This document shows positions 1-64,000 of a DNA stretch of 64,000 nucleotides, in pieces. Source of the DNA: Sulfurimonas sp. (GTDB lineage: Bacteria; Campylobacterota; Campylobacteria; Campylobacterales; Sulfurimonadaceae); contig JAQTZE010000001.1 in the NCBI GenBank assembly GCA_028687935.1, forward strand, positions 124,001 to 188,000, in the 5' to 3' direction. A program made the translations under genes and the position numbers. Positions within the stretch are counted from its first letter, which is position 1, and every line of letters starts with the position of its first letter. The notes under the pieces are model-generated. The model had not been told where the DNA came from, did no database searches, and worked only from the letters and a program-made list of their open reading frames with translations.

Positions 1-1
1 T

Positions 2-1798
2 ACTTTTATTGAAAAACTACGTCAAGATGGAATTAACATCCCAGTTATCGTAACATCTGCTTTTAATGATATAGAATATTTTCAAAAAGCAATCGAACTC
101 AAAGTAGACAAATTTATTACTAAACCGATTCGTATTGCCAATTTGATTGAGGTTATGACACATTTGGTAGATTCTATCATTCTCAAACGCTCTCTTGCGC
201 TGCGTTTACAGGAACTTGAATATTATCGTAAAGCTATTGATACGACCAGTGTTGTTATGCGCATTGATGCAGATGGAAACTTAATAAGCATGAATAAAGA
301 GCTTGGCACTTTTTTTCAGTTGCAGTCTGATCTGCCTATTGATACAATAGATACAATTGCTTTTTTTACCCCCGCGCTTCTTGATACTCTTTTAGTGCAA
401 ACAAAAGAGTTCAAAGTATTTAATACAACAACCATGATTAGGTTTGATAATCAAGTTTTTACGGTTCAGCTTAGCGCCTTTGCTTCTGTGCTACAAAAGG
501 ATAGGGTCTCTGAGATTACGATTCTTTTAAACGATATCTCTCCCTTAATCAAAGAAAAAGATGCGATGATTGAACAGCTTTATATCGATGAACTTACGGG
601 ATGTTATAACCGCCAAAAACTCTTTTATGACCTTCAAACAGCAGAAGCTACTATGGCAATAATTCTTTTTGATATAGAACGGTTTTCTAATATTAATTAT
701 CTTTATGGGTATGATTCTGGCGATATCGTTCTCAAACAAATAGTGAAATTATTAAATGAGTATTGGCCAGATGAGTATTCAAGAACACTATATAGAACGG
801 ATATGGATCATTTTATCATCCTTACGCCTAAAGCCTCAGAACATGACCGCGATCGTATAGAAAATCTGACAAAACAGCTTATAAAACATATAGAAGATTA
901 TGAATTTGTAATAGGTGATACTCTTAGTATCAATGTTGGAGTGACTGTAGGGGTAAGTTGTGCGGGTGAGAGTGATCTGTATATTGAAGCTTCTATAGCT
1001 TTGGCTGTAGCAAAAGAACAACATAGACCTTTTATGTGTTATACAGATTTAAATGGTGTCAAGGAACGTTTTGAGAATAATTTAACCATGCAACGTAAGA
1101 TAAAAACTGCCCTAGATACGAATAAAATAGTGAACTATTATCAGGCTATTGTAGATGCCGATGGAAAACTTCTCAAATATGAAGCCCTCATCCGGATGGA
1201 AGATCCTGAACAAAACGGACATATCTTAACACCGTACTATTTTCTTGATATTGCCAGAGAGTCAAAGAACTATTCACTCCTCACCAAAAGAGTGATAACA
1301 ACAGCATTTTCTGACTTTGGTGATGGTTCACAGGGAGTTTCTATTAATCTCTCCTTTGATGATATTGCAAATCCAGAAGTTACAGAATATTTAGAATCAC
1401 TCATGCTATCGCATCCAAATGCAAGGATAACACTTGAACTCCTTGAGAGTGAAGGGCTTAAAGATATTGACAAAACGATAGAGTTTTGTAATCAAATGAA
1501 AAATTACGGGGCTAAAATAGCTATTGATGATTTTGGAAGTGGCTATTCCAATTTTGTTTATTTTTTCGATATGCCTATTGATATTTTAAAGATTGATGGC
1601 TCGCTGATAAAGCGTGTCCATGAAACGCAAGGATTTATTGCCTTAGAGACGATTACAACATTTGCTAAAAATCTTGGAATGGAGATAGTAGCAGAATTCG
1701 TAGAAGATGAAGCGATTTTTAATAAACTTAAGTCTCTTGAAATCAATATGTTTCAAGGATATTATTTTGCCAAACCAAAACCTTTCTCGGAACTTTAG
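2..1798 (+). CDS. Response regulator with degenerate GGDEF and EAL domains (5' partial)
   Basis: The reading frame is open from base 2, so the gene begins left of the window and the TTG at 143 is not its start. The first 47 visible residues are the end of a receiver domain (VIVTSAF, then the conserved Lys in ITKPI). A PAS-like stretch, a GGDEF domain and an EAL domain follow. The GGDEF signature reads RTDMDHF, so cyclase activity is unlikely. The EAL domain keeps YEALIRM, INLSFDD, LELLES, IDDFGSGYS, LKIDGSLI, AEFVED and FQGYYFAKP, so it should hydrolyse cyclic di-GMP. The kinase gene that follows is its likely partner. The domain call is firm; the signal sensed is unknown. Confidence 0.9.
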   Translation, partial: TFIEKLRQDGINIPVIVTSAFNDIEYFQKAIELKVDKFITKPIRIANLIEVMTHLVDSIILKRSLALRLQELEYYRKAIDTTSVVMRIDADGNLISMNKELGTFFQLQSDLPIDTIDTIAFFTPALLDTLLVQTKEFKVFNTTTMIRFDNQVFTVQLSAFASVLQKDRVSEITILLNDISPLIKEKDAMIEQLYIDELTGCYNRQKLFYDLQTAEATMAIILFDIERFSNINYLYGYDSGDIVLKQIVKLLNEYWPDEYSRTLYRTDMDHFIILTPKASEHDRDRIENLTKQLIKHIEDYEFVIGDTLSINVGVTVGVSCAGESDLYIEASIALAVAKEQHRPFMCYTDLNGVKERFENNLTMQRKIKTALDTNKIVNYYQAIVDADGKLLKYEALIRMEDPEQNGHILTPYYFLDIARESKNYSLLTKRVITTAFSDFGDGSQGVSINLSFDDIANPEVTEYLESLMLSHPNARITLELLESEGLKDIDKTIEFCNQMKNYGAKIAIDDFGSGYSNFVYFFDMPIDILKIDGSLIKRVHETQGFIALETITTFAKNLGMEIVAEFVEDEAIFNKLKSLEINMFQGYYFAKPKPFSEL

Positions 1799-1820
1799 AT
1801 GAAATATTTGCGATTCATAC

Positions 1821-3593
1821 ATGAGCAATATAGGTATTTGCACCATGCGTAATTATCTCGCACATTTCCATTTTATAACCAAACTCCTTCTTCTTATCAT
1901 CCCTCCAATTATGGTGATGATTTATTTTACTTTAGAAAAAACGATAGATGTATATAAAAACTACCAATCTCTCAACTCTATGGAAAAATCGGTATCACTC
2001 TCTGTTCTTTTTGAAAGTTTGGTATATGAGATCCAAAAAGAGCGAGGGATATCTTCTGGATATCTTAGTTCAAATGGAAGCACGTTTGCTACTGCACTTC
2101 ATGAGCAGCATAACAAGGTAGATCTACAAAGAGATGCCATCAAAATATTTTTACAAAATTTAGATCATGATACTCTATCCTATGATATTCAAAAAGCCAA
2201 TCTGTTATTGAGAGATTTAAATACAATGCGTCAAAGAATCGTATCTTTTGATATTTCTGTAGAAACAGAGTTCGATTTTTATACCCGCATTATTGCTTTA
2301 TATCTCAATGAAATTTCCAATATTGGTAAAAAATCTCAAGATCCTTGGCTTATCAAAGAGCTCTTCGCATATTCGAATTTGCTTCAAGCAAAAGAACGAG
2401 TGGGAATTGAACGATCGATAGGTGTCGCTGCTTTTGGCCGTAAACACTTTCTTTCTCAAGCGCAGTATAGTTTTGTTCAAAATATGGCAGAGCAAAATAC
2501 TTTTATGCAATCTTTTTTCTTTTATGCTAATGAAAAAATATTAGCTTATTACGCGATGCAAATGAAAGATTATGATTTTACTCATCTTGAAAATATGCAA
2601 AATATCCTGCTCAACAGTACTTCATTTGAGAGCTTTAGAACTGATTCTCAAATATGGTTTGCGCATATCACTGATAAAATGGATCGACTAGAAAATGTAA
2701 ATAAGTACTTTAGTAAGAGCATGATAGAAAAGATACAGAGTCAAAAAAGTGCATTTTTTTATACAATAATCAAAATGATGCTCTTAAATATTTTGACTAT
2801 TGTTGGAACAATAGCGATTGCGGCCTATGTCTCTAAGCAAATCTATAATGAGATCAAAGATCAACAAAATGCGATGCTGCAACAGACAAAAATGGCAGCT
2901 ATGGGAGAGATGATTGGAGCAATTGCCCATCAATGGCGTCAACCACTCAACGCTGTGGGTGTTTTATCTCAGGAGCTAGAGATGCGATGCGAACATGACA
3001 TGCTTTCTCCGGCTGAGTTAAAAGTATTTACAATAGAAATTCAAAACTATCTTGAATATATGTCTAAGACTATCAATGATTTTCGTGATTTTTTTAAACC
3101 TACCAAAAATAAAGCCCCGTTCAATGTTTATAAGGCTATTACAGATTCTCTCTCAATCGTTGGAAAACAGCTTGAAACAAGCAATATTTCCATAGATATA
3201 TTCACTGATGATGACACTTCTCTTTATATGACAGAGGGGTATGAGAGTGAATTTAAGCAGGTAGTTATCAATCTCATCAACAACGCCCGTGAAGCAATCC
3301 AATCTAATTTTCTTTTGTATCCTGATGCAAAAAAAGCTATTACAATATATTTAACACTCGATGATGGAGATGTCATTATAAAAGTGTGTGACAGTGGCGG
3401 AGGGATTCCAAAAGAGATGTTAAGGAGTCTCTTTGAGCTTTATGTTTCAACAAAACATGAGCAACAAGGAACAGGCTTGGGTCTTTATATGTCAAAACTC
3501 ATCATTGAACGCAATATGCTTGGTCATCTCAGTGTGCAAAATATAGACGGAGGAGCAGAATTTAAAATTGCTTTACTTGCTTTCGAGGAGTAG
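1821..3593 (+). CDS. NIT-domain sensor histidine kinase
   Basis: A membrane sensor kinase of 590 aa. One transmembrane helix (about 15-37) is followed by a periplasmic nitrate/nitrite-sensing-like (NIT) domain with the typical EIQKERGISSGYL stretch. A second helix lies near 312-335. The cytoplasmic kinase has its phospho-acceptor His near residue 369 in AHQWRQPLNA, the N box VVINLINNAREAI and the G boxes VCDSGGGIP and GTGLGLYMSK. It lies 22 bases after the response-regulator/EAL gene, so the two probably form a two-component pair acting on cyclic di-GMP. ATG at 1845 is an alternative start that would lose eight residues. The real ligand cannot be read from the sequence. Confidence 0.9.
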   Translation: MSNIGICTMRNYLAHFHFITKLLLLIIPPIMVMIYFTLEKTIDVYKNYQSLNSMEKSVSLSVLFESLVYEIQKERGISSGYLSSNGSTFATALHEQHNKVDLQRDAIKIFLQNLDHDTLSYDIQKANLLLRDLNTMRQRIVSFDISVETEFDFYTRIIALYLNEISNIGKKSQDPWLIKELFAYSNLLQAKERVGIERSIGVAAFGRKHFLSQAQYSFVQNMAEQNTFMQSFFFYANEKILAYYAMQMKDYDFTHLENMQNILLNSTSFESFRTDSQIWFAHITDKMDRLENVNKYFSKSMIEKIQSQKSAFFYTIIKMMLLNILTIVGTIAIAAYVSKQIYNEIKDQQNAMLQQTKMAAMGEMIGAIAHQWRQPLNAVGVLSQELEMRCEHDMLSPAELKVFTIEIQNYLEYMSKTINDFRDFFKPTKNKAPFNVYKAITDSLSIVGKQLETSNISIDIFTDDDTSLYMTEGYESEFKQVVINLINNAREAIQSNFLLYPDAKKAITIYLTLDDGDVIIKVCDSGGGIPKEMLRSLFELYVSTKHEQQGTGLGLYMSKLIIERNMLGHLSVQNIDGGAEFKIALLAFEE

Positions 3594-3742
3594 CGCAATA
3601 GACTCTTTTTGTATATGATGGAAGTTTTGTATATGTCATATTCTCAATATTCTTCCTCACTGTATCAGAACAAATGATTTGGATTGAAAATATGACAGTT
3701 AAGAATTAGTGAATCTTTATCTTGAAGGTGTTTGAAAAATCC
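3594..3742. other. Short intergenic stretch between convergent genes
   Basis: AT-rich spacer of about 150 bases between the end of the NIT kinase and the end of the small basic protein gene. I see no convincing gene and only weak hairpin potential. Confidence 0.4.
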
Positions 3743-3841
3743 TTATGAAGATTTTTTTGTTTTTTTATCGTTACGTTTTTCTTTTAACGATTTTGTTGGT
3801 GCTTTCTTGACCGCTTTTTGAACATCTTTACCTTTTGCCAT
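3743..3841 (-). CDS. Small highly basic protein (32 aa), unknown function
   Basis: A longer frame begins at 3943, but the start at 3841 is favoured because AAAGGAG lies a few bases upstream of that ATG. The product starts MAKGKDVQKAVKKAP and ends KEKRNDKKTKKSS. It is almost all Lys, Arg, Ala and Asp. Short proteins of the pattern MxKGxxxxKxVKKxPxKxLKEKR are found in several bacterial phyla without a known role. The charge suggests nucleic-acid or ribosome contact, which is inference. A possible minus-strand -10 box (TATACAAT, 3885-3892) lies upstream. Confidence 0.7.
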   Translation of the reverse strand: MAKGKDVQKAVKKAPTKSLKEKRNDKKTKKSS

Positions 3842-3997
3842 TACATCTCCTTTATCAAAACTTGTCGAATCTATTTCTGTAGCCATTGTATAGGATATAT
3901 GCTTAATGCAAGAGTTTTGTTCACTTAAAATGAATTTATGCATGGGAGTTATTTAAATGCAGAAAATAGAGTGTTCTAGAAGTGCAAAATTGCTACT

Positions 3998-4390
3998 TTA
4001 TTTCAGCTCAAAATGGGCAAAAGCACCCTCAACACTTAAGACATTTTTATAGCTCGTCTTTGAAATCCGTACATGTTTTGTCTTTAAGTCACACACCGCG
4101 ATACGAAAGTTTGAACTCATATAGGGTTCAACTATGCAGATGATTTTGTCATCAAGCTGTCTTGTCGCATGAATAACACCTTGGAGCGTATGAAAAAAAT
4201 ATTTGGGATAGCTCAGAGGCGTGATCTCTACAACCTCCGCAACAACTCTTTTGCCAAGGTTTTGTCGGACAAGATTTGCATCTTCATAGCTCTCAAACTG
4301 AACACACCACTCATCAAACTCTTTGTTAAAGCGCTTTAGTCCTTCATCCAAAAAACCGCCTGCCGCTGATTGTAGGGCAAATATACTCAT
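3998..4390 (-). CDS. Hypothetical protein (130 aa)
   Basis: I do not recognise this family. The protein has no signal peptide or membrane helix. It reads as a soluble mixed alpha/beta protein, with an N-terminal half holding FNKEFDEWCVQFESYED and a C-terminal half rich in beta-like segments (DKIICIVEPYM, FRIAVCDLK). It stands alone between the small basic protein and the pseudogene remnants, on the same strand. No catalytic motif is evident. Confidence 0.65.
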   Translation of the reverse strand: MSIFALQSAAGGFLDEGLKRFNKEFDEWCVQFESYEDANLVRQNLGKRVVAEVVEITPLSYPKYFFHTLQGVIHATRQLDDKIICIVEPYMSSNFRIAVCDLKTKHVRISKTSYKNVLSVEGAFAHFELK

Positions 4391-4487
4391 TTTAAAATCC
4401 TATAAGAATGTTCGCAATTATACTTGGTAGGCACTTTGATGTCCTTTATAATTTCACAACGCATGTAGAAGTTGCTTGGCATGTGGA

Positions 4488-4763
4488 CTAGCGATCAAGT
4501 TTGAGTAAAATATCTAAAGCATCCATCTCAAACTTTGAAAACGCAAACCATTTTTTGCCTAAATCTTTGAGACTTGCTCCTATATGATAAACGATACTGT
4601 TGTCTATAATGAGAAATCTATCATGTGATGAGTCAAACTTTTTGAGGTCTATATGTGGATACTGTTCATTGTGTTTTTTAAGGTCTAATTGCAGTTGCTT
4701 GCTTGTGTTTTTTGTATATATTTTTGCACTAACATTGAGTTTGAAGTTGTATGTAAATGAAAG
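4488..4763 (-). pseudogene. RhuM-family C-terminal remnant
   Basis: Read on the minus strand, this frame ends at TAG (4488-4490) and contains HDRFLIIDNSIVYHIGASLK followed by DLGKKWFAFSKFEM. This closely matches the last 90 or so residues of the RhuM-like protein at 18720-19595 (HDRFVIIDSTEIYHIGASIK, DLGKKWFAFSRFEM). The N-terminal 190 residues, including the DNA-binding domain, are missing and a TGA precedes the frame at 4764-4766. It is a 5'-truncated relic in the same strand as the PHP stub it merges with. Confidence 0.75.
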
Positions 4764-4798
4764 TCACATTTATGCCATCTTGTACCACTATATTTCAT
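4685..4798 (-). pseudogene. N-terminal stub of a PHP-domain (TrlF-like) protein
   Basis: An ATG at 4798 with an upstream AGAGGGAG ribosome site opens a 37-codon frame that begins MKYSGTRWHKCDFHLHTTS. The W-x-K-C-D-F-H-L-H-T pattern is the start of PHP metal-dependent domains as found in TrlF-type AAA-like ATPases. The similarity stops after about 20 residues and the frame ends at TAG (4685-4687). It overlaps the RhuM remnant in another frame, so a deletion appears to have joined the head of one gene to the tail of the next, with the junction near 4740-4750. Confidence 0.55.
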
Positions 4799-4835
4799 GA
4801 ACTTTGTCTCCCTCTTAATAGTTTATTATCCATAA

Positions 4836-7205
4836 TTACAACTCCACAACCCGCTCAAACATCTCTTTAATTTCCATCTCGTGGCTTATCAAAAATATCT
4901 GTCGGTATTGCTCTTTTATCGTATGAAACGCTTCGAGTATCTCCATGCGTCTTGTCTCGTCTTGGCTTCCGAAAACTTCATCAAAGGCTAAAAATCCTAC
5001 ACTTGTTGCACCGCTGAGTTCTGTGAGCGTTTTGCTTATGGCTATGCGTAGGACTAAGTTTGCGAGGTCTACCTCTCCGCCTGAGAATCTCTCTATCGGG
5101 TATTTTTTGCCCTCGTCGTAGATGAAAAAGTCGAAGTCGTTACTGACTTCTATGTGCTGGTATTTGCCTTTGGTTATTTGCGCGTACATCTCTGATGCGA
5201 TGCTTGATATTCTTGGTGCGACCTTTGCGTTTAGGCGAGTTTTGAACTCCGCGAGGCTTGTTTTTATCTTCTCGTAGTCTTTGAGATCGTCTTGTTTTGT
5301 TTGGACTTTTTTACGCTGTACTTCATTGTTCTCAATTGCGTTTTGGATGGTTTTGCTCTCGCCTTGGATTATTGCACTTTGCACTTTGAGTTCGCTTATC
5401 TCTGCACCTTGCGCTTCTCTTGTTTTGGCGATTGCATCTGCTTCTGCTTCTTTGGCTTTGTGCTCTTTTTCATCATAAACGACAAGTACAAACGCAGCCT
5501 TTTTTGCTTGCAAGTGCGCGCCAAGTTCTACGATTTTTTTGCTGTTGATTTCAAGTTCGGCTTTGAGTGCAGGACTGCGTTTGAGCTCAGTTTCCAAGCT
5601 GAGGGCTAGTTTGTATTTTGGCTCGAGGGCGATGAAAGCGTTTTGTAGCTCTTTGTGCTGCCCTTCATCATAGCTGCAGTGTTCAAGCACTTGAAGTTCT
5701 GCTTTGTTTTGCAGACCTTTTTGCTCGACTATTTTGAAATACTCTTGCGCTTTTACGAGGTCTTTCATTTTGCTTTGGATGATTGTGATGCTTTTTGTAA
5801 GCTCTACAAACTCTTTGTCTTGCGCTTTTTTCTGCGTTTCATACTCGAGTTTTTGCGCCTGCACACTTAGGAGCTCTTTTGTATACGCATCTATTTTGAC
5901 CTGATGCGTATCGTTGACTACGCCCACAAGCGCACTTATGACATTGTCATACTCTTCTAAAAGCGGTCTGGTACAGGTCGGGCAGGCGGATTCGCTTCCG
6001 AGTTCTTGGAGTTTTTTTATCTTTGCGTTTGTGGCTACTATCTGCGTTTGCTCGCTCGATATCTCAGCTTGCAGTTTGCTTTCACTTTGCTGCGTTTTCT
6101 TGATATTTGCTGCAAATTCCTCAAGTATTTTCTCTAAGTTTTTGAGATCAAACGCAAGTGTTTCATGGGCTTCACACTCTTTTACGAGGCTTTGTATATC
6201 TGCTTTTGCTTTTTTCCACTGCTCTGTGAGAGTCGCTTGTTCTTTCTTGATTCCCTCTTTTTTGAGATGGATTTCTTTGCGTTTCTCCTCTTCTTTGAGC
6301 GCAGTTTGAAGCTTGCTGTACTCCTCTTTGATTGCGCCTAGAGTTGCGAGTTCACTCTCTTTGTGTGCGAGTTCTCCCAGCTCGTTTGTGAGTCTGTTTT
6401 GTGCTGCGTTTTGTGCTGCGATGGAGTTTTTGAGCAGTTCTATCTCAGCAGAGGATTTTTGTTTTTCCTCTTTGGTTTTTATGAAAATTTCGAGCTGCGT
6501 TTTACTCTCAAGCTCTTTGACTCGCGTTTGGTTTAACGCTATGCTCTTTAGCTCTGTCTCTTTGATGAGTGCTGCGTTTTGCGCCTCTTTTTCTTTGAGC
6601 GCATTTAGATAGTTTTGCAACTCTTCTTCGCCCAAAAGCACTTCGGCAAACGCAGCTATTTCGCGTTTGAGCTCACGGCTTTTTTCTATGAGCGAGTTTT
6701 CGATAAAGTCGATTTTTTCAAGTCCCAAGAGCTTGCGTATCATCTTTTTTCTGTCTTCATTTTTGAGCGTGCTCAGACTCGTGAGCTCTTTTTGTGAAGC
6801 GAAAAGCGTGTGCAAAAATGCATCTTTACTCATCTTTGTGAGTCGTACTATCGCGGTTGTGACCTCTTTTGCGCCCGTTGTTGTGAGCTCTGCATTTTTG
6901 TAGAGCTTTGCGTTTGCACTCATCGCCTTGCCGCGAAATTCTCGCACGACTTTATACTCCAAGCCCTCAAACTCGAACTCAAGCTCTATCACCACAGCCT
7001 CTTTTGCATCTGCGTTTGCGTTTTTGATGAGCTCTTTGTTGCCTCTGTTTTTTGCTTCGCCGTAGAGTGCAAAAAGTATCGCTTCAAAGAGTGTCGATTT
7101 GCCGCTGCCGTTTTTGCCGATGATGCCCACAAGCCCTTCGCCAAACTCTATATCGTAAGCCGTATATTTTTTGAAGTTTTCTAAGTGGAGTTTAGAGAGT
7201 ATCAT
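4836..7205 (-). CDS. sbcC: Exonuclease subunit SbcC (Rad50-like SMC ATPase)
   Basis: ATPase subunit of the SbcCD nuclease, which opens hairpins and processes double-strand breaks. From the start chosen here (789 aa) the Walker A motif GKNGSGKST lies at about 30-38. Long coiled coils flank a zinc hook with CPTC near 406-409. The signature FSGGEVDLANL is near 705 and Walker B LAFDEVFGS near 737. The frame runs 36 codons further upstream, but the ATG at 7205 fits the family start (MILSKLHLENFKKY) and overlaps the end of sbcD by 14 bases. The gene is unusually rich in TGCGTTT/AAACGCA words, about 18 copies. Confidence 0.95.
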   Translation of the reverse strand: MILSKLHLENFKKYTAYDIEFGEGLVGIIGKNGSGKSTLFEAILFALYGEAKNRGNKELIKNANADAKEAVVIELEFEFEGLEYKVVREFRGKAMSANAKLYKNAELTTTGAKEVTTAIVRLTKMSKDAFLHTLFASQKELTSLSTLKNEDRKKMIRKLLGLEKIDFIENSLIEKSRELKREIAAFAEVLLGEEELQNYLNALKEKEAQNAALIKETELKSIALNQTRVKELESKTQLEIFIKTKEEKQKSSAEIELLKNSIAAQNAAQNRLTNELGELAHKESELATLGAIKEEYSKLQTALKEEEKRKEIHLKKEGIKKEQATLTEQWKKAKADIQSLVKECEAHETLAFDLKNLEKILEEFAANIKKTQQSESKLQAEISSEQTQIVATNAKIKKLQELGSESACPTCTRPLLEEYDNVISALVGVVNDTHQVKIDAYTKELLSVQAQKLEYETQKKAQDKEFVELTKSITIIQSKMKDLVKAQEYFKIVEQKGLQNKAELQVLEHCSYDEGQHKELQNAFIALEPKYKLALSLETELKRSPALKAELEINSKKIVELGAHLQAKKAAFVLVVYDEKEHKAKEAEADAIAKTREAQGAEISELKVQSAIIQGESKTIQNAIENNEVQRKKVQTKQDDLKDYEKIKTSLAEFKTRLNAKVAPRISSIASEMYAQITKGKYQHIEVSNDFDFFIYDEGKKYPIERFSGGEVDLANLVLRIAISKTLTELSGATSVGFLAFDEVFGSQDETRRMEILEAFHTIKEQYRQIFLISHEMEIKEMFERVVEL

Positions 7206-8334
7206 CGCTGCTCTCCTCATACGCGCTAAAGAGCTCTTGGACTTTGTTTTTGAGTCGCTCAAACTCCTTTTCGTCCGCATCTTCTTTGATATGCTCAAGG
7301 AAATATTCCTCAAGTGAGATGACCTCTATATCATCCACAGCACTTGCACCTTCACTGCGTTTGAATTCTCTTTTTATACTTACATTCATAGCCTCGGGAA
7401 AGAGTGCCTTGATATCTGCGTTTTGGATATCGATGGATTGCAGGGCTGTGAGATTGGTGAGTTTTATTTCGATTATTGCGTTTGCTGTATCACTTGTATC
7501 TACATTTGAAGCTGCGTTTTCATACGCCTCGCAGTCGAGTTCTTTTTGGATGATAGGGCGGATTTTTATCTCTTTGTAGTCGATATCGAGCGTGTCAAAA
7601 AGTGAAGGCGTTTTTGCGTCATTAAGCGTGAGAAGGATAAAGCCTTTGGAGTTGCGTTTATCATTGAGGCTTGTGCGCTCGGTTGAGCCGCTGTAGTAGA
7701 CATTTTCATGTTTGCCAACTTTGCCATATCCATGCCAATGCCCAAGCGCTACATAATCCATTTTGCCAAATATATACTCTTTCTCACTCGGGTAAACCCA
7801 TTCGCCAAACTCCTGCATCAGATACCACGCACCGACCGAGCAGTGCATCATCATGATATTTTTTTTGCTCTTGTGGATATTTTGCTCACAAAGCTTTATC
7901 TGTGAGAGTGCCTGCGTTTCATCGTTCATGTGGGGCAGGGTATGGAAGATGACATCGCTAAATTCTATCATCTTGTACTCTTGAGAGTAAGAGAGATGGA
8001 TATTTTCAAAGCCTTCAAATATCTTGAGTATGGGCGAGCTCAGGTTTGTTCTGGGTGTCGAGTGGTTGCCCGCGATGAGGACAAATGGAATATTGAGCGC
8101 GTTGATAATTTTGAACTGCTCAAGCGCGAAGGTGATAGCACGATTGGAGGGGCTTGAACGGTGAAACAAATCACCCGTGTGGATAATATAGTCGGGTTTT
8201 AGCTCTATGATTTGTGCCACAACTTGAGCAAACGCATCATAGAAATCCGCCTCTCTTTGGTTGATATTCTCTGCGTTTAAGAGTTCTAAATCATTGTAGC
8301 CCAGATGGGTGTCGCTAAAGTGGAGTATTTTCAA
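7192..8334 (-). CDS. sbcD: Exonuclease subunit SbcD (Mre11-like nuclease)
   Basis: Metallophosphoesterase that supplies the nuclease of SbcCD. The metal-binding motifs are all present in order: FSDTHLG at 7-13, HTGDLFHR near 49, AGNHSTPR near 90, MMHCSVG and LGHWHGYG. The length of 380 aa is normal. It precedes sbcC with a 14-base overlap, as in many bacteria, and is divergent from the DUF815 ATPase. It carries further AAACGCA words in both orientations. Confidence 0.95.
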   Translation of the reverse strand: MKILHFSDTHLGYNDLELLNAENINQREADFYDAFAQVVAQIIELKPDYIIHTGDLFHRSSPSNRAITFALEQFKIINALNIPFVLIAGNHSTPRTNLSSPILKIFEGFENIHLSYSQEYKMIEFSDVIFHTLPHMNDETQALSQIKLCEQNIHKSKKNIMMMHCSVGAWYLMQEFGEWVYPSEKEYIFGKMDYVALGHWHGYGKVGKHENVYYSGSTERTSLNDKRNSKGFILLTLNDAKTPSLFDTLDIDYKEIKIRPIIQKELDCEAYENAASNVDTSDTANAIIEIKLTNLTALQSIDIQNADIKALFPEAMNVSIKREFKRSEGASAVDDIEVISLEEYFLEHIKEDADEKEFERLKNKVQELFSAYEESSDDTL

Positions 8335-8442
8335 AAGCTATCCTGAAGTGTTTTTTTTATTTTATCTAAAAACATTCAAAGCTTTAAACTTTTTATGGCA
8401 GAATAGCCCAAAATATTTAGCAATAGAGTAAAGGAAAGAGAT

Positions 8443-9213
8443 ATGAACGAAATGATAGATTTTACAAAGACAAACGCAGCTATCTGGCGGGCAAAAAAAG
8501 AGTTTTTAAAACCCGTACAACAGATAGAAGCACTCACTTTTGATGATCTTATCGGGATACACAGACAAAAAGAGGCGCTGATAGAAAACACGGAGCGTTT
8601 TTTGGATGCTCTGCCATCGAATAATGTCCTACTTTGGGGCGCGCGAGGGACGGGGAAATCTTCTCTTATCAAAGCACTTATCAATACTTACGCCGCCAAA
8701 GGTCTGCGTATTATCGAGATAGATAGAGATGATTTGGATGATCTCATCGAGATCGCAGATATGATCCGTCATCTGCCATATAAGTTCATCATCTTTTGTG
8801 ATGATCTCTCTTTTGATGAGGGTGAAAAGGGCTACAAAGGGCTCAAGAGAATCTTGGAAGGCTCGATAGAATCTCCGCCAGAAAATGTAAAAATCTACGC
8901 TACTTCAAACCGCAGACACCTGATGCCTGAGTATCAAAGTGACAATGAGGGGACGACCTTGGGCAACGATGGTGAGATTCACTACTCAGACAGCGTGGAG
9001 GAGAAGATATCTCTCAGCGACAGATTTGGGATGTGGCTCTCTTTTTATCACGGTAATCAAGTCGAGTATCTCGAAGTTGTGGATAGTTATTTTAAAGAGT
9101 ATCAGGGTGATAGAGAGTTTCTTCATGCCGAAGCACTCCGATTTGCTCAGTCACGAGCGAGCAGAAGTGCGCGAGTGGCGAAGCAGTTTTATAACAGTTT
9201 TTTTCAGAGATAA
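8443..9213 (+). CDS. DUF815 AAA-type ATPase
   Basis: A 256-aa P-loop ATPase of the DUF815 family. The leader LTFDDLIGIHRQKEAL is followed by Walker A GARGTGKSS near 65-73, Walker B-like IIFCDDLSF, and the sensor region VKIYATSNRRHLMPEY, all typical of the family. The ATG at 8443 follows AGGAAAGAG at good spacing. No adjacent gene gives a clear partner; sbcD is divergent 108 bases away. The cellular role of DUF815 proteins is not established. Confidence 0.88.
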   Translation: MNEMIDFTKTNAAIWRAKKEFLKPVQQIEALTFDDLIGIHRQKEALIENTERFLDALPSNNVLLWGARGTGKSSLIKALINTYAAKGLRIIEIDRDDLDDLIEIADMIRHLPYKFIIFCDDLSFDEGEKGYKGLKRILEGSIESPPENVKIYATSNRRHLMPEYQSDNEGTTLGNDGEIHYSDSVEEKISLSDRFGMWLSFYHGNQVEYLEVVDSYFKEYQGDREFLHAEALRFAQSRASRSARVAKQFYNSFFQR

Positions 9214-9416
9214 AGGTCTTAAATAAAGGACAAACGCAACATAAAGTAGAGCCTCTGTGTGCAATAATATGAAACTAGAGTAGCCCAAAATGTACGAATG
9301 TAAACAATCCTCAAACGCAATGATATATTCTGAAGATAAAAAGAATTTTTTTTACGATTCATGCATTATAATGGCGGATTCCATTGACGTAAAAATTTAA
9401 TAATCAGGGTAAGTAT
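9214..9416. other. Intergenic region upstream of the biotin carboxylase gene
   Basis: About 200 bases without a gene. It contains two AAACGCA words outside any coding frame (near 9231 and 9313), which shows the word is not only a codon effect. A T-rich tract precedes a clear -10 box at its right end. Confidence 0.6.
9367..9372 (+). promoter_or_regulatory. Probable sigma70 -10 box (TATAAT)
   Basis: TATAAT within TGCATTATAATGG lies 45 bases before the accC ATG. An extended TG is a few bases upstream, and a T-rich tract replaces a -35 box, as is usual in Campylobacterota. Confidence 0.55.
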
Positions 9417-10886
9417 ATGAAAAAAATCTCTAAAATTTTAATAGCCAACAGAGGCGAGATAGCGCTTCGAATCATTAGAGCTTGTAAAGAGCTCTCCATC
9501 AAGTCAGTCGTCGTCTTTTCTGAGGCCGATGTCAACGGTGTCTGGGTATCAAGAGCGGATGAGTGTTATCCAATCGTGGGCAACCCTATAGACGCCTATC
9601 TCAAATATGACAAAATCATCGATATAGCAAAAAAGACAAAATGTGATGCGATACACCCTGGTTATGGATTTTTGTCTGAGAGTGCTGAGTTCGCGCAGGC
9701 TTGTGCTGATAACGGCATCATCTTTATCGGTCCAAAACCTGATCATATCGCACTCTTTGGGGACAAAATGGCTTCTAAAGTCGCTATGAAAAAGATAGGC
9801 GTTCCAGTGCTTGAGGGAACAGATACGCCACTTATCAACAAAGACGAAGGCGAGAGAATCGCTATAGAGATAGGTTTTCCGGTTATCATCAAGGCTGCGT
9901 TTGGCGGCGGTGGACGAGGAATGCGTATCGTTCGCAGTGCCGAAGAGTTTTCAAATATGTTTGACTCTGCAACAAACGAAGCTATTAAATATTTTGGCAA
10001 AGGTGAAGTTTTCATCGAAAAATATGTTGAAAATCCTCGCCATATCGAGATTCAAGTTGTAGCGGATAGTTATGGCAACGTTGTCCACCTTGGCGAGCGT
10101 GACTGTTCTATCCAAAGACGCCACCAAAAAGTGATCGAGATATCACCATCACCACTTTTAAATGATGCAGTGCGTCAAAAACTCGCAGTCCTCTCTGTAA
10201 ACGCAATGATGCAGCTTGGATATGAGAGTGTCGGTACGATAGAGTTTCTTGTCGATGAAGCGGATAATATCTACTTTATTGAGATGAACACAAGGGTGCA
10301 GGTAGAGCATCCAGTGACAGAGATGACTACGGGTGTGGATATTATCCAGTGGATGATAGAGATCGCGGCAGGTGATAAACTCAAATATTTACAGCATGAG
10401 ATCAAGTTTAGAGGCTACGCAATAGAGTTTAGAATCAACTCCGAAGATCCTCAAAACAACTTTATGCCAACAACGGGAACGGTAAAAAAATACCTCACAC
10501 CTGGCGGACCGGGAGTTAGACTTGACACGAGTCTTTACAGCGGCTATGAACTCCCTACAAACTATGACTCGATGCTTGGAAAACTTATCGTTTTCTCACT
10601 TGATTGGCAGGGAGCAGTTGCAAAAGCGAGACGTGCACTCGATGAGTTTTATATCGAAGGTGTCAAGACAAATATCGTATTGCATAAAGAGATCGTAAGA
10701 GATGAAGGCTTCAAAGCTGGAAAGTTTAACACTGGCTATCTCGATGCCAACCTCAAACAGTTCAATATGGAAGGCGAGAGTTTGGTTGCCCAAGAAGAAG
10801 AAAAAGCAACAAAACTTGCAGATATGATCAAAAAACTCAAATCAAATGATCTCGTAGCGCTCAAAAACGACTTTATGCTTTGGTAG
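9417..10886 (+). CDS. accC: Biotin carboxylase subunit (acetyl-CoA, pyruvate or 2-oxoglutarate carboxylase type)
   Basis: A 489-aa ATP-grasp biotin carboxylase. It has the N-terminal ILIANRGEIALRIIRA, HPGYGFLSE near 80, the glycine-rich ATP loop GGGGRGMRIV near 162, FIEMNTRVQVEHPVTE near 289 and the biotin-carboxylase C domain. It has no biotin-carrier domain, and no accB, accA, accD or pycB lies nearby. It could therefore serve fatty-acid synthesis (AccC) or an anaplerotic pyruvate or 2-oxoglutarate carboxylase; the symbol accC states the general type only. It has its own promoter and a following hairpin, so it is probably transcribed alone. Confidence 0.85.
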   Translation: MKKISKILIANRGEIALRIIRACKELSIKSVVVFSEADVNGVWVSRADECYPIVGNPIDAYLKYDKIIDIAKKTKCDAIHPGYGFLSESAEFAQACADNGIIFIGPKPDHIALFGDKMASKVAMKKIGVPVLEGTDTPLINKDEGERIAIEIGFPVIIKAAFGGGGRGMRIVRSAEEFSNMFDSATNEAIKYFGKGEVFIEKYVENPRHIEIQVVADSYGNVVHLGERDCSIQRRHQKVIEISPSPLLNDAVRQKLAVLSVNAMMQLGYESVGTIEFLVDEADNIYFIEMNTRVQVEHPVTEMTTGVDIIQWMIEIAAGDKLKYLQHEIKFRGYAIEFRINSEDPQNNFMPTTGTVKKYLTPGGPGVRLDTSLYSGYELPTNYDSMLGKLIVFSLDWQGAVAKARRALDEFYIEGVKTNIVLHKEIVRDEGFKAGKFNTGYLDANLKQFNMEGESLVAQEEEKATKLADMIKKLKSNDLVALKNDFMLW

Positions 10887-10887
10887 G

Positions 10888-10903
10888 AGAGAGAAATCTC
10901 TCT
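10888..10903 (+). terminator. Possible weak terminator hairpin after accC
   Basis: AGAGAGA and TCTCTCT form a 7-bp stem just after the accC stop with a minimal loop. No long T tract follows, so function is uncertain. It lies between convergent accC and marC. Confidence 0.35.
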
Positions 10904-10930
10904 TCTATCAAGCTCTTCGCAACACTCTTT

Positions 10931-11530
10931 TTAAATCTCCAAAAAGTTTTTTATTCCCGTAAATACAATCTGCGCTGAGAGTGCTGCAAGAAAAAGTCCT
11001 GTGATTTTTGAGATGACTAAGAGTCCTTGTTTGCCGATAATATTTTCAATAAAACTTGAACTATAGAGCATAATACCTATAAGTAAAACAGCGCTCACTA
11101 GCGATAAACTCCCCACCAGCATAGAAGAAGTGTTCTCAAACGTAGCTCCCATAACAAGCAAAATACCAATCGTACCCGGTCCAATAGTAATAGGGATAGC
11201 AAGAGGGACTACTGCGAGTTGCGAGATATCTTTTTTGCCTATGGTTGCGTTTTCCTTATTGCCTTTGACAAGTTCGATCGCCGATACAAAGAGCAAAGCA
11301 CCGGCACCTATACGAAAAGCATCAAGCGTGATGCCAAAGATAGTAAATATGTGTTTTCCAAAAAAAAGAAGAATCAAACTTGCGATGACAACGGAGATAG
11401 TCACCTTAATAGCCAAAGCCTTGCGCTCTTTGATAGTAGCATCTTGTGTGAGTGTTAAAAAAACAGAGAGTACAAAAAATGGAGTCATAATAAAAAATAT
11501 TTTTAAAAATGATGAAATAAATAGTTCCAT
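10931..11530 (-). CDS. MarC-family integral membrane protein
   Basis: A 199-aa protein with about six hydrophobic helices. It has the family pattern FFVLSVFLTLT at the start, RIGAGALLFVSAIELV in the middle, and VPLAIPITIGPGTIG followed by a terminal SKITGLFLAALSAQIV. MarC (UPF0056) proteins are inner-membrane proteins whose transport role is not settled. It lies six bases after the lytic transglycosylase gene on the same strand, so they may be co-transcribed. Confidence 0.88.
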   Translation of the reverse strand: MELFISSFLKIFFIMTPFFVLSVFLTLTQDATIKERKALAIKVTISVVIASLILLFFGKHIFTIFGITLDAFRIGAGALLFVSAIELVKGNKENATIGKKDISQLAVVPLAIPITIGPGTIGILLVMGATFENTSSMLVGSLSLVSAVLLIGIMLYSSSFIENIIGKQGLLVISKITGLFLAALSAQIVFTGIKNFLEI

Positions 11531-11536
11531 AAAATC

Positions 11537-12142
11537 TCAGCTTATACGATAAAAAAGACGCTTTGAGCTGCTCTCATGAGGAAGTAAAAGTTTGCTAAGC
11601 TCTGCCGAGACTTTAGAATAGTAAGCGTTTCCAACGACTTTGCCGTTATAGGCATTGATGGCTTTGTTATTTGTCCCATGTTTTTTGTAACACTCCCACA
11701 ATATACCCGAAGCAATATTGATGTTTGTCTCTTCTTCGAGAAGTGCATTGAGTGAAATACCGCGTGAGGCAAGAGAACTTTTGTGAATATTATTTATCTG
11801 CATCAATCCGATATCAAAACTCGGGTAGCGATTGTTATCTAAAAATGCAATGACCTCTTTAGCTTGACTTTTATTTTGGTTGTCTATTTGGATGACTTTT
11901 GTGTAGGTATCATGAGGGATATTTTTTTGTCTTAACATCGAATAGAGTTTATTTTGCTGTGCTCTTGTGATCTTCTTGTAGTTCACAGAGATCACAAGCG
12001 GACGCAGATTGCTCTCAACCTTTGAAATGGCATATAAAAGCCTCGGCTCAATCCCATAAGCTTGCCCGCTTCGTGTCCAGAGGTTTGCATAAAGCTGCAC
12101 GGAAAGTATTAAAAAGAGTATTGCAAACCAGACTTTTTTCAT
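11537..12142 (-). CDS. Secreted lytic transglycosylase (SLT domain)
   Basis: A 201-aa protein with an N-terminal signal peptide (KKVWFAILFLILSVQLYA). The mature part has a compact SLT fold: GIEPRLLYAISKVESNLRP holds the catalytic Glu, FDIGLMQIN is the second motif, and AINAYNGK ends the core. It should cleave peptidoglycan in the periplasm, as VirB1-like enzymes do. It is divergent from zwf and precedes marC. Confidence 0.85.
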   Translation of the reverse strand: MKKVWFAILFLILSVQLYANLWTRSGQAYGIEPRLLYAISKVESNLRPLVISVNYKKITRAQQNKLYSMLRQKNIPHDTYTKVIQIDNQNKSQAKEVIAFLDNNRYPSFDIGLMQINNIHKSSLASRGISLNALLEEETNINIASGILWECYKKHGTNNKAINAYNGKVVGNAYYSKVSAELSKLLLPHESSSKRLFYRIS

Positions 12143-12282
12143 ACTTTATTGATTCCTTAATACAAATGGTCTTATTGAGACTCTTTAAGCAAAAACAGTT
12201 CCCATTTTTTTAGGTCAATTATTAAGCAATATCTTAGTAAAAAACCCTATTATTTCAGGCACAATAGCGCAAAGGTTATACT

Positions 12283-13746
12283 ATGATTCAAAATAAAATA
12301 TGTGACATTATCATTTTCGGCGGACATGGGGATTTGGCACTGCGCAAACTCATGCCAGCTCTCTACCATCTCTGTCATGACGGACATCTGCCGCAAGAGA
12401 GCAGAATCATTTCGGTCTCTCGCGATGAAGTTTCCCAAGCAGAGCATATCGCGCTCATGGAAGAGAAACTTAAACTCAATCTCAAAGGTGACTGTTTTGA
12501 TGCAGAATACTTTGAGACTTTTAAAAACTATCTTACTTATGTCAAAGCGGATTTGACCCAGAGCAGTTCCTATGAGAAACTTGCAACACTCTTAAAGGGA
12601 GAGGAAGAGAGAGAACGCATCAACTATCTCTCTACTTCACCGGCACTTTTTGGGACGATATGCAAGTCTCTCCATGAGTTTGATCTTATCACGCCACAAT
12701 CACGCGTCGTTTTGGAGAAGCCCATAGGAAGAGATCTTGCATCTTCTCGTGTGATCAATGAAGAAGTCGCGAAACATTTTGCAGAGTCGGCTATCTTTAG
12801 GATAGATCACTATCTTGGAAAAGATACGGTGCAAAATATCCTTGCACTGCGTTTTTCCAATATGCTCTTTGCCCCTATTTGGAACGCTCAGTATATTGAT
12901 CATATACAGATAACTGTCGCTGAGAGTGTCGGTCTTGAAGGGCGATGGGACTACTACAACGAGTATGGCGCGATGCGCGATATGATACAAAACCACCTGA
13001 TGCAGCTTTTGTGTCTGGTGACGATGGAACCGCCATGTTCACTTGATGGAGATGCTGTGCGTGATGAGAAGCTCAAGGTTATCCGCTCACTGCGTCCTAT
13101 AGAGGGTGAAGATCTCACTACTAAAACAGTACGCGGGCAATACAGCGCCGGTGCTATAAACAAAGAGGCAGTTCCCGGATTTTTTGAAGAAGAGGGTGGC
13201 AGTCCAAAGAGTGATACGGAGACTTTTGCAGCGCTTCGCGTAGATATCGACAACTGGCGCTGGTACAATGTGCCTATCTATCTCAGGACTGGCAAACGCA
13301 TGAGCAAACGCTATAGTGAAATCGTGGTGGATTTCAAAGAGATACCACACTCTATATTTCCAAATAAGGGCTCATGTATCGATACAAACAAGCTTGTTAT
13401 CCGTCTGCAACCTGATGAGAGTATCTCGATGTTTATCATGAACAAAGTACCGGGACTCACCGACGGTATGCGTTTGCAAAAGGTTAAACTTGACCTCAAA
13501 GCAGCTGAAGATGCACCGCGTGTCCCTGATGCCTATGAGTATCTGCTTCTTGATGTGGTAAGAAATCATGCGGCACTCTTTATGCGTCGTGATGAGGTTG
13601 AAGCGGCTTGGACATGGGCAGATACTATCCTCGATGGCTGGTGTAAAAATGAGATAAAACCCAAGCCTTATCCTGCGGGTACAAATGGACCTGCAGCCTC
13701 GATTGCAATGATAGAAAAAGATGGAAGAAGCTGGTATGGCGAATAA
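12283..13746 (+). CDS. zwf: Glucose-6-phosphate 1-dehydrogenase
   Basis: First enzyme of the Entner-Doudoroff and oxidative pentose phosphate routes; it oxidises glucose-6-P to 6-phosphogluconolactone with NAD(P)+. The length of 487 aa is normal. The dinucleotide loop reads GGHGDLALRKL at about 12-22, with His where Ala or Ser is usual. The substrate motif RIDHYLGKDTVQNIL is near 173. It heads the operon zwf-pgl-edd-eda, whose members overlap. The operon sits beside glycogen genes, so glucose-6-P from the glucan store is its likely feed. Confidence 0.95.
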   Translation: MIQNKICDIIIFGGHGDLALRKLMPALYHLCHDGHLPQESRIISVSRDEVSQAEHIALMEEKLKLNLKGDCFDAEYFETFKNYLTYVKADLTQSSSYEKLATLLKGEEERERINYLSTSPALFGTICKSLHEFDLITPQSRVVLEKPIGRDLASSRVINEEVAKHFAESAIFRIDHYLGKDTVQNILALRFSNMLFAPIWNAQYIDHIQITVAESVGLEGRWDYYNEYGAMRDMIQNHLMQLLCLVTMEPPCSLDGDAVRDEKLKVIRSLRPIEGEDLTTKTVRGQYSAGAINKEAVPGFFEEEGGSPKSDTETFAALRVDIDNWRWYNVPIYLRTGKRMSKRYSEIVVDFKEIPHSIFPNKGSCIDTNKLVIRLQPDESISMFIMNKVPGLTDGMRLQKVKLDLKAAEDAPRVPDAYEYLLLDVVRNHAALFMRRDEVEAAWTWADTILDGWCKNEIKPKPYPAGTNGPAASIAMIEKDGRSWYGE

Positions 13747-14437
13747 TTATTATGAATTAAGCGAGTTTGACTCCAAAGAAAAACTCGTAGATACTCTTGC
13801 CAAAAAAATTATTTATAAACTCTCTTTGGCGATAGAAGATAAAGGTCATGCTTCTATTGCGTTTTCAGGTGGTTCTACACCCAAAAAACTCTTTACAGCA
13901 CTCTCAAACCTTGCGTTTGATTGGGAGAGAGTCACTGTCACTTTGGTCGATGAGCGCTGGGTTGATACTCAGAGTGAACAAAGTAATGAAAAACTACTCA
14001 AAACCTATCTTCTGCAAAATCATGCTTCCAAAGCAAACTTTATCCCACTCAAAAACGCAGCTACGCGTGCGAAAGATGGAGTTGTAGATCTTCAAATATC
14101 TTTGGGAGAAACTATCAAACACCTTGATGTGGTTCTCCTTGGAATGGGTGAAGATGCACACACAGCTTCATTTTTTCCAAACGCAGCAGAGTTAGAATTT
14201 GCTCTCAATACTAAGGACTTCTGTTGTGCAACAACTGCGTCGGTAGAGCCAAAAGAGCGTATGACACTCTCTCGTCTTTTTTTACTCGGGGCAAATACTC
14301 TGATTTTACATATCGAAGGACAAAAGAAAAAAGAGATCTTCCTAAACGCAGCTACGTCTGATGATACAAATAGAATGCCTATCATCGCTATGATGCAACA
14401 AACAAATCCACTCTTAGAGGTTTACTATGCAGACTAA
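13736..14437 (+). CDS. pgl: 6-phosphogluconolactonase
   Basis: Hydrolyses 6-phosphogluconolactone to 6-phosphogluconate. It has the SugL/DevB-type motifs AFSGGSTPKKLF, VTLVDERWV and LLGMGEDAHTASFFP. The frame is open from 13721, but the ATG at 13736 overlaps the end of zwf by 11 bases and gives the usual N-terminus (233 aa). It overlaps edd by 11 bases, so translation is likely coupled. Confidence 0.92.
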   Translation: MANNYYELSEFDSKEKLVDTLAKKIIYKLSLAIEDKGHASIAFSGGSTPKKLFTALSNLAFDWERVTVTLVDERWVDTQSEQSNEKLLKTYLLQNHASKANFIPLKNAATRAKDGVVDLQISLGETIKHLDVVLLGMGEDAHTASFFPNAAELEFALNTKDFCCATTASVEPKERMTLSRLFLLGANTLILHIEGQKKKEIFLNAATSDDTNRMPIIAMMQQTNPLLEVYYAD

Positions 14438-16262
14438 CCCAAAACTCGTCGAAGTCACAAACGCAATCATCGAGCGCTCCAAAAAATCACGCAAAATCTA
14501 TCTTGAACGTATCGAAGCCGCACACCATCAAACGGTAGAACGTGCACACCTTGGATGTAGCAATTTGGCTCATGCAATGGCTCCGTGCGCCGCGCATGAG
14601 AAAGCGCATTTGGAGTCGATGGAGAGAGAAAATATCGCGATCATCTCAGCGTATAACGATATGCTCTCGGCACATCAGCCCTTTGCTACCTATCCTTCAC
14701 TTATCAAGCGTGCACTCGCTCTCAAAGGGGCAACAGCACAGTTTGCTGGCGGAGTTCCCGCTATGTGTGATGGTGTAACGCAGTCACAACCAGGGATGGA
14801 GCTGAGTCTTTTTTCTCGTGACACTATCGCTATGAGTACGGCAGTAGGGCTTGCGCACAATATGTTTGATGGCGCTGTGATGCTTGGCGTTTGTGACAAA
14901 ATAGTTCCAGGTATGTTTATCGGTGCGATGAATTTTGGACATCTGCCAGTCGTCTTTGCTCCTGCTGGCCCTATGCCCTCAGGTATCTCCAATGCAGAAA
15001 AAGCAGCCGTGCGCCAAGAGTTTGCACAAGGCAAAGTTGGCGAGGCGGAACTGCTCAAAGCAGAGAGTGCTTCGTATCACTCTGCTGGAACGTGTACTTT
15101 TTATGGCACGGCAAACTCCAACCAGATGCTTATGGAGATCATGGGATTGCATCTACCAGGAAGCTCGTTTGTCAACACAAATACACCACTTCGTGATGCC
15201 CTCACAGAAGCCGCAGCGCTCAAACTCTTGGAGCTCAGCCCTCTTGGCAAAAACTATATGCCAATAGGTCGTATGATAGATGAGAAGAGTATCGTAAACG
15301 CAGTCGTCGGACTTCTCACAACAGGCGGCTCTACAAACCATACTATCCACCTTATCGCAATGGCGCGCTCATGTGGTATCGTGCTTACGTGGGATGACTT
15401 TGACACACTCTCAAGCATCACACCACTTCTGTGTAAGATGTATCCAAACGGCAGCGCTGATGTCAACCACTTTCACAGTGCAGGCGGTATGCCGGTGGTT
15501 ATCTCCAAACTTCTTGATGCAGGACTTTTGCATGAAGATGTCAATACTATCATGGGCAAGGGTCTGCGAAACTATATCCAAGAGCCTTATCTCGAAAATG
15601 GCGTTTTGCACTTTAGAGCATCAAGCGGACGCAGCAGAGATATCGAGGTCATCAGCAGTGTCTCTGAGCCATTTAGCAAAGAGGGCGGACTGAAAGTTTT
15701 AGAGGGTAATATCGGACGTAGCGTCATCAAAACTTCAGCTCTCAAAGTTGCCAACAGAGTCATCACCGCACCTGCGAAAGTATTTTTATCCCAAGAAGCA
15801 CTCAAAGAGGCTTTTAGTAGAGGTGAATTGGAGATGGATTTTGTAGCAGTTCTCCCGTATCAAGGTCCAAAATCAAACGGTATGCCAGAACTCCATGGAC
15901 TGCTTCCTTCGATGGGCGCACTGCAAGATAAAGGTTTTAAAGTCGCTATCATCACAGACGGAAGAATGTCGGGCGCTTCGGGTAAAGTCGCTTCTGCGAT
16001 ACATCTTTGTCCTGAGGCAAAAGACGGCGGTGTGATAGGCAAGATAAAAGACGGGGACATCATCACGCTTGACTGTGATAAAGGGATACTTAGCGTTGAT
16101 ATTGCAGAGAATGTCTTGAAAAACCGTGTTGTTGCAGTACCTAAACTTCTACAAAACAGACACGGTGTCGGACGCGAACTCTTTGCGATGATGCGCCAAA
16201 GTGTAAACGCAGCAGAAGAGGGTGCTTGTACATTCGCACTTCCAGGAGAAGAGATATGCTAA
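14427..16262 (+). CDS. edd: Phosphogluconate dehydratase
   Basis: Fe-S dehydratase that turns 6-phosphogluconate into 2-keto-3-deoxy-6-phosphogluconate. At 611 aa it has the full IlvD/Edd length. Cluster cysteines and family motifs are visible: GGVPAMCDGVTQSQPGMELS, VMLGVCDKIVPG, SAGTCTFYGTANSNQM and TGGSTNHTIHL, then RMSGASGKV near the end. It overlaps pgl upstream and eda downstream. The ED route is patchy in Campylobacterota, so the complete operon is notable. Confidence 0.95.
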   Translation: MQTNPKLVEVTNAIIERSKKSRKIYLERIEAAHHQTVERAHLGCSNLAHAMAPCAAHEKAHLESMERENIAIISAYNDMLSAHQPFATYPSLIKRALALKGATAQFAGGVPAMCDGVTQSQPGMELSLFSRDTIAMSTAVGLAHNMFDGAVMLGVCDKIVPGMFIGAMNFGHLPVVFAPAGPMPSGISNAEKAAVRQEFAQGKVGEAELLKAESASYHSAGTCTFYGTANSNQMLMEIMGLHLPGSSFVNTNTPLRDALTEAAALKLLELSPLGKNYMPIGRMIDEKSIVNAVVGLLTTGGSTNHTIHLIAMARSCGIVLTWDDFDTLSSITPLLCKMYPNGSADVNHFHSAGGMPVVISKLLDAGLLHEDVNTIMGKGLRNYIQEPYLENGVLHFRASSGRSRDIEVISSVSEPFSKEGGLKVLEGNIGRSVIKTSALKVANRVITAPAKVFLSQEALKEAFSRGELEMDFVAVLPYQGPKSNGMPELHGLLPSMGALQDKGFKVAIITDGRMSGASGKVASAIHLCPEAKDGGVIGKIKDGDIITLDCDKGILSVDIAENVLKNRVVAVPKLLQNRHGVGRELFAMMRQSVNAAEEGACTFALPGEEIC

Positions 16263-16876
16263 CTGCCCGTAAAGTGATGCAAGTCTCACCAATCATCCCT
16301 GTCATCAGTGTGCAGAGTGTCGAAGAATCATTGCGTTTGGCGGAAGCTTTGGTGCTTGGCGGTGTCAGTATCTTCGAGATAACACTGCGTACCTCTTGCG
16401 CACTTGATGCTATAAAAGCCGTCGCACATGAGTTTCCAGAAGCTATGACTGGGGCTGGGACTGTACTAAACGCAGATCAGTTTAAGCGTGTCGAAGATAT
16501 GGGAGCGCGTTTTGCGATCAGTCCAGGTTTGACTGATGAGTTGGCTGTATTTCAGAACTCCATCCCGCTACTTCCAGGGGTTGCAACTGCAAGTGAAATC
16601 ATGCAAGGTCTCTCTTTGGGCTATGATGCCTTTAAACTTTTCCCTGCAAATATCGTAGGAGGAGTTGAAGCTCTTAAAGCCTTCGGCGCACCTTTTAAAG
16701 ATGTCGTCTTTTGCCCAACAGGAGGCGTAAACGCAGCTAATGCAAAAGAGTATCTGGCTTTAGAAAATGTTCTATGTGTAGGTGGAAGCTGGATCGTCCC
16801 GAGTAAGCTTATACAAGAGCAGAACTTTAAAGAGATCACGAGAATCACACAAGAGGCACTGCTGGCTCTACAGTAG
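16256..16876 (+). CDS. eda: KDPG/KHG aldolase
   Basis: Class I aldolase that splits 2-keto-3-deoxy-6-phosphogluconate into pyruvate and glyceraldehyde-3-P. Key parts are FEITLRT (catalytic Glu), GAGTVLN, SPGLTDEL, and FKLFPANIVGG, whose Lys forms the Schiff base, then FCPTGGVN. The frame opens at a TTG at 16226, but the ATG at 16256, within ATGCTAA over the edd stop, gives the family start (206 aa). It closes the ED operon; repeats follow immediately. Confidence 0.93.
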   Translation: MLTARKVMQVSPIIPVISVQSVEESLRLAEALVLGGVSIFEITLRTSCALDAIKAVAHEFPEAMTGAGTVLNADQFKRVEDMGARFAISPGLTDELAVFQNSIPLLPGVATASEIMQGLSLGYDAFKLFPANIVGGVEALKAFGAPFKDVVFCPTGGVNAANAKEYLALENVLCVGGSWIVPSKLIQEQNFKEITRITQEALLALQ

Positions 16877-17181
16877 CTCATAATATTTTTCGTCATCTGC
16901 CCCATAGGAAACTTGGGGTGCTGAACTTGCTCGTCACCTGCCCCGTAGGAAATGCCCTTGAGGTGCTGAACTTGTCTGTCACTCTGAACTTATCCGTCAC
17001 CCTGAACTTGATTCAGGGTCTCCTGCGTTCTTCCTAAAAATTAAACGTCATAAATATCACATCGTAATAACTCTATCATTCAAATAAACATATCTTGTGT
17101 CAATTAATTCTGAATTATCGGGTTATTTAATATATAATGTTTGTTGAGTAAATGCTTAAATGATAAAGGAGAAAAATATTG
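16877..17181. other. Intergenic region with degenerate repeats and a promoter-like right end
   Basis: About 300 bases with no gene. The left half is the repeat cluster described separately. The right half is AT-rich with TATATAATG near 17131-17139, a plausible -10 box for the lipoprotein gene, and ends with its AAAGGAGA ribosome site. Confidence 0.55.
16891..17027. repeat. Cluster of degenerate CGTCAyCTG...CTGAACTTG repeats
   Basis: Two long units (16891-16929 and 16932-16974) share CGTCAxCTGCCCC, TAGGAAA and GGTGCTGAACTTG. A short third piece (about 16976-16991) keeps CTGTCACTCTGAACTT. The fourth unit (16995-17027) is the classic dispersed element with the inverted repeat ACCCTGAA/TTCAGGGT at 16999-17019. 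It looks like an intergenic stem-loop repeat that multiplied locally and decayed. It might end transcription after eda. Confidence 0.7.
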
Positions 17182-17613
17182 ATGAAAATTTTAATTTCTA
17201 TACTGGTTCTTTTATTCCTAAGCGGATGTGTTCATAAAATGCAAGTAGTTAATTTTGAAACAGGTACAGTTTTGGATGCTGAATATAATAAAGCAAATCG
17301 AATGGTTACAGTAGTTATGCCAAACGGAGAGGTTTTAACAGGACAATATAGTCCTGTAAGCAATGCTAGTTTTAGTATTGGAAATACATTTGGTAGTACG
17401 ACTGCTTATTCTGGAATTTCAAACGCAACAGCTTATGGTAGTTCAACATCTTATGCTGTCACATCTGGAGGCGCTTCAAATGCCTATGCATTGCTTAGAA
17501 GCAATACAAGCAAATTGATGATGGAAGTTATTGTTCAGTACAGCGAATGGAATGGTCATGGATTTGGTGAAGCGAGAACAAATGACGAACAACGCTTTAA
17601 AGTACAGTTTTGA
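17182..17613 (+). CDS. Small putative lipoprotein, Ser/Ala/Gly/Thr-rich
   Basis: 143 aa from the ATG at 17182, placed 9 bases after AAAGGAGA; the TTG at 17179 is less likely. The signal ILISILVLLFLSGC ends in a lipobox with Cys as the lipidated residue. The mature part starts VHKMQVVNFETGTVLDAEYN, which resembles a small beta-sheet lipoprotein. It then has a low-complexity Ser-Ala-Thr-Tyr-Gly stretch (about 65-105) and a last part with VIVQYSEWNGHGFGEARTN. Function unknown; it probably sits in the cell envelope. Confidence 0.75.
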   Translation: MKILISILVLLFLSGCVHKMQVVNFETGTVLDAEYNKANRMVTVVMPNGEVLTGQYSPVSNASFSIGNTFGSTTAYSGISNATAYGSSTSYAVTSGGASNAYALLRSNTSKLMMEVIVQYSEWNGHGFGEARTNDEQRFKVQF

Positions 17614-17667
17614 TTTATCTAACGAAATCTAGGAGAGACATAAGTTGCCCTGTATAACAAAGAAAAT

Positions 17668-18315
17668 ATGAAAAATTTGAAAATTAATTTAAAAGACACA
17701 AAGTTATTTACATTATATTTTTATGAATTATGGTGGCTTGCTCATTCAATATGTAAAAAGTGTGACAACTTATTTGAAGAAACAAAAATTCCTGATAAGG
17801 GTTTTGTAATGCAAGTAAACCCTGAAATACACTCTATTATAGCTTCACTACTTTCGGATGCATCAAATATTAAAAAGCTTATCGATACTCCTATGGGAAA
17901 ACTTCGTGGTGAATCTTCTACTCAAGCTAAACTACGAAAAGAAAGAGCAGAATTGCTAAATAAAAATATTAAATCAGTTGAACTGACTGAAATGTTAAAT
18001 CATAAAATTAGAAATACACTAGAACATTTTGATGAATACCTAGATGAAGCTAATTTAAAATTTAGTCGAGATACACAACCTTTATCACCAATGGCAGCAT
18101 ATAATATGGTTTTTTCACATTGGGAGGTAACGAGCCCAAGAGTTTATCCTATTCGTTTATATATTTCTTCTGAACGCAAATTTTATAACATGAAATGGAG
18201 TGTTGATATTGGGAAGATTTACGAAGAAGCAACAGCAATTTTATCAGATTTAAAAAAGCTACCTGAATTTTCTCAAAATGAAGATTTAGGAGGCTTAATG
18301 CTTAGACTAGATTGA
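17668..18315 (+). CDS. Hypothetical protein with a HEPN-like RNxxxH motif
   Basis: A 215-aa, AT-rich, probably all-helical soluble protein. I do not recognise a named family. The region LNHKIRNTLEHFDEYLDE contains Arg115-Asn116 and His120, an RX4H pattern like the active site of HEPN RNases, set in a predicted helix. The ribosome site is weak. The gene contains no AAACGCA word, unlike most neighbours, and lies beside a RhuM gene and duplicated DNA, all of which suggest recent acquisition. The HEPN assignment is tentative; the motif could arise by chance. Confidence 0.65.
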   Translation: MKNLKINLKDTKLFTLYFYELWWLAHSICKKCDNLFEETKIPDKGFVMQVNPEIHSIIASLLSDASNIKKLIDTPMGKLRGESSTQAKLRKERAELLNKNIKSVELTEMLNHKIRNTLEHFDEYLDEANLKFSRDTQPLSPMAAYNMVFSHWEVTSPRVYPIRLYISSERKFYNMKWSVDIGKIYEEATAILSDLKKLPEFSQNEDLGGLMLRLD

Positions 18316-18421
18316 TACAAGCACATAAAAAAATATAGGATAATAAATTACAATTCTGTTGATTTATTAGCTCATTTTAAATGCATTCATGTTTAGAAAC
18401 TCACTTTTTGTATTTATTTGA

Positions 18422-18470
18422 AGAGAAAAGCAATATTTTTCGCGACACAAAGAGTGTCGGGCTTCTCTTG
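18422..18470. repeat. Nested inverted repeat
   Basis: Inner stem CGACAC-AAAGA-GTGTCG (18444-18460) and outer arms AAGAGAA (18422-18428) and TTCTCTT (18464-18470). It could be a terminator for the preceding gene or the end of a mobile segment. Confidence 0.5.
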
Positions 18471-18493
18471 TTGTGACAATCCGAACTTAGATA

Positions 18494-18542
18494 ACACTCA
18501 AAACAAGTGCTTTCGCCTCTTCTTGGATGCGTGACAGATGTT
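18494..18542 (-). repeat. Duplicated 3' end of pgm (distal copy)
   Basis: 35 bases (18494-18528) are identical to 19631-19665 at the end of pgm, and a further 14 match in 9 positions. On the minus strand this copy still reads HLSRIQEEAKALVLSVI and stop, against HLVRIQEEAKALVLSVI in intact pgm. The two copies bracket the RhuM gene like an integration duplication in a gene 3' end. Confidence 0.85.
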
Positions 18543-18548
18543 TTCTCG

Positions 18549-18570
18549 TTCCATCTCTCCCGAGATGGAA
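18549..18570. repeat. Perfect 9-bp hairpin
   Basis: TTCCATCTC and GAGATGGAA pair around a TCCC loop, immediately beyond the duplicated pgm end. It may mark the inner edge of the inserted segment. Confidence 0.6.
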
Positions 18571-18719
18571 TGCTAAGTCATGTGAATAGCCAAACGCGCA
18601 CAACAAAGATAGTTTTACCTCAAGAGAGATAACATTAGAAAAAATATAACAAACTGACATACTTTTTATGTCTAGTTTTTTTCTGAGATATAGTAAAAAT
18701 ATATATCTGAGGAAATAAA

Positions 18720-19595
18720 ATGAATGAGCAAAACAAATCTGATGTAGTTCTATACAATGACGGTGAGTTAGAGCTGAATGTATCCGTAAACGATGAAACA
18801 GTTTGGCTTAATAGAAATCAAATCTCTGAACTTTTCGCAAGAGATGTTAAAACTATCGGAAAGCATATTGGCAATGTGTTTAGTGATGGTGAGTTGGAGA
18901 AAAATTCAACTGTCGCAAATTTTGCGACAGTTCAAAATGAAGGTGGAAGAGAAGTTAAAAGAGATGTAGAATATTACAATTTAGATGTAATTATCTCTGT
19001 CGGTTATAGAGTTAAATCTCAAAAAGGTGTGAGGTTTAGACAGTGGGCAACATCTGTACTTAAGCGCTACATTTCTAATGGCTATGTGATAAATTCTGAA
19101 AAAATCACACATCAAAGATTTACAGAACTTGAAAGTGACGTAGCACTTTTAAAATCAAAAGTAGAAAACATTTCAAGCCTCATCAAGGATAATTCTCTGC
19201 AAGTATCTAAAGGAATATTCTTCAATGGAGAGATTTACGATGCTTATGTTTTTATTAATAATTTACTCAAAAGCGCAAATAATGAAATTGTTCTCATAGA
19301 TAACTATATAGATGAGAGTGTTTTTACACTCTTTAGCAAATATCCAAACCTTAAAATAATAATCTACTCTCATACCATCACAAAGCAACTCAAGCTTGAT
19401 TATCAAAAATATAAATCACAATATAAAAATATAGAACTAAAAGAGTTCAAAAATGCCCATGATAGATTTGTCATAATTGATAGCACGGAGATATACCACA
19501 TAGGAGCGAGCATTAAAGATCTAGGTAAAAAATGGTTTGCTTTTTCTAGATTTGAGATGAGTGCATTGGAACTTTTGGAGAGATTGCGAGAATAA
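18720..19595 (+). CDS. RhuM-family DNA-binding protein with a PLD-like C-terminal domain
   Basis: 291 aa. The first 125 residues match the Virulence_RhuM family: ETVWLNRNQISELFARD, KTIGKHIGNVF, YYNLDVIISVGYRVKSQKG and FRQWATSVLKRYI. A short coiled coil (about 130-158) leads to a C-terminal domain with NEIVLIDNYID, HDRFVIID near 249 and YHIGASIKDLGKKW, which resembles one half of a phospholipase-D-like fold. Such genes occur on mobile and defence-rich islands; their function is unsettled. A hairpin follows the stop, duplicated pgm ends flank it, and a decayed relative lies at 4488-4763. Confidence 0.82.
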   Translation: MNEQNKSDVVLYNDGELELNVSVNDETVWLNRNQISELFARDVKTIGKHIGNVFSDGELEKNSTVANFATVQNEGGREVKRDVEYYNLDVIISVGYRVKSQKGVRFRQWATSVLKRYISNGYVINSEKITHQRFTELESDVALLKSKVENISSLIKDNSLQVSKGIFFNGEIYDAYVFINNLLKSANNEIVLIDNYIDESVFTLFSKYPNLKIIIYSHTITKQLKLDYQKYKSQYKNIELKEFKNAHDRFVIIDSTEIYHIGASIKDLGKKWFAFSRFEMSALELLERLRE

Positions 19596-19609
19596 CGCAA
19601 GAAGCGTTA
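19593..19609 (+). terminator. Hairpin at the end of the RhuM gene
   Basis: TAACGC-AAGAA-GCGTTA forms a 6-bp stem that starts at the stop codon. No clear T tract follows, so termination is plausible but not sure. Confidence 0.45.
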
Positions 19610-19623
19610 CTCGCGCTGAGAGA

Positions 19624-21246
19624 TTAGATGACACTCAAAACAAGTGCTTTCGCCTCTTCTTGGATACGCACGAGATGTTCAGGAGAGATGAAACTCTCTG
19701 CATATATTTTGTAGATATCTTCTGTTCCTGATGGGCGTGCTGCGAACCAGCCATTTTTGGTTGTGACTTTGAGTCCGCCGATAGCTGCACCGTTTCCGCT
19801 TGCGTTTGTATAAATGCCTTCTATCTCTTCACCTGCGAGTGTTTTGGATGTGATGTCGCTTGGTGAGAGTTTTTTGAGTTTGGCTTTTTGCTCTGCGTTT
19901 GCTACTGCGTCACTGCGTTCATAGTAAGAAACTCCAAACTCCGCTTCAAGCTCTCTGTAAATAACAGAAGGGTCTTTTTTGAGTCTCTCAGTAATCTCAA
20001 ACGCAAGAAGATTGAGAATAATGCCGTCTTTGTCGCTTGACCAAACGCTACCGTCTTTGCGCAAAAATGAAGCCCCCGCACTCTCTTCACCACCAAAACC
20101 GATAGTTCCATCGCATAAGCCATCTACAAACCATTTAAAGCCTACTGGAACTTCTACAAGAGGTTTACCGATAGAAGCAGCTACTCTGTCTATCATCGAA
20201 CTTGAAACAAGTGTTTTGCCGATTTTGAGATCTTTGCTCCAAAGAGGACGGTTTTGAAAAAGATACCAGATTGCTACTGAGAGGTAGTGGTTAGGATTCA
20301 TAAGACCCGTAGGCGTGACAATTCCATGACGATCAAAGTCAGGATCGTTTGCAAATGCGAGGTCAAATTTATCTTTGAGGCTTACAAGTGAAGCCATCGC
20401 AAAAGGAGAAGAGCAGTCCATACGCACTTTGCCATCATGATCACAAGACATAAAGCTAAAAGTAGGGTCAACTTTGTCATTAACTATGTCAAGATGCAGA
20501 CCGTAGATTTCGTTGATCTTTTTATAAACCTCGATACCTGAACCACCAAGTGGATCAACGCCTACTTTGAGTTTGCTTTGTTGGAGGAGTTTCATATCGA
20601 TAATACTATCAAGCGCTTTGACATACGGTGTGATAAAATCCATCTCTTGCGTTTTTGCAAGCGCTTCTTCTTCACTTACGCTTTTGACACCTTCGAGATT
20701 ATTTTTGATATATTCATTTGCTTTTGCTTCGATGACAGAAGTCGCATCCGTATCAGCAGGGCCGCCGTTTGATGGGTTGTATTTGAAACCGCCATCTTGA
20801 GGAGGATTATGAGATGGCGTAATAACAACTCCATCGCAAAGTTCTTTAGAGCTTTTGTTGGCTTCAATAACGCTAAAAGAGAGCACAGGTGTCGGGGTAT
20901 AGCCATCATTTGCAGCGATGATACACTCCACGCCATTTGCTATGAAAACTCTGAGCGCTGTGAGTTGCGCTGGTGTTGAGAGGGCGTGTGTATCTTTTGC
21001 GATTAAGAGCGCACCTTTGACCTCTTGCGTTTTGCGATAGTCACACAGTGCTTGCGCAATAGCCAAAATATGCGTTTCGTTGAAACTTTTTTTCAAAGAA
21101 GTCCCGCGGTGTCCAGAAGTCCCAAACACAACGCGCTCTTCAACTATATTTACATCAGGCTTATCATTATAGTAGGCTGCTATAAGCGCATCTACATTGA
21201 TCAAATCTTCTTTTTTTACTAATTTTCCTGCGTTTGGGTGTGCCAT
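19624..21246 (-). CDS. pgm: Phosphoglucomutase (alpha-D-glucose phosphate-specific)
   Basis: Interconverts glucose-1-P and glucose-6-P, joining glucan turnover to the ED pathway. 540 aa, with TSGHRGTSL near 45, the phosphoserine loop TPSHNPPQDGGFKYNPSNGG, the metal loop DPDFDRHG, GFGGEESAGASF and the phosphate loop RPSGTEDIYK. The last 17 codons are the site duplicated at 18494-18542. It is followed on the same strand, with the order reversed, by nothing; its upstream neighbour is glk 64 bases away. Confidence 0.95.
   Translation of the reverse strand: MAHPNAGKLVKKEDLINVDALIAAYYNDKPDVNIVEERVVFGTSGHRGTSLKKSFNETHILAIAQALCDYRKTQEVKGALLIAKDTHALSTPAQLTALRVFIANGVECIIAANDGYTPTPVLSFSVIEANKSSKELCDGVVITPSHNPPQDGGFKYNPSNGGPADTDATSVIEAKANEYIKNNLEGVKSVSEEEALAKTQEMDFITPYVKALDSIIDMKLLQQSKLKVGVDPLGGSGIEVYKKINEIYGLHLDIVNDKVDPTFSFMSCDHDGKVRMDCSSPFAMASLVSLKDKFDLAFANDPDFDRHGIVTPTGLMNPNHYLSVAIWYLFQNRPLWSKDLKIGKTLVSSSMIDRVAASIGKPLVEVPVGFKWFVDGLCDGTIGFGGEESAGASFLRKDGSVWSSDKDGIILNLLAFEITERLKKDPSVIYRELEAEFGVSYYERSDAVANAEQKAKLKKLSPSDITSKTLAGEEIEGIYTNASGNGAAIGGLKVTTKNGWFAARPSGTEDIYKIYAESFISPEHLVRIQEEAKALVLSVI
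19631..19679 (-). repeat. 3' end of pgm (proximal copy of the duplication)
   Basis: Matches 18494-18542; the first 35 bases are identical. This copy is joined to the rest of pgm and keeps the gene whole. Confidence 0.85.
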
Positions 21247-21309
21247 ATCTTACTCCATCTTGATTATTTTAAATTATAACGCAACTCATATATTTTAAAG
21301 TGAAATTTT

Positions 21310-22293
21310 TTAAAATTTATCCATAGCAAAGTGTGCCGCACCCAAAAGTGCCGTCTCTGCGTTTAAAGATATTTTTACAGACATCTGTGCAAGCATCTCG
21401 TTAAATCTTCCTTTGGAAGTAAAACCGCGCATAAAGTGTTCTTCTTGCATCATCGGCAAGATTTTTGGAGCGATACCACCACCGATATAAACGCCACCGA
21501 GGGAGAGTGTTTTTAGGGCGAGATTTCCAGCTTCGGCACCGTATATCTCTGTGAAGAGTTCGAGTGTTTTGAGACAAAGTTCATCTTGATGTTCAAGTGC
21601 GCAGAGACTGATAAGTGCACTTTTATCTGCGTTTTTCTCTGCGTTTTGTATCATGAGCGGCTCAGGAACTTGCAACTCCTCATGCAAAAACACATACAAA
21701 GCAGCGATACCTGGGCCTGAGAGTATTCTCTCATAACTCACATGAGAGGGATGACGCTCACGAAGCCAGAGTAAAAGTCTGTCTTGCAGAGGCGAAGTCG
21801 GAGCGAAATCACTGTGTCCGCCTTCTGAGCCTAGCGGATGGTAATTTTCTCCATCATAAAAGAGCATTCCCTCGCCAAGACCTGTACCTGCGGCGATAAC
21901 TGCTTTATTTGCATCTCTGCGTTTTGCCTTTGGATTGAGTTCTAAAAAACTCTCCTGCGGCAGATAGAGCATTCCATACGCTGTTGCTTCAAGGTCGTTC
22001 ATCAGGCGTACATTTGGTGTGCCTAAACTTTTTTGCAAAGCCGAGGTGCTGATGTGCCATGGAAGATTGGTCGTCTTGCACTCGCCATCGATGATAGCTC
22101 CGGCAATCCCAAAACAGACTGCGTTTATGAGTGGCTTTGAACTATTTTCTAAAAACGCAGCGATGACCTCATCAAAACTCGTATAAGCCCCACTTGAAAA
22201 CTGCTGCTGCGTTTGTAGCTCAAGAGTATTCTCAACAACTCTATAGAGTGCAAGATTTGTTTTTGTGCCGCCGATATCACCTGCTAGTATCAT
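21310..22293 (-). CDS. glk: Glucokinase
   Basis: Phosphorylates glucose with ATP to give glucose-6-P. 327 aa from the ATG at 22293, chosen because GAGAGGA lies just upstream and the product starts MILAGDIGGTKTNLAL; an in-frame ATG at 22308 abuts the previous stop. Motifs: DIGGTKTNLA (phosphate 1), NLPWHIS, RLMNDLEATAYG, VIAAGTGLGEG, GSEGGHSDFAP and SLGGVYIGGGIAP. It is the hexokinase-like bacterial Glk family. It can recover free glucose released by the neighbouring glucan hydrolases. Confidence 0.94.
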   Translation of the reverse strand: MILAGDIGGTKTNLALYRVVENTLELQTQQQFSSGAYTSFDEVIAAFLENSSKPLINAVCFGIAGAIIDGECKTTNLPWHISTSALQKSLGTPNVRLMNDLEATAYGMLYLPQESFLELNPKAKRRDANKAVIAAGTGLGEGMLFYDGENYHPLGSEGGHSDFAPTSPLQDRLLLWLRERHPSHVSYERILSGPGIAALYVFLHEELQVPEPLMIQNAEKNADKSALISLCALEHQDELCLKTLELFTEIYGAEAGNLALKTLSLGGVYIGGGIAPKILPMMQEEHFMRGFTSKGRFNEMLAQMSVKISLNAETALLGAAHFAMDKF

Positions 22294-22308
22294 AGAATCC
22301 TCTCTCAT

Positions 22309-25300
22309 TTAGCTCTCTTGTGTTCTCAAAAGATGTACAAAGGCATCGACAAAATTTTTGTCTGTCTCTTTTGGAGAGAGTTTATAAAAGCTCTCCCATG
22401 CCTGCGCTTTTTGATCATCATAGTTATCGTTACTATGTTCTTTATTCCATGCAATTTTGACTGCATGACCAATAAGAACATCCAAGACAATATCACTCTT
22501 TATATAAAGTTCTGGACTTTGTCTAAATATTTTGACAAGTGTTTTGATAAGTTCGATATTGAGCTGACGATAATCAGGCGCTTCGATACTTTGTAAAAGT
22601 GTATCGATATGCAACTCAAAACTTCTCTCTCCAGGGGTAAATTCAGAAGTACTTTCTGAACTTATACGGTTTTGTAGGCTGTATTTATCTCCAACGACCA
22701 GTGCTGTACACTGCTGGAGTAGATGCCAAGTGTCTTTATAAAAGCATTGTGTAAGTCCGCTGATCATACCACTTTCTTCTCTCCATAACGCCCAGTTTTC
22801 ATTTTCTACATCATCTGATAGAAGATAGTATGATGTAATATCATGAAAGTCTTTAAGACCTGAAACATTAAGATTTTCTACTTCTGAGAGTTTTTGAACC
22901 TCTTTGCTATAGGATTGTAGTATCAAACGCAGTCGATTGTAAATCTCATGCGGAGCGAGTGTGAGCAGTATTTCATACGCATCTCCGATAGCTATCTTTT
23001 TTTCTCTGATAATCTGACCAACAAGCAACTGCACAAAGTACCAAGTACGGAGTGTTAATATGTTTGTAAATAACTCTGGTTCACTCCGTATGAGGTGACC
23101 AAGATGCAGAATGATCTCTTGTGTGAGGATGCCCTCAGCAATATTATTGCCGCAAAATTCTTTGATAGTGTTGAGAATAAAGGCGTTATCATGAGGCTTT
23201 GAGAAGGTGGCTTTTTCACTATAGGCTCGTCCAACTGCAAGGCGTTTTTGTGAGATGATAATATCAAGAAGGATATCCTCAAGACGCTCATCAAACTTTT
23301 GGCTTATCTCTGCGATATGACGTGCAGTAGCCCAGTCATGACATACAGATGCCATCTCATAATATTGCTGTGCGAGCTCAAAGAGCGGTAGAGAATCCCC
23401 GTCTATCTGGATTTCAAAATTTCTTCCATGGCGTTTGCATAAAATTCCAAGAGCATGTGCAGTCTCTGTACGATTTTGCTTGCTAAGAAGGATATCGACT
23501 AGAAAATCATCTTCACTTGTATCAAACTTTTGAAGTCGTTGCGCACTCATAGGCTCAGAACTCTCTTGTGTGTTTGGTGCTCCACAAAGTATCTGCTTGA
23601 GTGCATGAAGTTCGATTTCTTGCGGCTTATACTCTCCTAAAAAATCTATACGCTCATAATCGGAACCTGCTAGAAGTTGTTCTAAGTGACCTGTTTTTAT
23701 ATCCATGCTAGAAATGTTTCTCTCTTGTAGCTCATGTAAAAGCTCAAGGATACTCTCTTTTGTATCACTGCGAAGCATATCTTCACGTACTAAAAAAGGA
23801 AGGATAGGTTGTCCTGGTTGATCCCAATGTTTTATCAAAAAATTGATCGAAGCACGAAAATGATCTCTGAGGAGGATATTGTCATAGGAAAAGTAAAAAC
23901 CTTGTGGATTGAAATAATAAGGAAGAAATACACTCTTTTGACCATCAAGGAGATGTAAACGTGCGCTTGTTATTGTACGGGTAATACTTAGAGGTCTTCC
24001 ACTGAGTGAGAGTTTTTTGTTCACTCCAAGCATGGTATGTATTTTTGAGAGTTCTGAGGCATGCATCACGCGTATAGGTTTGACACTCTCAAGTGTCTGA
24101 CTCTGTATGCCAAGGCTGAGGAGTCTCTCTGCCACATCTTCGTTTGCTGCGAGAATACTGATCATAGGATAAACGCTGCGTTTATGTCCTATGCGTTTAT
24201 GTCTTTGTAGGGGATCGATATCACTCTTGTCCAAAAGACCTTGCATTATCATCTCACAGAGTATATAGAGACTTTGCGCCCAAACCAGAGGAATATTTTC
24301 ATTTGGGATGCGTTTTTGTGAATGCGGCTCTGCTTTTTCAGCTTCTATAGACTCTTTTGGGACGATATAAAGCTCAGGCAAGAGCCTGATGCCATCCTCT
24401 TCGACAAAAAGTGGTTCAAGTTTTTCTTTATATTTTTGTATCTCATCTTGATCTTCACGCATCAGCGCATCAAGAAGTAGATAGGTAAAGAAAAGCGGCC
24501 ACTGGGATTCTATATTTTCAAATTCACGAAGTTCGGATGGCTCATAATGTAGACGCGATTCATCTTCGAGCATACTTTGATGCCCATCGAGTAAAAAGCG
24601 CTTACATCCGTAGCGTCCAGCAAGTTTTTTGAGTATTTTTTTACGTGTACGCCCTACAAGCTCTTCATCTTCTACCGCATAGGCAGGATAACCGATGATA
24701 CTCAAAAGTGCAGCATCTGTCTCTTTGGAGTTAGACTCTCTTGGAAGCAGACCTTGCAGGGTAAAACGTGAACGGGCTATATCATTAGATACAACATGGA
24801 TAACGGCTTCATTGCCTGCGACGTTGCCAAAAAGATTGAAGCCACTGATAGCTTCGAGTGCGGCTTTTGCCATACCTACGGAGCTACAATTGATTTCCGT
24901 CGTTCCGTGATTTTTTTTATTACCGCGCTCCCAGATACCGTAGTCAGGTGTACAATAGGTACGACTGATATAGTGGACAAGATTTTGCACAAAGTTGACT
25001 TCATCCATCGTATAGATGATTTTAAGTCCTGAGGCACTCATCTGTACGAGCATCAAAAGATAGAGTGAAGTGGCATCAAGCTGCAAATGTCCCCACGCAT
25101 CATCGCCGACAACAGCGAGACCGGTAGTCGTTCCATATTTAGCATGAAGCGCATCGATAGGATTGTTGCTTTTTTTATAAGCTTCGAGCTTATCTGCTTG
25201 GCGCATCATTGCGTTTAAGAGCCCGCGCATAAGCTTGACCACACTTTGTGAGAGGAGATGTGTGCGGTAGTGCTCGGGATAAAACTTCGAGTATGAAAGA

Positions 25301-25488
25301 CCAAGTCCCCAAACACTCATAATACTGTAGACATTGTCCCGTACCCAAGCATCCGTATAGTCACCATGTGCAGTAATAGCTGTACTTGCAGGCAAGAGCC
25401 CTGTTACAGGATCTTGACGCGAGAGAATAATCTTCTCAATAGATTGATATTGTTTCTCTAACAAAGGGCCGATCGTCTCTAAATTCAT
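22309..25488 (-). CDS. GH15 / phosphorylase-kinase regulatory-subunit-like protein
   Basis: A 1059-aa soluble protein. The N-terminal part matches the GH15-like domain of phosphorylase b kinase alpha/beta subunits: RQDPVTGLLPAST, DYTDAWVRDNVYSIMSVWGL near 43-62, DDAWGHLQLDATSLYLLML, ARYGCKRFLLDG-like text, and a later ESQWPLFFTYLLLDAL. The C-terminal 400 residues are helical with no motif I know. It is encoded 15 bases after an alpha-glucan phosphorylase and just before glk. In animals PhK regulates glycogen phosphorylase; whether this one is a glucanase or a phosphorylase partner cannot be told here. Confidence 0.85.
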   Translation of the reverse strand: MNLETIGPLLEKQYQSIEKIILSRQDPVTGLLPASTAITAHGDYTDAWVRDNVYSIMSVWGLGLSYSKFYPEHYRTHLLSQSVVKLMRGLLNAMMRQADKLEAYKKSNNPIDALHAKYGTTTGLAVVGDDAWGHLQLDATSLYLLMLVQMSASGLKIIYTMDEVNFVQNLVHYISRTYCTPDYGIWERGNKKNHGTTEINCSSVGMAKAALEAISGFNLFGNVAGNEAVIHVVSNDIARSRFTLQGLLPRESNSKETDAALLSIIGYPAYAVEDEELVGRTRKKILKKLAGRYGCKRFLLDGHQSMLEDESRLHYEPSELREFENIESQWPLFFTYLLLDALMREDQDEIQKYKEKLEPLFVEEDGIRLLPELYIVPKESIEAEKAEPHSQKRIPNENIPLVWAQSLYILCEMIMQGLLDKSDIDPLQRHKRIGHKRSVYPMISILAANEDVAERLLSLGIQSQTLESVKPIRVMHASELSKIHTMLGVNKKLSLSGRPLSITRTITSARLHLLDGQKSVFLPYYFNPQGFYFSYDNILLRDHFRASINFLIKHWDQPGQPILPFLVREDMLRSDTKESILELLHELQERNISSMDIKTGHLEQLLAGSDYERIDFLGEYKPQEIELHALKQILCGAPNTQESSEPMSAQRLQKFDTSEDDFLVDILLSKQNRTETAHALGILCKRHGRNFEIQIDGDSLPLFELAQQYYEMASVCHDWATARHIAEISQKFDERLEDILLDIIISQKRLAVGRAYSEKATFSKPHDNAFILNTIKEFCGNNIAEGILTQEIILHLGHLIRSEPELFTNILTLRTWYFVQLLVGQIIREKKIAIGDAYEILLTLAPHEIYNRLRLILQSYSKEVQKLSEVENLNVSGLKDFHDITSYYLLSDDVENENWALWREESGMISGLTQCFYKDTWHLLQQCTALVVGDKYSLQNRISSESTSEFTPGERSFELHIDTLLQSIEAPDYRQLNIELIKTLVKIFRQSPELYIKSDIVLDVLIGHAVKIAWNKEHSNDNYDDQKAQAWESFYKLSPKETDKNFVDAFVHLLRTQES

Positions 25489-25503
25489 TCTTTACCTTTT
25501 TTA

Positions 25504-27144
25504 CTATTTGTCATACATTTTGATGTAGTACTCATGAGCCATACGACCAGAGTCAAAGGCAGGAAGAATATCATTCATGGCACTCTTCATGATCTGTGTC
25601 CAGTTTTGTGGTCTGTTGTAGTACATAGGAATGATCTCGTTTTCGAGGATATCCATCATGTTTTTATTATCAAGCACATCTTGCTCTTCTGTAGAGAGAG
25701 TGCTGCTTGCAGAAGGGATAGTAAAAGAGTTACAACTATGTTTTGCAAATTCTGGATGCCAGCCGTCATTGGTTGAGAAGTGGACAGAACCGTTCATACT
25801 CGCACTCATACCGCTTGTTCCACTTGCTTCACGCGATATTCTCGGTGTATTGAGCCATACATCACTTCCATATTTGAGTGTACGGGAGAGTTCAAGCTCA
25901 TAGCCTATAAGCACAGCCATATTTTTGACTTTATGACTGATATGGATAAGTTCATTGAATGTATTGATTGCGTTTGTATCAAATGGATAGGGTTTTCCAG
26001 CCCAGATAATTTGCACAGGGTATTTTGTATTTTCAAGCATTTTTACAAAACGTTCAAAATCTTTTTTGATAAGCCCTGGACGTTTGTACTCCGCAAAACG
26101 GCGTGCCCACACAAGGGTAAGAACATCAGGATTGAACATTTTACCTGTTTGATCTGCGACTTCATCAAACAAAAGACGTTTAAGATGTTTTTTACGGGCT
26201 GTTAGGGCATAGTCTTCATGGTCATCAAGTGCAGTACGCATTCCTTTGTCCATCCAAAAGCGTCTATTTTGAGCGTTGGTGATATAAGTGATCTCCGAAC
26301 GACCTTCACAATCTTTCCACATACGATTTGCGACTTCACCATGAAATTGCGACACTGCGTTTGTTATCTTTGAAGCACGCAGTGCACCGACAGTGAGGTT
26401 GAAAGTATCATCTTTCATTAGTGTAATCTTGCGTACTGTCTCTAAATCAAGTCCGTCAAAAAAGCCAAAAGAGTGTAAGAGTCCAATATTATGGGTTTCA
26501 TTCCCCGCATCTTCAGGTGTATGTGTTGTAAAGACTACGTGGCGTTTGACCTCTTCCATATCCTTGAGTTTGTTATACATCTCATAGACCAAAGGCAGCG
26601 CATGTCCTTCGTTCATATGGTAGATATCGATCTTTTGTTTTAGCTTCTCAAGTACACGCATTCCGCCGATACCCAAAACAATCTCCTGCGAGATACGAGT
26701 CTCTTCATTGGAGTCATAAAGTTTATGTGTGATGGTGCGTGAGAGAAAATCATTTTCAGGAATATCCGTAGTCAGTAAAAGCAGCGGAGCCGATCCAAAG
26801 ATATTTGGTGGGAGATAGAAGACTTTGATAGCGACATCTTTACCACGAATATTTACAGAAGTCAAAATTCCAAGATCATCAAGGAAATAGTAATGTTTAC
26901 GGATAAATTCTGCTTGAAGTGAACGATCTTCATGTCGTGTTTGATCATAATAGCCATAACTCCACAAGATACCGACACCTACAATATTTTGGCGAAGGTC
27001 AAAAGCACTGCGCATATGAGAGCCTGATAAAAAGCCTAAGCCACCTGAATATATCTTCAGAGCTTGGTGAATTGCAAACTCCATAGAGAAATAAGCAACG
27101 CTTTTTTTATATTTTGCATCGAATTCGTAATCGTGTAGTATCAT
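25504..27144 (-). CDS. glgP: Short-type alpha-glucan phosphorylase family protein, PLP Lys replaced by Ser
   Basis: A 546-aa member of the short alpha-glucan phosphorylase group. It has YFSMEFAIHQALKIYSGGLG, a middle TTHTPEDAGN, WARRFAEYKRP, and near the end KYGSDVWLNTPRISREASG then TSGMSASMNGS. In catalytic GT35 enzymes the residue after the Met is the Lys that binds pyridoxal phosphate. Here codon 25806-25804 is AGT, Ser447. Unless another Lys serves, the enzyme may not use PLP phosphorolysis and may be a GT-like variant. It is the first gene of the leftward set (with GH15-like protein and glk), read from the 27145-27373 region. Confidence 0.85.
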   Translation of the reverse strand: MILHDYEFDAKYKKSVAYFSMEFAIHQALKIYSGGLGFLSGSHMRSAFDLRQNIVGVGILWSYGYYDQTRHEDRSLQAEFIRKHYYFLDDLGILTSVNIRGKDVAIKVFYLPPNIFGSAPLLLLTTDIPENDFLSRTITHKLYDSNEETRISQEIVLGIGGMRVLEKLKQKIDIYHMNEGHALPLVYEMYNKLKDMEEVKRHVVFTTHTPEDAGNETHNIGLLHSFGFFDGLDLETVRKITLMKDDTFNLTVGALRASKITNAVSQFHGEVANRMWKDCEGRSEITYITNAQNRRFWMDKGMRTALDDHEDYALTARKKHLKRLLFDEVADQTGKMFNPDVLTLVWARRFAEYKRPGLIKKDFERFVKMLENTKYPVQIIWAGKPYPFDTNAINTFNELIHISHKVKNMAVLIGYELELSRTLKYGSDVWLNTPRISREASGTSGMSASMNGSVHFSTNDGWHPEFAKHSCNSFTIPSASSTLSTEEQDVLDNKNMMDILENEIIPMYYNRPQNWTQIMKSAMNDILPAFDSGRMAHEYYIKMYDK

Positions 27145-27373
27145 TGAAAAATTCCTTTGGTAAATTGTAGCGCATTTAGAGGGCTAAATATTTTAAATAT
27201 TGTCTCTTTTATAGGCAAATAGAAACTCATTTGTTATACTTGTATAGTAGTTCAACACTTTAAGGTGTTCTTTGTTTAAATTTGAATCAATTTATACCTT
27301 TTTAGTGTATAAAAGAAGGTAAACTATTGGAAAATTATTTAAGAAAACACCCTTTAAATATCAAGGAGCATAT
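27145..27373. promoter_or_regulatory. Divergent control region of the glycogen genes
   Basis: About 230 bases between outward-facing glgP and the nucleotidyltransferase gene, so it must hold promoters for both sets. It contains a near-palindrome AACACTTTAAGGTGTT (27254-27269) and a perfect 7-bp inverted repeat TTTATAC/GTATAAA (27291-27297 and 27307-27313). Either could bind a regulator. A good ribosome site AAGGAG precedes the ATG at 27374. Confidence 0.55.
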
Positions 27374-29881
27374 ATGAAAGCAGTAGTGATGGCAGGCGGG
27401 TTTGGTACAAGAATACAACCACTGACAAACTCTCGTCCAAAACCGATGTTGCCGATCATCAATAGACCGATGATGCAACATACGATGATGAATCTCAAAG
27501 ATTTAGGAATTACAGAATTTATAGTTCTGCTCTACTTTAAACCTGAGATTATTCAAGACTACTTTAAAGACGGAAGTGACTTCGGAATAAAGATTACTTA
27601 TGTTGTTCCTGATGATGATTATGGTACTGCTGGGGCAGTAAAACTGGCACAAGAGCTTATTGGAGATGAAAACTTCATCATCATCAGTGGTGACTTGGTA
27701 ACAGATTTTGATTTCCAAAAAATATTTGACTATCATAAAGAGAAAAAATCAAAACTCACGATTACCCTTACTTCAGTAGATAATCCTTTAGAATTTGGTG
27801 TGGTCATCGCAAATGAAGATGGAAAAATCGAAAAATTCTTAGAAAAGCCGAGCTGGGGTGAGGTCTTTAGTGATACGATCAATACAGGTATCTATATTAT
27901 CGAACCTGAAATACTCAACTATATTCCAAAACATGAAAACTTTGACTTTGCAAAAGATCTCTTTCCGCGTTTGATGCGTGAGGGTATTGAGCTTATGGCA
28001 GGTCACGCTGAGGGTTACTGGCGAGATGTAGGAAATCCAGAGAGTTATCGTGATGTTTATGATGATTTGCTTAGTGGAAAAGTAAACTTCAAGATGCCTG
28101 GTATAAAAACTCTCTTTCCTGATGGCGTTTTATATAGTGATGCAGCCTATACACTCGATAAAAGTATCGAGATTATTGGAACTGTCGTGCTTGGGAAAAA
28201 TATTATGCTTGAAGCAGGTGTCAAGCTTAACAATGTCGTCCTTGGGGATAACGTATATATAGGAGCTGATTGTAAAATCCGTAACTCTGTTATGTGGGAA
28301 AACGTATCTGTAGGAAGAAACGCAATGCTTGATGGCTGTGTTATTTGTAACGATACTGTCATCGGGAAAAACTTCACAGTCAAAGCGGGATTGATTTTGG
28401 CAGAAGGGTGCGAAATAGGGCAGCTTGTCAATGTTGAAAAAGATGTGACGATTTGGTCAAATAAAGTCATTGAAGATGCTGCTATCATCAGTAACAGTCT
28501 TATTCTAGGAAGCAAATACAAAAACTCTATCTTTGAAAATGGGATGGTTGTGGGACACTCAAATGTTGAACTCTCCTGTGAAATGGCAACAAAACTTGCA
28601 GAAGCTTTTGGTGCCCAGTTACCAGTAGGTTCTACGGTTCTTATTTCCCGTGATTATCATAAAAATTCGCGAATGCTCAAGCGTGCATTTTTAGGTGGTC
28701 TACTCTCAGCGGGTATCAACGTCATAGATTATAAAGATATTCCTTCAGCAGTACTTCGTTGTAGCCTCTCTTTCAATGAACACTATACTGCGGGTGTACA
28801 TTTTCGCCAAAAGATTGATGATCCGACAAGTACAGTGGTGACTTTTTATAACAATGAAGCACTTCGCATAAATACAGATATCTCTAAAAAAGTGGAGAAA
28901 GCTTTTTTCAAAGAGAGCTTTAGACGCGTGGATTATTCAAAGATAGGTCAGATATTTGAGTCAGACCATATTAAAGAATATGAAACATATAAAGATGGGA
29001 TGAAACAGCAACTCGAATCACATATGTTCAAGTGTGTGGATTGCCGTATAGCTGTGGATATGTTGCATGGAATGGCTTCTGAAGTCTTTCCTGATATTCT
29101 CAATGAACTGGGAGTTGAGAACATTATGTTTAATGCCTATCAGGATGAAAATGCTCTTGCAAACATCAATCAGCTCATCAAGCAGTCTCACCATGACATG
29201 AGCGCCGTTGTGAAGGCACTTAATTTAAACGCAGGATTCCTTCTCTATCCTTATGGACAGCGTCTTGATATTATGTGTGATCAGGGCGAGGTGCTTGGAA
29301 AACAGACTGCACTGTATGTAGTGCTGACACTCTTAAATATGGAAGCAAAGTCTTTGGAGGTGAAAAAGCGTGTTTTCCTTCCTACTTGGGCTGCGGATAT
29401 TGTCTATTTTGATTCTTTAGATATCGAACGCGGACAGTATTTTAACTTTACGATCAAACAGATGAAAAAATATGATTTGGTTGCAACGGGTGAGGGGAAC
29501 TTTGCGTTTACAGAGTTCGCGACACACAGAGATTCTATGTATGCTACATTAAAAATACTAGAGATGGTTCTAAAATTTGATGTGAAGCTCTCAGCTATTA
29601 TCAAATCTTTGCCGAGTTTTCATTACACTACGACGCAGGTCAAATGTACACAGGCGATGAAGGGTAAAATGATGCGTATGTTCCTTGAAGATGCCAAAGG
29701 AAAAGAGGCTTCTACTCTTGATGGAGTGAAAATATGGCTGGATGAAAATGACTGGATACTGATGATTCCTGATCAATATGATGATGCACTCAATCTTTAT
29801 ATTCAAGCTGCGACAGATGTAAAAGGCGAAGAGATATTAGCGACTTATAGTGCGAAGATCGAAGCATGGTCGAAAGCATAA
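27374..29881 (+). CDS. Sugar nucleotidyltransferase fused to a degenerate phosphohexomutase
   Basis: 835 aa in three parts. Residues 1-230 are a nucleotidyltransferase with VVMAGGFGTRIQPLTNSRPK and SGDLVTDF. Residues 250-385 are left-handed beta-helix repeats. The rest resembles a phosphomannomutase/phosphoglucomutase. The mutase lacks the Ser-His-Asn-Pro loop (about 473-485 reads AGVHFRQKIDDP) and the DGDxDR metal loop (about 621-632 reads GFLLYPYGQRLD), so it is probably not catalytic. Annotated relatives are called mannose-1-P guanylyltransferases. Here, with no glgC nearby, it might make the glucosyl donor for GlgA; that is inference. Confidence 0.85.
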   Translation: MKAVVMAGGFGTRIQPLTNSRPKPMLPIINRPMMQHTMMNLKDLGITEFIVLLYFKPEIIQDYFKDGSDFGIKITYVVPDDDYGTAGAVKLAQELIGDENFIIISGDLVTDFDFQKIFDYHKEKKSKLTITLTSVDNPLEFGVVIANEDGKIEKFLEKPSWGEVFSDTINTGIYIIEPEILNYIPKHENFDFAKDLFPRLMREGIELMAGHAEGYWRDVGNPESYRDVYDDLLSGKVNFKMPGIKTLFPDGVLYSDAAYTLDKSIEIIGTVVLGKNIMLEAGVKLNNVVLGDNVYIGADCKIRNSVMWENVSVGRNAMLDGCVICNDTVIGKNFTVKAGLILAEGCEIGQLVNVEKDVTIWSNKVIEDAAIISNSLILGSKYKNSIFENGMVVGHSNVELSCEMATKLAEAFGAQLPVGSTVLISRDYHKNSRMLKRAFLGGLLSAGINVIDYKDIPSAVLRCSLSFNEHYTAGVHFRQKIDDPTSTVVTFYNNEALRINTDISKKVEKAFFKESFRRVDYSKIGQIFESDHIKEYETYKDGMKQQLESHMFKCVDCRIAVDMLHGMASEVFPDILNELGVENIMFNAYQDENALANINQLIKQSHHDMSAVVKALNLNAGFLLYPYGQRLDIMCDQGEVLGKQTALYVVLTLLNMEAKSLEVKKRVFLPTWAADIVYFDSLDIERGQYFNFTIKQMKKYDLVATGEGNFAFTEFATHRDSMYATLKILEMVLKFDVKLSAIIKSLPSFHYTTTQVKCTQAMKGKMMRMFLEDAKGKEASTLDGVKIWLDENDWILMIPDQYDDALNLYIQAATDVKGEEILATYSAKIEAWSKA

Positions 29882-29883
29882 AT

Positions 29884-31914
29884 ATGAAAACATCACTCAA
29901 CCTCTGTTTCTTTTGGCATATGCACCAACCAGACTACAGAGGTAGTGACGGGGTGATGAGTATGCCTTGGGTCTTTTTGCATGCGATAAAAGACTACTAT
30001 GAGATGCCTTGGCTTCTGAGCCGCTATAAGGGTCTCAAAGCGACCTTCAATATTACCTCTCCTCTTATAGAACAGCTCAACCTCTATGCAGATCCGCTGA
30101 AAACTGACTACTTTTTAGCGCTTTGGGAGATGCACCCATCCAAGCTTGATAGCGTACAAAAAGAGCGCCTTATCAAGACCTGTAAATCAACGCAGTATGA
30201 AACTATGGTAAAACCCATAGATACTTTTCGTATCTTATATGAGCAAGAGACTCTGAGTGATGAGGAACTTATAGACTTTGAAGTTGCGTTTATGCTTGCA
30301 TGGTGTGGGAACTATCTTCGTCAAGAAAATGCACTTATAAAAGAACTTTTCGCAAAAGAAAAGGGGTATACACAAAAGGACAAGAGTGACTTACTTCTCT
30401 CTTTGACTGCGTTTGTCCAGACTATCTTGCCTTTTTATGCGCGTTTACAAAAAGAAGGGGTGATTTCACTCTCGACGACACCCTACAACCATCCGATACT
30501 CCCTTTGCTTTTAGATATGCAAAATGCCAAAAGAGCAAATGAACATACAACTCTGCCTCAAACGCCTCTTTCACTTAGAGATGATGCGATCGAGCAAGTA
30601 TCACGAGCTATAGACTTGTATGAAGAGACATTTTTGCAAAAACCTACAGGATTTTGGCCTGCAGAAGGTGCAGTTGACGCGGCTAGTGTTGAGATATATA
30701 AAGAGCATGGACTCTCATGGATAGCGACGGATGAAGCTATTTTGTTCCGTTCACTTGGAGATGATAATCGCTCAAAACTTTACAAAGCCTATGATTACAA
30801 TGGTATGACGATGGGCTTTCGTGACCATGGTTTGAGTGATCTTATTGGTTTTACCTATAGATTTAAATCAGGTGCTGAGGCAAGTGAACATTTTATGGCA
30901 TCACTTGAACCCATAGCAAAAACGCAGGAAGATGCAACAGTTTTTGTCATTCTTGATGGAGAGAATGCCTGGGAATTTTTTCATAACAATGCCTATGACT
31001 TTTTTACAGCGCTTTATGAGCGTTTCTCAAAGAGTACTTGGTGTAAGACAGTGACGATGGATGAAGTCTCTCAGTTGCCAAACAAGGGAATTTTGCCTGA
31101 ACTAGCTCCAGGAAGCTGGATACACGGGAACTTTGATACTTGGTCAGGACACAGTGAAAAAAATCGTGCTTGGGAACTTATCTATCAGACAAAACGCGAT
31201 GTGGGACATCATATTGAGAGAGTCTCTGAAGATGTTGCAAAAGAGATACGCTTTCACTTCTTAGCTTCAGAGTGCAGTGACTGGTTTTGGTGGTATGGTG
31301 ATGACCATGTGACAGAGTTCGCTCTGGAATTTGATGCACTATTTCGTGAACATCTTATCAAGATTTTTGAGCTTATGGGGATGCAAGCTCCTGCTGACTT
31401 ATATATGCCTATTATCTCACATAAAAGTACAGTCTCTTTTTTACTTAAACCACAGCTTTCTATCTCTCCACTTATTGATGGGAAAAACAGCTCCTTTTTT
31501 GAGTGGCTTGGCAGTGGAAGTATTGATGAGAGTAAGATATTCTCAACGATGGACAAAGTCCGTGGCCCTATAGAAAAGATTTACTATGGGCATGATGACA
31601 AGGCGATTTACCTTGCGTTTGAAGGCGATGTAGCTGCTTTGGCTATGTCCAACTTGCACATACAAATCATCACAGAAGAGACGGGTGAGCTATTGCATTT
31701 TAAGATGAATGAAGGGTACAATCAAGAAGGAGTCGAACTAGTTGTGGATGAACGTATAGAAGTATCACTTGCACGTTGGCACTTTAAAGAGTATGGTAAG
31801 GTTCACCTGCGTTTTGAGATTGTAAAGGGAACGGAGATTATCCAAACGATGCCAGGATATGGAGCGCTTTATATAGATTTAGATGAGAGTTATGCCTCAA
31901 ACTGGTTTGTGTAA
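29884..31914 (+). CDS. GH57 glycoside hydrolase (amylopullulanase-like)
   Basis: 676 aa from the ATG at 29884, two bases after the preceding stop; an in-frame ATG at 29866 overlaps that gene. Family GH57 marks: FFWHMHQPDYRG at the start, TPYNHPILPLL, the nucleophile region TGFWPAEGAVD near 258, and ILDGENAWEFF near 356 with the likely acid/base Asp, then TWSGHSEKNRAW. A C-terminal beta-rich part follows (after about 500). Such enzymes cut or debranch alpha-glucans. It is intracellular (no signal peptide) and is the second gene of the rightward glycogen operon. Confidence 0.88.
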   Translation: MKTSLNLCFFWHMHQPDYRGSDGVMSMPWVFLHAIKDYYEMPWLLSRYKGLKATFNITSPLIEQLNLYADPLKTDYFLALWEMHPSKLDSVQKERLIKTCKSTQYETMVKPIDTFRILYEQETLSDEELIDFEVAFMLAWCGNYLRQENALIKELFAKEKGYTQKDKSDLLLSLTAFVQTILPFYARLQKEGVISLSTTPYNHPILPLLLDMQNAKRANEHTTLPQTPLSLRDDAIEQVSRAIDLYEETFLQKPTGFWPAEGAVDAASVEIYKEHGLSWIATDEAILFRSLGDDNRSKLYKAYDYNGMTMGFRDHGLSDLIGFTYRFKSGAEASEHFMASLEPIAKTQEDATVFVILDGENAWEFFHNNAYDFFTALYERFSKSTWCKTVTMDEVSQLPNKGILPELAPGSWIHGNFDTWSGHSEKNRAWELIYQTKRDVGHHIERVSEDVAKEIRFHFLASECSDWFWWYGDDHVTEFALEFDALFREHLIKIFELMGMQAPADLYMPIISHKSTVSFLLKPQLSISPLIDGKNSSFFEWLGSGSIDESKIFSTMDKVRGPIEKIYYGHDDKAIYLAFEGDVAALAMSNLHIQIITEETGELLHFKMNEGYNQEGVELVVDERIEVSLARWHFKEYGKVHLRFEIVKGTEIIQTMPGYGALYIDLDESYASNWFV

Positions 31915-31938
31915 TAAAAATATGAAATGGAAAATAAG

Positions 31939-33999
31939 ATGAGTAGACATACGACAAAATTACTTTTTGGGATTCACATGCATCAGCCGGTTGATAACTT
32001 CGACTGGGTGATAGAAAAGGGTGTAGAAATATGCTACGGCCCATTTTTTGAAGTGATGAGCAGATATCCTGACTTTCGCTTTGCCGTACACTGTAGCGGT
32101 TGGCTGATGGAGCAGATACAAGAAAAACATCCAAAACTCTATAAACAGATCACTACTCTTGCAAAAAAAGGGAGTATCGAGTTTTTTGGCGCAGGTTATT
32201 ATGAGCCGATACTTAGCGTTATCCCATCACAAGATAGAGTAGCGCAGATAGATCTTCTGAGTAAATCTATCAAAAAACAGTTCAAACAGACTCCTGAGGG
32301 ACTTTGGCTGACAGAGCGTGTTTGGGAATCTTCACTGATACCTGATTTGGCAAAAGCGGGTATCAAATATACGGTGATGGATGATTATCATTTTCAATGT
32401 GCGGGCTTTGATGAAGAAATTCTTGATGGTTACTACATGAGCGAAGAGGGCGGTGAAGAGATCGGACTCTTTCCTATCAGCAAAAAACTGCGTTACGCAC
32501 TTCCGTTTTTGAATGTCAATAGTGCCATAGAAGCAATCAAGTCCTATACAAGAGAAGAAAACTCTGCGGCTATTATCTTTGATGATGCAGAGAAGTTTGG
32601 AATGTGGCCAGGAACACATGAATGGGTCTATGAAAAAGGATGGTTAGAGCGTTTTGTGCAGGCTGTTTTGGCAGATGAGAGTATAGAGACTATGCACTAT
32701 GGCGAATACTTTGCAAAAGAGCGTACACGCGGTATCGCCTACTTGCCAAATGTTTCCTATTATGAGATGGGAGAGTGGAGTCTGCGCGCTGAAGATACAC
32801 TCAAGCTTGAAGCACTTAAAGATGAGATGGGCTTTGAACGGTATGAGAGAGAGGGTGTGAAGTTTCTCAAAGGCGGTATCTGGAAAAACTTCCTTGTCAA
32901 ATATGAAGAGAGTAACCGTATCCACAAACGCAGCCTTGAACTCTCAAAAGCAAGAGAGAGTGTCAAAAAGCCGAGTTTTGATAAAGCGCTCTATAAAGCA
33001 CAGACAAATGATTCCCTCTGGCATGGCGTTTTTGGCGGTTTGTATCTGCCAAATCTGCGCGATAGTGCTTATCGCTATATCATCGAAGCAGAAGATATCC
33101 GTTATGGTAAAAAAACAGTGCTTGAGTCGGATACAAATGAGCTTGATGGCTATCTCAAAGTAAAAGCCGTAACTCCAAAAAATATCTTCCGTTTTGACGC
33201 TGCTCATGGTGGTCAGATGGTAGAGTTTGATAGTCGTAAAGAGTGCTTTAACTGGCAAAATACATTGACGCGAAGAAAAGAGGCTTACCATCAGCGTCTG
33301 CTTGAAGAGCCAAAAGAGAGACCAAAGTCTGATGTTGTAATCGATGGCATCGATACGATTCACCATGCCGATGCGAAAATCGATGCGACACTCAAAGATG
33401 CGCTCATTTATGATTGGTATCTCAAAAACTCTTTTGTAGATCATATCAGTGATATGAATTTCAATGGAGATAATTTCCGTCATTGTAATTTTCGTGAATT
33501 TGGGGATTTTGCAAATCAGCCATTTGAATGTGCGCAAGAGAAAGAGAGTGTGACATTTACGCGCAATGGCGGACTCTATTTGCCACAAAAAGCAGCCACA
33601 TTCATGAGTAAAATATACACACCAAACGCAGAAGGCTTTGCGTTTGAAATAGCGCTTACAAGCGAGGCAAAAGGAAGTTTCAATTATGTTTTAGAACATA
33701 ACTTTCACTTTGGAGCGTATGAGAATATCAGTGTAAATGGTGAAATACTCAAAGAAGATGGCATGCTGAGTAGTGTAAAAACTCTTGAAATCTATGATGC
33801 TTTTTTGCAAAAAACTATCTCAATTACCCTTGACTCTGTGTGTGATATCTACTATTTTCAACTCAAAACGCTCTCCCAAAGTGAAGAGGGTTTTGATTTG
33901 AGTGTGCAGGGTGTGAGTTTTGCTATGGTTCTTCCTTTTGAAAAAACGCTGAGACTCAAAGGAACTTTGGAGGTGCTTGATGTCCCAAATCAGATATGA
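31939..33999 (+). CDS. GH57 glucanotransferase/alpha-amylase with DUF1925-DUF1926 domains
   Basis: 686 aa from the ATG at 31939, preceded by GGAAAATAAG; an ATG at 31927 is the alternative. FGIHMHQPVDNFDW opens the GH57 domain. GLWLTERVWESSL near 122 holds the catalytic Glu and FDDAEKFGMWPGTHEW near 214 the Asp. The middle and C-terminal parts (YLPNVSYYEMGEWSL, then beta-rich region) fit the DUF1925 and DUF1926 modules of 4-alpha-glucanotransferases. It would remodel chain length of the glucan. Its end overlaps the GalT-like gene by 20 bases. Two copies of the 8-mer CAAACGCA face each other inside it at 33623-33646. Confidence 0.88.
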   Translation: MSRHTTKLLFGIHMHQPVDNFDWVIEKGVEICYGPFFEVMSRYPDFRFAVHCSGWLMEQIQEKHPKLYKQITTLAKKGSIEFFGAGYYEPILSVIPSQDRVAQIDLLSKSIKKQFKQTPEGLWLTERVWESSLIPDLAKAGIKYTVMDDYHFQCAGFDEEILDGYYMSEEGGEEIGLFPISKKLRYALPFLNVNSAIEAIKSYTREENSAAIIFDDAEKFGMWPGTHEWVYEKGWLERFVQAVLADESIETMHYGEYFAKERTRGIAYLPNVSYYEMGEWSLRAEDTLKLEALKDEMGFERYEREGVKFLKGGIWKNFLVKYEESNRIHKRSLELSKARESVKKPSFDKALYKAQTNDSLWHGVFGGLYLPNLRDSAYRYIIEAEDIRYGKKTVLESDTNELDGYLKVKAVTPKNIFRFDAAHGGQMVEFDSRKECFNWQNTLTRRKEAYHQRLLEEPKERPKSDVVIDGIDTIHHADAKIDATLKDALIYDWYLKNSFVDHISDMNFNGDNFRHCNFREFGDFANQPFECAQEKESVTFTRNGGLYLPQKAATFMSKIYTPNAEGFAFEIALTSEAKGSFNYVLEHNFHFGAYENISVNGEILKEDGMLSSVKTLEIYDAFLQKTISITLDSVCDIYYFQLKTLSQSEEGFDLSVQGVSFAMVLPFEKTLRLKGTLEVLDVPNQI

Positions 34000-35008
34000 C
34001 CGTCTCCGTGATGCACATGTCATCATCGCACCGGAACGACTCCATAGACCTGATTGCAATATCCAAACAAGAGAGCGACGCGCAGAGAAAAAAGTGTGTC
34101 CTTTTTGTGAGGGCAACGAAGCGCTGACTCCGCCTGAGATCTTTGCTAAACGCAGCTTTAAAAGTTTTGCAAATGAGAAAGGGTGGCAGACGCGTGTTGT
34201 GCCAAATCTTTATAAGGCAGTACAGATAGAAGCAACGCATCAGCATCATTTCGGCTTGTTTGAGTATTGGGAGGGTTTTGGTGCGCATGAAATTATCATC
34301 GATACGCCAGAGCATCATACTTCTATGACCGAGTGGAGTGAAGAAAATGTTATCGCTTGGCTACAGACACTGCGTATACGTGTAGCTGATCTTAGACGCG
34401 ATCACCGCATAGCCTATCTCTCACTTTTCAAAAATGAGGGGGAGCTTGCAGGCTCAACACAAGAACATTCGCACACACAACTTATCGGTTTGCCGCTTAT
34501 CCCAAAAGCGCAAAAAGAAGAGTATCAAAATGCCTATGTACACTATAAACATCATAAACACTCGCTCTTTGAGGAACTTTTAGCTCATGAGGAAGAAGAA
34601 GCGGTACGTATGATTGAAAGTGAGGGTGATTTTAGTGCCTATTGTCCTTATGCAAGCGCCTATCCTTTTGAAGTTGTTCTTGGCTCTAAAAAGGCTTTGG
34701 GACAGATAGATACACTCAGTGATGCAAGTATAGAAGAGCTCGCACCTCTGCTTCTTCGTATACTCAAAAAACTCAAAGCGCAATTGGGTTCTCTTGATTT
34801 TAATCTTGCAATCTCGACTCCACCACTCCAAGAGAGCGGCTTTGAGAGTGATCTATTGGCATCGGTAGATGAGATATACAGATTTTCTATTCGGATTATG
34901 CCACGTATATATAAGTTTGGCGGCTTTGAACATAGCACGGGTGTCATCATTAACCCAGTCGCTCCGGAACTCGCAGCAAAATTACTCAGGGAGAGCAGTC
35001 ATGTCTAA
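33980..35008 (+). CDS. galT: GalT-family hexose-1-phosphate nucleotidylyltransferase
   Basis: 342 aa from ATG 33980, with GGAGG six bases upstream; the TTG at 33977 is less likely. It has zinc cysteines in KVCPFCEGNE near 36-45 and the active-site motif EHSHTQLIGLP, with His163-Ser164-His165 (E. coli GalT has His-Pro-His). No galE, galK or galM is nearby. The setting among glycogen genes suggests it may act on ADP- or UDP-glucose, as the plant ADP-glucose phosphorylase of this family does, rather than on galactose. It overlaps glgA by eight bases. Confidence 0.85.
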   Translation: MSQIRYDRLRDAHVIIAPERLHRPDCNIQTRERRAEKKVCPFCEGNEALTPPEIFAKRSFKSFANEKGWQTRVVPNLYKAVQIEATHQHHFGLFEYWEGFGAHEIIIDTPEHHTSMTEWSEENVIAWLQTLRIRVADLRRDHRIAYLSLFKNEGELAGSTQEHSHTQLIGLPLIPKAQKEEYQNAYVHYKHHKHSLFEELLAHEEEEAVRMIESEGDFSAYCPYASAYPFEVVLGSKKALGQIDTLSDASIEELAPLLLRILKKLKAQLGSLDFNLAISTPPLQESGFESDLLASVDEIYRFSIRIMPRIYKFGGFEHSTGVIINPVAPELAAKLLRESSHV

Positions 35009-36437
35009 ACTATCTTTACTTTTTGTCTCAAGTGAGGTCTATCCTTTCGCCAAAAGCGGAGGACTTGCCGATGTTGCACACGCACTGCCACGTGCCTTAA
35101 ACGCCGAGTATGCTGTAGAAGTTTGTATGCCTTTATACAGTTTTATAGATAGAAAAAAATATAAGATATCAAAACGTTCAGAGCATTTTGATATCACCAT
35201 AGCGAGTGAAGTACATTCCGTAGAATTATATGGATGCAGCTGTGAAGGAATCAATTACTGCTTTATATATTCGCCTCTTCTGTGTGAACGTGAATTTTTA
35301 TATGGTACACCTGAAGAGGGTTACGCAGATAATGCCTTGCGTTTTGGACTTTTTGCCTACGCAGTTGCAGCACTGCTTAAAGAAAAACAACACGAGATTG
35401 TCCATCTCAATGACTGGCAAAGTGCTCTTGTAACCCTTCTTATAAAAGAAGATATGAGTATTAAAACAAAGTCTCTTTTTACTATTCATAACCTTGCATA
35501 TCAAGGACTTTTCCCTCGACATGCACTTGAAGCGCTTGCAATAGATTCAAAACATTTTACTATGGATGCTCTTGAATTTTATCATCAGATGAGCTTTATG
35601 AAGGCGGGCATTGCTTATGCGGATGCTGTGACAACCGTGAGCAAACGCTATGCACAGGAGATTCTTACGCCAGAATTTGGCTGTGGTTTAGAGGGCTTTT
35701 TAAAACATCATGAAAAGAAACTTAGCGGCATAATTAATGGCGTAGACACGGAACATTTTTCACCTGCCAAAGATAAAATGCTTGCTCTTGCCTATGATGA
35801 TCTCAAGGGCAAAGCAGAAAACAAAAAAGCCTCTCTCAAAGAGATTGGTCTTCGTGGTATCAAAAAACCGCTTTTTATATTTATTGGGCGTTTTACTTGG
35901 CAAAAAGGGGTGGATCTGCTCCTTGAAGCACTTCCAAGTATGGCTGCGTTTGATTGTAATATTGCTATATTAGGTCATGGAGAGGCTGGATATACAACAA
36001 AGCTCGAAGAACTTGCAGCGCTGCATAAAAACATCCACCTCTCTTGTATCCATGATGAGTCGCTTTCCCATCAGATGTACGCGGCAGCTGATTTTTTACT
36101 GATGCCCTCACTCTTTGAACCGTGTGGGCTTAGCCAGATGATTGCAATGAATTATGGAGCTATGCCTCTTGTTCATCAAGTTGGCGGACTCAAAGATACG
36201 GTTGTAAGTTATAAAGATTTTGATGACAAAAAAGAAAAAGGCTTCGGTATAGCTTTTAAAAACCCAAACCTCACTGCGTTTTTGGGAGCTTTTGAAGAAG
36301 CTTTGGAACTTTTTGCAAATAAAAGAGAGTACAACAAAATATGTAGACACAATATGTTGTGCGATTTTTCATGGGATAAAAGCGCGCAGGCGTATAGCAA
36401 ACTCTATAAAAAAATCACGCATGGAGAAAAGTCATGA
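35001..36437 (+). CDS. glgA: Glycogen synthase, copy 1
   Basis: GT5 glucosyltransferase, 478 aa. The frame opens upstream at 34869, but the ATG at 35001 has AGGGAGAG upstream and gives the family start KLSLLFVSSEVYPFAKSGGL. Motifs: KSGGLADVAHALPRAL (donor site), IVHLNDWQSAL, FTIHNLAYQG, FIGRFTWQKG near 290, and PSLFEPCGLSQ with the catalytic Glu. It overlaps galT by eight bases and the second glgA by four (ATGA). The two glgA proteins differ clearly. Confidence 0.93.
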   Translation: MSKLSLLFVSSEVYPFAKSGGLADVAHALPRALNAEYAVEVCMPLYSFIDRKKYKISKRSEHFDITIASEVHSVELYGCSCEGINYCFIYSPLLCEREFLYGTPEEGYADNALRFGLFAYAVAALLKEKQHEIVHLNDWQSALVTLLIKEDMSIKTKSLFTIHNLAYQGLFPRHALEALAIDSKHFTMDALEFYHQMSFMKAGIAYADAVTTVSKRYAQEILTPEFGCGLEGFLKHHEKKLSGIINGVDTEHFSPAKDKMLALAYDDLKGKAENKKASLKEIGLRGIKKPLFIFIGRFTWQKGVDLLLEALPSMAAFDCNIAILGHGEAGYTTKLEELAALHKNIHLSCIHDESLSHQMYAAADFLLMPSLFEPCGLSQMIAMNYGAMPLVHQVGGLKDTVVSYKDFDDKKEKGFGIAFKNPNLTAFLGAFEEALELFANKREYNKICRHNMLCDFSWDKSAQAYSKLYKKITHGEKS

Positions 36438-37912
36438 AAAAACTCAACATTTTACTGGCAGCCTCAGAAGTCGTCCCTTTTGCCAAGAGCGGGGGACTTG
36501 CTGATGTTGCAGGTGCACTTCCAAAAGCTTTGCGTGCTCTGGGGCATGATGTACGAGTCGTGATGCCTCGTTACTATATCGTGGACAAAGAAAAATATGG
36601 TCTCAAACGCATGGAAGGCTCACTCGGTGTACCGATGGGCTCTAAAGGCGAACTCTGGGCAGCCGTCTATGAAGGTCTACTTCCAGGATCTGATGTACCA
36701 GTCTATTTTATAGAGTATGATGCTTATTTTGGCAGAAAAGGTCTCTATGATGAAGATGGAAAAGGATTTGTAGATAACGACAAACGCTTTATTTTCTTCT
36801 CAAAAGCTGTGATGCAGCTGGCCAAAAAGCTGCGTTTTCATCCTGATGTCATCCACGCAAATGATTGGCATACAGCATCTATACCAGTTCTGCTCAATAC
36901 GACGTATGCCTATGATGAGGATTTTAGAGATACGGGTTCGCTGTTGAGTATCCATAACCTTGAACATCAGGGTAAATTTCCAAAAAGTGCTATGGATGTT
37001 TTAAGTGTTGGCTGGGGACACTTCAATGCGGATGAGCTTGAAGAGTATGACGGCATCAATCTTCTCAAAGGCGGCATCGTTCATGCCGATGCTATAAACG
37101 CAGTGAGTAAGAAATATGCGCAGGAGATACGAACAAGTGAATTTGGCTGTGGACTTGAGAGACTTATCAATGAAAAATCTTATAAACTCTATGGTGTTTT
37201 AAACGGTGTGGATTATGAGGAGTGGTCACCTGCAGTAGACACACTTATAGCACAGAACTTTGATGTGGATGCAATGGAGGGTAAACTTGCTTGTAAAGAG
37301 GCACTGCAAAAACGCTTTAATCTTCCGCTTCGTAAAAATGTCCCGCTTATAGGACTTGTTGGAAGATTGGCTGAGCAAAAAGGTATTGGACTTTTGGCTG
37401 CGGCGATATGGAAATTGATGGAGCTTGATATTCAGATAGTGCTTCTAGGTGCTGGAGAGAAGTGGGCAGAGCGTTTCTTTAGCGAACTCGTTGCACGCTA
37501 TCCACAAAAGTTCGCCTGTTATATAGGATACCAAAATGACCTTGCACACCAGATAGAAGCGGCAAGCGATATGTTCTTGATGCCATCACTCTTTGAACCC
37601 TGTGGACTCAATCAGATATACAGTTTGCGTTATGGAACTATCCCAATCGTGCGCGCTACAGGCGGCTTAGATGATACGATAGAAAATTACGACAACGATC
37701 ATAAAAGCGGAACGGGCTTTAAATTTTATGATGCGACACCTGAGGCACTTATCGGTACAGTGAAATGGGCAGTAGATGTTTATAACCATGACAAAGAGGG
37801 CTTTGCGCAGCTCCAATCAAACGCAATGCAAAAGCGCTTTGACTGGAGTGAGGCTGCAAAAGGCTACGAAGAGATTTATGAGAAGATAATCGCTGGTCGC
37901 AGCAACACATAG
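36434..37912 (+). CDS. glgA: Glycogen synthase, copy 2
   Basis: A second GT5 synthase in tandem, 492 aa. It starts KKLNILLAASEVVPFAKSGG and has VIHANDWHTASIPV, LSIHNLEHQGKFP, LIGLVGRLAEQKG and PSLFEPCGLNQIYSLRYG. It is closer to the standard bacterial GlgA pattern (GADVxGALPKAL, YYxVDKxKYG-like text) than copy 1. The start ATGA overlaps the stop of copy 1, so the two are co-translated. Two synthases may differ in donor (ADP- or UDP-glucose) or chain length; this cannot be read from sequence. Confidence 0.93.
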   Translation: MKKLNILLAASEVVPFAKSGGLADVAGALPKALRALGHDVRVVMPRYYIVDKEKYGLKRMEGSLGVPMGSKGELWAAVYEGLLPGSDVPVYFIEYDAYFGRKGLYDEDGKGFVDNDKRFIFFSKAVMQLAKKLRFHPDVIHANDWHTASIPVLLNTTYAYDEDFRDTGSLLSIHNLEHQGKFPKSAMDVLSVGWGHFNADELEEYDGINLLKGGIVHADAINAVSKKYAQEIRTSEFGCGLERLINEKSYKLYGVLNGVDYEEWSPAVDTLIAQNFDVDAMEGKLACKEALQKRFNLPLRKNVPLIGLVGRLAEQKGIGLLAAAIWKLMELDIQIVLLGAGEKWAERFFSELVARYPQKFACYIGYQNDLAHQIEAASDMFLMPSLFEPCGLNQIYSLRYGTIPIVRATGGLDDTIENYDNDHKSGTGFKFYDATPEALIGTVKWAVDVYNHDKEGFAQLQSNAMQKRFDWSEAAKGYEEIYEKIIAGRSNT

Positions 37913-37920
37913 GAATGAAC

Positions 37921-39861
<1,941 letters not shown>

Positions 39862-39926
39862 CAAAATAAGCTTTTTTTTATATGTTTAAGAATAAAATTA
39901 AATTAAATTACCTCAAGGTGGATAAG

Positions 39927-40322
39927 ATGAATTTTCCAAGATTAATGGTGTCGTTTTTAGTAAGTATTACGTTGTTTGCTCAAGTTTCTTGGGCACAGGT
40001 GGCTTCAACTGAAGCTCTATTCGCACATGCCGCAACGCCTACTGCAAAAGAAAAGCTCTCTGCTTTGACTGCGCGTGAAGATGTAGCTGCTAAGTTTGTA
40101 GAGATGGGTGTAAATCCTGAACTCATACAGCAAAGAATAGCTGCGATGAGTGAAGAGGAAGCTTTGCTAGTTTCACATGATATAGATACACTTCCTGCGG
40201 GAGCAGATGCTGGTATGTCTTTACTTGGGGCTGTAGTTTTTGTTTTTATTGTTTTACTGGTGACAGATCTTTTAGGTCTTACAAAAGTATTTAACTTTAC
40301 AAAACCTATCGTAAACAAATAA
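39927..40322 (+). CDS. PA2779-family small membrane protein
   Basis: 131 aa from ATG 39927, which follows AAGGTGGA; the frame begins upstream at 39882. It has an N-terminal signal (MVSFLVSITLFAQVSWAQ), a helical middle with VAAKFVEMGVNPELIQQRIA and MSEEEALLVSHDIDTLPAG, and a C-terminal membrane helix ending TDLLGLTKVFNF. That layout is the PA2779 family. It is followed two bases later by the PA2778-like peptidase, the usual pairing. Its biochemical role is not known. Confidence 0.8.
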   Translation: MNFPRLMVSFLVSITLFAQVSWAQVASTEALFAHAATPTAKEKLSALTAREDVAAKFVEMGVNPELIQQRIAAMSEEEALLVSHDIDTLPAGADAGMSLLGAVVFVFIVLLVTDLLGLTKVFNFTKPIVNK

Positions 40323-40323
40323 G

Positions 40324-41283
40324 GTGGCGTTCAAGCACATTTCTTCGTGCTTCTTTGCATTTGGTACTCTTTTTTTTATGAGTGCCTGTGCACCAAAAAA
40401 TCCTCTTCCTAAGGATATTGATACACCTTCTTCTCAACTCTTAGTTCCTTTTATTGCTCCACGTTCTGAGCTTTGCGCTTCATCTTCTATAGAGATGCTT
40501 GCATTATATTGGCACTCTAAAACTTCTTTTACTCCGGCTTTAACACTTGGCGAGTTAGATGAGCGAACTCTTATCCCTGCAAAAGGTGGGACACTACAGA
40601 TAGAACTTATCGCTGCTGCACGTGCGGATGGTTTGATTGCATATCCTTTACGCGGTGGTTTTGAATCGCTCACTAGAGAGCTCTTTGTAGGGCATCCTCT
40701 CATCGTCTTAGTGAACAGAAGTTTTGCTTGGTATCCACTTTGGCACTATGCCACTCTCACTGGATATAACGCACAAACGCAGCACTTTATGACGCATTTT
40801 GCAAAGAGTCCCGATGAACTACTCTCATATAGTACATTTACTGCTATTTGGGAAAGAAGTGAAAAATGGGGTGTCATCCTTTTACCACCAGGGGAACTGC
40901 CTTTGACTCTTGAAGCCGAAGAGATAGTTCGCAGCATTTATGAATTTGAGAGTGTAGGGAAGATAGAAGGAGCTATAGTATCTTATGAGACGGCGTATTT
41001 ACGATGGCCAAAAGATACTAATCTTCTTTTTGCACTAGCAAATGCATACTACAAAACGCAACAGTTGCAAAAAGCCGAAACCATATATAAAGATATCCTC
41101 TCAATTAATCCCGCTCATGCACTTGCAAGAAATAATCTTGCAGATCTTCTATGCAGTATGGGTAGATCTTATGAAGCTTTAAATATTATTGAAGAAGCTA
41201 CGAGCAAAGAGGCGCAAACGCAGAGTATCTTAAACGCAACACATCAAGAGATCTTGCAGGGCTGCAAAAAGAGAGTGGATTAA
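40324..41283 (+). CDS. PA2778-family C39-like cysteine peptidase lipoprotein with TPRs
   Basis: 319 aa with a GTG start two bases after the PA2779-like stop. The signal FAFGTLFFMSAC ends in a lipobox. A peptidase-like domain follows: SELCASSSIEMLALYW carries the likely catalytic Cys, GHPLIVLVNRS and YPLWHYATLTGYN the His region. TPR repeats come after about residue 195 (LLFALANAYYKTQQLQKAE). The pair with PA2779 is common, but its substrate is unknown. The last four bases overlap the convergent porin gene. Confidence 0.82.
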   Translation: MAFKHISSCFFAFGTLFFMSACAPKNPLPKDIDTPSSQLLVPFIAPRSELCASSSIEMLALYWHSKTSFTPALTLGELDERTLIPAKGGTLQIELIAAARADGLIAYPLRGGFESLTRELFVGHPLIVLVNRSFAWYPLWHYATLTGYNAQTQHFMTHFAKSPDELLSYSTFTAIWERSEKWGVILLPPGELPLTLEAEEIVRSIYEFESVGKIEGAIVSYETAYLRWPKDTNLLFALANAYYKTQQLQKAETIYKDILSINPAHALARNNLADLLCSMGRSYEALNIIEEATSKEAQTQSILNATHQEILQGCKKRVD

Positions 41284-42053
41284 AAATTATATTTTACGCT
41301 ATAGATAAATCCCTCTTGTGTGGCTGATCCAAGTTCATTATCGGCATATCGGTATTGTAGTCCGGTCGTGATTTGAGTAAGAGGATGCCACCATAGCGCA
41401 AGAGAGCCTTGCAGACCGTTTTTGTTTGCGTAACCATCCTTCTCATTGCGAGCAAAAGTCATCTCGTGCCAGTTAGAGAGAGAAAATTTTTGCTCTGCAA
41501 GAGAAAAATTATATAAAAATGTCCATCCTGCCATGATACCGTTATAGCCGCTGTAGTAGCTGCTCTCTTGATAGTGTGAGCCGATAAATGGGCGTAACCA
41601 GCCAGAATCACTTACTATTTTATATGAGACTCCTGTGATGAGATTGTGAATATAGTAGTCGTTGGAGTGAAAATTATAATCATGGATATGCAGGGCAAGG
41701 TTTTTGTAGAGTGTGATATCAGCAATAGGTTTAAATGCAAAACGCTGGGCATCAGAGGAGGACTCTTCATACTTTCCTAAAGGGTTTTCGGTGTCAAAAA
41801 AGATATAAAACTCTCCCCAATCCCATCCTGCTCCGCCTTCGAGTTCTAGATAAGTAAAATCTCTTTTTTGTGTTGCATTTTCACTTTTTTGTGACCAGTC
41901 AAAATAGTTGAGACTTATATTTTTAAAAGAGTAGTTTGGAGTCAAAATATTTTTAGTAGTAGAAACTCCATCTGCATGAGAGATATTAAATAATATTGAA
42001 ATAAATAGAGTGCTTTGCACTAAAGTAGTCATAAAATGTTTTCTAGTTTGCAT
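41280..42053 (-). CDS. Tsx/OmpK-like nucleoside-specific outer-membrane channel
   Basis: 257 aa from the ATG at 42053, with AAAGAGATT upstream; the frame continues to 42098. It has a signal peptide (FMTTLVQSTLFISILFNISHA) and an outer-membrane beta-barrel pattern ending in Phe (YSVKYNF). The marks LEGGAGWDWGEFYIFFD and NISLNYFDW fit the Tsx/OmpK family of nucleoside channels. It lies divergently next to a nucleoside deoxyribosyltransferase, in keeping with nucleoside uptake. Confidence 0.82.
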   Translation of the reverse strand: MQTRKHFMTTLVQSTLFISILFNISHADGVSTTKNILTPNYSFKNISLNYFDWSQKSENATQKRDFTYLELEGGAGWDWGEFYIFFDTENPLGKYEESSSDAQRFAFKPIADITLYKNLALHIHDYNFHSNDYYIHNLITGVSYKIVSDSGWLRPFIGSHYQESSYYSGYNGIMAGWTFLYNFSLAEQKFSLSNWHEMTFARNEKDGYANKNGLQGSLALWWHPLTQITTGLQYRYADNELGSATQEGFIYSVKYNF

Positions 42054-42182
42054 AAGAATCTCTTTGTCTGTTGATTTGTTTTGGTGTTTGTAGGCCAATT
42101 TTATGCTATTTGCGCTTAAATTTACGAGGAATTTTTTAAATAAATGCTATTATATTTTAAAAATTGAATAAGGTTATTTAGG

Positions 42183-42689
42183 GTGAAAAAAATTTATATT
42201 GCGGGGCCTGATGTTTTTGAGAGAAACTCTTTAGAGATCGGTGCAAAGTATCTACATTTATGCGAGAAATATGGCTTTAGCGGGAATTATCCGCTTGATA
42301 ACGTGATAGATTTTGACCAAGAAAAGCATAAAGTTGCACGTGATATTTTTTTAGCAAATGAGAAACTCATTGATGATTGTGATATTGTTATTGCAAATTT
42401 GAACGCTTTTCGTGGCAAAGAAGCAGATAGCGGAACTATCTGGGAGTGTGGCTATGCATATGCAAAAGGAAAGCGTGTCTATGGTTATATGCAAGATACT
42501 AAAGCATATATTGAGAACTTTGGCAAGAGTGAGAAAAAAGAAGATGCAGGTTTTTACTGGGATAGTGAGGAGAGATTTATAGAAGATTTTGATCATCCTA
42601 TCAATCTGATGATTACTTGTTCGACAGTTGAGATTGTTAAAGGCGGTTTTGAAGATGTTCTCAAAACAATAAGTGAGAATAAGATTTGA
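42183..42689 (+). CDS. Nucleoside 2-deoxyribosyltransferase
   Basis: 168 aa with a GTG start. It has the family pattern KKIYIAGPDVFE, CDIVIANLNAFRG, and DSGTIWECGYAYAKGKRVYGY, in which the Glu is the catalytic nucleophile. It swaps bases between 2-deoxyribonucleosides in salvage. A -10-like TATTATAT lies 28 bases upstream (42148-42155). The stop overlaps the TTG start of the next gene, so the two are transcribed together. The nearby Tsx-like porin suggests a nucleoside uptake and salvage pairing. Confidence 0.87.
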   Translation: MKKIYIAGPDVFERNSLEIGAKYLHLCEKYGFSGNYPLDNVIDFDQEKHKVARDIFLANEKLIDDCDIVIANLNAFRGKEADSGTIWECGYAYAKGKRVYGYMQDTKAYIENFGKSEKKEDAGFYWDSEERFIEDFDHPINLMITCSTVEIVKGGFEDVLKTISENKI

Positions 42690-45277
42690 AGTATATAGTT
42701 TTATTATTTTTATTTGTTAATTTACTATTTGCGGGACATATTAATGAAAAAAAAGAGCTTCGTAAAGTCTCCTTACAGCTTCACTGGAAATATCAGTTTC
42801 AATTTGCAGGATTTATTGCAGCCAAAGAAAAAGGCTTTTATGAAGATGCCGGTTTGGATGTCCAGCTCAAAGAGTATCAGTTTGGGACAAATATCGTAGA
42901 TGAAGTTGTAAGTAAAAGAGCAACATATGGAGTATACAACTCAAATATTTTAGTCAGCTATTTACAAAATAAACCCATAGAACTTCTTGCATCATATTTT
43001 AAAAGATCAGCACTTGTCCTTATTGTCAAACCAGAAATTAAATCTGCGAAGGAGTTAGTCGGAAAAAAAGTCATGGCACTAGGAGAAGAGGACTTTGTCC
43101 TAAATTTTAAGTCAGTAATGGATGAGTACAAACTTCATCTCTATGACATGCAGTTTGTAAAACATAGCTATGCAATAGAAGAGTTTGTCCGTGGTGACAT
43201 TGATGCTATGACTGCGTTTATATCTGATCAACCACATAAACTTGACAAACTTGGAGTGCAATACAATATTATTAACCCTAGTGATATAGGACTTTTTAAT
43301 CTACAACTTGAGCTTTTTACTTCAAATGAAGAGGCACAAAACCATACTTCACGTACGACAGCTTTTAGAGATGCTAGCACGAAAGGCTGGGCGTATGCTT
43401 TGAGTCATAAGGAGGAGATGATAGATATCATTTATGAGAAATATTCAAAAAACATCTCCAAAGAAGATCTTAAAGCTGAGGCAAAAGAGATAGAACGTCT
43501 GATCTTACCAAAGACCTACGATATAGGTTCTATAGATGAGAATTTTTTACACAGACAGTTTGAAACTTTTGAGGCGAATTATAAGATTACACATGAAAAA
43601 AGTTTTGATAACTTTATCTTCAGAAGCATTCGCGATATAAAACCAGAGTTTTCACTCAGCGAGCTTGATTATATAGCAAAACACAAGGATATATCGATAT
43701 GTCTACAGCCAGATATCTATCCACTAGATGGATATTATGATGCGATGCATAGCGGTATAATGGGAGATGTCTACAAAGAAATATCAAAACAAAGTGGCTT
43801 GAATTTTGTACCTGTTGTATCAAAAAAATCTGAAGAACTTCGAATAAAGTTATTGGAAAAAAAATGTAGTATGGTAACTATTCTCATGGAACCGAGTAAA
43901 GAGCTTAATATGCTGCACTTGAGCGAGCCTTTTTTTACTACACACTTCACGATTTTAAGTAGACTCGATAAATCCTTTGTGGATGATCCTCATAGACTTG
44001 AAGGCAAAAAACTTTTGGTACGCTACGCTTCACATAAGGAGAAGATTTTAAAACGTTATCCTTATCTTGATGTAGAAGTTGAGAGCAATGTTTACCAATT
44101 GATGCAAAAGCTTATGCGAGATGAAGTCTTTGGTGTTGTGGCTATCAACGAAGTAGCGGATTATTTGGTTGACAAATATGGCTACGGAAAACTCAAAGTA
44201 AATGGTTTCTTGCTCAAAGACGGTTTTGAATATGGTAAGGTAGGAATTCTTTCAAGCGATCCTCTTCTTGCATCTATTATACAAAAATCTCTCCATTCTA
44301 TCTCAAGACAAAAACGAGAAGATATTGTAGATAGCTGGAAAATAACACGTTATCATAATGGAACAGATTACTCCTTAGTCGCTCGTATCTTAGTGGGGAT
44401 GAGTATACTCTTTTTGATTATGGCGTACTATCAGAGAAAGCTTTATAATTTTAAAGAACAACTTGCACAAGAGGTGCAAGCAAAAACGCAAGAGCTCAGA
44501 GAAGTCAATGAATCTTTGGAAAATAGTGTCCAAGAGAAAGTTAACGAGATCATGAAGAAAGATGTTTTACTTACAGATCAGTCAAAGCAGGCAGTTATGG
44601 GTGAGATGATTAGTATGATAGCACATCAATGGAGACAGCCGCTCTCTGCTATCACGCTCCAAATCTCTCATATACAGCTTGAAAAGATGATGGGTAAAGA
44701 GATAGATGAAGAGCAAAAAGAGAAAGTATTAAGTGATATAAGTGACAAAATTATGTATCTCTCAGAAACTATAGATGACTTTCAGACTTTTTTCAGACCC
44801 AAAAAGATTGCAGATTTGATAGAAGTAGACCAGTTGTTTAAAAAAGCACTGACTCTTGGCTCAGCAAAAGCAGCCCACACAAATATTGAGATCACTATTG
44901 TATCCTCTGAGGGGATAGTAATAGAAGCCTATGTAAATGAGTTAGTACAAGTAGTTCTCAACATCCTCAATAATGCTGTAGACGCTTTTGAAGATGTGAA
45001 AAAAGCTGAGAAAAAAATCGAACTCTTTGCACAAGAGCATAAAGAGATTATTTCTCTGTTTATCAAAGATAATGCTTCAGGAATCAATGAAGAAAATCTT
45101 AAAAAAATATTTGAGCCATATTTCAGTACAAAAGATAAAAATGGTACAGGTCTTGGTTTGTATATGAGTAAGATGATTATTGAAAAGCAGTTTGGTGGGG
45201 CAATTGAGGTAGAAAGTTCAAGCGCTGGAACAACTTTTATTATAAAGATTCCAAAGCGCTTAAAAAGTAGTAGTTAA
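42686..45277 (+). CDS. THI5-like sensor fused to a histidine kinase
   Basis: 863 aa, TTG start overlapping the previous stop. A signal peptide leads to a NMT1/THI5-like periplasmic domain (SLQLHWKYQFQFAGFIAAKE, KEKGFYEDAGLDV). A second substrate-binding-like domain of bac_3 type follows (about 330-550; SICLQPDIYPLDG). A transmembrane helix near 558-580 leads to a coiled coil and a kinase with AHQWRQPLSA (His near 646), VLNILNNAVDAF and GTGLGLYMSK. It resembles the GGDEF fusion at 51721, which shares the first domain. It probably senses a small nutrient-like ligand; the partner regulator is not in the window. Confidence 0.88.
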   Translation: MKYIVLLFLFVNLLFAGHINEKKELRKVSLQLHWKYQFQFAGFIAAKEKGFYEDAGLDVQLKEYQFGTNIVDEVVSKRATYGVYNSNILVSYLQNKPIELLASYFKRSALVLIVKPEIKSAKELVGKKVMALGEEDFVLNFKSVMDEYKLHLYDMQFVKHSYAIEEFVRGDIDAMTAFISDQPHKLDKLGVQYNIINPSDIGLFNLQLELFTSNEEAQNHTSRTTAFRDASTKGWAYALSHKEEMIDIIYEKYSKNISKEDLKAEAKEIERLILPKTYDIGSIDENFLHRQFETFEANYKITHEKSFDNFIFRSIRDIKPEFSLSELDYIAKHKDISICLQPDIYPLDGYYDAMHSGIMGDVYKEISKQSGLNFVPVVSKKSEELRIKLLEKKCSMVTILMEPSKELNMLHLSEPFFTTHFTILSRLDKSFVDDPHRLEGKKLLVRYASHKEKILKRYPYLDVEVESNVYQLMQKLMRDEVFGVVAINEVADYLVDKYGYGKLKVNGFLLKDGFEYGKVGILSSDPLLASIIQKSLHSISRQKREDIVDSWKITRYHNGTDYSLVARILVGMSILFLIMAYYQRKLYNFKEQLAQEVQAKTQELREVNESLENSVQEKVNEIMKKDVLLTDQSKQAVMGEMISMIAHQWRQPLSAITLQISHIQLEKMMGKEIDEEQKEKVLSDISDKIMYLSETIDDFQTFFRPKKIADLIEVDQLFKKALTLGSAKAAHTNIEITIVSSEGIVIEAYVNELVQVVLNILNNAVDAFEDVKKAEKKIELFAQEHKEIISLFIKDNASGINEENLKKIFEPYFSTKDKNGTGLGLYMSKMIIEKQFGGAIEVESSSAGTTFIIKIPKRLKSSS

Positions 45278-45495
45278 AGAAGACCCTTTTTGACCATGGA
45301 TAAGACGAGAGGAATATTGATTCCATCGTTGTTATAACCCTCATCACGGCATGATTTACACTTATTGCCAATGGGGCATTGATCATTTGCGAGTAGTGAT
45401 TCTAAATCAAAGAGAGAGTTCTCTTTGATGCATGCAGCGATATCACCTGCACTTAAATGATTGCATACACAAACTTCAGTATTTTTATCTATCAT
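45274..45495 (-). CDS. BFD-like [2Fe-2S] protein
   Basis: A 73-aa protein with four cluster-type cysteines: CVCNHLS at 9-15 and CPIGNKCKSC further on. This is the bacterioferritin-associated-ferredoxin (BFD)-like [2Fe-2S] layout, also seen in NirB and NifU. It may carry electrons or act with iron release. It overlaps the convergent kinase by four bases. A minus-strand TATAAT at 45517-45522 is a likely -10 box. Confidence 0.75.
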   Translation of the reverse strand: MIDKNTEVCVCNHLSAGDIAACIKENSLFDLESLLANDQCPIGNKCKSCRDEGYNNDGINIPLVLSMVKKGLL

Positions 45496-45516
45496 AAAAA
45501 CTCCTTATTATTGGCT

Positions 45517-45522
45517 ATTATA
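45517..45522 (-). promoter_or_regulatory. Probable -10 box of the BFD-like gene
   Basis: TATAAT on the minus strand, 22 bases upstream of the ATG at 45495. Confidence 0.4.
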
Positions 45523-45630
45523 GAGAAAGTGTGATTAATTTCCTTTGAACATAAATCTATTTTTATTTAGCTAAGAAAGCTGTTAATTATTTAGAGATAA
45601 AATAAAAAAAATTAACTGCGGATGTAAAGA

Positions 45631-47397
45631 ATGAAAAAAATTATTTTGTTATGCTCGATTGTAGGGATGCTCTTTGGGGCACCTCCAAAATTTTTGATGC
45701 CCGAAGAAGCATTTATCCCTAGTGCTTCTATCGGTACTGAGATGGAGATAGAAGCCAATGTGATAATAGCAAAGGATATCTATCTCTATGTTGATGAGAT
45801 GAAGTTAGAAGTAGATGAAAAAGATGGCATTAGTATCGCTAAGTTTGATGCACCGACATCTGTAGATCATCATGATGAAAAAGTCTATCTCGAATCTCCA
45901 AAGTTTCTTGTCACTTTGCAAAAAAATGAAGGTGTTAGCGGTATAAAAACTGTTGCGTTTACGCTTTCATATCAGGGATGTTCGGAACAGGGTCTGTGTT
46001 ATGAACCCCAAAGCAAGAGTTATACTTTTGATGTAGATAGTGCAAAACTCTCTGTAAAATCAGATAAACCAAAGAGTTTAGATATCGCTACAGTCGGAGA
46101 GAAATCTTCATCACAAGAGCTCTCCCAAACAGATGCTATTGCGGATACTATAAAGTCTGAGAGTGTGTTATTTGTGCTTTTGACTTTCCTTGGCTTTGGT
46201 CTGTTGCTTGCGATGACACCTTGCGTTTTTCCTATGATTCCTATTATCTCAGGTGTAATCATCTCTCAAGGCAAAGGCTTAAGTACAAAAAAAGCTTTTG
46301 CTCTCTCTGTTGTATATGTACTCTCGATGGCAGTAGCTTACACGATAGCAGGTGTTTTGGCAGGACTCTTTGGAGCAAATCTTCAAGCAGCACTCCAAAC
46401 GCCATGGGTTATCTACTCTTTCGCACTTATCTTTGTAGCCCTTGCGTTTAGTATGTTTGGCTTTTATGAGCTCAAACTTCCTGATAAGTTCGTTACAAAG
46501 ATAAGTTCTTCTGGTCACAAAGCAGGCTATATCGGTGTAGCAGTGATGGGCTTTTTGTCAGCATTGATAGTTGGACCATGTGTTGCAGCACCTTTGGCTG
46601 GAGCACTTGTTTATATCGGTCAAACGGGTGATGCACTTCTTGGTGGGATGGCACTTTTCTCTTTAAGTCTTGGTATGGGAATTCCGCTTATCGTTGTGGG
46701 TGTGAGTGCAGGTAAATTTATGCCTAAACCAGGCGAGTGGATGACGACAGTCACGGCGGTGTTTGGTGTGATGATGCTAGGTGTTGCTATCTGGATGCTC
46801 TCGCGTGTCGTTGATATGTATGTGACGATGGTGCTTTATGCTGTGCTCGGTCTTGGTTTTGCACTCTATCTCAATCCTTTTGAGAGAGAAGGACATATCT
46901 TCAAACGCAGCGTCGCTCTTGTCCTTTTTGCGTATGCGACAGCACTCTTTATCGGTGCGCTTGGTGGTTCGACAAGCATGAGTAAACCTTTGGAGTTTTT
47001 AAAACCTCAGGCGAGCGTCAGTGCTGCGACTCTAAACGCAGCCCATAAAGAGTTTATCAAAGTGACTTCCATACAAGAACTTGATACGCTTTTAGCAAAA
47101 AACAAGGGCAAAAAAATAATGCTGGATTTTTATGCTGATTGGTGTACTTCATGTAAAGAGCTTGAAGAGGTGACCTTTCAAAACGCAGCGGTTGCTTCAA
47201 AGATGAATGAGTTTGTCCTTATCCAAGCAGATATGACAGAAAATACCACAGAACAAAAAGCGCTCAGTAAAAAGTATGGTGTTTTTGGACCTCCTGCGAT
47301 GCTCTTCTTTGATACAAAGGCAGAACTTATGGAGTCCAAAACAGTGATAGGCTTTATACCAGCAGATGAGTTTTTAGCACATCTCGATACTCTCTAA
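45631..47397 (+). CDS. dsbD: Thiol:disulfide interchange protein DsbD
   Basis: Carries electrons from cytoplasmic thioredoxin to the periplasm. 588 aa. A signal peptide leads to the N-terminal periplasmic domain with YQGCSEQGLCYEP. Eight or so helices follow, containing AMTPCVFPMIP and IVGPCVAAPLAG. The C-terminal thioredoxin domain has DFYADWCTSCKELE near 500. All three cysteine pairs are present. It is followed by a small secreted thioredoxin nine bases later, a likely electron acceptor. It may support cytochrome c maturation. Confidence 0.95.
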   Translation: MKKIILLCSIVGMLFGAPPKFLMPEEAFIPSASIGTEMEIEANVIIAKDIYLYVDEMKLEVDEKDGISIAKFDAPTSVDHHDEKVYLESPKFLVTLQKNEGVSGIKTVAFTLSYQGCSEQGLCYEPQSKSYTFDVDSAKLSVKSDKPKSLDIATVGEKSSSQELSQTDAIADTIKSESVLFVLLTFLGFGLLLAMTPCVFPMIPIISGVIISQGKGLSTKKAFALSVVYVLSMAVAYTIAGVLAGLFGANLQAALQTPWVIYSFALIFVALAFSMFGFYELKLPDKFVTKISSSGHKAGYIGVAVMGFLSALIVGPCVAAPLAGALVYIGQTGDALLGGMALFSLSLGMGIPLIVVGVSAGKFMPKPGEWMTTVTAVFGVMMLGVAIWMLSRVVDMYVTMVLYAVLGLGFALYLNPFEREGHIFKRSVALVLFAYATALFIGALGGSTSMSKPLEFLKPQASVSAATLNAAHKEFIKVTSIQELDTLLAKNKGKKIMLDFYADWCTSCKELEEVTFQNAAVASKMNEFVLIQADMTENTTEQKALSKKYGVFGPPAMLFFDTKAELMESKTVIGFIPADEFLAHLDTL

Positions 47398-47406
47398 GGA
47401 AGAAAA

Positions 47407-47793
47407 ATGAAAAAAATAATTGTACTTATAGCACTTTTTGCGACTTCGCTTTTTGCAGATTTGGACTGGGTGAAATACTCAGAAGCGATGAAGATAGCAA
47501 AAGCTGAAAATAAAATAGTAATGGTGATGCTCTCAAAAAAAGGTTGTCCTGCGTGTGAATATATGAAAGACATTGTTTTTGAAAATGACAAGGTGATGGA
47601 AGCATTTAAAAAGAAATTTGTAGCAGTGTATGTTGATATTCATGATGACAATATACCAAATAGCCTCACATATATCGGGACACCGACCTTTCACTTTCTC
47701 AACAAATATGAGATAAAAATGGACAGAATAGATGGCGGTGTAAACGCAAAGGATTTTTTAGACAAGCTCACAGAAATTTCGGCTAAAAAGTAG
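47407..47793 (+). CDS. Secreted thioredoxin-like protein
   Basis: 128 aa with a signal peptide (MKKIIVLIALFATSLFA) and a thioredoxin fold with CPAC in LSKKGCPACEYM and a cis-Pro in GTPTFHF. Transcribed with dsbD, which probably keeps it reduced. Similar to SoxW/DUF255-like secreted thioredoxins. The last 11 bases overlap convergent lpxB. Confidence 0.85.
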   Translation: MKKIIVLIALFATSLFADLDWVKYSEAMKIAKAENKIVMVMLSKKGCPACEYMKDIVFENDKVMEAFKKKFVAVYVDIHDDNIPNSLTYIGTPTFHFLNKYEIKMDRIDGGVNAKDFLDKLTEISAKK

Positions 47794-48847
47794 AACTCTC
47801 TTTACTCTCTTCTATCATCTTCGCGACATTTTTCGAGCTGCCGTTTTGCAGGTAGGCTCGAAGTGTTTTTGAATTTTCCAAAAATGTACTTCTATCATAC
47901 TCAAAGTACGCTTCAAGCAGATTTTTCACGGTGACTTTATCTTGTAAAAATTCAGGATGCATCGCTCTGTATTTGTGTTTGAGAAACATGATATTTGCAA
48001 GACCGACATACTCTATCTTGACGAGTTTTGTAGCGATGAAATAATCAAATGATTTTGCTATATAGCTAAGAATCAAGGGTGTGCCAATAAGAGAAGCCTC
48101 AAGGGTTGCCGTGCCACTGCATATAAACGCAAAGTCAGCTTCATAGAGTGCTTGATGTGCATCTTCTCGCACCTCAAACGCAGATAAATCGCCATATAAG
48201 AGTTCGCGCTCTTCTTTTGTAAAATAGCTAGGGATAATGATGACTGCGTTTACTTGTAGGTTTTTTCTCACTTCATGGTAGATGGGCATGAGCTTGCTTA
48301 TTTCACCTTTGCGGCTTCCGGGCATAAAGACCACGGTTTTTATTGTGTCACTCAGCTCAGATTTGAACTTTTCTATCTGATCTAGTAGCGGATGCCCCAC
48401 ATAGGTAATTGGCGCTGCTTTGGAGTAGTACTCTTTTTCAAAAGGAAGGATAGATGCGAGCTTGTCGATAGTACGTTCTAGTACTGGAATACGCTTTTTC
48501 TTCCATGCCCATGCTTGAGGAAGGATATAGTAGATGATCTCTTTTTGCGGATACTTCTTTTTGATCTTTTTGGCAAGCGGGAGATTAAAGCCTGAAGAGT
48601 CTATAAGTAGGATTTTGTCTGCATCTTTTGCCATTTCTGCCATCTGCGCATTGAGTTTGAAGAAGAAACGCAGCTTTTTAAAAACATCAACAAAGCCCAT
48701 AATAGCAAGACTTCTCAGATCAACTATAGGCGATCCCAGTTCAGCGTCAAAAATACCAATAAACTCGACATCTTCACCAAGCTCTTTTTTCAAAGATTTG
48801 AGATGTATATTTGCTGAGTGTTCTAGCGCGCTTACCAATATCTTCAT
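47783..48847 (-). CDS. lpxB: Lipid-A-disaccharide synthase
   Basis: Joins UDP-2,3-diacylglucosamine and lipid X in lipid A synthesis, on the inner face of the inner membrane. 354 aa, GT19 family. Marks: LVSALEHSANIHLKSL at the start, SSGFNLPLAKKIKK, YYILPQAWAWKKKRI, MPGSRKGEISKL and ICSGTATLEASLIGTPL. The cytochrome gene precedes it, with an ATGA overlap (48844-48847). Confidence 0.94.
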   Translation of the reverse strand: MKILVSALEHSANIHLKSLKKELGEDVEFIGIFDAELGSPIVDLRSLAIMGFVDVFKKLRFFFKLNAQMAEMAKDADKILLIDSSGFNLPLAKKIKKKYPQKEIIYYILPQAWAWKKKRIPVLERTIDKLASILPFEKEYYSKAAPITYVGHPLLDQIEKFKSELSDTIKTVVFMPGSRKGEISKLMPIYHEVRKNLQVNAVIIIPSYFTKEERELLYGDLSAFEVREDAHQALYEADFAFICSGTATLEASLIGTPLILSYIAKSFDYFIATKLVKIEYVGLANIMFLKHKYRAMHPEFLQDKVTVKNLLEAYFEYDRSTFLENSKTLRAYLQNGSSKNVAKMIEESKESSTF

Positions 48848-49206
48848 GAACCACCATCTCCTTCGAGTGAAAAACTTGTATCATAACGTTTACCCTTTTT
48901 TTCTTCTACATACTCTTGCATATAGCTTGTTAGGGCATCTATATCTGTATCACTCAGACCTACGGCAAAAGCTATCATCATCTCTTGCTGTTGGTTATCT
49001 GAGATTTTATCTCGAAAACGGTTGAGTTTATAGGATAAAAATCCCTTAGCTCTATTTGCGAGCTTTGGGTATCTATGTAGTCCTTCAAGATTATTACCAT
49101 GGCAACTGTAGCACCCTTTTTGCATATAAAGCTCTTTTCCTTTTTCATAAGGAGTTTGTGCATGAGCAAGAAAAAATATCAAAAAAAGAGGAAAAACAAA
49201 ACGCAA
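48844..49206 (-). CDS. Small periplasmic cytochrome c (single heme)
   Basis: 120 aa with TTG start and signal peptide (FVFPLFLIFFLAHAQ). One CxxCH heme site in KGCYSCHGNNLEG, and a distal Met candidate at QQEMMIAFAVGLSD. The last part is charged (EEKKGKRYDTS). It fits a class I cytochrome of the SoxX/c553-like kind and would carry electrons in the periplasm. The stop overlaps lpxB by four bases; this coupling to a lipid A gene is unlikely to be functional. Confidence 0.85.
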   Translation of the reverse strand: MRFVFPLFLIFFLAHAQTPYEKGKELYMQKGCYSCHGNNLEGLHRYPKLANRAKGFLSYKLNRFRDKISDNQQQEMMIAFAVGLSDTDIDALTSYMQEYVEEKKGKRYDTSFSLEGDGGS

Positions 49207-49258
49207 CTGTAAGCCTTAATCGATTATAATTTCTGCATTATATCAAAGGTGGTCTGAA

Positions 49259-50476
49259 ATGGTTATATTAAATGCAGTAATTTGTGATTTTTCGGGAGAA
49301 AGAAGGGCGGATATTCGCATAGAAGAGGGTATACTCAAAGAGATAGGAGAAGGCTTGATTTGCAGTGAGACGATAGATGCAAAGGGCGCTTATTTTATGC
49401 CACTTTTACTTGATCTTAATGTACGCCTTCAAGACTCAGTGTTAAATGCAAAAAATATCAAAGCACTCTCAGACCAAGCGCTTAGAGGCGGAGTGGGGCA
49501 TATTGTATTAAACCCTGATAGCACACCTGCGATAGACAATGAAGTGGCACTTGAGTTTGCACAAAACTCTTTGGGCTCGCTCAAGGGTGCAAAAGTTGAT
49601 TTGATGCTTGGCACTCTCAAAGAAGATGCCACGCTGAGCAATATTGCCATCTTGCTCAAACGCGGTGCAGTTGCTCCTTATATGAGTACCATCGCAAAAA
49701 ATAACCTTGTAATAAAAATAGCTGAATATGTCAAGATGTATAATAAGACACTTTTTTGTAAAGCAGAAGATCATTCGCTTATTACAAGTGGTGTGATGCT
49801 TGAGGGGGACGTAAGCTCAAGCTTGGGTCTTGCTGGGATACCTGATCTGAGTGAAGTACTGCACGTCTCACGTATGATAGAGATTGCAAGACACTTCAAG
49901 ATCAAGATACTTTTCAAATCCATCGCATCACCGCGCTCTATCTATCTCATCTCTCAAGCCAAAAAAGACGGGGTTGATGTGCGATGCGAAGTCTCCATTC
50001 ATCATCTTATCCATGCAGATAGTGCATGTGAGAACTTCAATACTACTGCAAAAATAGATCCACCGCTCGCTTCACAGAGTGATGTATTACTCCTTCAAAA
50101 AGCACTCAAAAATAAAGAGATAGATATGCTCACATCTCTGCACCAACCAAGCTCAATAGTCAATAAAGAGGTTGCGTTTTATGATGCAGAATATGGCTCT
50201 GAAGCGATAGAAAATATACTCAGTCTCTACTACACAAAGCTCGTAAAAACAGATTTGATCTCTATGAGTGAAGTAGTAAAACTCGCAGCTGTAAATACAG
50301 CTAAAAGTATAGGGCTTACGTATGGGACTTTTGAGATAGGGAGTAGAGTTAATGCGCTTTTATTTGATGTTAGCGAGAAAACTCTTATAAATAACTGCCA
50401 GTCACTTTATAATGGTGAGACACTTGATGGAAAAGTTATAATGACTTTTCAAGAAAATAAAGTGAGTAAGTTCTAG
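49259..50476 (+). CDS. Dihydroorotase homologue, probably non-catalytic (PyrX-like)
   Basis: 405-aa member of the dihydroorotase/amidohydrolase family. Near residue 50 the sequence is LLLDLNVRLQDS, where active enzymes have Asp-x-His-x-His; both metal histidines are gone. Other family text remains, such as HSLITSGVMLEGDVSSSLGL and VKLAAVNTAKSIGL. Such inactive copies (PyrX) often stabilise aspartate transcarbamoylase. No pyrB is adjacent in this window. A true pyrC is expected elsewhere. Convergent with tgt. Confidence 0.85.
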   Translation: MVILNAVICDFSGERRADIRIEEGILKEIGEGLICSETIDAKGAYFMPLLLDLNVRLQDSVLNAKNIKALSDQALRGGVGHIVLNPDSTPAIDNEVALEFAQNSLGSLKGAKVDLMLGTLKEDATLSNIAILLKRGAVAPYMSTIAKNNLVIKIAEYVKMYNKTLFCKAEDHSLITSGVMLEGDVSSSLGLAGIPDLSEVLHVSRMIEIARHFKIKILFKSIASPRSIYLISQAKKDGVDVRCEVSIHHLIHADSACENFNTTAKIDPPLASQSDVLLLQKALKNKEIDMLTSLHQPSSIVNKEVAFYDAEYGSEAIENILSLYYTKLVKTDLISMSEVVKLAAVNTAKSIGLTYGTFEIGSRVNALLFDVSEKTLINNCQSLYNGETLDGKVIMTFQENKVSKF

Positions 50477-50503
50477 ACTTGACACACTTGTTTTTGAGTT
50501 TTT

Positions 50504-51661
<1,158 letters not shown>

Positions 51662-51720
51662 TTATAGCATTTTAACCTAAGTCGTAGTAGAATGAATTTG
51701 TATGGAAAAAGGGGATAGGA

Positions 51721-54180
51721 ATGAAATTTATACTTTTATTTTTTTTAGCACTCACTCTTTTTGCTGCAGATGAGAAAGTCTCTCTGCAGCTTATGTGGAA
51801 ACACCAATTTCAGTTTGCAGGTTTTTATATCGCTAAGGAAAAGGGCTTTTATAAAGATGCAGGTCTGGATGTTGAGATCAAAGAATATGAAAGTTCTACT
51901 GATATTGTTGAAGAAGTTTTGAGTCAAAGAGCGACGTATGGAGTCGGGCGTTCTTCTTTGCTTATCGATAGAGCACATGGAAAAAAGATAGTGCTCCTTA
52001 GTGCTAGTTTTCAAACATCGCCATCTGTGCTAATAAGCACAGATGAAGATATCCATACACCAATCGATCTTAGAGACAAAAAAGTGATGATGACACCTGA
52101 TGAAGTAAATTCTGTCTCGATTTTGACAATGCTTCTTGCAAATGGTGTCCATATCGAGGATTTACAACTACAACGACACTCTTATGATTATCATGATCTT
52201 CTCAATAAAAATACAGACGCGATGGCTGCGTACATCTCCAATGAGCCTTATTTTTTGGAACAAGCAGGAGTGAAATATACAGTTTTTTCTCCAAAAGAGT
52301 ATGGATATGACTTTGTAGGTGACTTACTTTTTACTTCAGAAAAAGAACTATATGAACACCCATCACGCGCAAAAGCATTTAATGATGCGACAAATAGAGG
52401 ATGGATTTGGGCTTTTGAGCATATACAAGAGAGTGCCCAACTTATTTATGAAAAATATAACACACAAAATAAACCTTTGGATGCACTCATCTATGAAGCT
52501 AATGCACTCAAAAAATTAGCATTCGTAGATGATATTCCTTTTGGTCATATATGTGCACAGCGCTATACAGATATCGCAAATATTTATAGACTTTCTGGTT
52601 TTTTAAAAGATTACAATGTAAGTGATCTTTATGCTTTTGTAGATCCTTTGAAATTTAATCTCAAAGAGGTGAAGATAGGTGTCTTGGCTAAAAGAGGAGA
52701 TTCTATCGCACATATAAGATGGGACACTTTAGCAGACTTTCTCAATAAAGAACTGCATACTTATAATTTTAAAATCATCCCAATTGAATTTGCTGCGTTT
52801 GAAGATACTATCAAAAACGAACGAGTTGACCTTATAATCACAAACGATATGCTTTATGTCCTTGCCGAACAAAAATACGGAGCATCACGCATAGCTACCA
52901 TGTTTAATAAAAATTCTTTAAGCGATGAGGGTGTAAAAGAGTTTGGCAGTGTAATCTTCACACGTGTGCAGAGTGCTTCTATAAATACTCTAGAAGATCT
53001 AAAACATAAAAAAATTGCTGCAGTCAGCCAAGAGTCATTTGGTGGTTGGATTATGGCGTATGAGACGCTCTTAGATAATAAAATAGATACAGATACAATG
53101 CAACTCTCCTATTATCAAACACACGACAAGGTAGTAGACGCAGTGATGTCAAAAGAAGTAGAAGTAGGAATTGTGCGAACCGATATGCTAGAAGCGATGG
53201 AAGCAACCGGTACATTGAAACTTGCAGATATCAAAATCATCCATCCGCAGGAGTATAAAAATTTTCCTTATCTTCTTAGCACAAAACTTTATCCAGAGTG
53301 GCCGCTTGCAAAACTCGCAGGTACAGATGACAAGATAGCAAGAAATGTGCTTTCTGTATTGCTAGATATAGATATGAAAAAAAATCCAGAACTTCTCTCC
53401 TGCGGAAACTGGAGTGTTGCTGCTGATTATTCAAGTGTTCATGTTCTTTTGAAAAAACTCAAAATTGCACCCTATGACAATCCTCATATCTCTTTAGAAG
53501 AGATATTAGATGAATATATTGTCTATTTCTATCTTATAGTTTTTTTATTTATTGCAGTCTTTGGAAGGTATATTTATATCAATAAAATCAATAAATACCT
53601 GCAAAACTATAATGAACAACTCAACTATAATGTACTTTTGCGCACGCAAGAACTTCAAGATGCAAACAAAAAACTCAAAAGATTAGCACAAACAGATGCA
53701 TTGACTGGAATAGCTAATAGAGGTCATTTTATGGAACATGCAGAGAAATATTTCGAACTAGCAAAACGCAACAAAAGTTCTCTGCAGGTTCTTTCCTTAG
53801 ATTTAGATCTTTTTAAAGCTGTCAATGATACCTATGGCCATCAAGCTGGAGATGCTGTTCTTGTTGCGTTTACCCAAGAGATCGAACATTTACTGAGAAA
53901 AACAGATCTTTTTGGGCGTATAGGCGGAGAAGAATTTTGTATTATTTTGCAAGAGACACCGCTAGAAGGGGCTATTGTTTTTGCAAAAAGAGTATGCACG
54001 GCGATAGAGGCAATGGACATACTTCATCAAAAAGAGATGATTCATGTAACGGTAAGTATTGGTATAGCAGATTTAAAGGATGAAAAAAATATCTCTGAAC
54101 TTATCAATAAGTCAGATAAAGCGCTCTATAAAGCCAAAGAAAATGGCAGAAACCAGTACTATATTGAAAAAGAAGCGTAA
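51721..54180 (+). CDS. THI5-like sensor with PhnD-like domain fused to a diguanylate cyclase
   Basis: 819 aa. After a signal peptide comes a NMT1/THI5-like domain (SLQLMWKHQFQFAGFYIAKE, KEKGFYKDAGLDV) very like the one at 42686. A PhnD-type phosphonate-binding-like domain follows (about 315-565, KIGVLAKRGDSIAHIRW). A transmembrane helix near 600-620 leads to a GGDEF domain with TDALTGIANRGHF and RIGGEEFCII near 735. RKTD five residues before GGEEF is a product-inhibition I-site. It should make cyclic di-GMP in response to a periplasmic ligand. Alone, on the plus strand, before efp. Confidence 0.88.
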   Translation: MKFILLFFLALTLFAADEKVSLQLMWKHQFQFAGFYIAKEKGFYKDAGLDVEIKEYESSTDIVEEVLSQRATYGVGRSSLLIDRAHGKKIVLLSASFQTSPSVLISTDEDIHTPIDLRDKKVMMTPDEVNSVSILTMLLANGVHIEDLQLQRHSYDYHDLLNKNTDAMAAYISNEPYFLEQAGVKYTVFSPKEYGYDFVGDLLFTSEKELYEHPSRAKAFNDATNRGWIWAFEHIQESAQLIYEKYNTQNKPLDALIYEANALKKLAFVDDIPFGHICAQRYTDIANIYRLSGFLKDYNVSDLYAFVDPLKFNLKEVKIGVLAKRGDSIAHIRWDTLADFLNKELHTYNFKIIPIEFAAFEDTIKNERVDLIITNDMLYVLAEQKYGASRIATMFNKNSLSDEGVKEFGSVIFTRVQSASINTLEDLKHKKIAAVSQESFGGWIMAYETLLDNKIDTDTMQLSYYQTHDKVVDAVMSKEVEVGIVRTDMLEAMEATGTLKLADIKIIHPQEYKNFPYLLSTKLYPEWPLAKLAGTDDKIARNVLSVLLDIDMKKNPELLSCGNWSVAADYSSVHVLLKKLKIAPYDNPHISLEEILDEYIVYFYLIVFLFIAVFGRYIYINKINKYLQNYNEQLNYNVLLRTQELQDANKKLKRLAQTDALTGIANRGHFMEHAEKYFELAKRNKSSLQVLSLDLDLFKAVNDTYGHQAGDAVLVAFTQEIEHLLRKTDLFGRIGGEEFCIILQETPLEGAIVFAKRVCTAIEAMDILHQKEMIHVTVSIGIADLKDEKNISELINKSDKALYKAKENGRNQYYIEKEA

Positions 54181-54249
54181 AGCTTTAGATATTGGCTTAA
54201 GTCCTTTTAGTGTAAAATTGCGAAATAATTTTTAAATCAAGGTGTGTCC

Positions 54250-54816
54250 ATGGCAACTATCGGAATGAGCGATATCAAAAAGAACGTCCGTCTAATCGTA
54301 GGCGAAGTACCATATAAAGTAGTAGAATTCCAACACGTTAAACCAGGTAAAGGTGCTGCGTTTGTACGTATGAAAATGAAGAGTTTTTTAAACGGTAAAG
54401 TGGTTGAAAAAACTGTTCATGCTGGTGATAAATTTGAAGTACCTGAAATCACATTTACAACTATGCAGTTTTTGTATGACGATGGTGAAATGTATCAGTT
54501 TATGGACAACGAAAGTTATGAGCAGCTTGGTCTTTCATACGATCAGTGTGATGATGCGTCAAAATGGTTCAAAGACGGTATCAATGTAGATATCATCTTC
54601 TTCAAAGGAAACGCAATCTCTGTAAGCGCACCTGAGACTATGGAGCTTATCATAACAGATACACCACCAAACTTCAAAGGTGATACATCAAGTGGAAGCA
54701 GAAAACCTGCAACTCTTGAAACAGGTGCAGTTGTACAAGTTCCTTACCATGTTCTTGAGGGTGATCTTATCAGAGTAAACACAGTTGACTGTGAATACTT
54801 GGAAAAAGTAAAATAG
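54250..54816 (+). CDS. efp: Elongation factor P
   Basis: Relieves ribosome stalling at proline runs. 188 aa from ATG 54250, with AAGG upstream; GTG at 54244 is the alternative. Three-domain EF-P pattern with NVRLIVGEVPYKVVEFQHVK and the loop KPGKGAAFVR, whose Lys is the site modified in other bacteria. The end DLIRVNTVDCEYLEKVK is typical. A hairpin follows. Confidence 0.95.
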   Translation: MATIGMSDIKKNVRLIVGEVPYKVVEFQHVKPGKGAAFVRMKMKSFLNGKVVEKTVHAGDKFEVPEITFTTMQFLYDDGEMYQFMDNESYEQLGLSYDQCDDASKWFKDGINVDIIFFKGNAISVSAPETMELIITDTPPNFKGDTSSGSRKPATLETGAVVQVPYHVLEGDLIRVNTVDCEYLEKVK

Positions 54817-54859
54817 TGCACTATCGAACACTCTCATAAGCAAAGCTCATTAGAGTGGC

Positions 54860-54877
54860 AGGGACATAAATGTCCCT
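54860..54877 (+). terminator. Possible terminator hairpin after efp
   Basis: AGGGACAT and ATGTCCCT form a perfect 8-bp stem around AA, about 45 bases after the efp stop. No T tract follows. Confidence 0.4.
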
Positions 54878-54940
54878 ATAACCCCCTAAAGCTACATAAA
54901 ATAAATTTCATGAGACCTGATTAGACATTTCTTCCTTTCT

Positions 54941-54969
54941 CGTCATTCCAAACTTCTTTTGGAATCTAG
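54941..54969. repeat. Intergenic stem-loop repeat of the CGTCATTCC...GGAATCTAG type
   Basis: Begins CGTCATTCC and ends GGAATCTAG, with an 8-bp perfect stem ATTCCAAA/TTTGGAAT (54945-54952 and 54958-54965). It resembles the repeat at 16995-17027 in outline (CGTCAxxCC then TC). It supplies the last codons and stop of the methyltransferase gene. Confidence 0.65.
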
Positions 54970-55875
54970 CTTTCTTCTAAAAACAAGATTTTTCAAACTT
55001 CTCTCTTCATCATCACTCGCAAATTCAGTGACATTTTCTAGCTTTTCTACAAACACAAAACTCGGTGCATGTTCACGCATCATATCGATAATAAAACTGC
55101 TCTCTAGTTCAGGTGAATTGAGACATGAGAGTAAAACACAATCCTCGGCTGCTAGCTCTTCAAGACGCTTGATAATTTTTTCATAATCTTTTGTCGCCTC
55201 AAAACTCCCTCGCTGAAAGCTTGGCGGATCGATGATTATCAACTCATAAGGCCCTTTGCGTTTGAGAGAAGAGAAAGATTTGAGGATATTATAAGGCAGA
55301 TAGCTTACACCTCGTGGTTCTATTGCGTTTAGGGCATGGTTTGCTTTGCCGCTTGAGAGTGCACCTTTGCTCATATCGACATTGACGACTGTGTATGCAC
55401 CGCCAAGTTTTGCAGCAACTGAGAAGGCACAGGTGTAAGAGAAAAGATTTAAGACACTTTTGTCTTTTGCGTTTGCTCTCACAAAAGCTCTGCCATTTTT
55501 CATATCAGGAAAATAGCCGCTGTTTTGATTGCTCAAAAGATTGAGCTTGATCTTCATGCCGTTTTCTAGGATAAAAAGATTCTCATCCAAAGTGCCAATG
55601 AGCAGTTCACTTGGTGCACCTTTGAGATAACGTCTCTGAACTACAAGCGTCGTATATCTGCTTGCGTTTACAAACTCTTGGAGCATCTCTATCACTGCAT
55701 TTTCATTGTGTGATTCTGCATAAAACGCAACGCTGAGAATAGTATCTATACTATCGACTGTAAGGTGCCTCCACTCTTCATATAAGCCGCCACGGCCATG
55801 AAAAAGTCGTTTAAACTCTTGTGTTGTATCTTTTGCGTTTGTTTCTAAATGTTTTTGTATTTCAGTGAGAGTCAC
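54943..55875 (-). CDS. Class I SAM-dependent rRNA methyltransferase (RlmI/RlmK-like)
   Basis: 310 aa. SAM motif I LNLFSYTCAFSVAAKLGGA, acidic end VNVDMSK, and the catalytic IIIDPPSFQRGSF; the order fits the C-terminal methyltransferase of RlmK-type rRNA enzymes. The N-terminal half has RRYLKGAPSELLIG, a short recognition part. The gene's last residues (KLDSKRSLE) are encoded by an intergenic stem-loop repeat, so the natural end may once have been earlier. It is in the leftward series with the SdiA-regulated-like gene. Confidence 0.85.
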   Translation of the reverse strand: MTLTEIQKHLETNAKDTTQEFKRLFHGRGGLYEEWRHLTVDSIDTILSVAFYAESHNENAVIEMLQEFVNASRYTTLVVQRRYLKGAPSELLIGTLDENLFILENGMKIKLNLLSNQNSGYFPDMKNGRAFVRANAKDKSVLNLFSYTCAFSVAAKLGGAYTVVNVDMSKGALSSGKANHALNAIEPRGVSYLPYNILKSFSSLKRKGPYELIIIDPPSFQRGSFEATKDYEKIIKRLEELAAEDCVLLSCLNSPELESSFIIDMMREHAPSFVFVEKLENVTEFASDDEERSLKNLVFRRKLDSKRSLE

Positions 55876-55877
55876 GT

Positions 55878-56618
55878 TTATAGTCCTAATTTTTTTCTTT
55901 TATAGCGAAGGATTTTTCCCTTGTCATCAGCGATGTAGAGATTGTCTCTCTCATCAAAACATATGCCTTCTTGCGATGATTTTGGGAGTTTTATCTCCTG
56001 GATTGTTTTGTTGTTTGCAAGATCATATTTGATAAGTAGATTCTTCTTATCACTTGTCATATATAAAAAACCTCCATCAAAACAAAGACCAGCAATATCT
56101 ATGTAGCCATGTTTGAATATTTGTGTGATTTTTGCCTCTGTATGTTCAAGAGTATCAATGCTAAAGACAAAAGTGCTGCTTGCATCATAGGATTGTTTTG
56201 AGAGGTAGATTGTGCCATTGTTTATTGCGATATCTTCTATCCCGTCATTTTTGGATGTTTCAAGGATTTTTGTATCTTTGTAAAATGGGTTGATACGCAC
56301 TTCTTTTATAAGGGCTAAACTCTCTATATCTACAATGAGGATGCTGTTTCGTGCTTCTTCTGCGAGAAGTAGTCTATTTGTTTGCGCATCGTAGGCAACA
56401 CCTTCGAGGTCATACTCACCAAGGTACTTTTTCTCAACTATTTCGCCTTTGAGTGAGAGTCTGTATATCCAGCCTTCATCATTGACGACAATGAGCTCTT
56501 GCGTTTTTTGCACAAAACAGATGCCAGAGGCTTCGGGTATGGTAGCAAAACTTTTTGCATCCAAAAATGGGGCATAAAGTGTCAAAAAAAGTGTTGAGAG
56601 GATTTTTTGTATCTTCAT
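55878..56618 (-). CDS. SdiA-regulated-like beta-propeller protein
   Basis: 246 aa from the ATG at 56618, which gives a signal peptide (ILSTLFLTLYAPFLDA); a frame extension to 56654 overlaps cysS. The mature part is a run of short beta-rich repeats (ELIVVNDEGWIYRLSLKG, GVAYDAQTNRLLLAEEA, GLCFDGGFLYMTSD, GICFDERDNLYIADD) typical of a beta-propeller of the SdiA-regulated/YjiK group. Secreted or periplasmic; function unknown. Two bases separate it from the methyltransferase gene. Confidence 0.78.
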   Translation of the reverse strand: MKIQKILSTLFLTLYAPFLDAKSFATIPEASGICFVQKTQELIVVNDEGWIYRLSLKGEIVEKKYLGEYDLEGVAYDAQTNRLLLAEEARNSILIVDIESLALIKEVRINPFYKDTKILETSKNDGIEDIAINNGTIYLSKQSYDASSTFVFSIDTLEHTEAKITQIFKHGYIDIAGLCFDGGFLYMTSDKKNLLIKYDLANNKTIQEIKLPKSSQEGICFDERDNLYIADDKGKILRYKRKKLGL

Positions 56619-56628
56619 ATCTGCGCGC

Positions 56629-58029
56629 TTATACTTTTTCCCAAAACGTACCATTTGGCGTATCCATCAGAGAAACACCAAAGGCAAGGATTGTGTCACG
56701 GATACTATCTGAAGCAGCAAAATCTTTGGCTTTTTTTGCTTCGTCGCGTTTGATGATAAGGGCGTCTATCTCTGCTTTTGTCGCCTCATCCATACCAAAC
56801 TGAAAATACTCAAAAGGATTTTTACCACCAAAACCGAGCACTTTTTCTATATAGGCGAGATTTGCCATCGTATCACGTTTGAGCTCTTTATGTTTTCCTG
56901 TTGTGTCGAGCGTCTCATTCGCTGAGCTTAGCATCTCATCGATAAGCGCGAGCGCTGCAGAGACATTGAGATCATCACCCAAAGCGTCCAAAAGATTTGT
57001 TTGAAACGCAGTAATGTTCTCACTCTCAGACAAGCCAAAGAGGCGTTTTTTGAGTCTATATATCTTATCAAGACGTTTTTTAGAGCTCTCAAGATCTTGG
57101 GTGTTGAAGTTGAAATTGCTTCGATAGTGTGTGCCAAGAAGATAAAAACGCAGCACTTCACCGTCGTATATCTTGAGTGCATCTTTTAAGAAGAAGCTGT
57201 TGCCAAGAGATTTTGACATCTTTTCGCCGTCGATATTGACAAAACCGTTGTGCATCCAGTAGTTTGCAAGCGCATGATTTGTAGAACATCGTGTCTGCGC
57301 TGCTTCATTTTCATGGTGAGGAAAGAGCAAGTCAGCGCCGCCGCCGTGGATATCCACAGCAAACGCAGCTCCCTCTTTTGCGAGATGTTTTTCTATCATC
57401 GCAGAACACTCCAAGTGCCAACCTGGACGCCCAGCTCCAAACGCAGAGTCAAAAGTGAGTGAGCCATCTTTGACACTTTTCCAAAGAGCAAAATCTGCTG
57501 CGTTTTTCTTTTGTCCTGAACTCTCAACGCGCCCTTGTTTATCCTCTTCTTCTTGGACACGTTTGGAGAGACTGAGATATTTTGCATCGCTTGAAGTATC
57601 AAAATAGACATCGCCTTCGCTTGTTCTATAAGCATGACCTGCATCGATGAGTTTTTGTATCATCTGCGTCATTGCTTCGAGAGATTCAGTAGCTTTTGGC
57701 TCGATATCAGGACGAGAGACACCAATAGCATCCATCTCTTTATGAAACGCAAGAGTATAAAAATCTGTAATCTCTTTGATGCTTTTGTTTTGTTCTTGCG
57801 CTTTTTTGATGATCTTATCATCGATATCCGTGATATTTCTAGCATAGGTCACATCATAACCCTCAGCACGCAAAACTCGTGTCAGAAGATCAAATACGAG
57901 GGCACTCTTGGCGTGTCCGAGGTGTGCGTCATCATAAACTGTAGGTCCGCAAACATAAAGTGAGACTTTTCCCTCTTCTTGGGGTATAAATTCTCTTTTG
58001 TTTTTTTGTACTGAGTCGTATATTTGCAT
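56629..58029 (-). CDS. cysS: Cysteine--tRNA ligase
   Basis: Charges tRNA-Cys. 466 aa. Contains LYVCGPTVYDDAHLGHAKSA (HIGH-type motif with the zinc Cys), later WHLECSAM and HGGGADLLFPHHENE, and the KMSKS motif in GEKMSKSLGNSFF. All expected parts are present. It follows sugE with a 12-base gap and is probably co-transcribed with murJ and sugE. Confidence 0.96.
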   Translation of the reverse strand: MQIYDSVQKNKREFIPQEEGKVSLYVCGPTVYDDAHLGHAKSALVFDLLTRVLRAEGYDVTYARNITDIDDKIIKKAQEQNKSIKEITDFYTLAFHKEMDAIGVSRPDIEPKATESLEAMTQMIQKLIDAGHAYRTSEGDVYFDTSSDAKYLSLSKRVQEEEDKQGRVESSGQKKNAADFALWKSVKDGSLTFDSAFGAGRPGWHLECSAMIEKHLAKEGAAFAVDIHGGGADLLFPHHENEAAQTRCSTNHALANYWMHNGFVNIDGEKMSKSLGNSFFLKDALKIYDGEVLRFYLLGTHYRSNFNFNTQDLESSKKRLDKIYRLKKRLFGLSESENITAFQTNLLDALGDDLNVSAALALIDEMLSSANETLDTTGKHKELKRDTMANLAYIEKVLGFGGKNPFEYFQFGMDEATKAEIDALIIKRDEAKKAKDFAASDSIRDTILAFGVSLMDTPNGTFWEKV

Positions 58030-58041
58030 ATTTTTTCCTTT

Positions 58042-58359
58042 TTAATGACCGAATTTTAAAATAATAACACCCAAAATAATAAGTGCTACACCCAAAAAGC
58101 GGATGAAACTTGATGGATCGCCGTAAACCATAATACCTATAATAAATGTTCCTGCTGCACCAATGCCCGTCCACACTGCATACGCAGTGCCTATAGGTAT
58201 CTCTTTTTGAGCGATATAAAGAAGTAAACCGCTGATAATCATAAAAAATACAGCGATAAAAATACCTAAAAATTTTGTCTCTTGCTCTTGTGCCATTTTC
58301 AAACCAATCGGCCAACCAATCTCAAAAATACCTGCCATAATTAAATAAACCCACGCCAT
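58042..58359 (-). CDS. sugE: SugE/Gdx-type small multidrug resistance transporter
   Basis: 105 aa with four helices. The Glu of the first helix in MAGIFEIGWPIGLK is the coupling residue. IPIGTAYAVWTGIGAAGTF is the SugE signature. SugE/Gdx proteins export guanidinium in known cases, so the substrate is probably a small cation. Located between murJ and cysS, eight bases from murJ. Confidence 0.88.
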   Translation of the reverse strand: MAWVYLIMAGIFEIGWPIGLKMAQEQETKFLGIFIAVFFMIISGLLLYIAQKEIPIGTAYAVWTGIGAAGTFIIGIMVYGDPSSFIRFLGVALIILGVIILKFGH

Positions 58360-58366
58360 AGATATC

Positions 58367-59776
58367 CTAAATAATAAACTGTTTTAAATACTCTTTGAGA
58401 AATAGTAAAATTATAATCAAAAGAGATGTAAGCAAGATAAGATAGAGACTTTTTATAGACTTAAGCATCTTGAAAAATTGTGCAGTTCCAAAAACGCGGA
58501 TGGTCAGGATAAAACTCACAAAGCCACTCATAGTACTAGCGAGTGCCAAACCGCTCACTCCCATCGGTGAGATAAGGGAAAGGGCGAGAATGATATAGGC
58601 TGCGAGAGAAAAAGTAGCGATTTTTGCCGCGCGCATCTGCATCTCTTGGGCATAGAGCCAGAGGACAAAAAGTTTTTGCAGACCAAAAGGGATAAGCCCT
58701 ATCATATACATCTGCAAAACAGCCGTTGTATTTTTGGTATCCTCTGCACTAAACGCACCGCGCTCAAAGAGTGCCCATGTTATCTCGTGGGCAAGCATGT
58801 AGCCGCCAACAGTGCTGCCAATGAGTAAAAAAGCTAAAAACCAAAAGGCTTTTTCTAAAAACGCAAGAGCTTTTGCCTCGTCTTTGTTTTTTAAAAAACG
58901 AGCAATACGTGGAAAGAGTGCTATGGAAGTAGCAATGGCAAAGAGTGCGAGCGGTAACTGAAAAATACGGTTTGCGTAGTAAAGATAAGAGATAGAACCA
59001 CTCACCAAAAATGAGGCTAAAAAAGTGTCTAAAAAGGCACTTACCTGTGCGGTTGAATTGCCCCAAACAGCAGGGAAAAACTGATTTGTAAATTTACGTG
59101 TATCTTTTTTTATGATCTTTGATTTGACACGCATATATCTAAAGCCACCAAATAAAAGCTTTGAGAGACCGAGTTTGTAGATGGCATAGATATGTACGCC
59201 AAGCTGCATAATACCGCCGATAACAACACCATAACTGAGATAGTAGACGATCTCTGCTTGACTTTTATCCTCAGCGAGCCAGATAGCACCGATGAGTGAG
59301 ATGTTGAGCAGGGCAGTTGAAAACGCAGAGGTTGCAAAGTGCTGTTTGTATTGAAGCATTGTGCTCAAAAAAGTCATAGCAAAAACAAGTGGCAAATACC
59401 AAAAGTTTATCGCGACATAGGGCGCTGCAATCTCTATCGTTTGCGCATCAAATCCAACTGCAATAGCTTTTGCTGCAAGCGCTGGTAGGAGGTTTACAAA
59501 GAGGGTAATAATAAGGATAATGGAGGCAAAAAGGCTAAAGATATAGGCCGAGAAAACTCCCTTGTGGCGAGAACGTGCAAAGGCAGGGATAAAGACCTGC
59601 GTAAAAGCACCCTCAGCAAAGATACGGCGAAAAAGATTTGGGAGCTTAAAAGCGATAAAAAAGATGTCACTATAGATATTTGCACCAAGGGCAGATGCAG
59701 TCATAAGATCTCGTAAAAAGCCTAAAACTCTTGAGACTAAAATTCCGAAACTGTTAGTAAATATTGCTTTAAACAT
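58367..59776 (-). CDS. murJ: Lipid II flippase MurJ
   Basis: 469 aa from ATG 59776, preceded by AAAGAG; the frame continues to 59821. A MOP-family protein of about 14 helices with SFGILVSRVLGFLRDLMTAS at the start, FRRIFAEGAFTQVFIP, and LYYANRIFQLPLALFAIAT, all MurJ marks. It moves lipid II across the membrane for peptidoglycan synthesis. It is divergent from the FapA-like gene. Confidence 0.93.
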   Translation of the reverse strand: MFKAIFTNSFGILVSRVLGFLRDLMTASALGANIYSDIFFIAFKLPNLFRRIFAEGAFTQVFIPAFARSRHKGVFSAYIFSLFASIILIITLFVNLLPALAAKAIAVGFDAQTIEIAAPYVAINFWYLPLVFAMTFLSTMLQYKQHFATSAFSTALLNISLIGAIWLAEDKSQAEIVYYLSYGVVIGGIMQLGVHIYAIYKLGLSKLLFGGFRYMRVKSKIIKKDTRKFTNQFFPAVWGNSTAQVSAFLDTFLASFLVSGSISYLYYANRIFQLPLALFAIATSIALFPRIARFLKNKDEAKALAFLEKAFWFLAFLLIGSTVGGYMLAHEITWALFERGAFSAEDTKNTTAVLQMYMIGLIPFGLQKLFVLWLYAQEMQMRAAKIATFSLAAYIILALSLISPMGVSGLALASTMSGFVSFILTIRVFGTAQFFKMLKSIKSLYLILLTSLLIIILLFLKEYLKQFII

Positions 59777-59888
59777 GGGGCTCTTTGCTGTATATAGGTA
59801 ATTTTTACGAAATTTTAACAAATCTTTAGTTAAAATATAGACCTAATTTTTACACGCTGTAAACTAAGATTAACTTTAGGTAATAAAC

Positions 59889-61793
59889 ATGGCTTTATTT
59901 GGACTCGGCAAGAAAGATACAATACTCACTTTGAAAAAAGTCAGGCCTACTGTCGTCCGAACACAAAATGTCGCTAAAGAACTCCTCTCAGTTGCAAGTT
60001 CGTATGATGTCAAAGTTGATACATTGGATTTTAATATTTTTGAAGTCCAAACCTACATCAGAATGTATGACGGAAGCAAAGAGAGTGAGTGGAATGAGAT
60101 CGCAAATGATGCTTTGCGCGCTTTAGATGATGAAACGCAGCTTTTACATCCACATTTTCAGATTAAACAGACCTATGAGATTGAGATATTTACTATTGAT
60201 AGTGACCCATATGAAAAGTTCAAAATAGCAGTAGGGGCAAATGCAACGAAGTGTAAGATCTATCTCAGTATAGTAGCAGGCTCTGAGATCTCATACTCAT
60301 CGCGTCTTGAAGCAGACCTTTTGGGCCTGATTAATAAAAAAAAGATACGTGCAGGTATTTTGATCAATATCTTTGATGAGATGTTAAGCGATACTATCTC
60401 TAAAATAAATGCCTATGTAAAACTCGAAGAAAATGCAAAGTATGATAAAAATGAGACCTATCTGATAGCCGAGAGTTATGAGCCTACTCTGACTACGGAT
60501 GATGCACTTCTTTTATATTATGATAAAACAGAAAAAGTAGATGAAAAGAAGAAAGTGGATTATTCTTCCCGTGGATTTATCAAAAGCGTTACACAAGATG
60601 AAGTTCTCATAGAATATATCAAAGCTAGAGCAGGTAAGCCGGGTAGAAACTGCCGTGGTGAATTTATGAAACCTAAAGAGCCTGAAACGAAGTACGAACC
60701 TACCTTTGCAGTAGATGAGACAATAAAGGTGATAGAGACAGAACTCAGCATAGAATATATCGCGACAGAAAACGGATATATCTCTTTTGAAGATAATAAA
60801 TACCTCATTAAAACAGAAGTAGATGTGAGTCAAATAAGTTTTAAGACGACAGGTTCTATTGCAAGTGGTCTGCATTCAGATGTGAGTATTGTAGTCAAAG
60901 AGACCGATGCAATCAAAGATGCTATCGGTATGGGGATGAATGTTGAAGTAAGTGAGATAGATATTGATGGAAATGTCGGTTCAAACGCAACTGTACATGC
61001 TCTGCGTGCAAAAATAGGTGGACAGACACATAAAACAGCGACACTCAGGGCTGAAAAGCTTGATATAAATGTCCATAAAGGTTCTGCGTATGGAAAACAA
61101 ATTCATATTACGCGCCTTGAGCATGGTACAGTAGATGGAGATACGATAGAGGTTACCCAAGCGCTTGGTGGGCATATCCGAGGTAAAGAAGTCACTATCG
61201 AACTCTGTGGCTCATACGTTCATGCGACTGCTTCAAAGTTTATAGAGATAATAAAGATGCAGGGAAGCGAAAATGTTTTTATCATCGATCCGCTTCTGAA
61301 AAAAGATCTCAAAGAGGGACTCGATAGCAATCAAGAACAGATAAAATCATTTGAGATCGATCTCAGAAATCTCAAAAAAGAGATACTTGGTTATGAGACT
61401 TTTATTAAAGATGGGATGGCCTCTTTTAATGATATCAAAAAGCGTCTGCTGCACTATAAAAAAAATGGAGTGAAGATGCCTGAAGCTTTTGTCAAAAAAT
61501 ACAAACAGTTTCAAAAAGTTCAGGAACGTCTTGCTGCAACAAAATTTGAATATGATGCCAAAGAAGATCAGCATGAACTACTTTTAAATAGAACATCCTC
61601 TTTTCAAGATAATATTTTTGATGCGAGAATTATCAATAGAAGTAGATGGGTGGGGTATAACGAGCTGAAATTTAGGCTTGTAGATCCGCCGATAGAGGTG
61701 ACATACAATCCGGAAGAAGGGTCGATGGATAAAGTCTTCGCTCTTGTGGAGGTATCTGAAGGTGAGTATGAGATAAAGGTGGTAAAAGAGTAA
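59889..61793 (+). CDS. FapA-family (DUF342) protein
   Basis: 634 aa. The central part (about 230-450) has the glycine-rich beta-helix-like DUF342/FapA pattern: RGFIKSVTQDEVLIEYI, AGKPGRNCRGEF, and repeats such as GNVGSNATVHALRAKIGG. A coiled coil follows (about 470-560). The N-terminal 220 residues are less conserved. No signal peptide or membrane helix. FapA-like proteins are annotated as polymerisation proteins, but the activity is uncertain. ruvA follows 13 bases later. Confidence 0.85.
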   Translation: MALFGLGKKDTILTLKKVRPTVVRTQNVAKELLSVASSYDVKVDTLDFNIFEVQTYIRMYDGSKESEWNEIANDALRALDDETQLLHPHFQIKQTYEIEIFTIDSDPYEKFKIAVGANATKCKIYLSIVAGSEISYSSRLEADLLGLINKKKIRAGILINIFDEMLSDTISKINAYVKLEENAKYDKNETYLIAESYEPTLTTDDALLLYYDKTEKVDEKKKVDYSSRGFIKSVTQDEVLIEYIKARAGKPGRNCRGEFMKPKEPETKYEPTFAVDETIKVIETELSIEYIATENGYISFEDNKYLIKTEVDVSQISFKTTGSIASGLHSDVSIVVKETDAIKDAIGMGMNVEVSEIDIDGNVGSNATVHALRAKIGGQTHKTATLRAEKLDINVHKGSAYGKQIHITRLEHGTVDGDTIEVTQALGGHIRGKEVTIELCGSYVHATASKFIEIIKMQGSENVFIIDPLLKKDLKEGLDSNQEQIKSFEIDLRNLKKEILGYETFIKDGMASFNDIKKRLLHYKKNGVKMPEAFVKKYKQFQKVQERLAATKFEYDAKEDQHELLLNRTSSFQDNIFDARIINRSRWVGYNELKFRLVDPPIEVTYNPEEGSMDKVFALVEVSEGEYEIKVVKE

Positions 61794-61806
61794 TGGTGCA
61801 AAATAT

Positions 61807-62370
61807 ATGATCGTCGGACTCAAAGGAAGAATAGAGCATAAAGAGCCAGCCTTTGTACATGTAGATGTGCAAGGTGTTGTCTATGAAGTTTTTATATCTC
61901 TCCAAACATTTTCAGCTTTGGGAAAAGAAGAGACAAAACTTTATATATCAGAGGTTATTCGTGAAGATGCTCATCTTTTGTTCGGATTTTTAGAGCTTGG
62001 TGAGAAAAAACTCTTTGAAAAACTTATCAAAATAAGCGGAGTAGGCCCAAAAGTCGCTATCGCTATCTGCTCGACCTATACACCTGCACAATTTGCAGTT
62101 GTCATCAACAATAATGACATAAACGGAGTCAAAAGAGTTCCCGGGATTGGCCCGAAAAACGCGGGGCGCATCCTCATAGAACTCAACGGTTTTGATGTGG
62201 AACTTTTACCAAACGCATCACCAAAAACGCAAGCTACGGATGAAGCGATGCAGGCTTTGGAATCACTTGGATTTAAAAAAGAGAAAATATCCAAAGCACT
62301 CGCTTCTTGTTCATCTGAAGATACTGCTACTTTGGTCAAACAAGCACTCAAACTACTACACACTTTATAA
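61807..62370 (+). CDS. ruvA: Holliday junction ATP-dependent helicase subunit RuvA
   Basis: Binds Holliday junctions and works with RuvB. 187 aa. OB-fold start VGLKGRIEHKEPAFVHVDV, then HhH motifs LIKISGVGPKVAIAI and VKRVPGIGPKNAGRI, and a C-terminal RuvB-binding domain (ALESLGFKKEKISKAL). Start ATG at 61807. Transcribed with the FapA-like gene and ddl. Confidence 0.94.
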   Translation: MIVGLKGRIEHKEPAFVHVDVQGVVYEVFISLQTFSALGKEETKLYISEVIREDAHLLFGFLELGEKKLFEKLIKISGVGPKVAIAICSTYTPAQFAVVINNNDINGVKRVPGIGPKNAGRILIELNGFDVELLPNASPKTQATDEAMQALESLGFKKEKISKALASCSSEDTATLVKQALKLLHTL

Positions 62371-62379
62371 GGAAAACTA

Positions 62380-63417
62380 TTGAAATTATCTATACTATTT
62401 GGCGGAACAAGTTTTGAACACGAGATTAGCATTGTCAGTGCTATAACATTAAAAGAGAAACTTTCAGGTTTTGATCTGACCTTTATCTTCTGTGATCAAG
62501 ATCATACTTTTTATCTTATCGACCCATCCAAGATGCGTGCAAATGTTTTTTCAAAAGGTGAGCATAAAAAAATGGCTCAGCTTACGCTTACAAACGGCGC
62601 TTTTGTACAAAAAACTCTCTTTGGCGTAAAAGAGTACAAGGGTACAGTTCTTAATCTTATCCACGGTGCAGACGGTGAAGATGGTACTATTGCGGCACTT
62701 TTTGATTTCTTTGCAATCGATTATATCGGGCCGCGCGTGGATGCTTCTGTCTTTTCTTATGATAAAAGATACACAAAATATCTCTGTGAGGCACGGGATG
62801 TGAAGTCTGTAGCCTATGAAGTGCTAAGCATAAATGAGCACAAGGATGTCTCCCTTGCGTATCCTATCATTGTAAAACCTGCACGTCTTGGAAGCTCTAT
62901 CGGTGTGAGTATCGTAAGAGATGAAACGCAGCTTGATTATGCACTTGATAGTGGCTATGAGTATGACAATGTTTTACTTGTAGAGCCATTTATCGAGGGT
63001 GTTAAAGAGTACAACGTAGCAGGTTTCAAAGCAGATGGGAAGATGTACTTCTCAATAGTAGAAGAGCCGCAAAAAAATGAGTTTTTAGATTTTGAGAAAA
63101 AATATATGGATTTCTCTCGCAGTGAACAGGTTTTAAAAGCCGATATCAGTGAAGAACTCGCCTTAAGACTCAAAGCAAATTTTGAAAAAATCTACACAAA
63201 TCTTTTTGAGGGTGCACTTATCAGATGTGACTTTTTTGTTGTCAATGATGAAGTCCTTTTAAATGAGATAAACCCAATCCCTGGCTCAATGGCAAACTAC
63301 CTTTTTGAAGATTTTAAGGGCTCTTTGGAGATGCTCTCAAACTCTCTGCCAAAAACAAAAAAAGCACATACATCGTATGAGTATATCCACTCTATATCTT
63401 CAGCAAAAGGAAAATAA
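62380..63417 (+). CDS. ddl: D-alanine--D-alanine ligase
   Basis: Makes D-Ala-D-Ala for peptidoglycan. 345 aa with TTG start after AAGGA. ATP-grasp parts: SILFGGTSFEHEISIVSA, GADGEDGTIAALFDF, KPARLGSSIGVSIV, LVEPFIEGVKEYNVAG and LLNEINPIPGSMANYL, which holds the Mg ligands. The stop overlaps the next ATG (TAATG). Confidence 0.93.
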   Translation: MKLSILFGGTSFEHEISIVSAITLKEKLSGFDLTFIFCDQDHTFYLIDPSKMRANVFSKGEHKKMAQLTLTNGAFVQKTLFGVKEYKGTVLNLIHGADGEDGTIAALFDFFAIDYIGPRVDASVFSYDKRYTKYLCEARDVKSVAYEVLSINEHKDVSLAYPIIVKPARLGSSIGVSIVRDETQLDYALDSGYEYDNVLLVEPFIEGVKEYNVAGFKADGKMYFSIVEEPQKNEFLDFEKKYMDFSRSEQVLKADISEELALRLKANFEKIYTNLFEGALIRCDFFVVNDEVLLNEINPIPGSMANYLFEDFKGSLEMLSNSLPKTKKAHTSYEYIHSISSAKGK

Positions 63418-64000
63418 TGGCTGTAAAATCTATACAGTATAATCAACACACTCTGGATATAAGTTATGAAATACTCAATCCAGAGGCAAAAATCGACTTG
63501 ATAATTTTGCACGGTTGGGGAAGTAATAGAGGTTTGATGAAACAATCTTTTGCTCCCTACATGAGTGCTTTTCGTCATATCTATATAGATTTGCCAGGTT
63601 TTGGAGGAAGCACATGTAATGTTGCCCTTCAAACGAGTGATTATGCCCGTATAGTAGAGCTTTTTATGATCCATATCAACGCCTCAAAAGATATCATTTT
63701 GGGACACTCTTTTGGTGGTAAAGTTGCACTTATCCTTGATCCAAAAGTATTGATTCTTGTTGCGAGTGCTGGTATATATGTGCCAAAATCACTCAAAGTA
63801 AGAGCTAAAATAGCACTCTTTAAATGTTTGAAGATTTTTGGTCTTACAAAATTCCGCTCTTTTTTCGTCGCAGCAGATGCAAAAACACTCAACCAACCTA
63901 TGTATGAGACTTTCAAAAACGTTGTCAATGAGGATTTTTCTGATGCGTTTGCAGATTATAGCGGCAAGGCACTTTTGTGCTGGGGCAAAGAAGATACAGC
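63417..64000 (+). CDS. Alpha/beta hydrolase (3' partial)
   Basis: Starts MAVKSIQYNQHTLDISYEI and runs open to the end of the window. It has the lid-less alpha/beta hydrolase pattern LIILHGWGSNRG, IDLPGFGGS and the nucleophile elbow DIILGHSFGGKVA. The start overlaps the ddl stop (TAATG). The C-terminal catalytic Asp/His are outside. Epsilonproteobacterial relatives follow ddl and murF; substrate unknown. Confidence 0.85.
   Translation, partial: MAVKSIQYNQHTLDISYEILNPEAKIDLIILHGWGSNRGLMKQSFAPYMSAFRHIYIDLPGFGGSTCNVALQTSDYARIVELFMIHINASKDIILGHSFGGKVALILDPKVLILVASAGIYVPKSLKVRAKIALFKCLKIFGLTKFRSFFVAADAKTLNQPMYETFKNVVNEDFSDAFADYSGKALLCWGKEDT

Follow-up and report, generated by a model that had tools for sequence, protein, structure and literature searches.

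A clade of proteins related to the GT35 alpha-glucan phosphorylases, occurring mainly in Sulfurimonas-like bacteria, lacks the lysine that holds pyridoxal phosphate (PLP) in this family, carries an invariant new lysine at position 424 and retains the residues of the glucose and phosphate sites. Because the rest of the active site is kept, these proteins probably still work, in a manner not yet described. Two reviews state that GT35 consists exclusively of phosphorylases and that these, uniquely among phosphorylases, require PLP (PMC4336185, PMC8950772). No description of a GT35 protein without its lysine was found in the titles and abstract openings of open-licence PMC papers. A conserved, functional-looking clade of this kind offers a natural test of the role of PLP in GT35 and also of the proposal that PLP replaced the nucleotide in an NDP-sugar-using ancestor (PMC11046441). 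Database records name genes of the clade glgP; despite these labels, glycogen breakdown in the 58 sampled glycogen-making genomes discussed below may follow a different chemistry.

The Ser-447 gene and its neighbourhood

The gene lies at positions 25504-27144, minus strand, of the window, the whole stretch of 64,000 nucleotides that was analysed, and is the first gene of a same-strand run that faces a divergent one. The features referred to here are the following.

19624..21246, minus: phosphoglucomutase-like gene, named from sequence
21310..22308, minus: glucokinase-like gene, named from sequence
22309..25488, minus: GH15-like protein with a phosphorylase-kinase C-terminal domain (KPBB_C), from family search; 15 bp downstream of the phosphorylase relative
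25504..27144, minus: GT35/TIGR02094 protein of the Thr/Ser-447 clade, 546 aa, from ORF, profile matches and alignment
25804..25806, minus: codon 447, AGT (Ser), at the PLP-lysine position, from sequence and alignment
25804..25830, minus: EASGTSGMS motif, residues 439-447, including Glu439, from sequence and alignment
25873..25875, minus: codon 424, AAA (Lys), candidate substitute anchor, from sequence and clade comparison
26083..26100, minus: Arg349 to Lys354 (RFAEYK), phosphate- and glucose-site residues, kept, from clade comparison
27374..29881, plus: sugar nucleotidyltransferase-phosphomutase fusion, head of the divergent run, from family search
29866..33999, plus: two GH57 proteins, the second with 4-alpha-glucanotransferase C-terminal domains, from family search
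33977..35008, plus: GalT-like protein (PF01087), from family search
34869..37912, plus: two glycogen synthases (GlgA, GT5), matches of 497.6 and 550.2 bits
37915..39861, plus: branching enzyme GlgB, named from sequence

The reading frame starts with ATG and has no internal stop, so that the preliminary description was right to call it sound, and its product scores 452.2 bits against TIGR02094 (alpha-glucan family phosphorylase; cut-off 191.7) and 50.4 against PF00343 (cut-off 27). Its motif reads REASGTSGMSASMNG; the serine reported in place of lysine after EASGTSGM is confirmed by the codon itself, and pairwise alignment to solved GT35 structures places Ser447 on the PLP lysine. In rabbit numbering this position is presumably Lys680. 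In potato Pho1, the equivalents are Lys762 for Ser447 and Glu754, a catalytic-site glutamate, for Glu439 (PMC11465516).

Misalignment as the cause of Ser447 is ruled out, since the spacing between Tyr415 and Glu439 is fixed at 24 residues, free of gaps, in all 122 aligned proteins. Chance and sequencing or frame error are likewise excluded by the intact ORF and by the lack of Lys447 in every one of the 110 short homologues with a readable motif. Recent decay of a single gene is rejected as well; the change is clade-wide, and dN of 0.04 versus dS of 1.03 against the nearest relative indicates purifying selection. The genome might also have carried a conventional phosphorylase besides this one, but a genome search found no further GT35 gene there; in profile searches of 397 genomes of the phylum, classical GlgP (TIGR02093) exceeded its cut-off in none.

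The gene run points to a role in glycogen breakdown. As no match to GlgC above the cut-off was found in the genome, the best being the fusion gene itself at 144 of 424.9 bits, the fusion gene may supply NDP-glucose for glycogen synthesis. The tandem GlgA genes on the plus strand are clearly unlike each other around the EPCGL motif. Near the glycogen cluster, at 12283-16876 on the plus strand, are genes named from sequence as zwf, 6-phosphogluconolactonase, edd and eda, which represent the Entner-Doudoroff route.

Spread and descent of the clade

TIGR02094 proteins of Campylobacterota come in a short form of about 550 aa and a long form of about 710 aa, the former being without an N-terminal segment of some 100 residues. 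In 112 short ORFs pooled from the fetched loci, some of which represent the same organism from two collections, the motif is readable in 110 and residue 447 is Thr in 62, Ser in 45 and Ala in 3, the Schiff-base lysine of EAxGTxxMK being present in none; the remaining two are contig-end fragments. Long ORFs of the same phylum (n=16) have lysine in all 15 cases where the motif can be read. A scan of genome contigs yielded 45 relatives, titled as Campylobacterota or as unplaced or doubtfully labelled MAGs, and each of the 43 that span the motif has Thr, Ser or Ala.

Outside these sets, 30 plasmid records match with a query coverage of 80% or more. Eleven of the 13 fetched, from six phyla, have the lysine, and two have Thr447, those of Runella rosea (53.1% identity) and Pontibacter actiniarum (52.4%), both Cytophagales of the Bacteroidota. 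In the Runella rosea locus (L159), a gene of the pyridoxamine 5'-phosphate oxidase family follows the Thr-447 gene at 21651-22091, possibly by chance. Viral contigs gave 16 pattern matches, none of them confirmed, and phage records gave two matches at 30-32% identity.

Removal of near-duplicates and short fragments leaves 94 short sequences, including that of the window. In the tree, the two Cytophagales copies group with the 22 short sequences sampled, in one clade with support of 100/100 on a very long stem. The clade without Lys447 is monophyletic and under purifying selection, and it appears best explained as an old side-branch of GT35. The protein is a real variant, as had been surmised, and its loss of Lys447 is both clade-wide and old. 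Because the stem, at 2.36 changes per site, is drawn towards a distant outgroup, the tree cannot tell a loss of PLP from an ancestry that never had it.

The active site and the gained lysine

Comparison of 96 distinct clade members with 26 Lys-type proteins reveals a catalytic site that is strictly conserved in both sets, with H208, N290, R348, R349, Y353, K354, K384, E439, G442, T443, S444 and N451 invariant throughout (H208, R348, K354, T443, S444 and N451, for example, are each found in 96 of the 96 clade members). The glucose contacts listed for potato Pho1, Asn561, Tyr651, Arg647, Glu754, Ala755, Ser756 and Gly757 (PMC11465516), match N290, Y353, R349, E439, A440, S441 and G442 here. Six of the seven are kept in all 96 sequences and S441 in 94, the other two having Cys, and with this small exception the earlier statement that the other motifs are kept holds.

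These invariant contacts bear on the possibility that the protein is a pseudoenzyme, a glycogen-binding or regulatory partner with no catalysis. The PLP lysine is gone in every clade member, as such a role would allow, yet the catalytic-site residues are unchanged in 96 of 96, 58 GlgA-bearing genomes have no GT35 other than the short form, and this form exchanges syntenic places with the Lys form. A pseudoenzyme is accordingly quite improbable, and the suggestion that the protein acts only as a binding partner is unlikely. The other suggestion of the preliminary description, that the protein may use another mechanism, is a plausible hypothesis.

Changes specific to the clade surround the cofactor site, with D/N414 replaced by G, A420 by S, L/V211 by E, V/I292 by Q and F346 by W, and with Glu at residue 416. 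The most conspicuous is Lys424, shared by all 96 clade members and found in none of the 26 Lys-447 proteins, where Val is the usual residue; a Klebsiella plasmid GlgP has Ile at the matching position. The pairing of Lys424 with a residue other than Lys at 447 holds in all 110 short ORFs with a readable motif, and the assignment of position 424 is secured by the fixed Tyr415-Glu439 spacing. By helix periodicity, 424 falls one turn past 420, which we take to correspond to rabbit Ala653, a residue that touches PLP. From this spacing and the PLP contacts of the rabbit enzyme, Lys424 is expected to line the PLP pocket. One lysine has gone from the site and another has arrived beside it in a single evolutionary event, with no independent repeats, since the clade has one origin. 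Lys424, missed in the preliminary description, is a concrete candidate for a nearby lysine that could hold PLP.

Given the strictly conserved catalytic site and the genomic role, the protein without Lys447 is probably active and catalyses glucosyl transfer in the breakdown of glycogen. Most likely it would cleave the ends of alpha-1,4-glucans with phosphate to give glucose 1-phosphate, which would then pass to the neighbouring phosphoglucomutase, with the catalytic phosphate group working without a tether at position 447. In the most specific form favoured, a lysine swap, PLP would occupy roughly the same pocket, either re-anchored on Lys424 or held non-covalently; phosphorolysis of this type is put forward tentatively as the best reading, at somewhat less than an even chance. 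Against the swap are its single origin and the further pocket changes (Ala to S420, D/N to G414, and E416), as these changes could reflect a complete absence of bound PLP. That the clade is a GT35 subfamily without any PLP, the sole GT35 of many Campylobacterota, working by direct phosphorolysis or with nucleotide-sugars in the emptied site, is a substantial possibility that falls only somewhat short of an even chance.

One version of such chemistry is a PLP-free phosphorylase with a front-face attack by Pi, a mechanism proposed for the retaining trehalose phosphorylases of GT4. Though a different family, GT4 would provide a model of phosphorolysis without PLP on a glycosyltransferase fold. 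Within the clade, the anion-site residues Arg349, Lys354 and Arg348 are kept, and E211, Q292 and E416 are new, invariant polar residues near the site in sequence. However, Arg348, equally invariant, is at a position that we take to contact the PLP phosphate in GT35, and a PLP-free phosphorylase would be without precedent inside this family. The same reviews do provide a precedent outside GT35 in the GT4 enzyme (PMC8950772, PMC4336185), and direct phosphorolysis of this kind is considered unlikely, although worth retaining.

Likeness to GT5 and the role in glycogen-making genomes

Comparison with known systems places the clade in the same family as the Segatella copri enzyme (PDB 9l6i; TIGR02094, CAZy GT35), with which it shares the GT-B fold, the glucose and phosphate sites and the glycogen context, and from which it differs by the missing PLP lysine and by Lys424, Ser420, Gly414, Glu211, Gln292 and Trp346 instead of the usual residues. 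As the PLP lysine was looked for and is absent, the protein is best recorded as a TIGR02094 relative rather than as a PLP-dependent GT35 phosphorylase. An AlphaFold2 model of the ORF protein (45 sequences, pLDDT 87.6) matches 9l6i with Z 31.0 and rmsd 2.7 over 529 aligned residues, which shows the GT-B fold of solved GT35 enzymes in the model, and matches the ADP-bound GT5 synthases 6gne and 3cop with Z 29.2 and 29.1 (rmsd 2.9-3.2, 437-450 aligned). For a Lys-type control (15 sequences, pLDDT 77.7), 20yr (Z 45.1) and 9l6i (Z 38.9) lead the matches listed; a GT5 chain is absent among the 50 matches listed, which is not evidence of absence, and the length differs. Low confidence in the glycine loop was set aside as evidence, as it is common to the clade model and the control.

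The clade and the GT5 GlgA proteins have the GT-B fold in common, and neither has a lysine at Glu+8; a Glu/Arg/Lys constellation is presumably common to them as well, whereas the clade retains the GT35 motifs. On a local glycogen-synthase profile, the clade has a median of 15.2 bits (94 proteins) versus 5.5 for the long forms (15) and 1.6 for others (11), and TIGR02095 (GT5) matches the ORF protein over most of its length at 32.3 bits, far below its cut-off of 328.45. Both shifts towards GT5, in fold match and in GlgA-profile score (about 10 bits), are modest and partly an effect of length.

These shifts are among the points in favor of an NDP-glucose enzyme with a nucleotide in the PLP site, acting as a glucan synthase or, in reverse, as an NDP-dependent glucan breaker. 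The PLP lysine, at Glu+8, is presumably at the site of the second Glu in the EX7E motif of many NDP-sugar enzymes. The profile scores of the clade exceed those of Lys-type proteins, and its model fits GT5 nearly as well as GT35. Set against this, the score differences are small, shorter length favors GT5, the GlgA cut-off is far off, the cluster already has two GlgA genes and Lys424 has no counterpart in either of these, which have Glu or Tyr there. In a proto-GT35 enzyme acting on NDP-sugars, PLP has been proposed to take the place of a nucleoside monophosphate (PMC11046441); on balance, an NDP-glucose enzyme is an unlikely but reasonable alternative to phosphorolysis.

Across the phylum, TIGR02094 is present in 75 of the 397 sampled genomes, with the short form only in 58, the long form only in 6, both in 10 and a long-form remnant in 1. 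GlgA exceeds its cut-off in 74, in 73 of them together with a GT35 gene, and in all 58 of the short-only genomes; G210 has GlgA without GT35, and G053 and G347 have GT35 without GlgA over the cut-off. The remnant, in locus L146 of G053, contains a stop. KPBB_C occurs in only 14 of the 397 genomes, all 14 within the 58 short-only ones, and a phosphorylase-kinase-like neighbour as an obligate partner is rejected on this count.

Throughout the loci, the short form adjoins the same genes as in the window, together with pgi, pfk, GAPDH, PGK and ROK kinases, the last lying close to it in 11 loci (cluster C3). These kinases and the glucokinase-like gene of the window suggest that free glucose is made, as would follow if the enzyme catalysed a different reaction, for instance hydrolysis or disproportionation of glucans, but the cluster's GH57 proteins can account for free glucose and another reaction is very unlikely. 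Ahead of the nucleotidyltransferase fusion and GH57 genes, L150 and L151 have the long Lys form where other loci have the short one, which suggests a shared role. Since ten genomes keep both forms, which would be redundant if identical, the roles may also differ, a point against the favoured reading. Where the two occur together in L129, L134, L135 and L142, the order is long form, pgm, pgi, short form and fusion gene.
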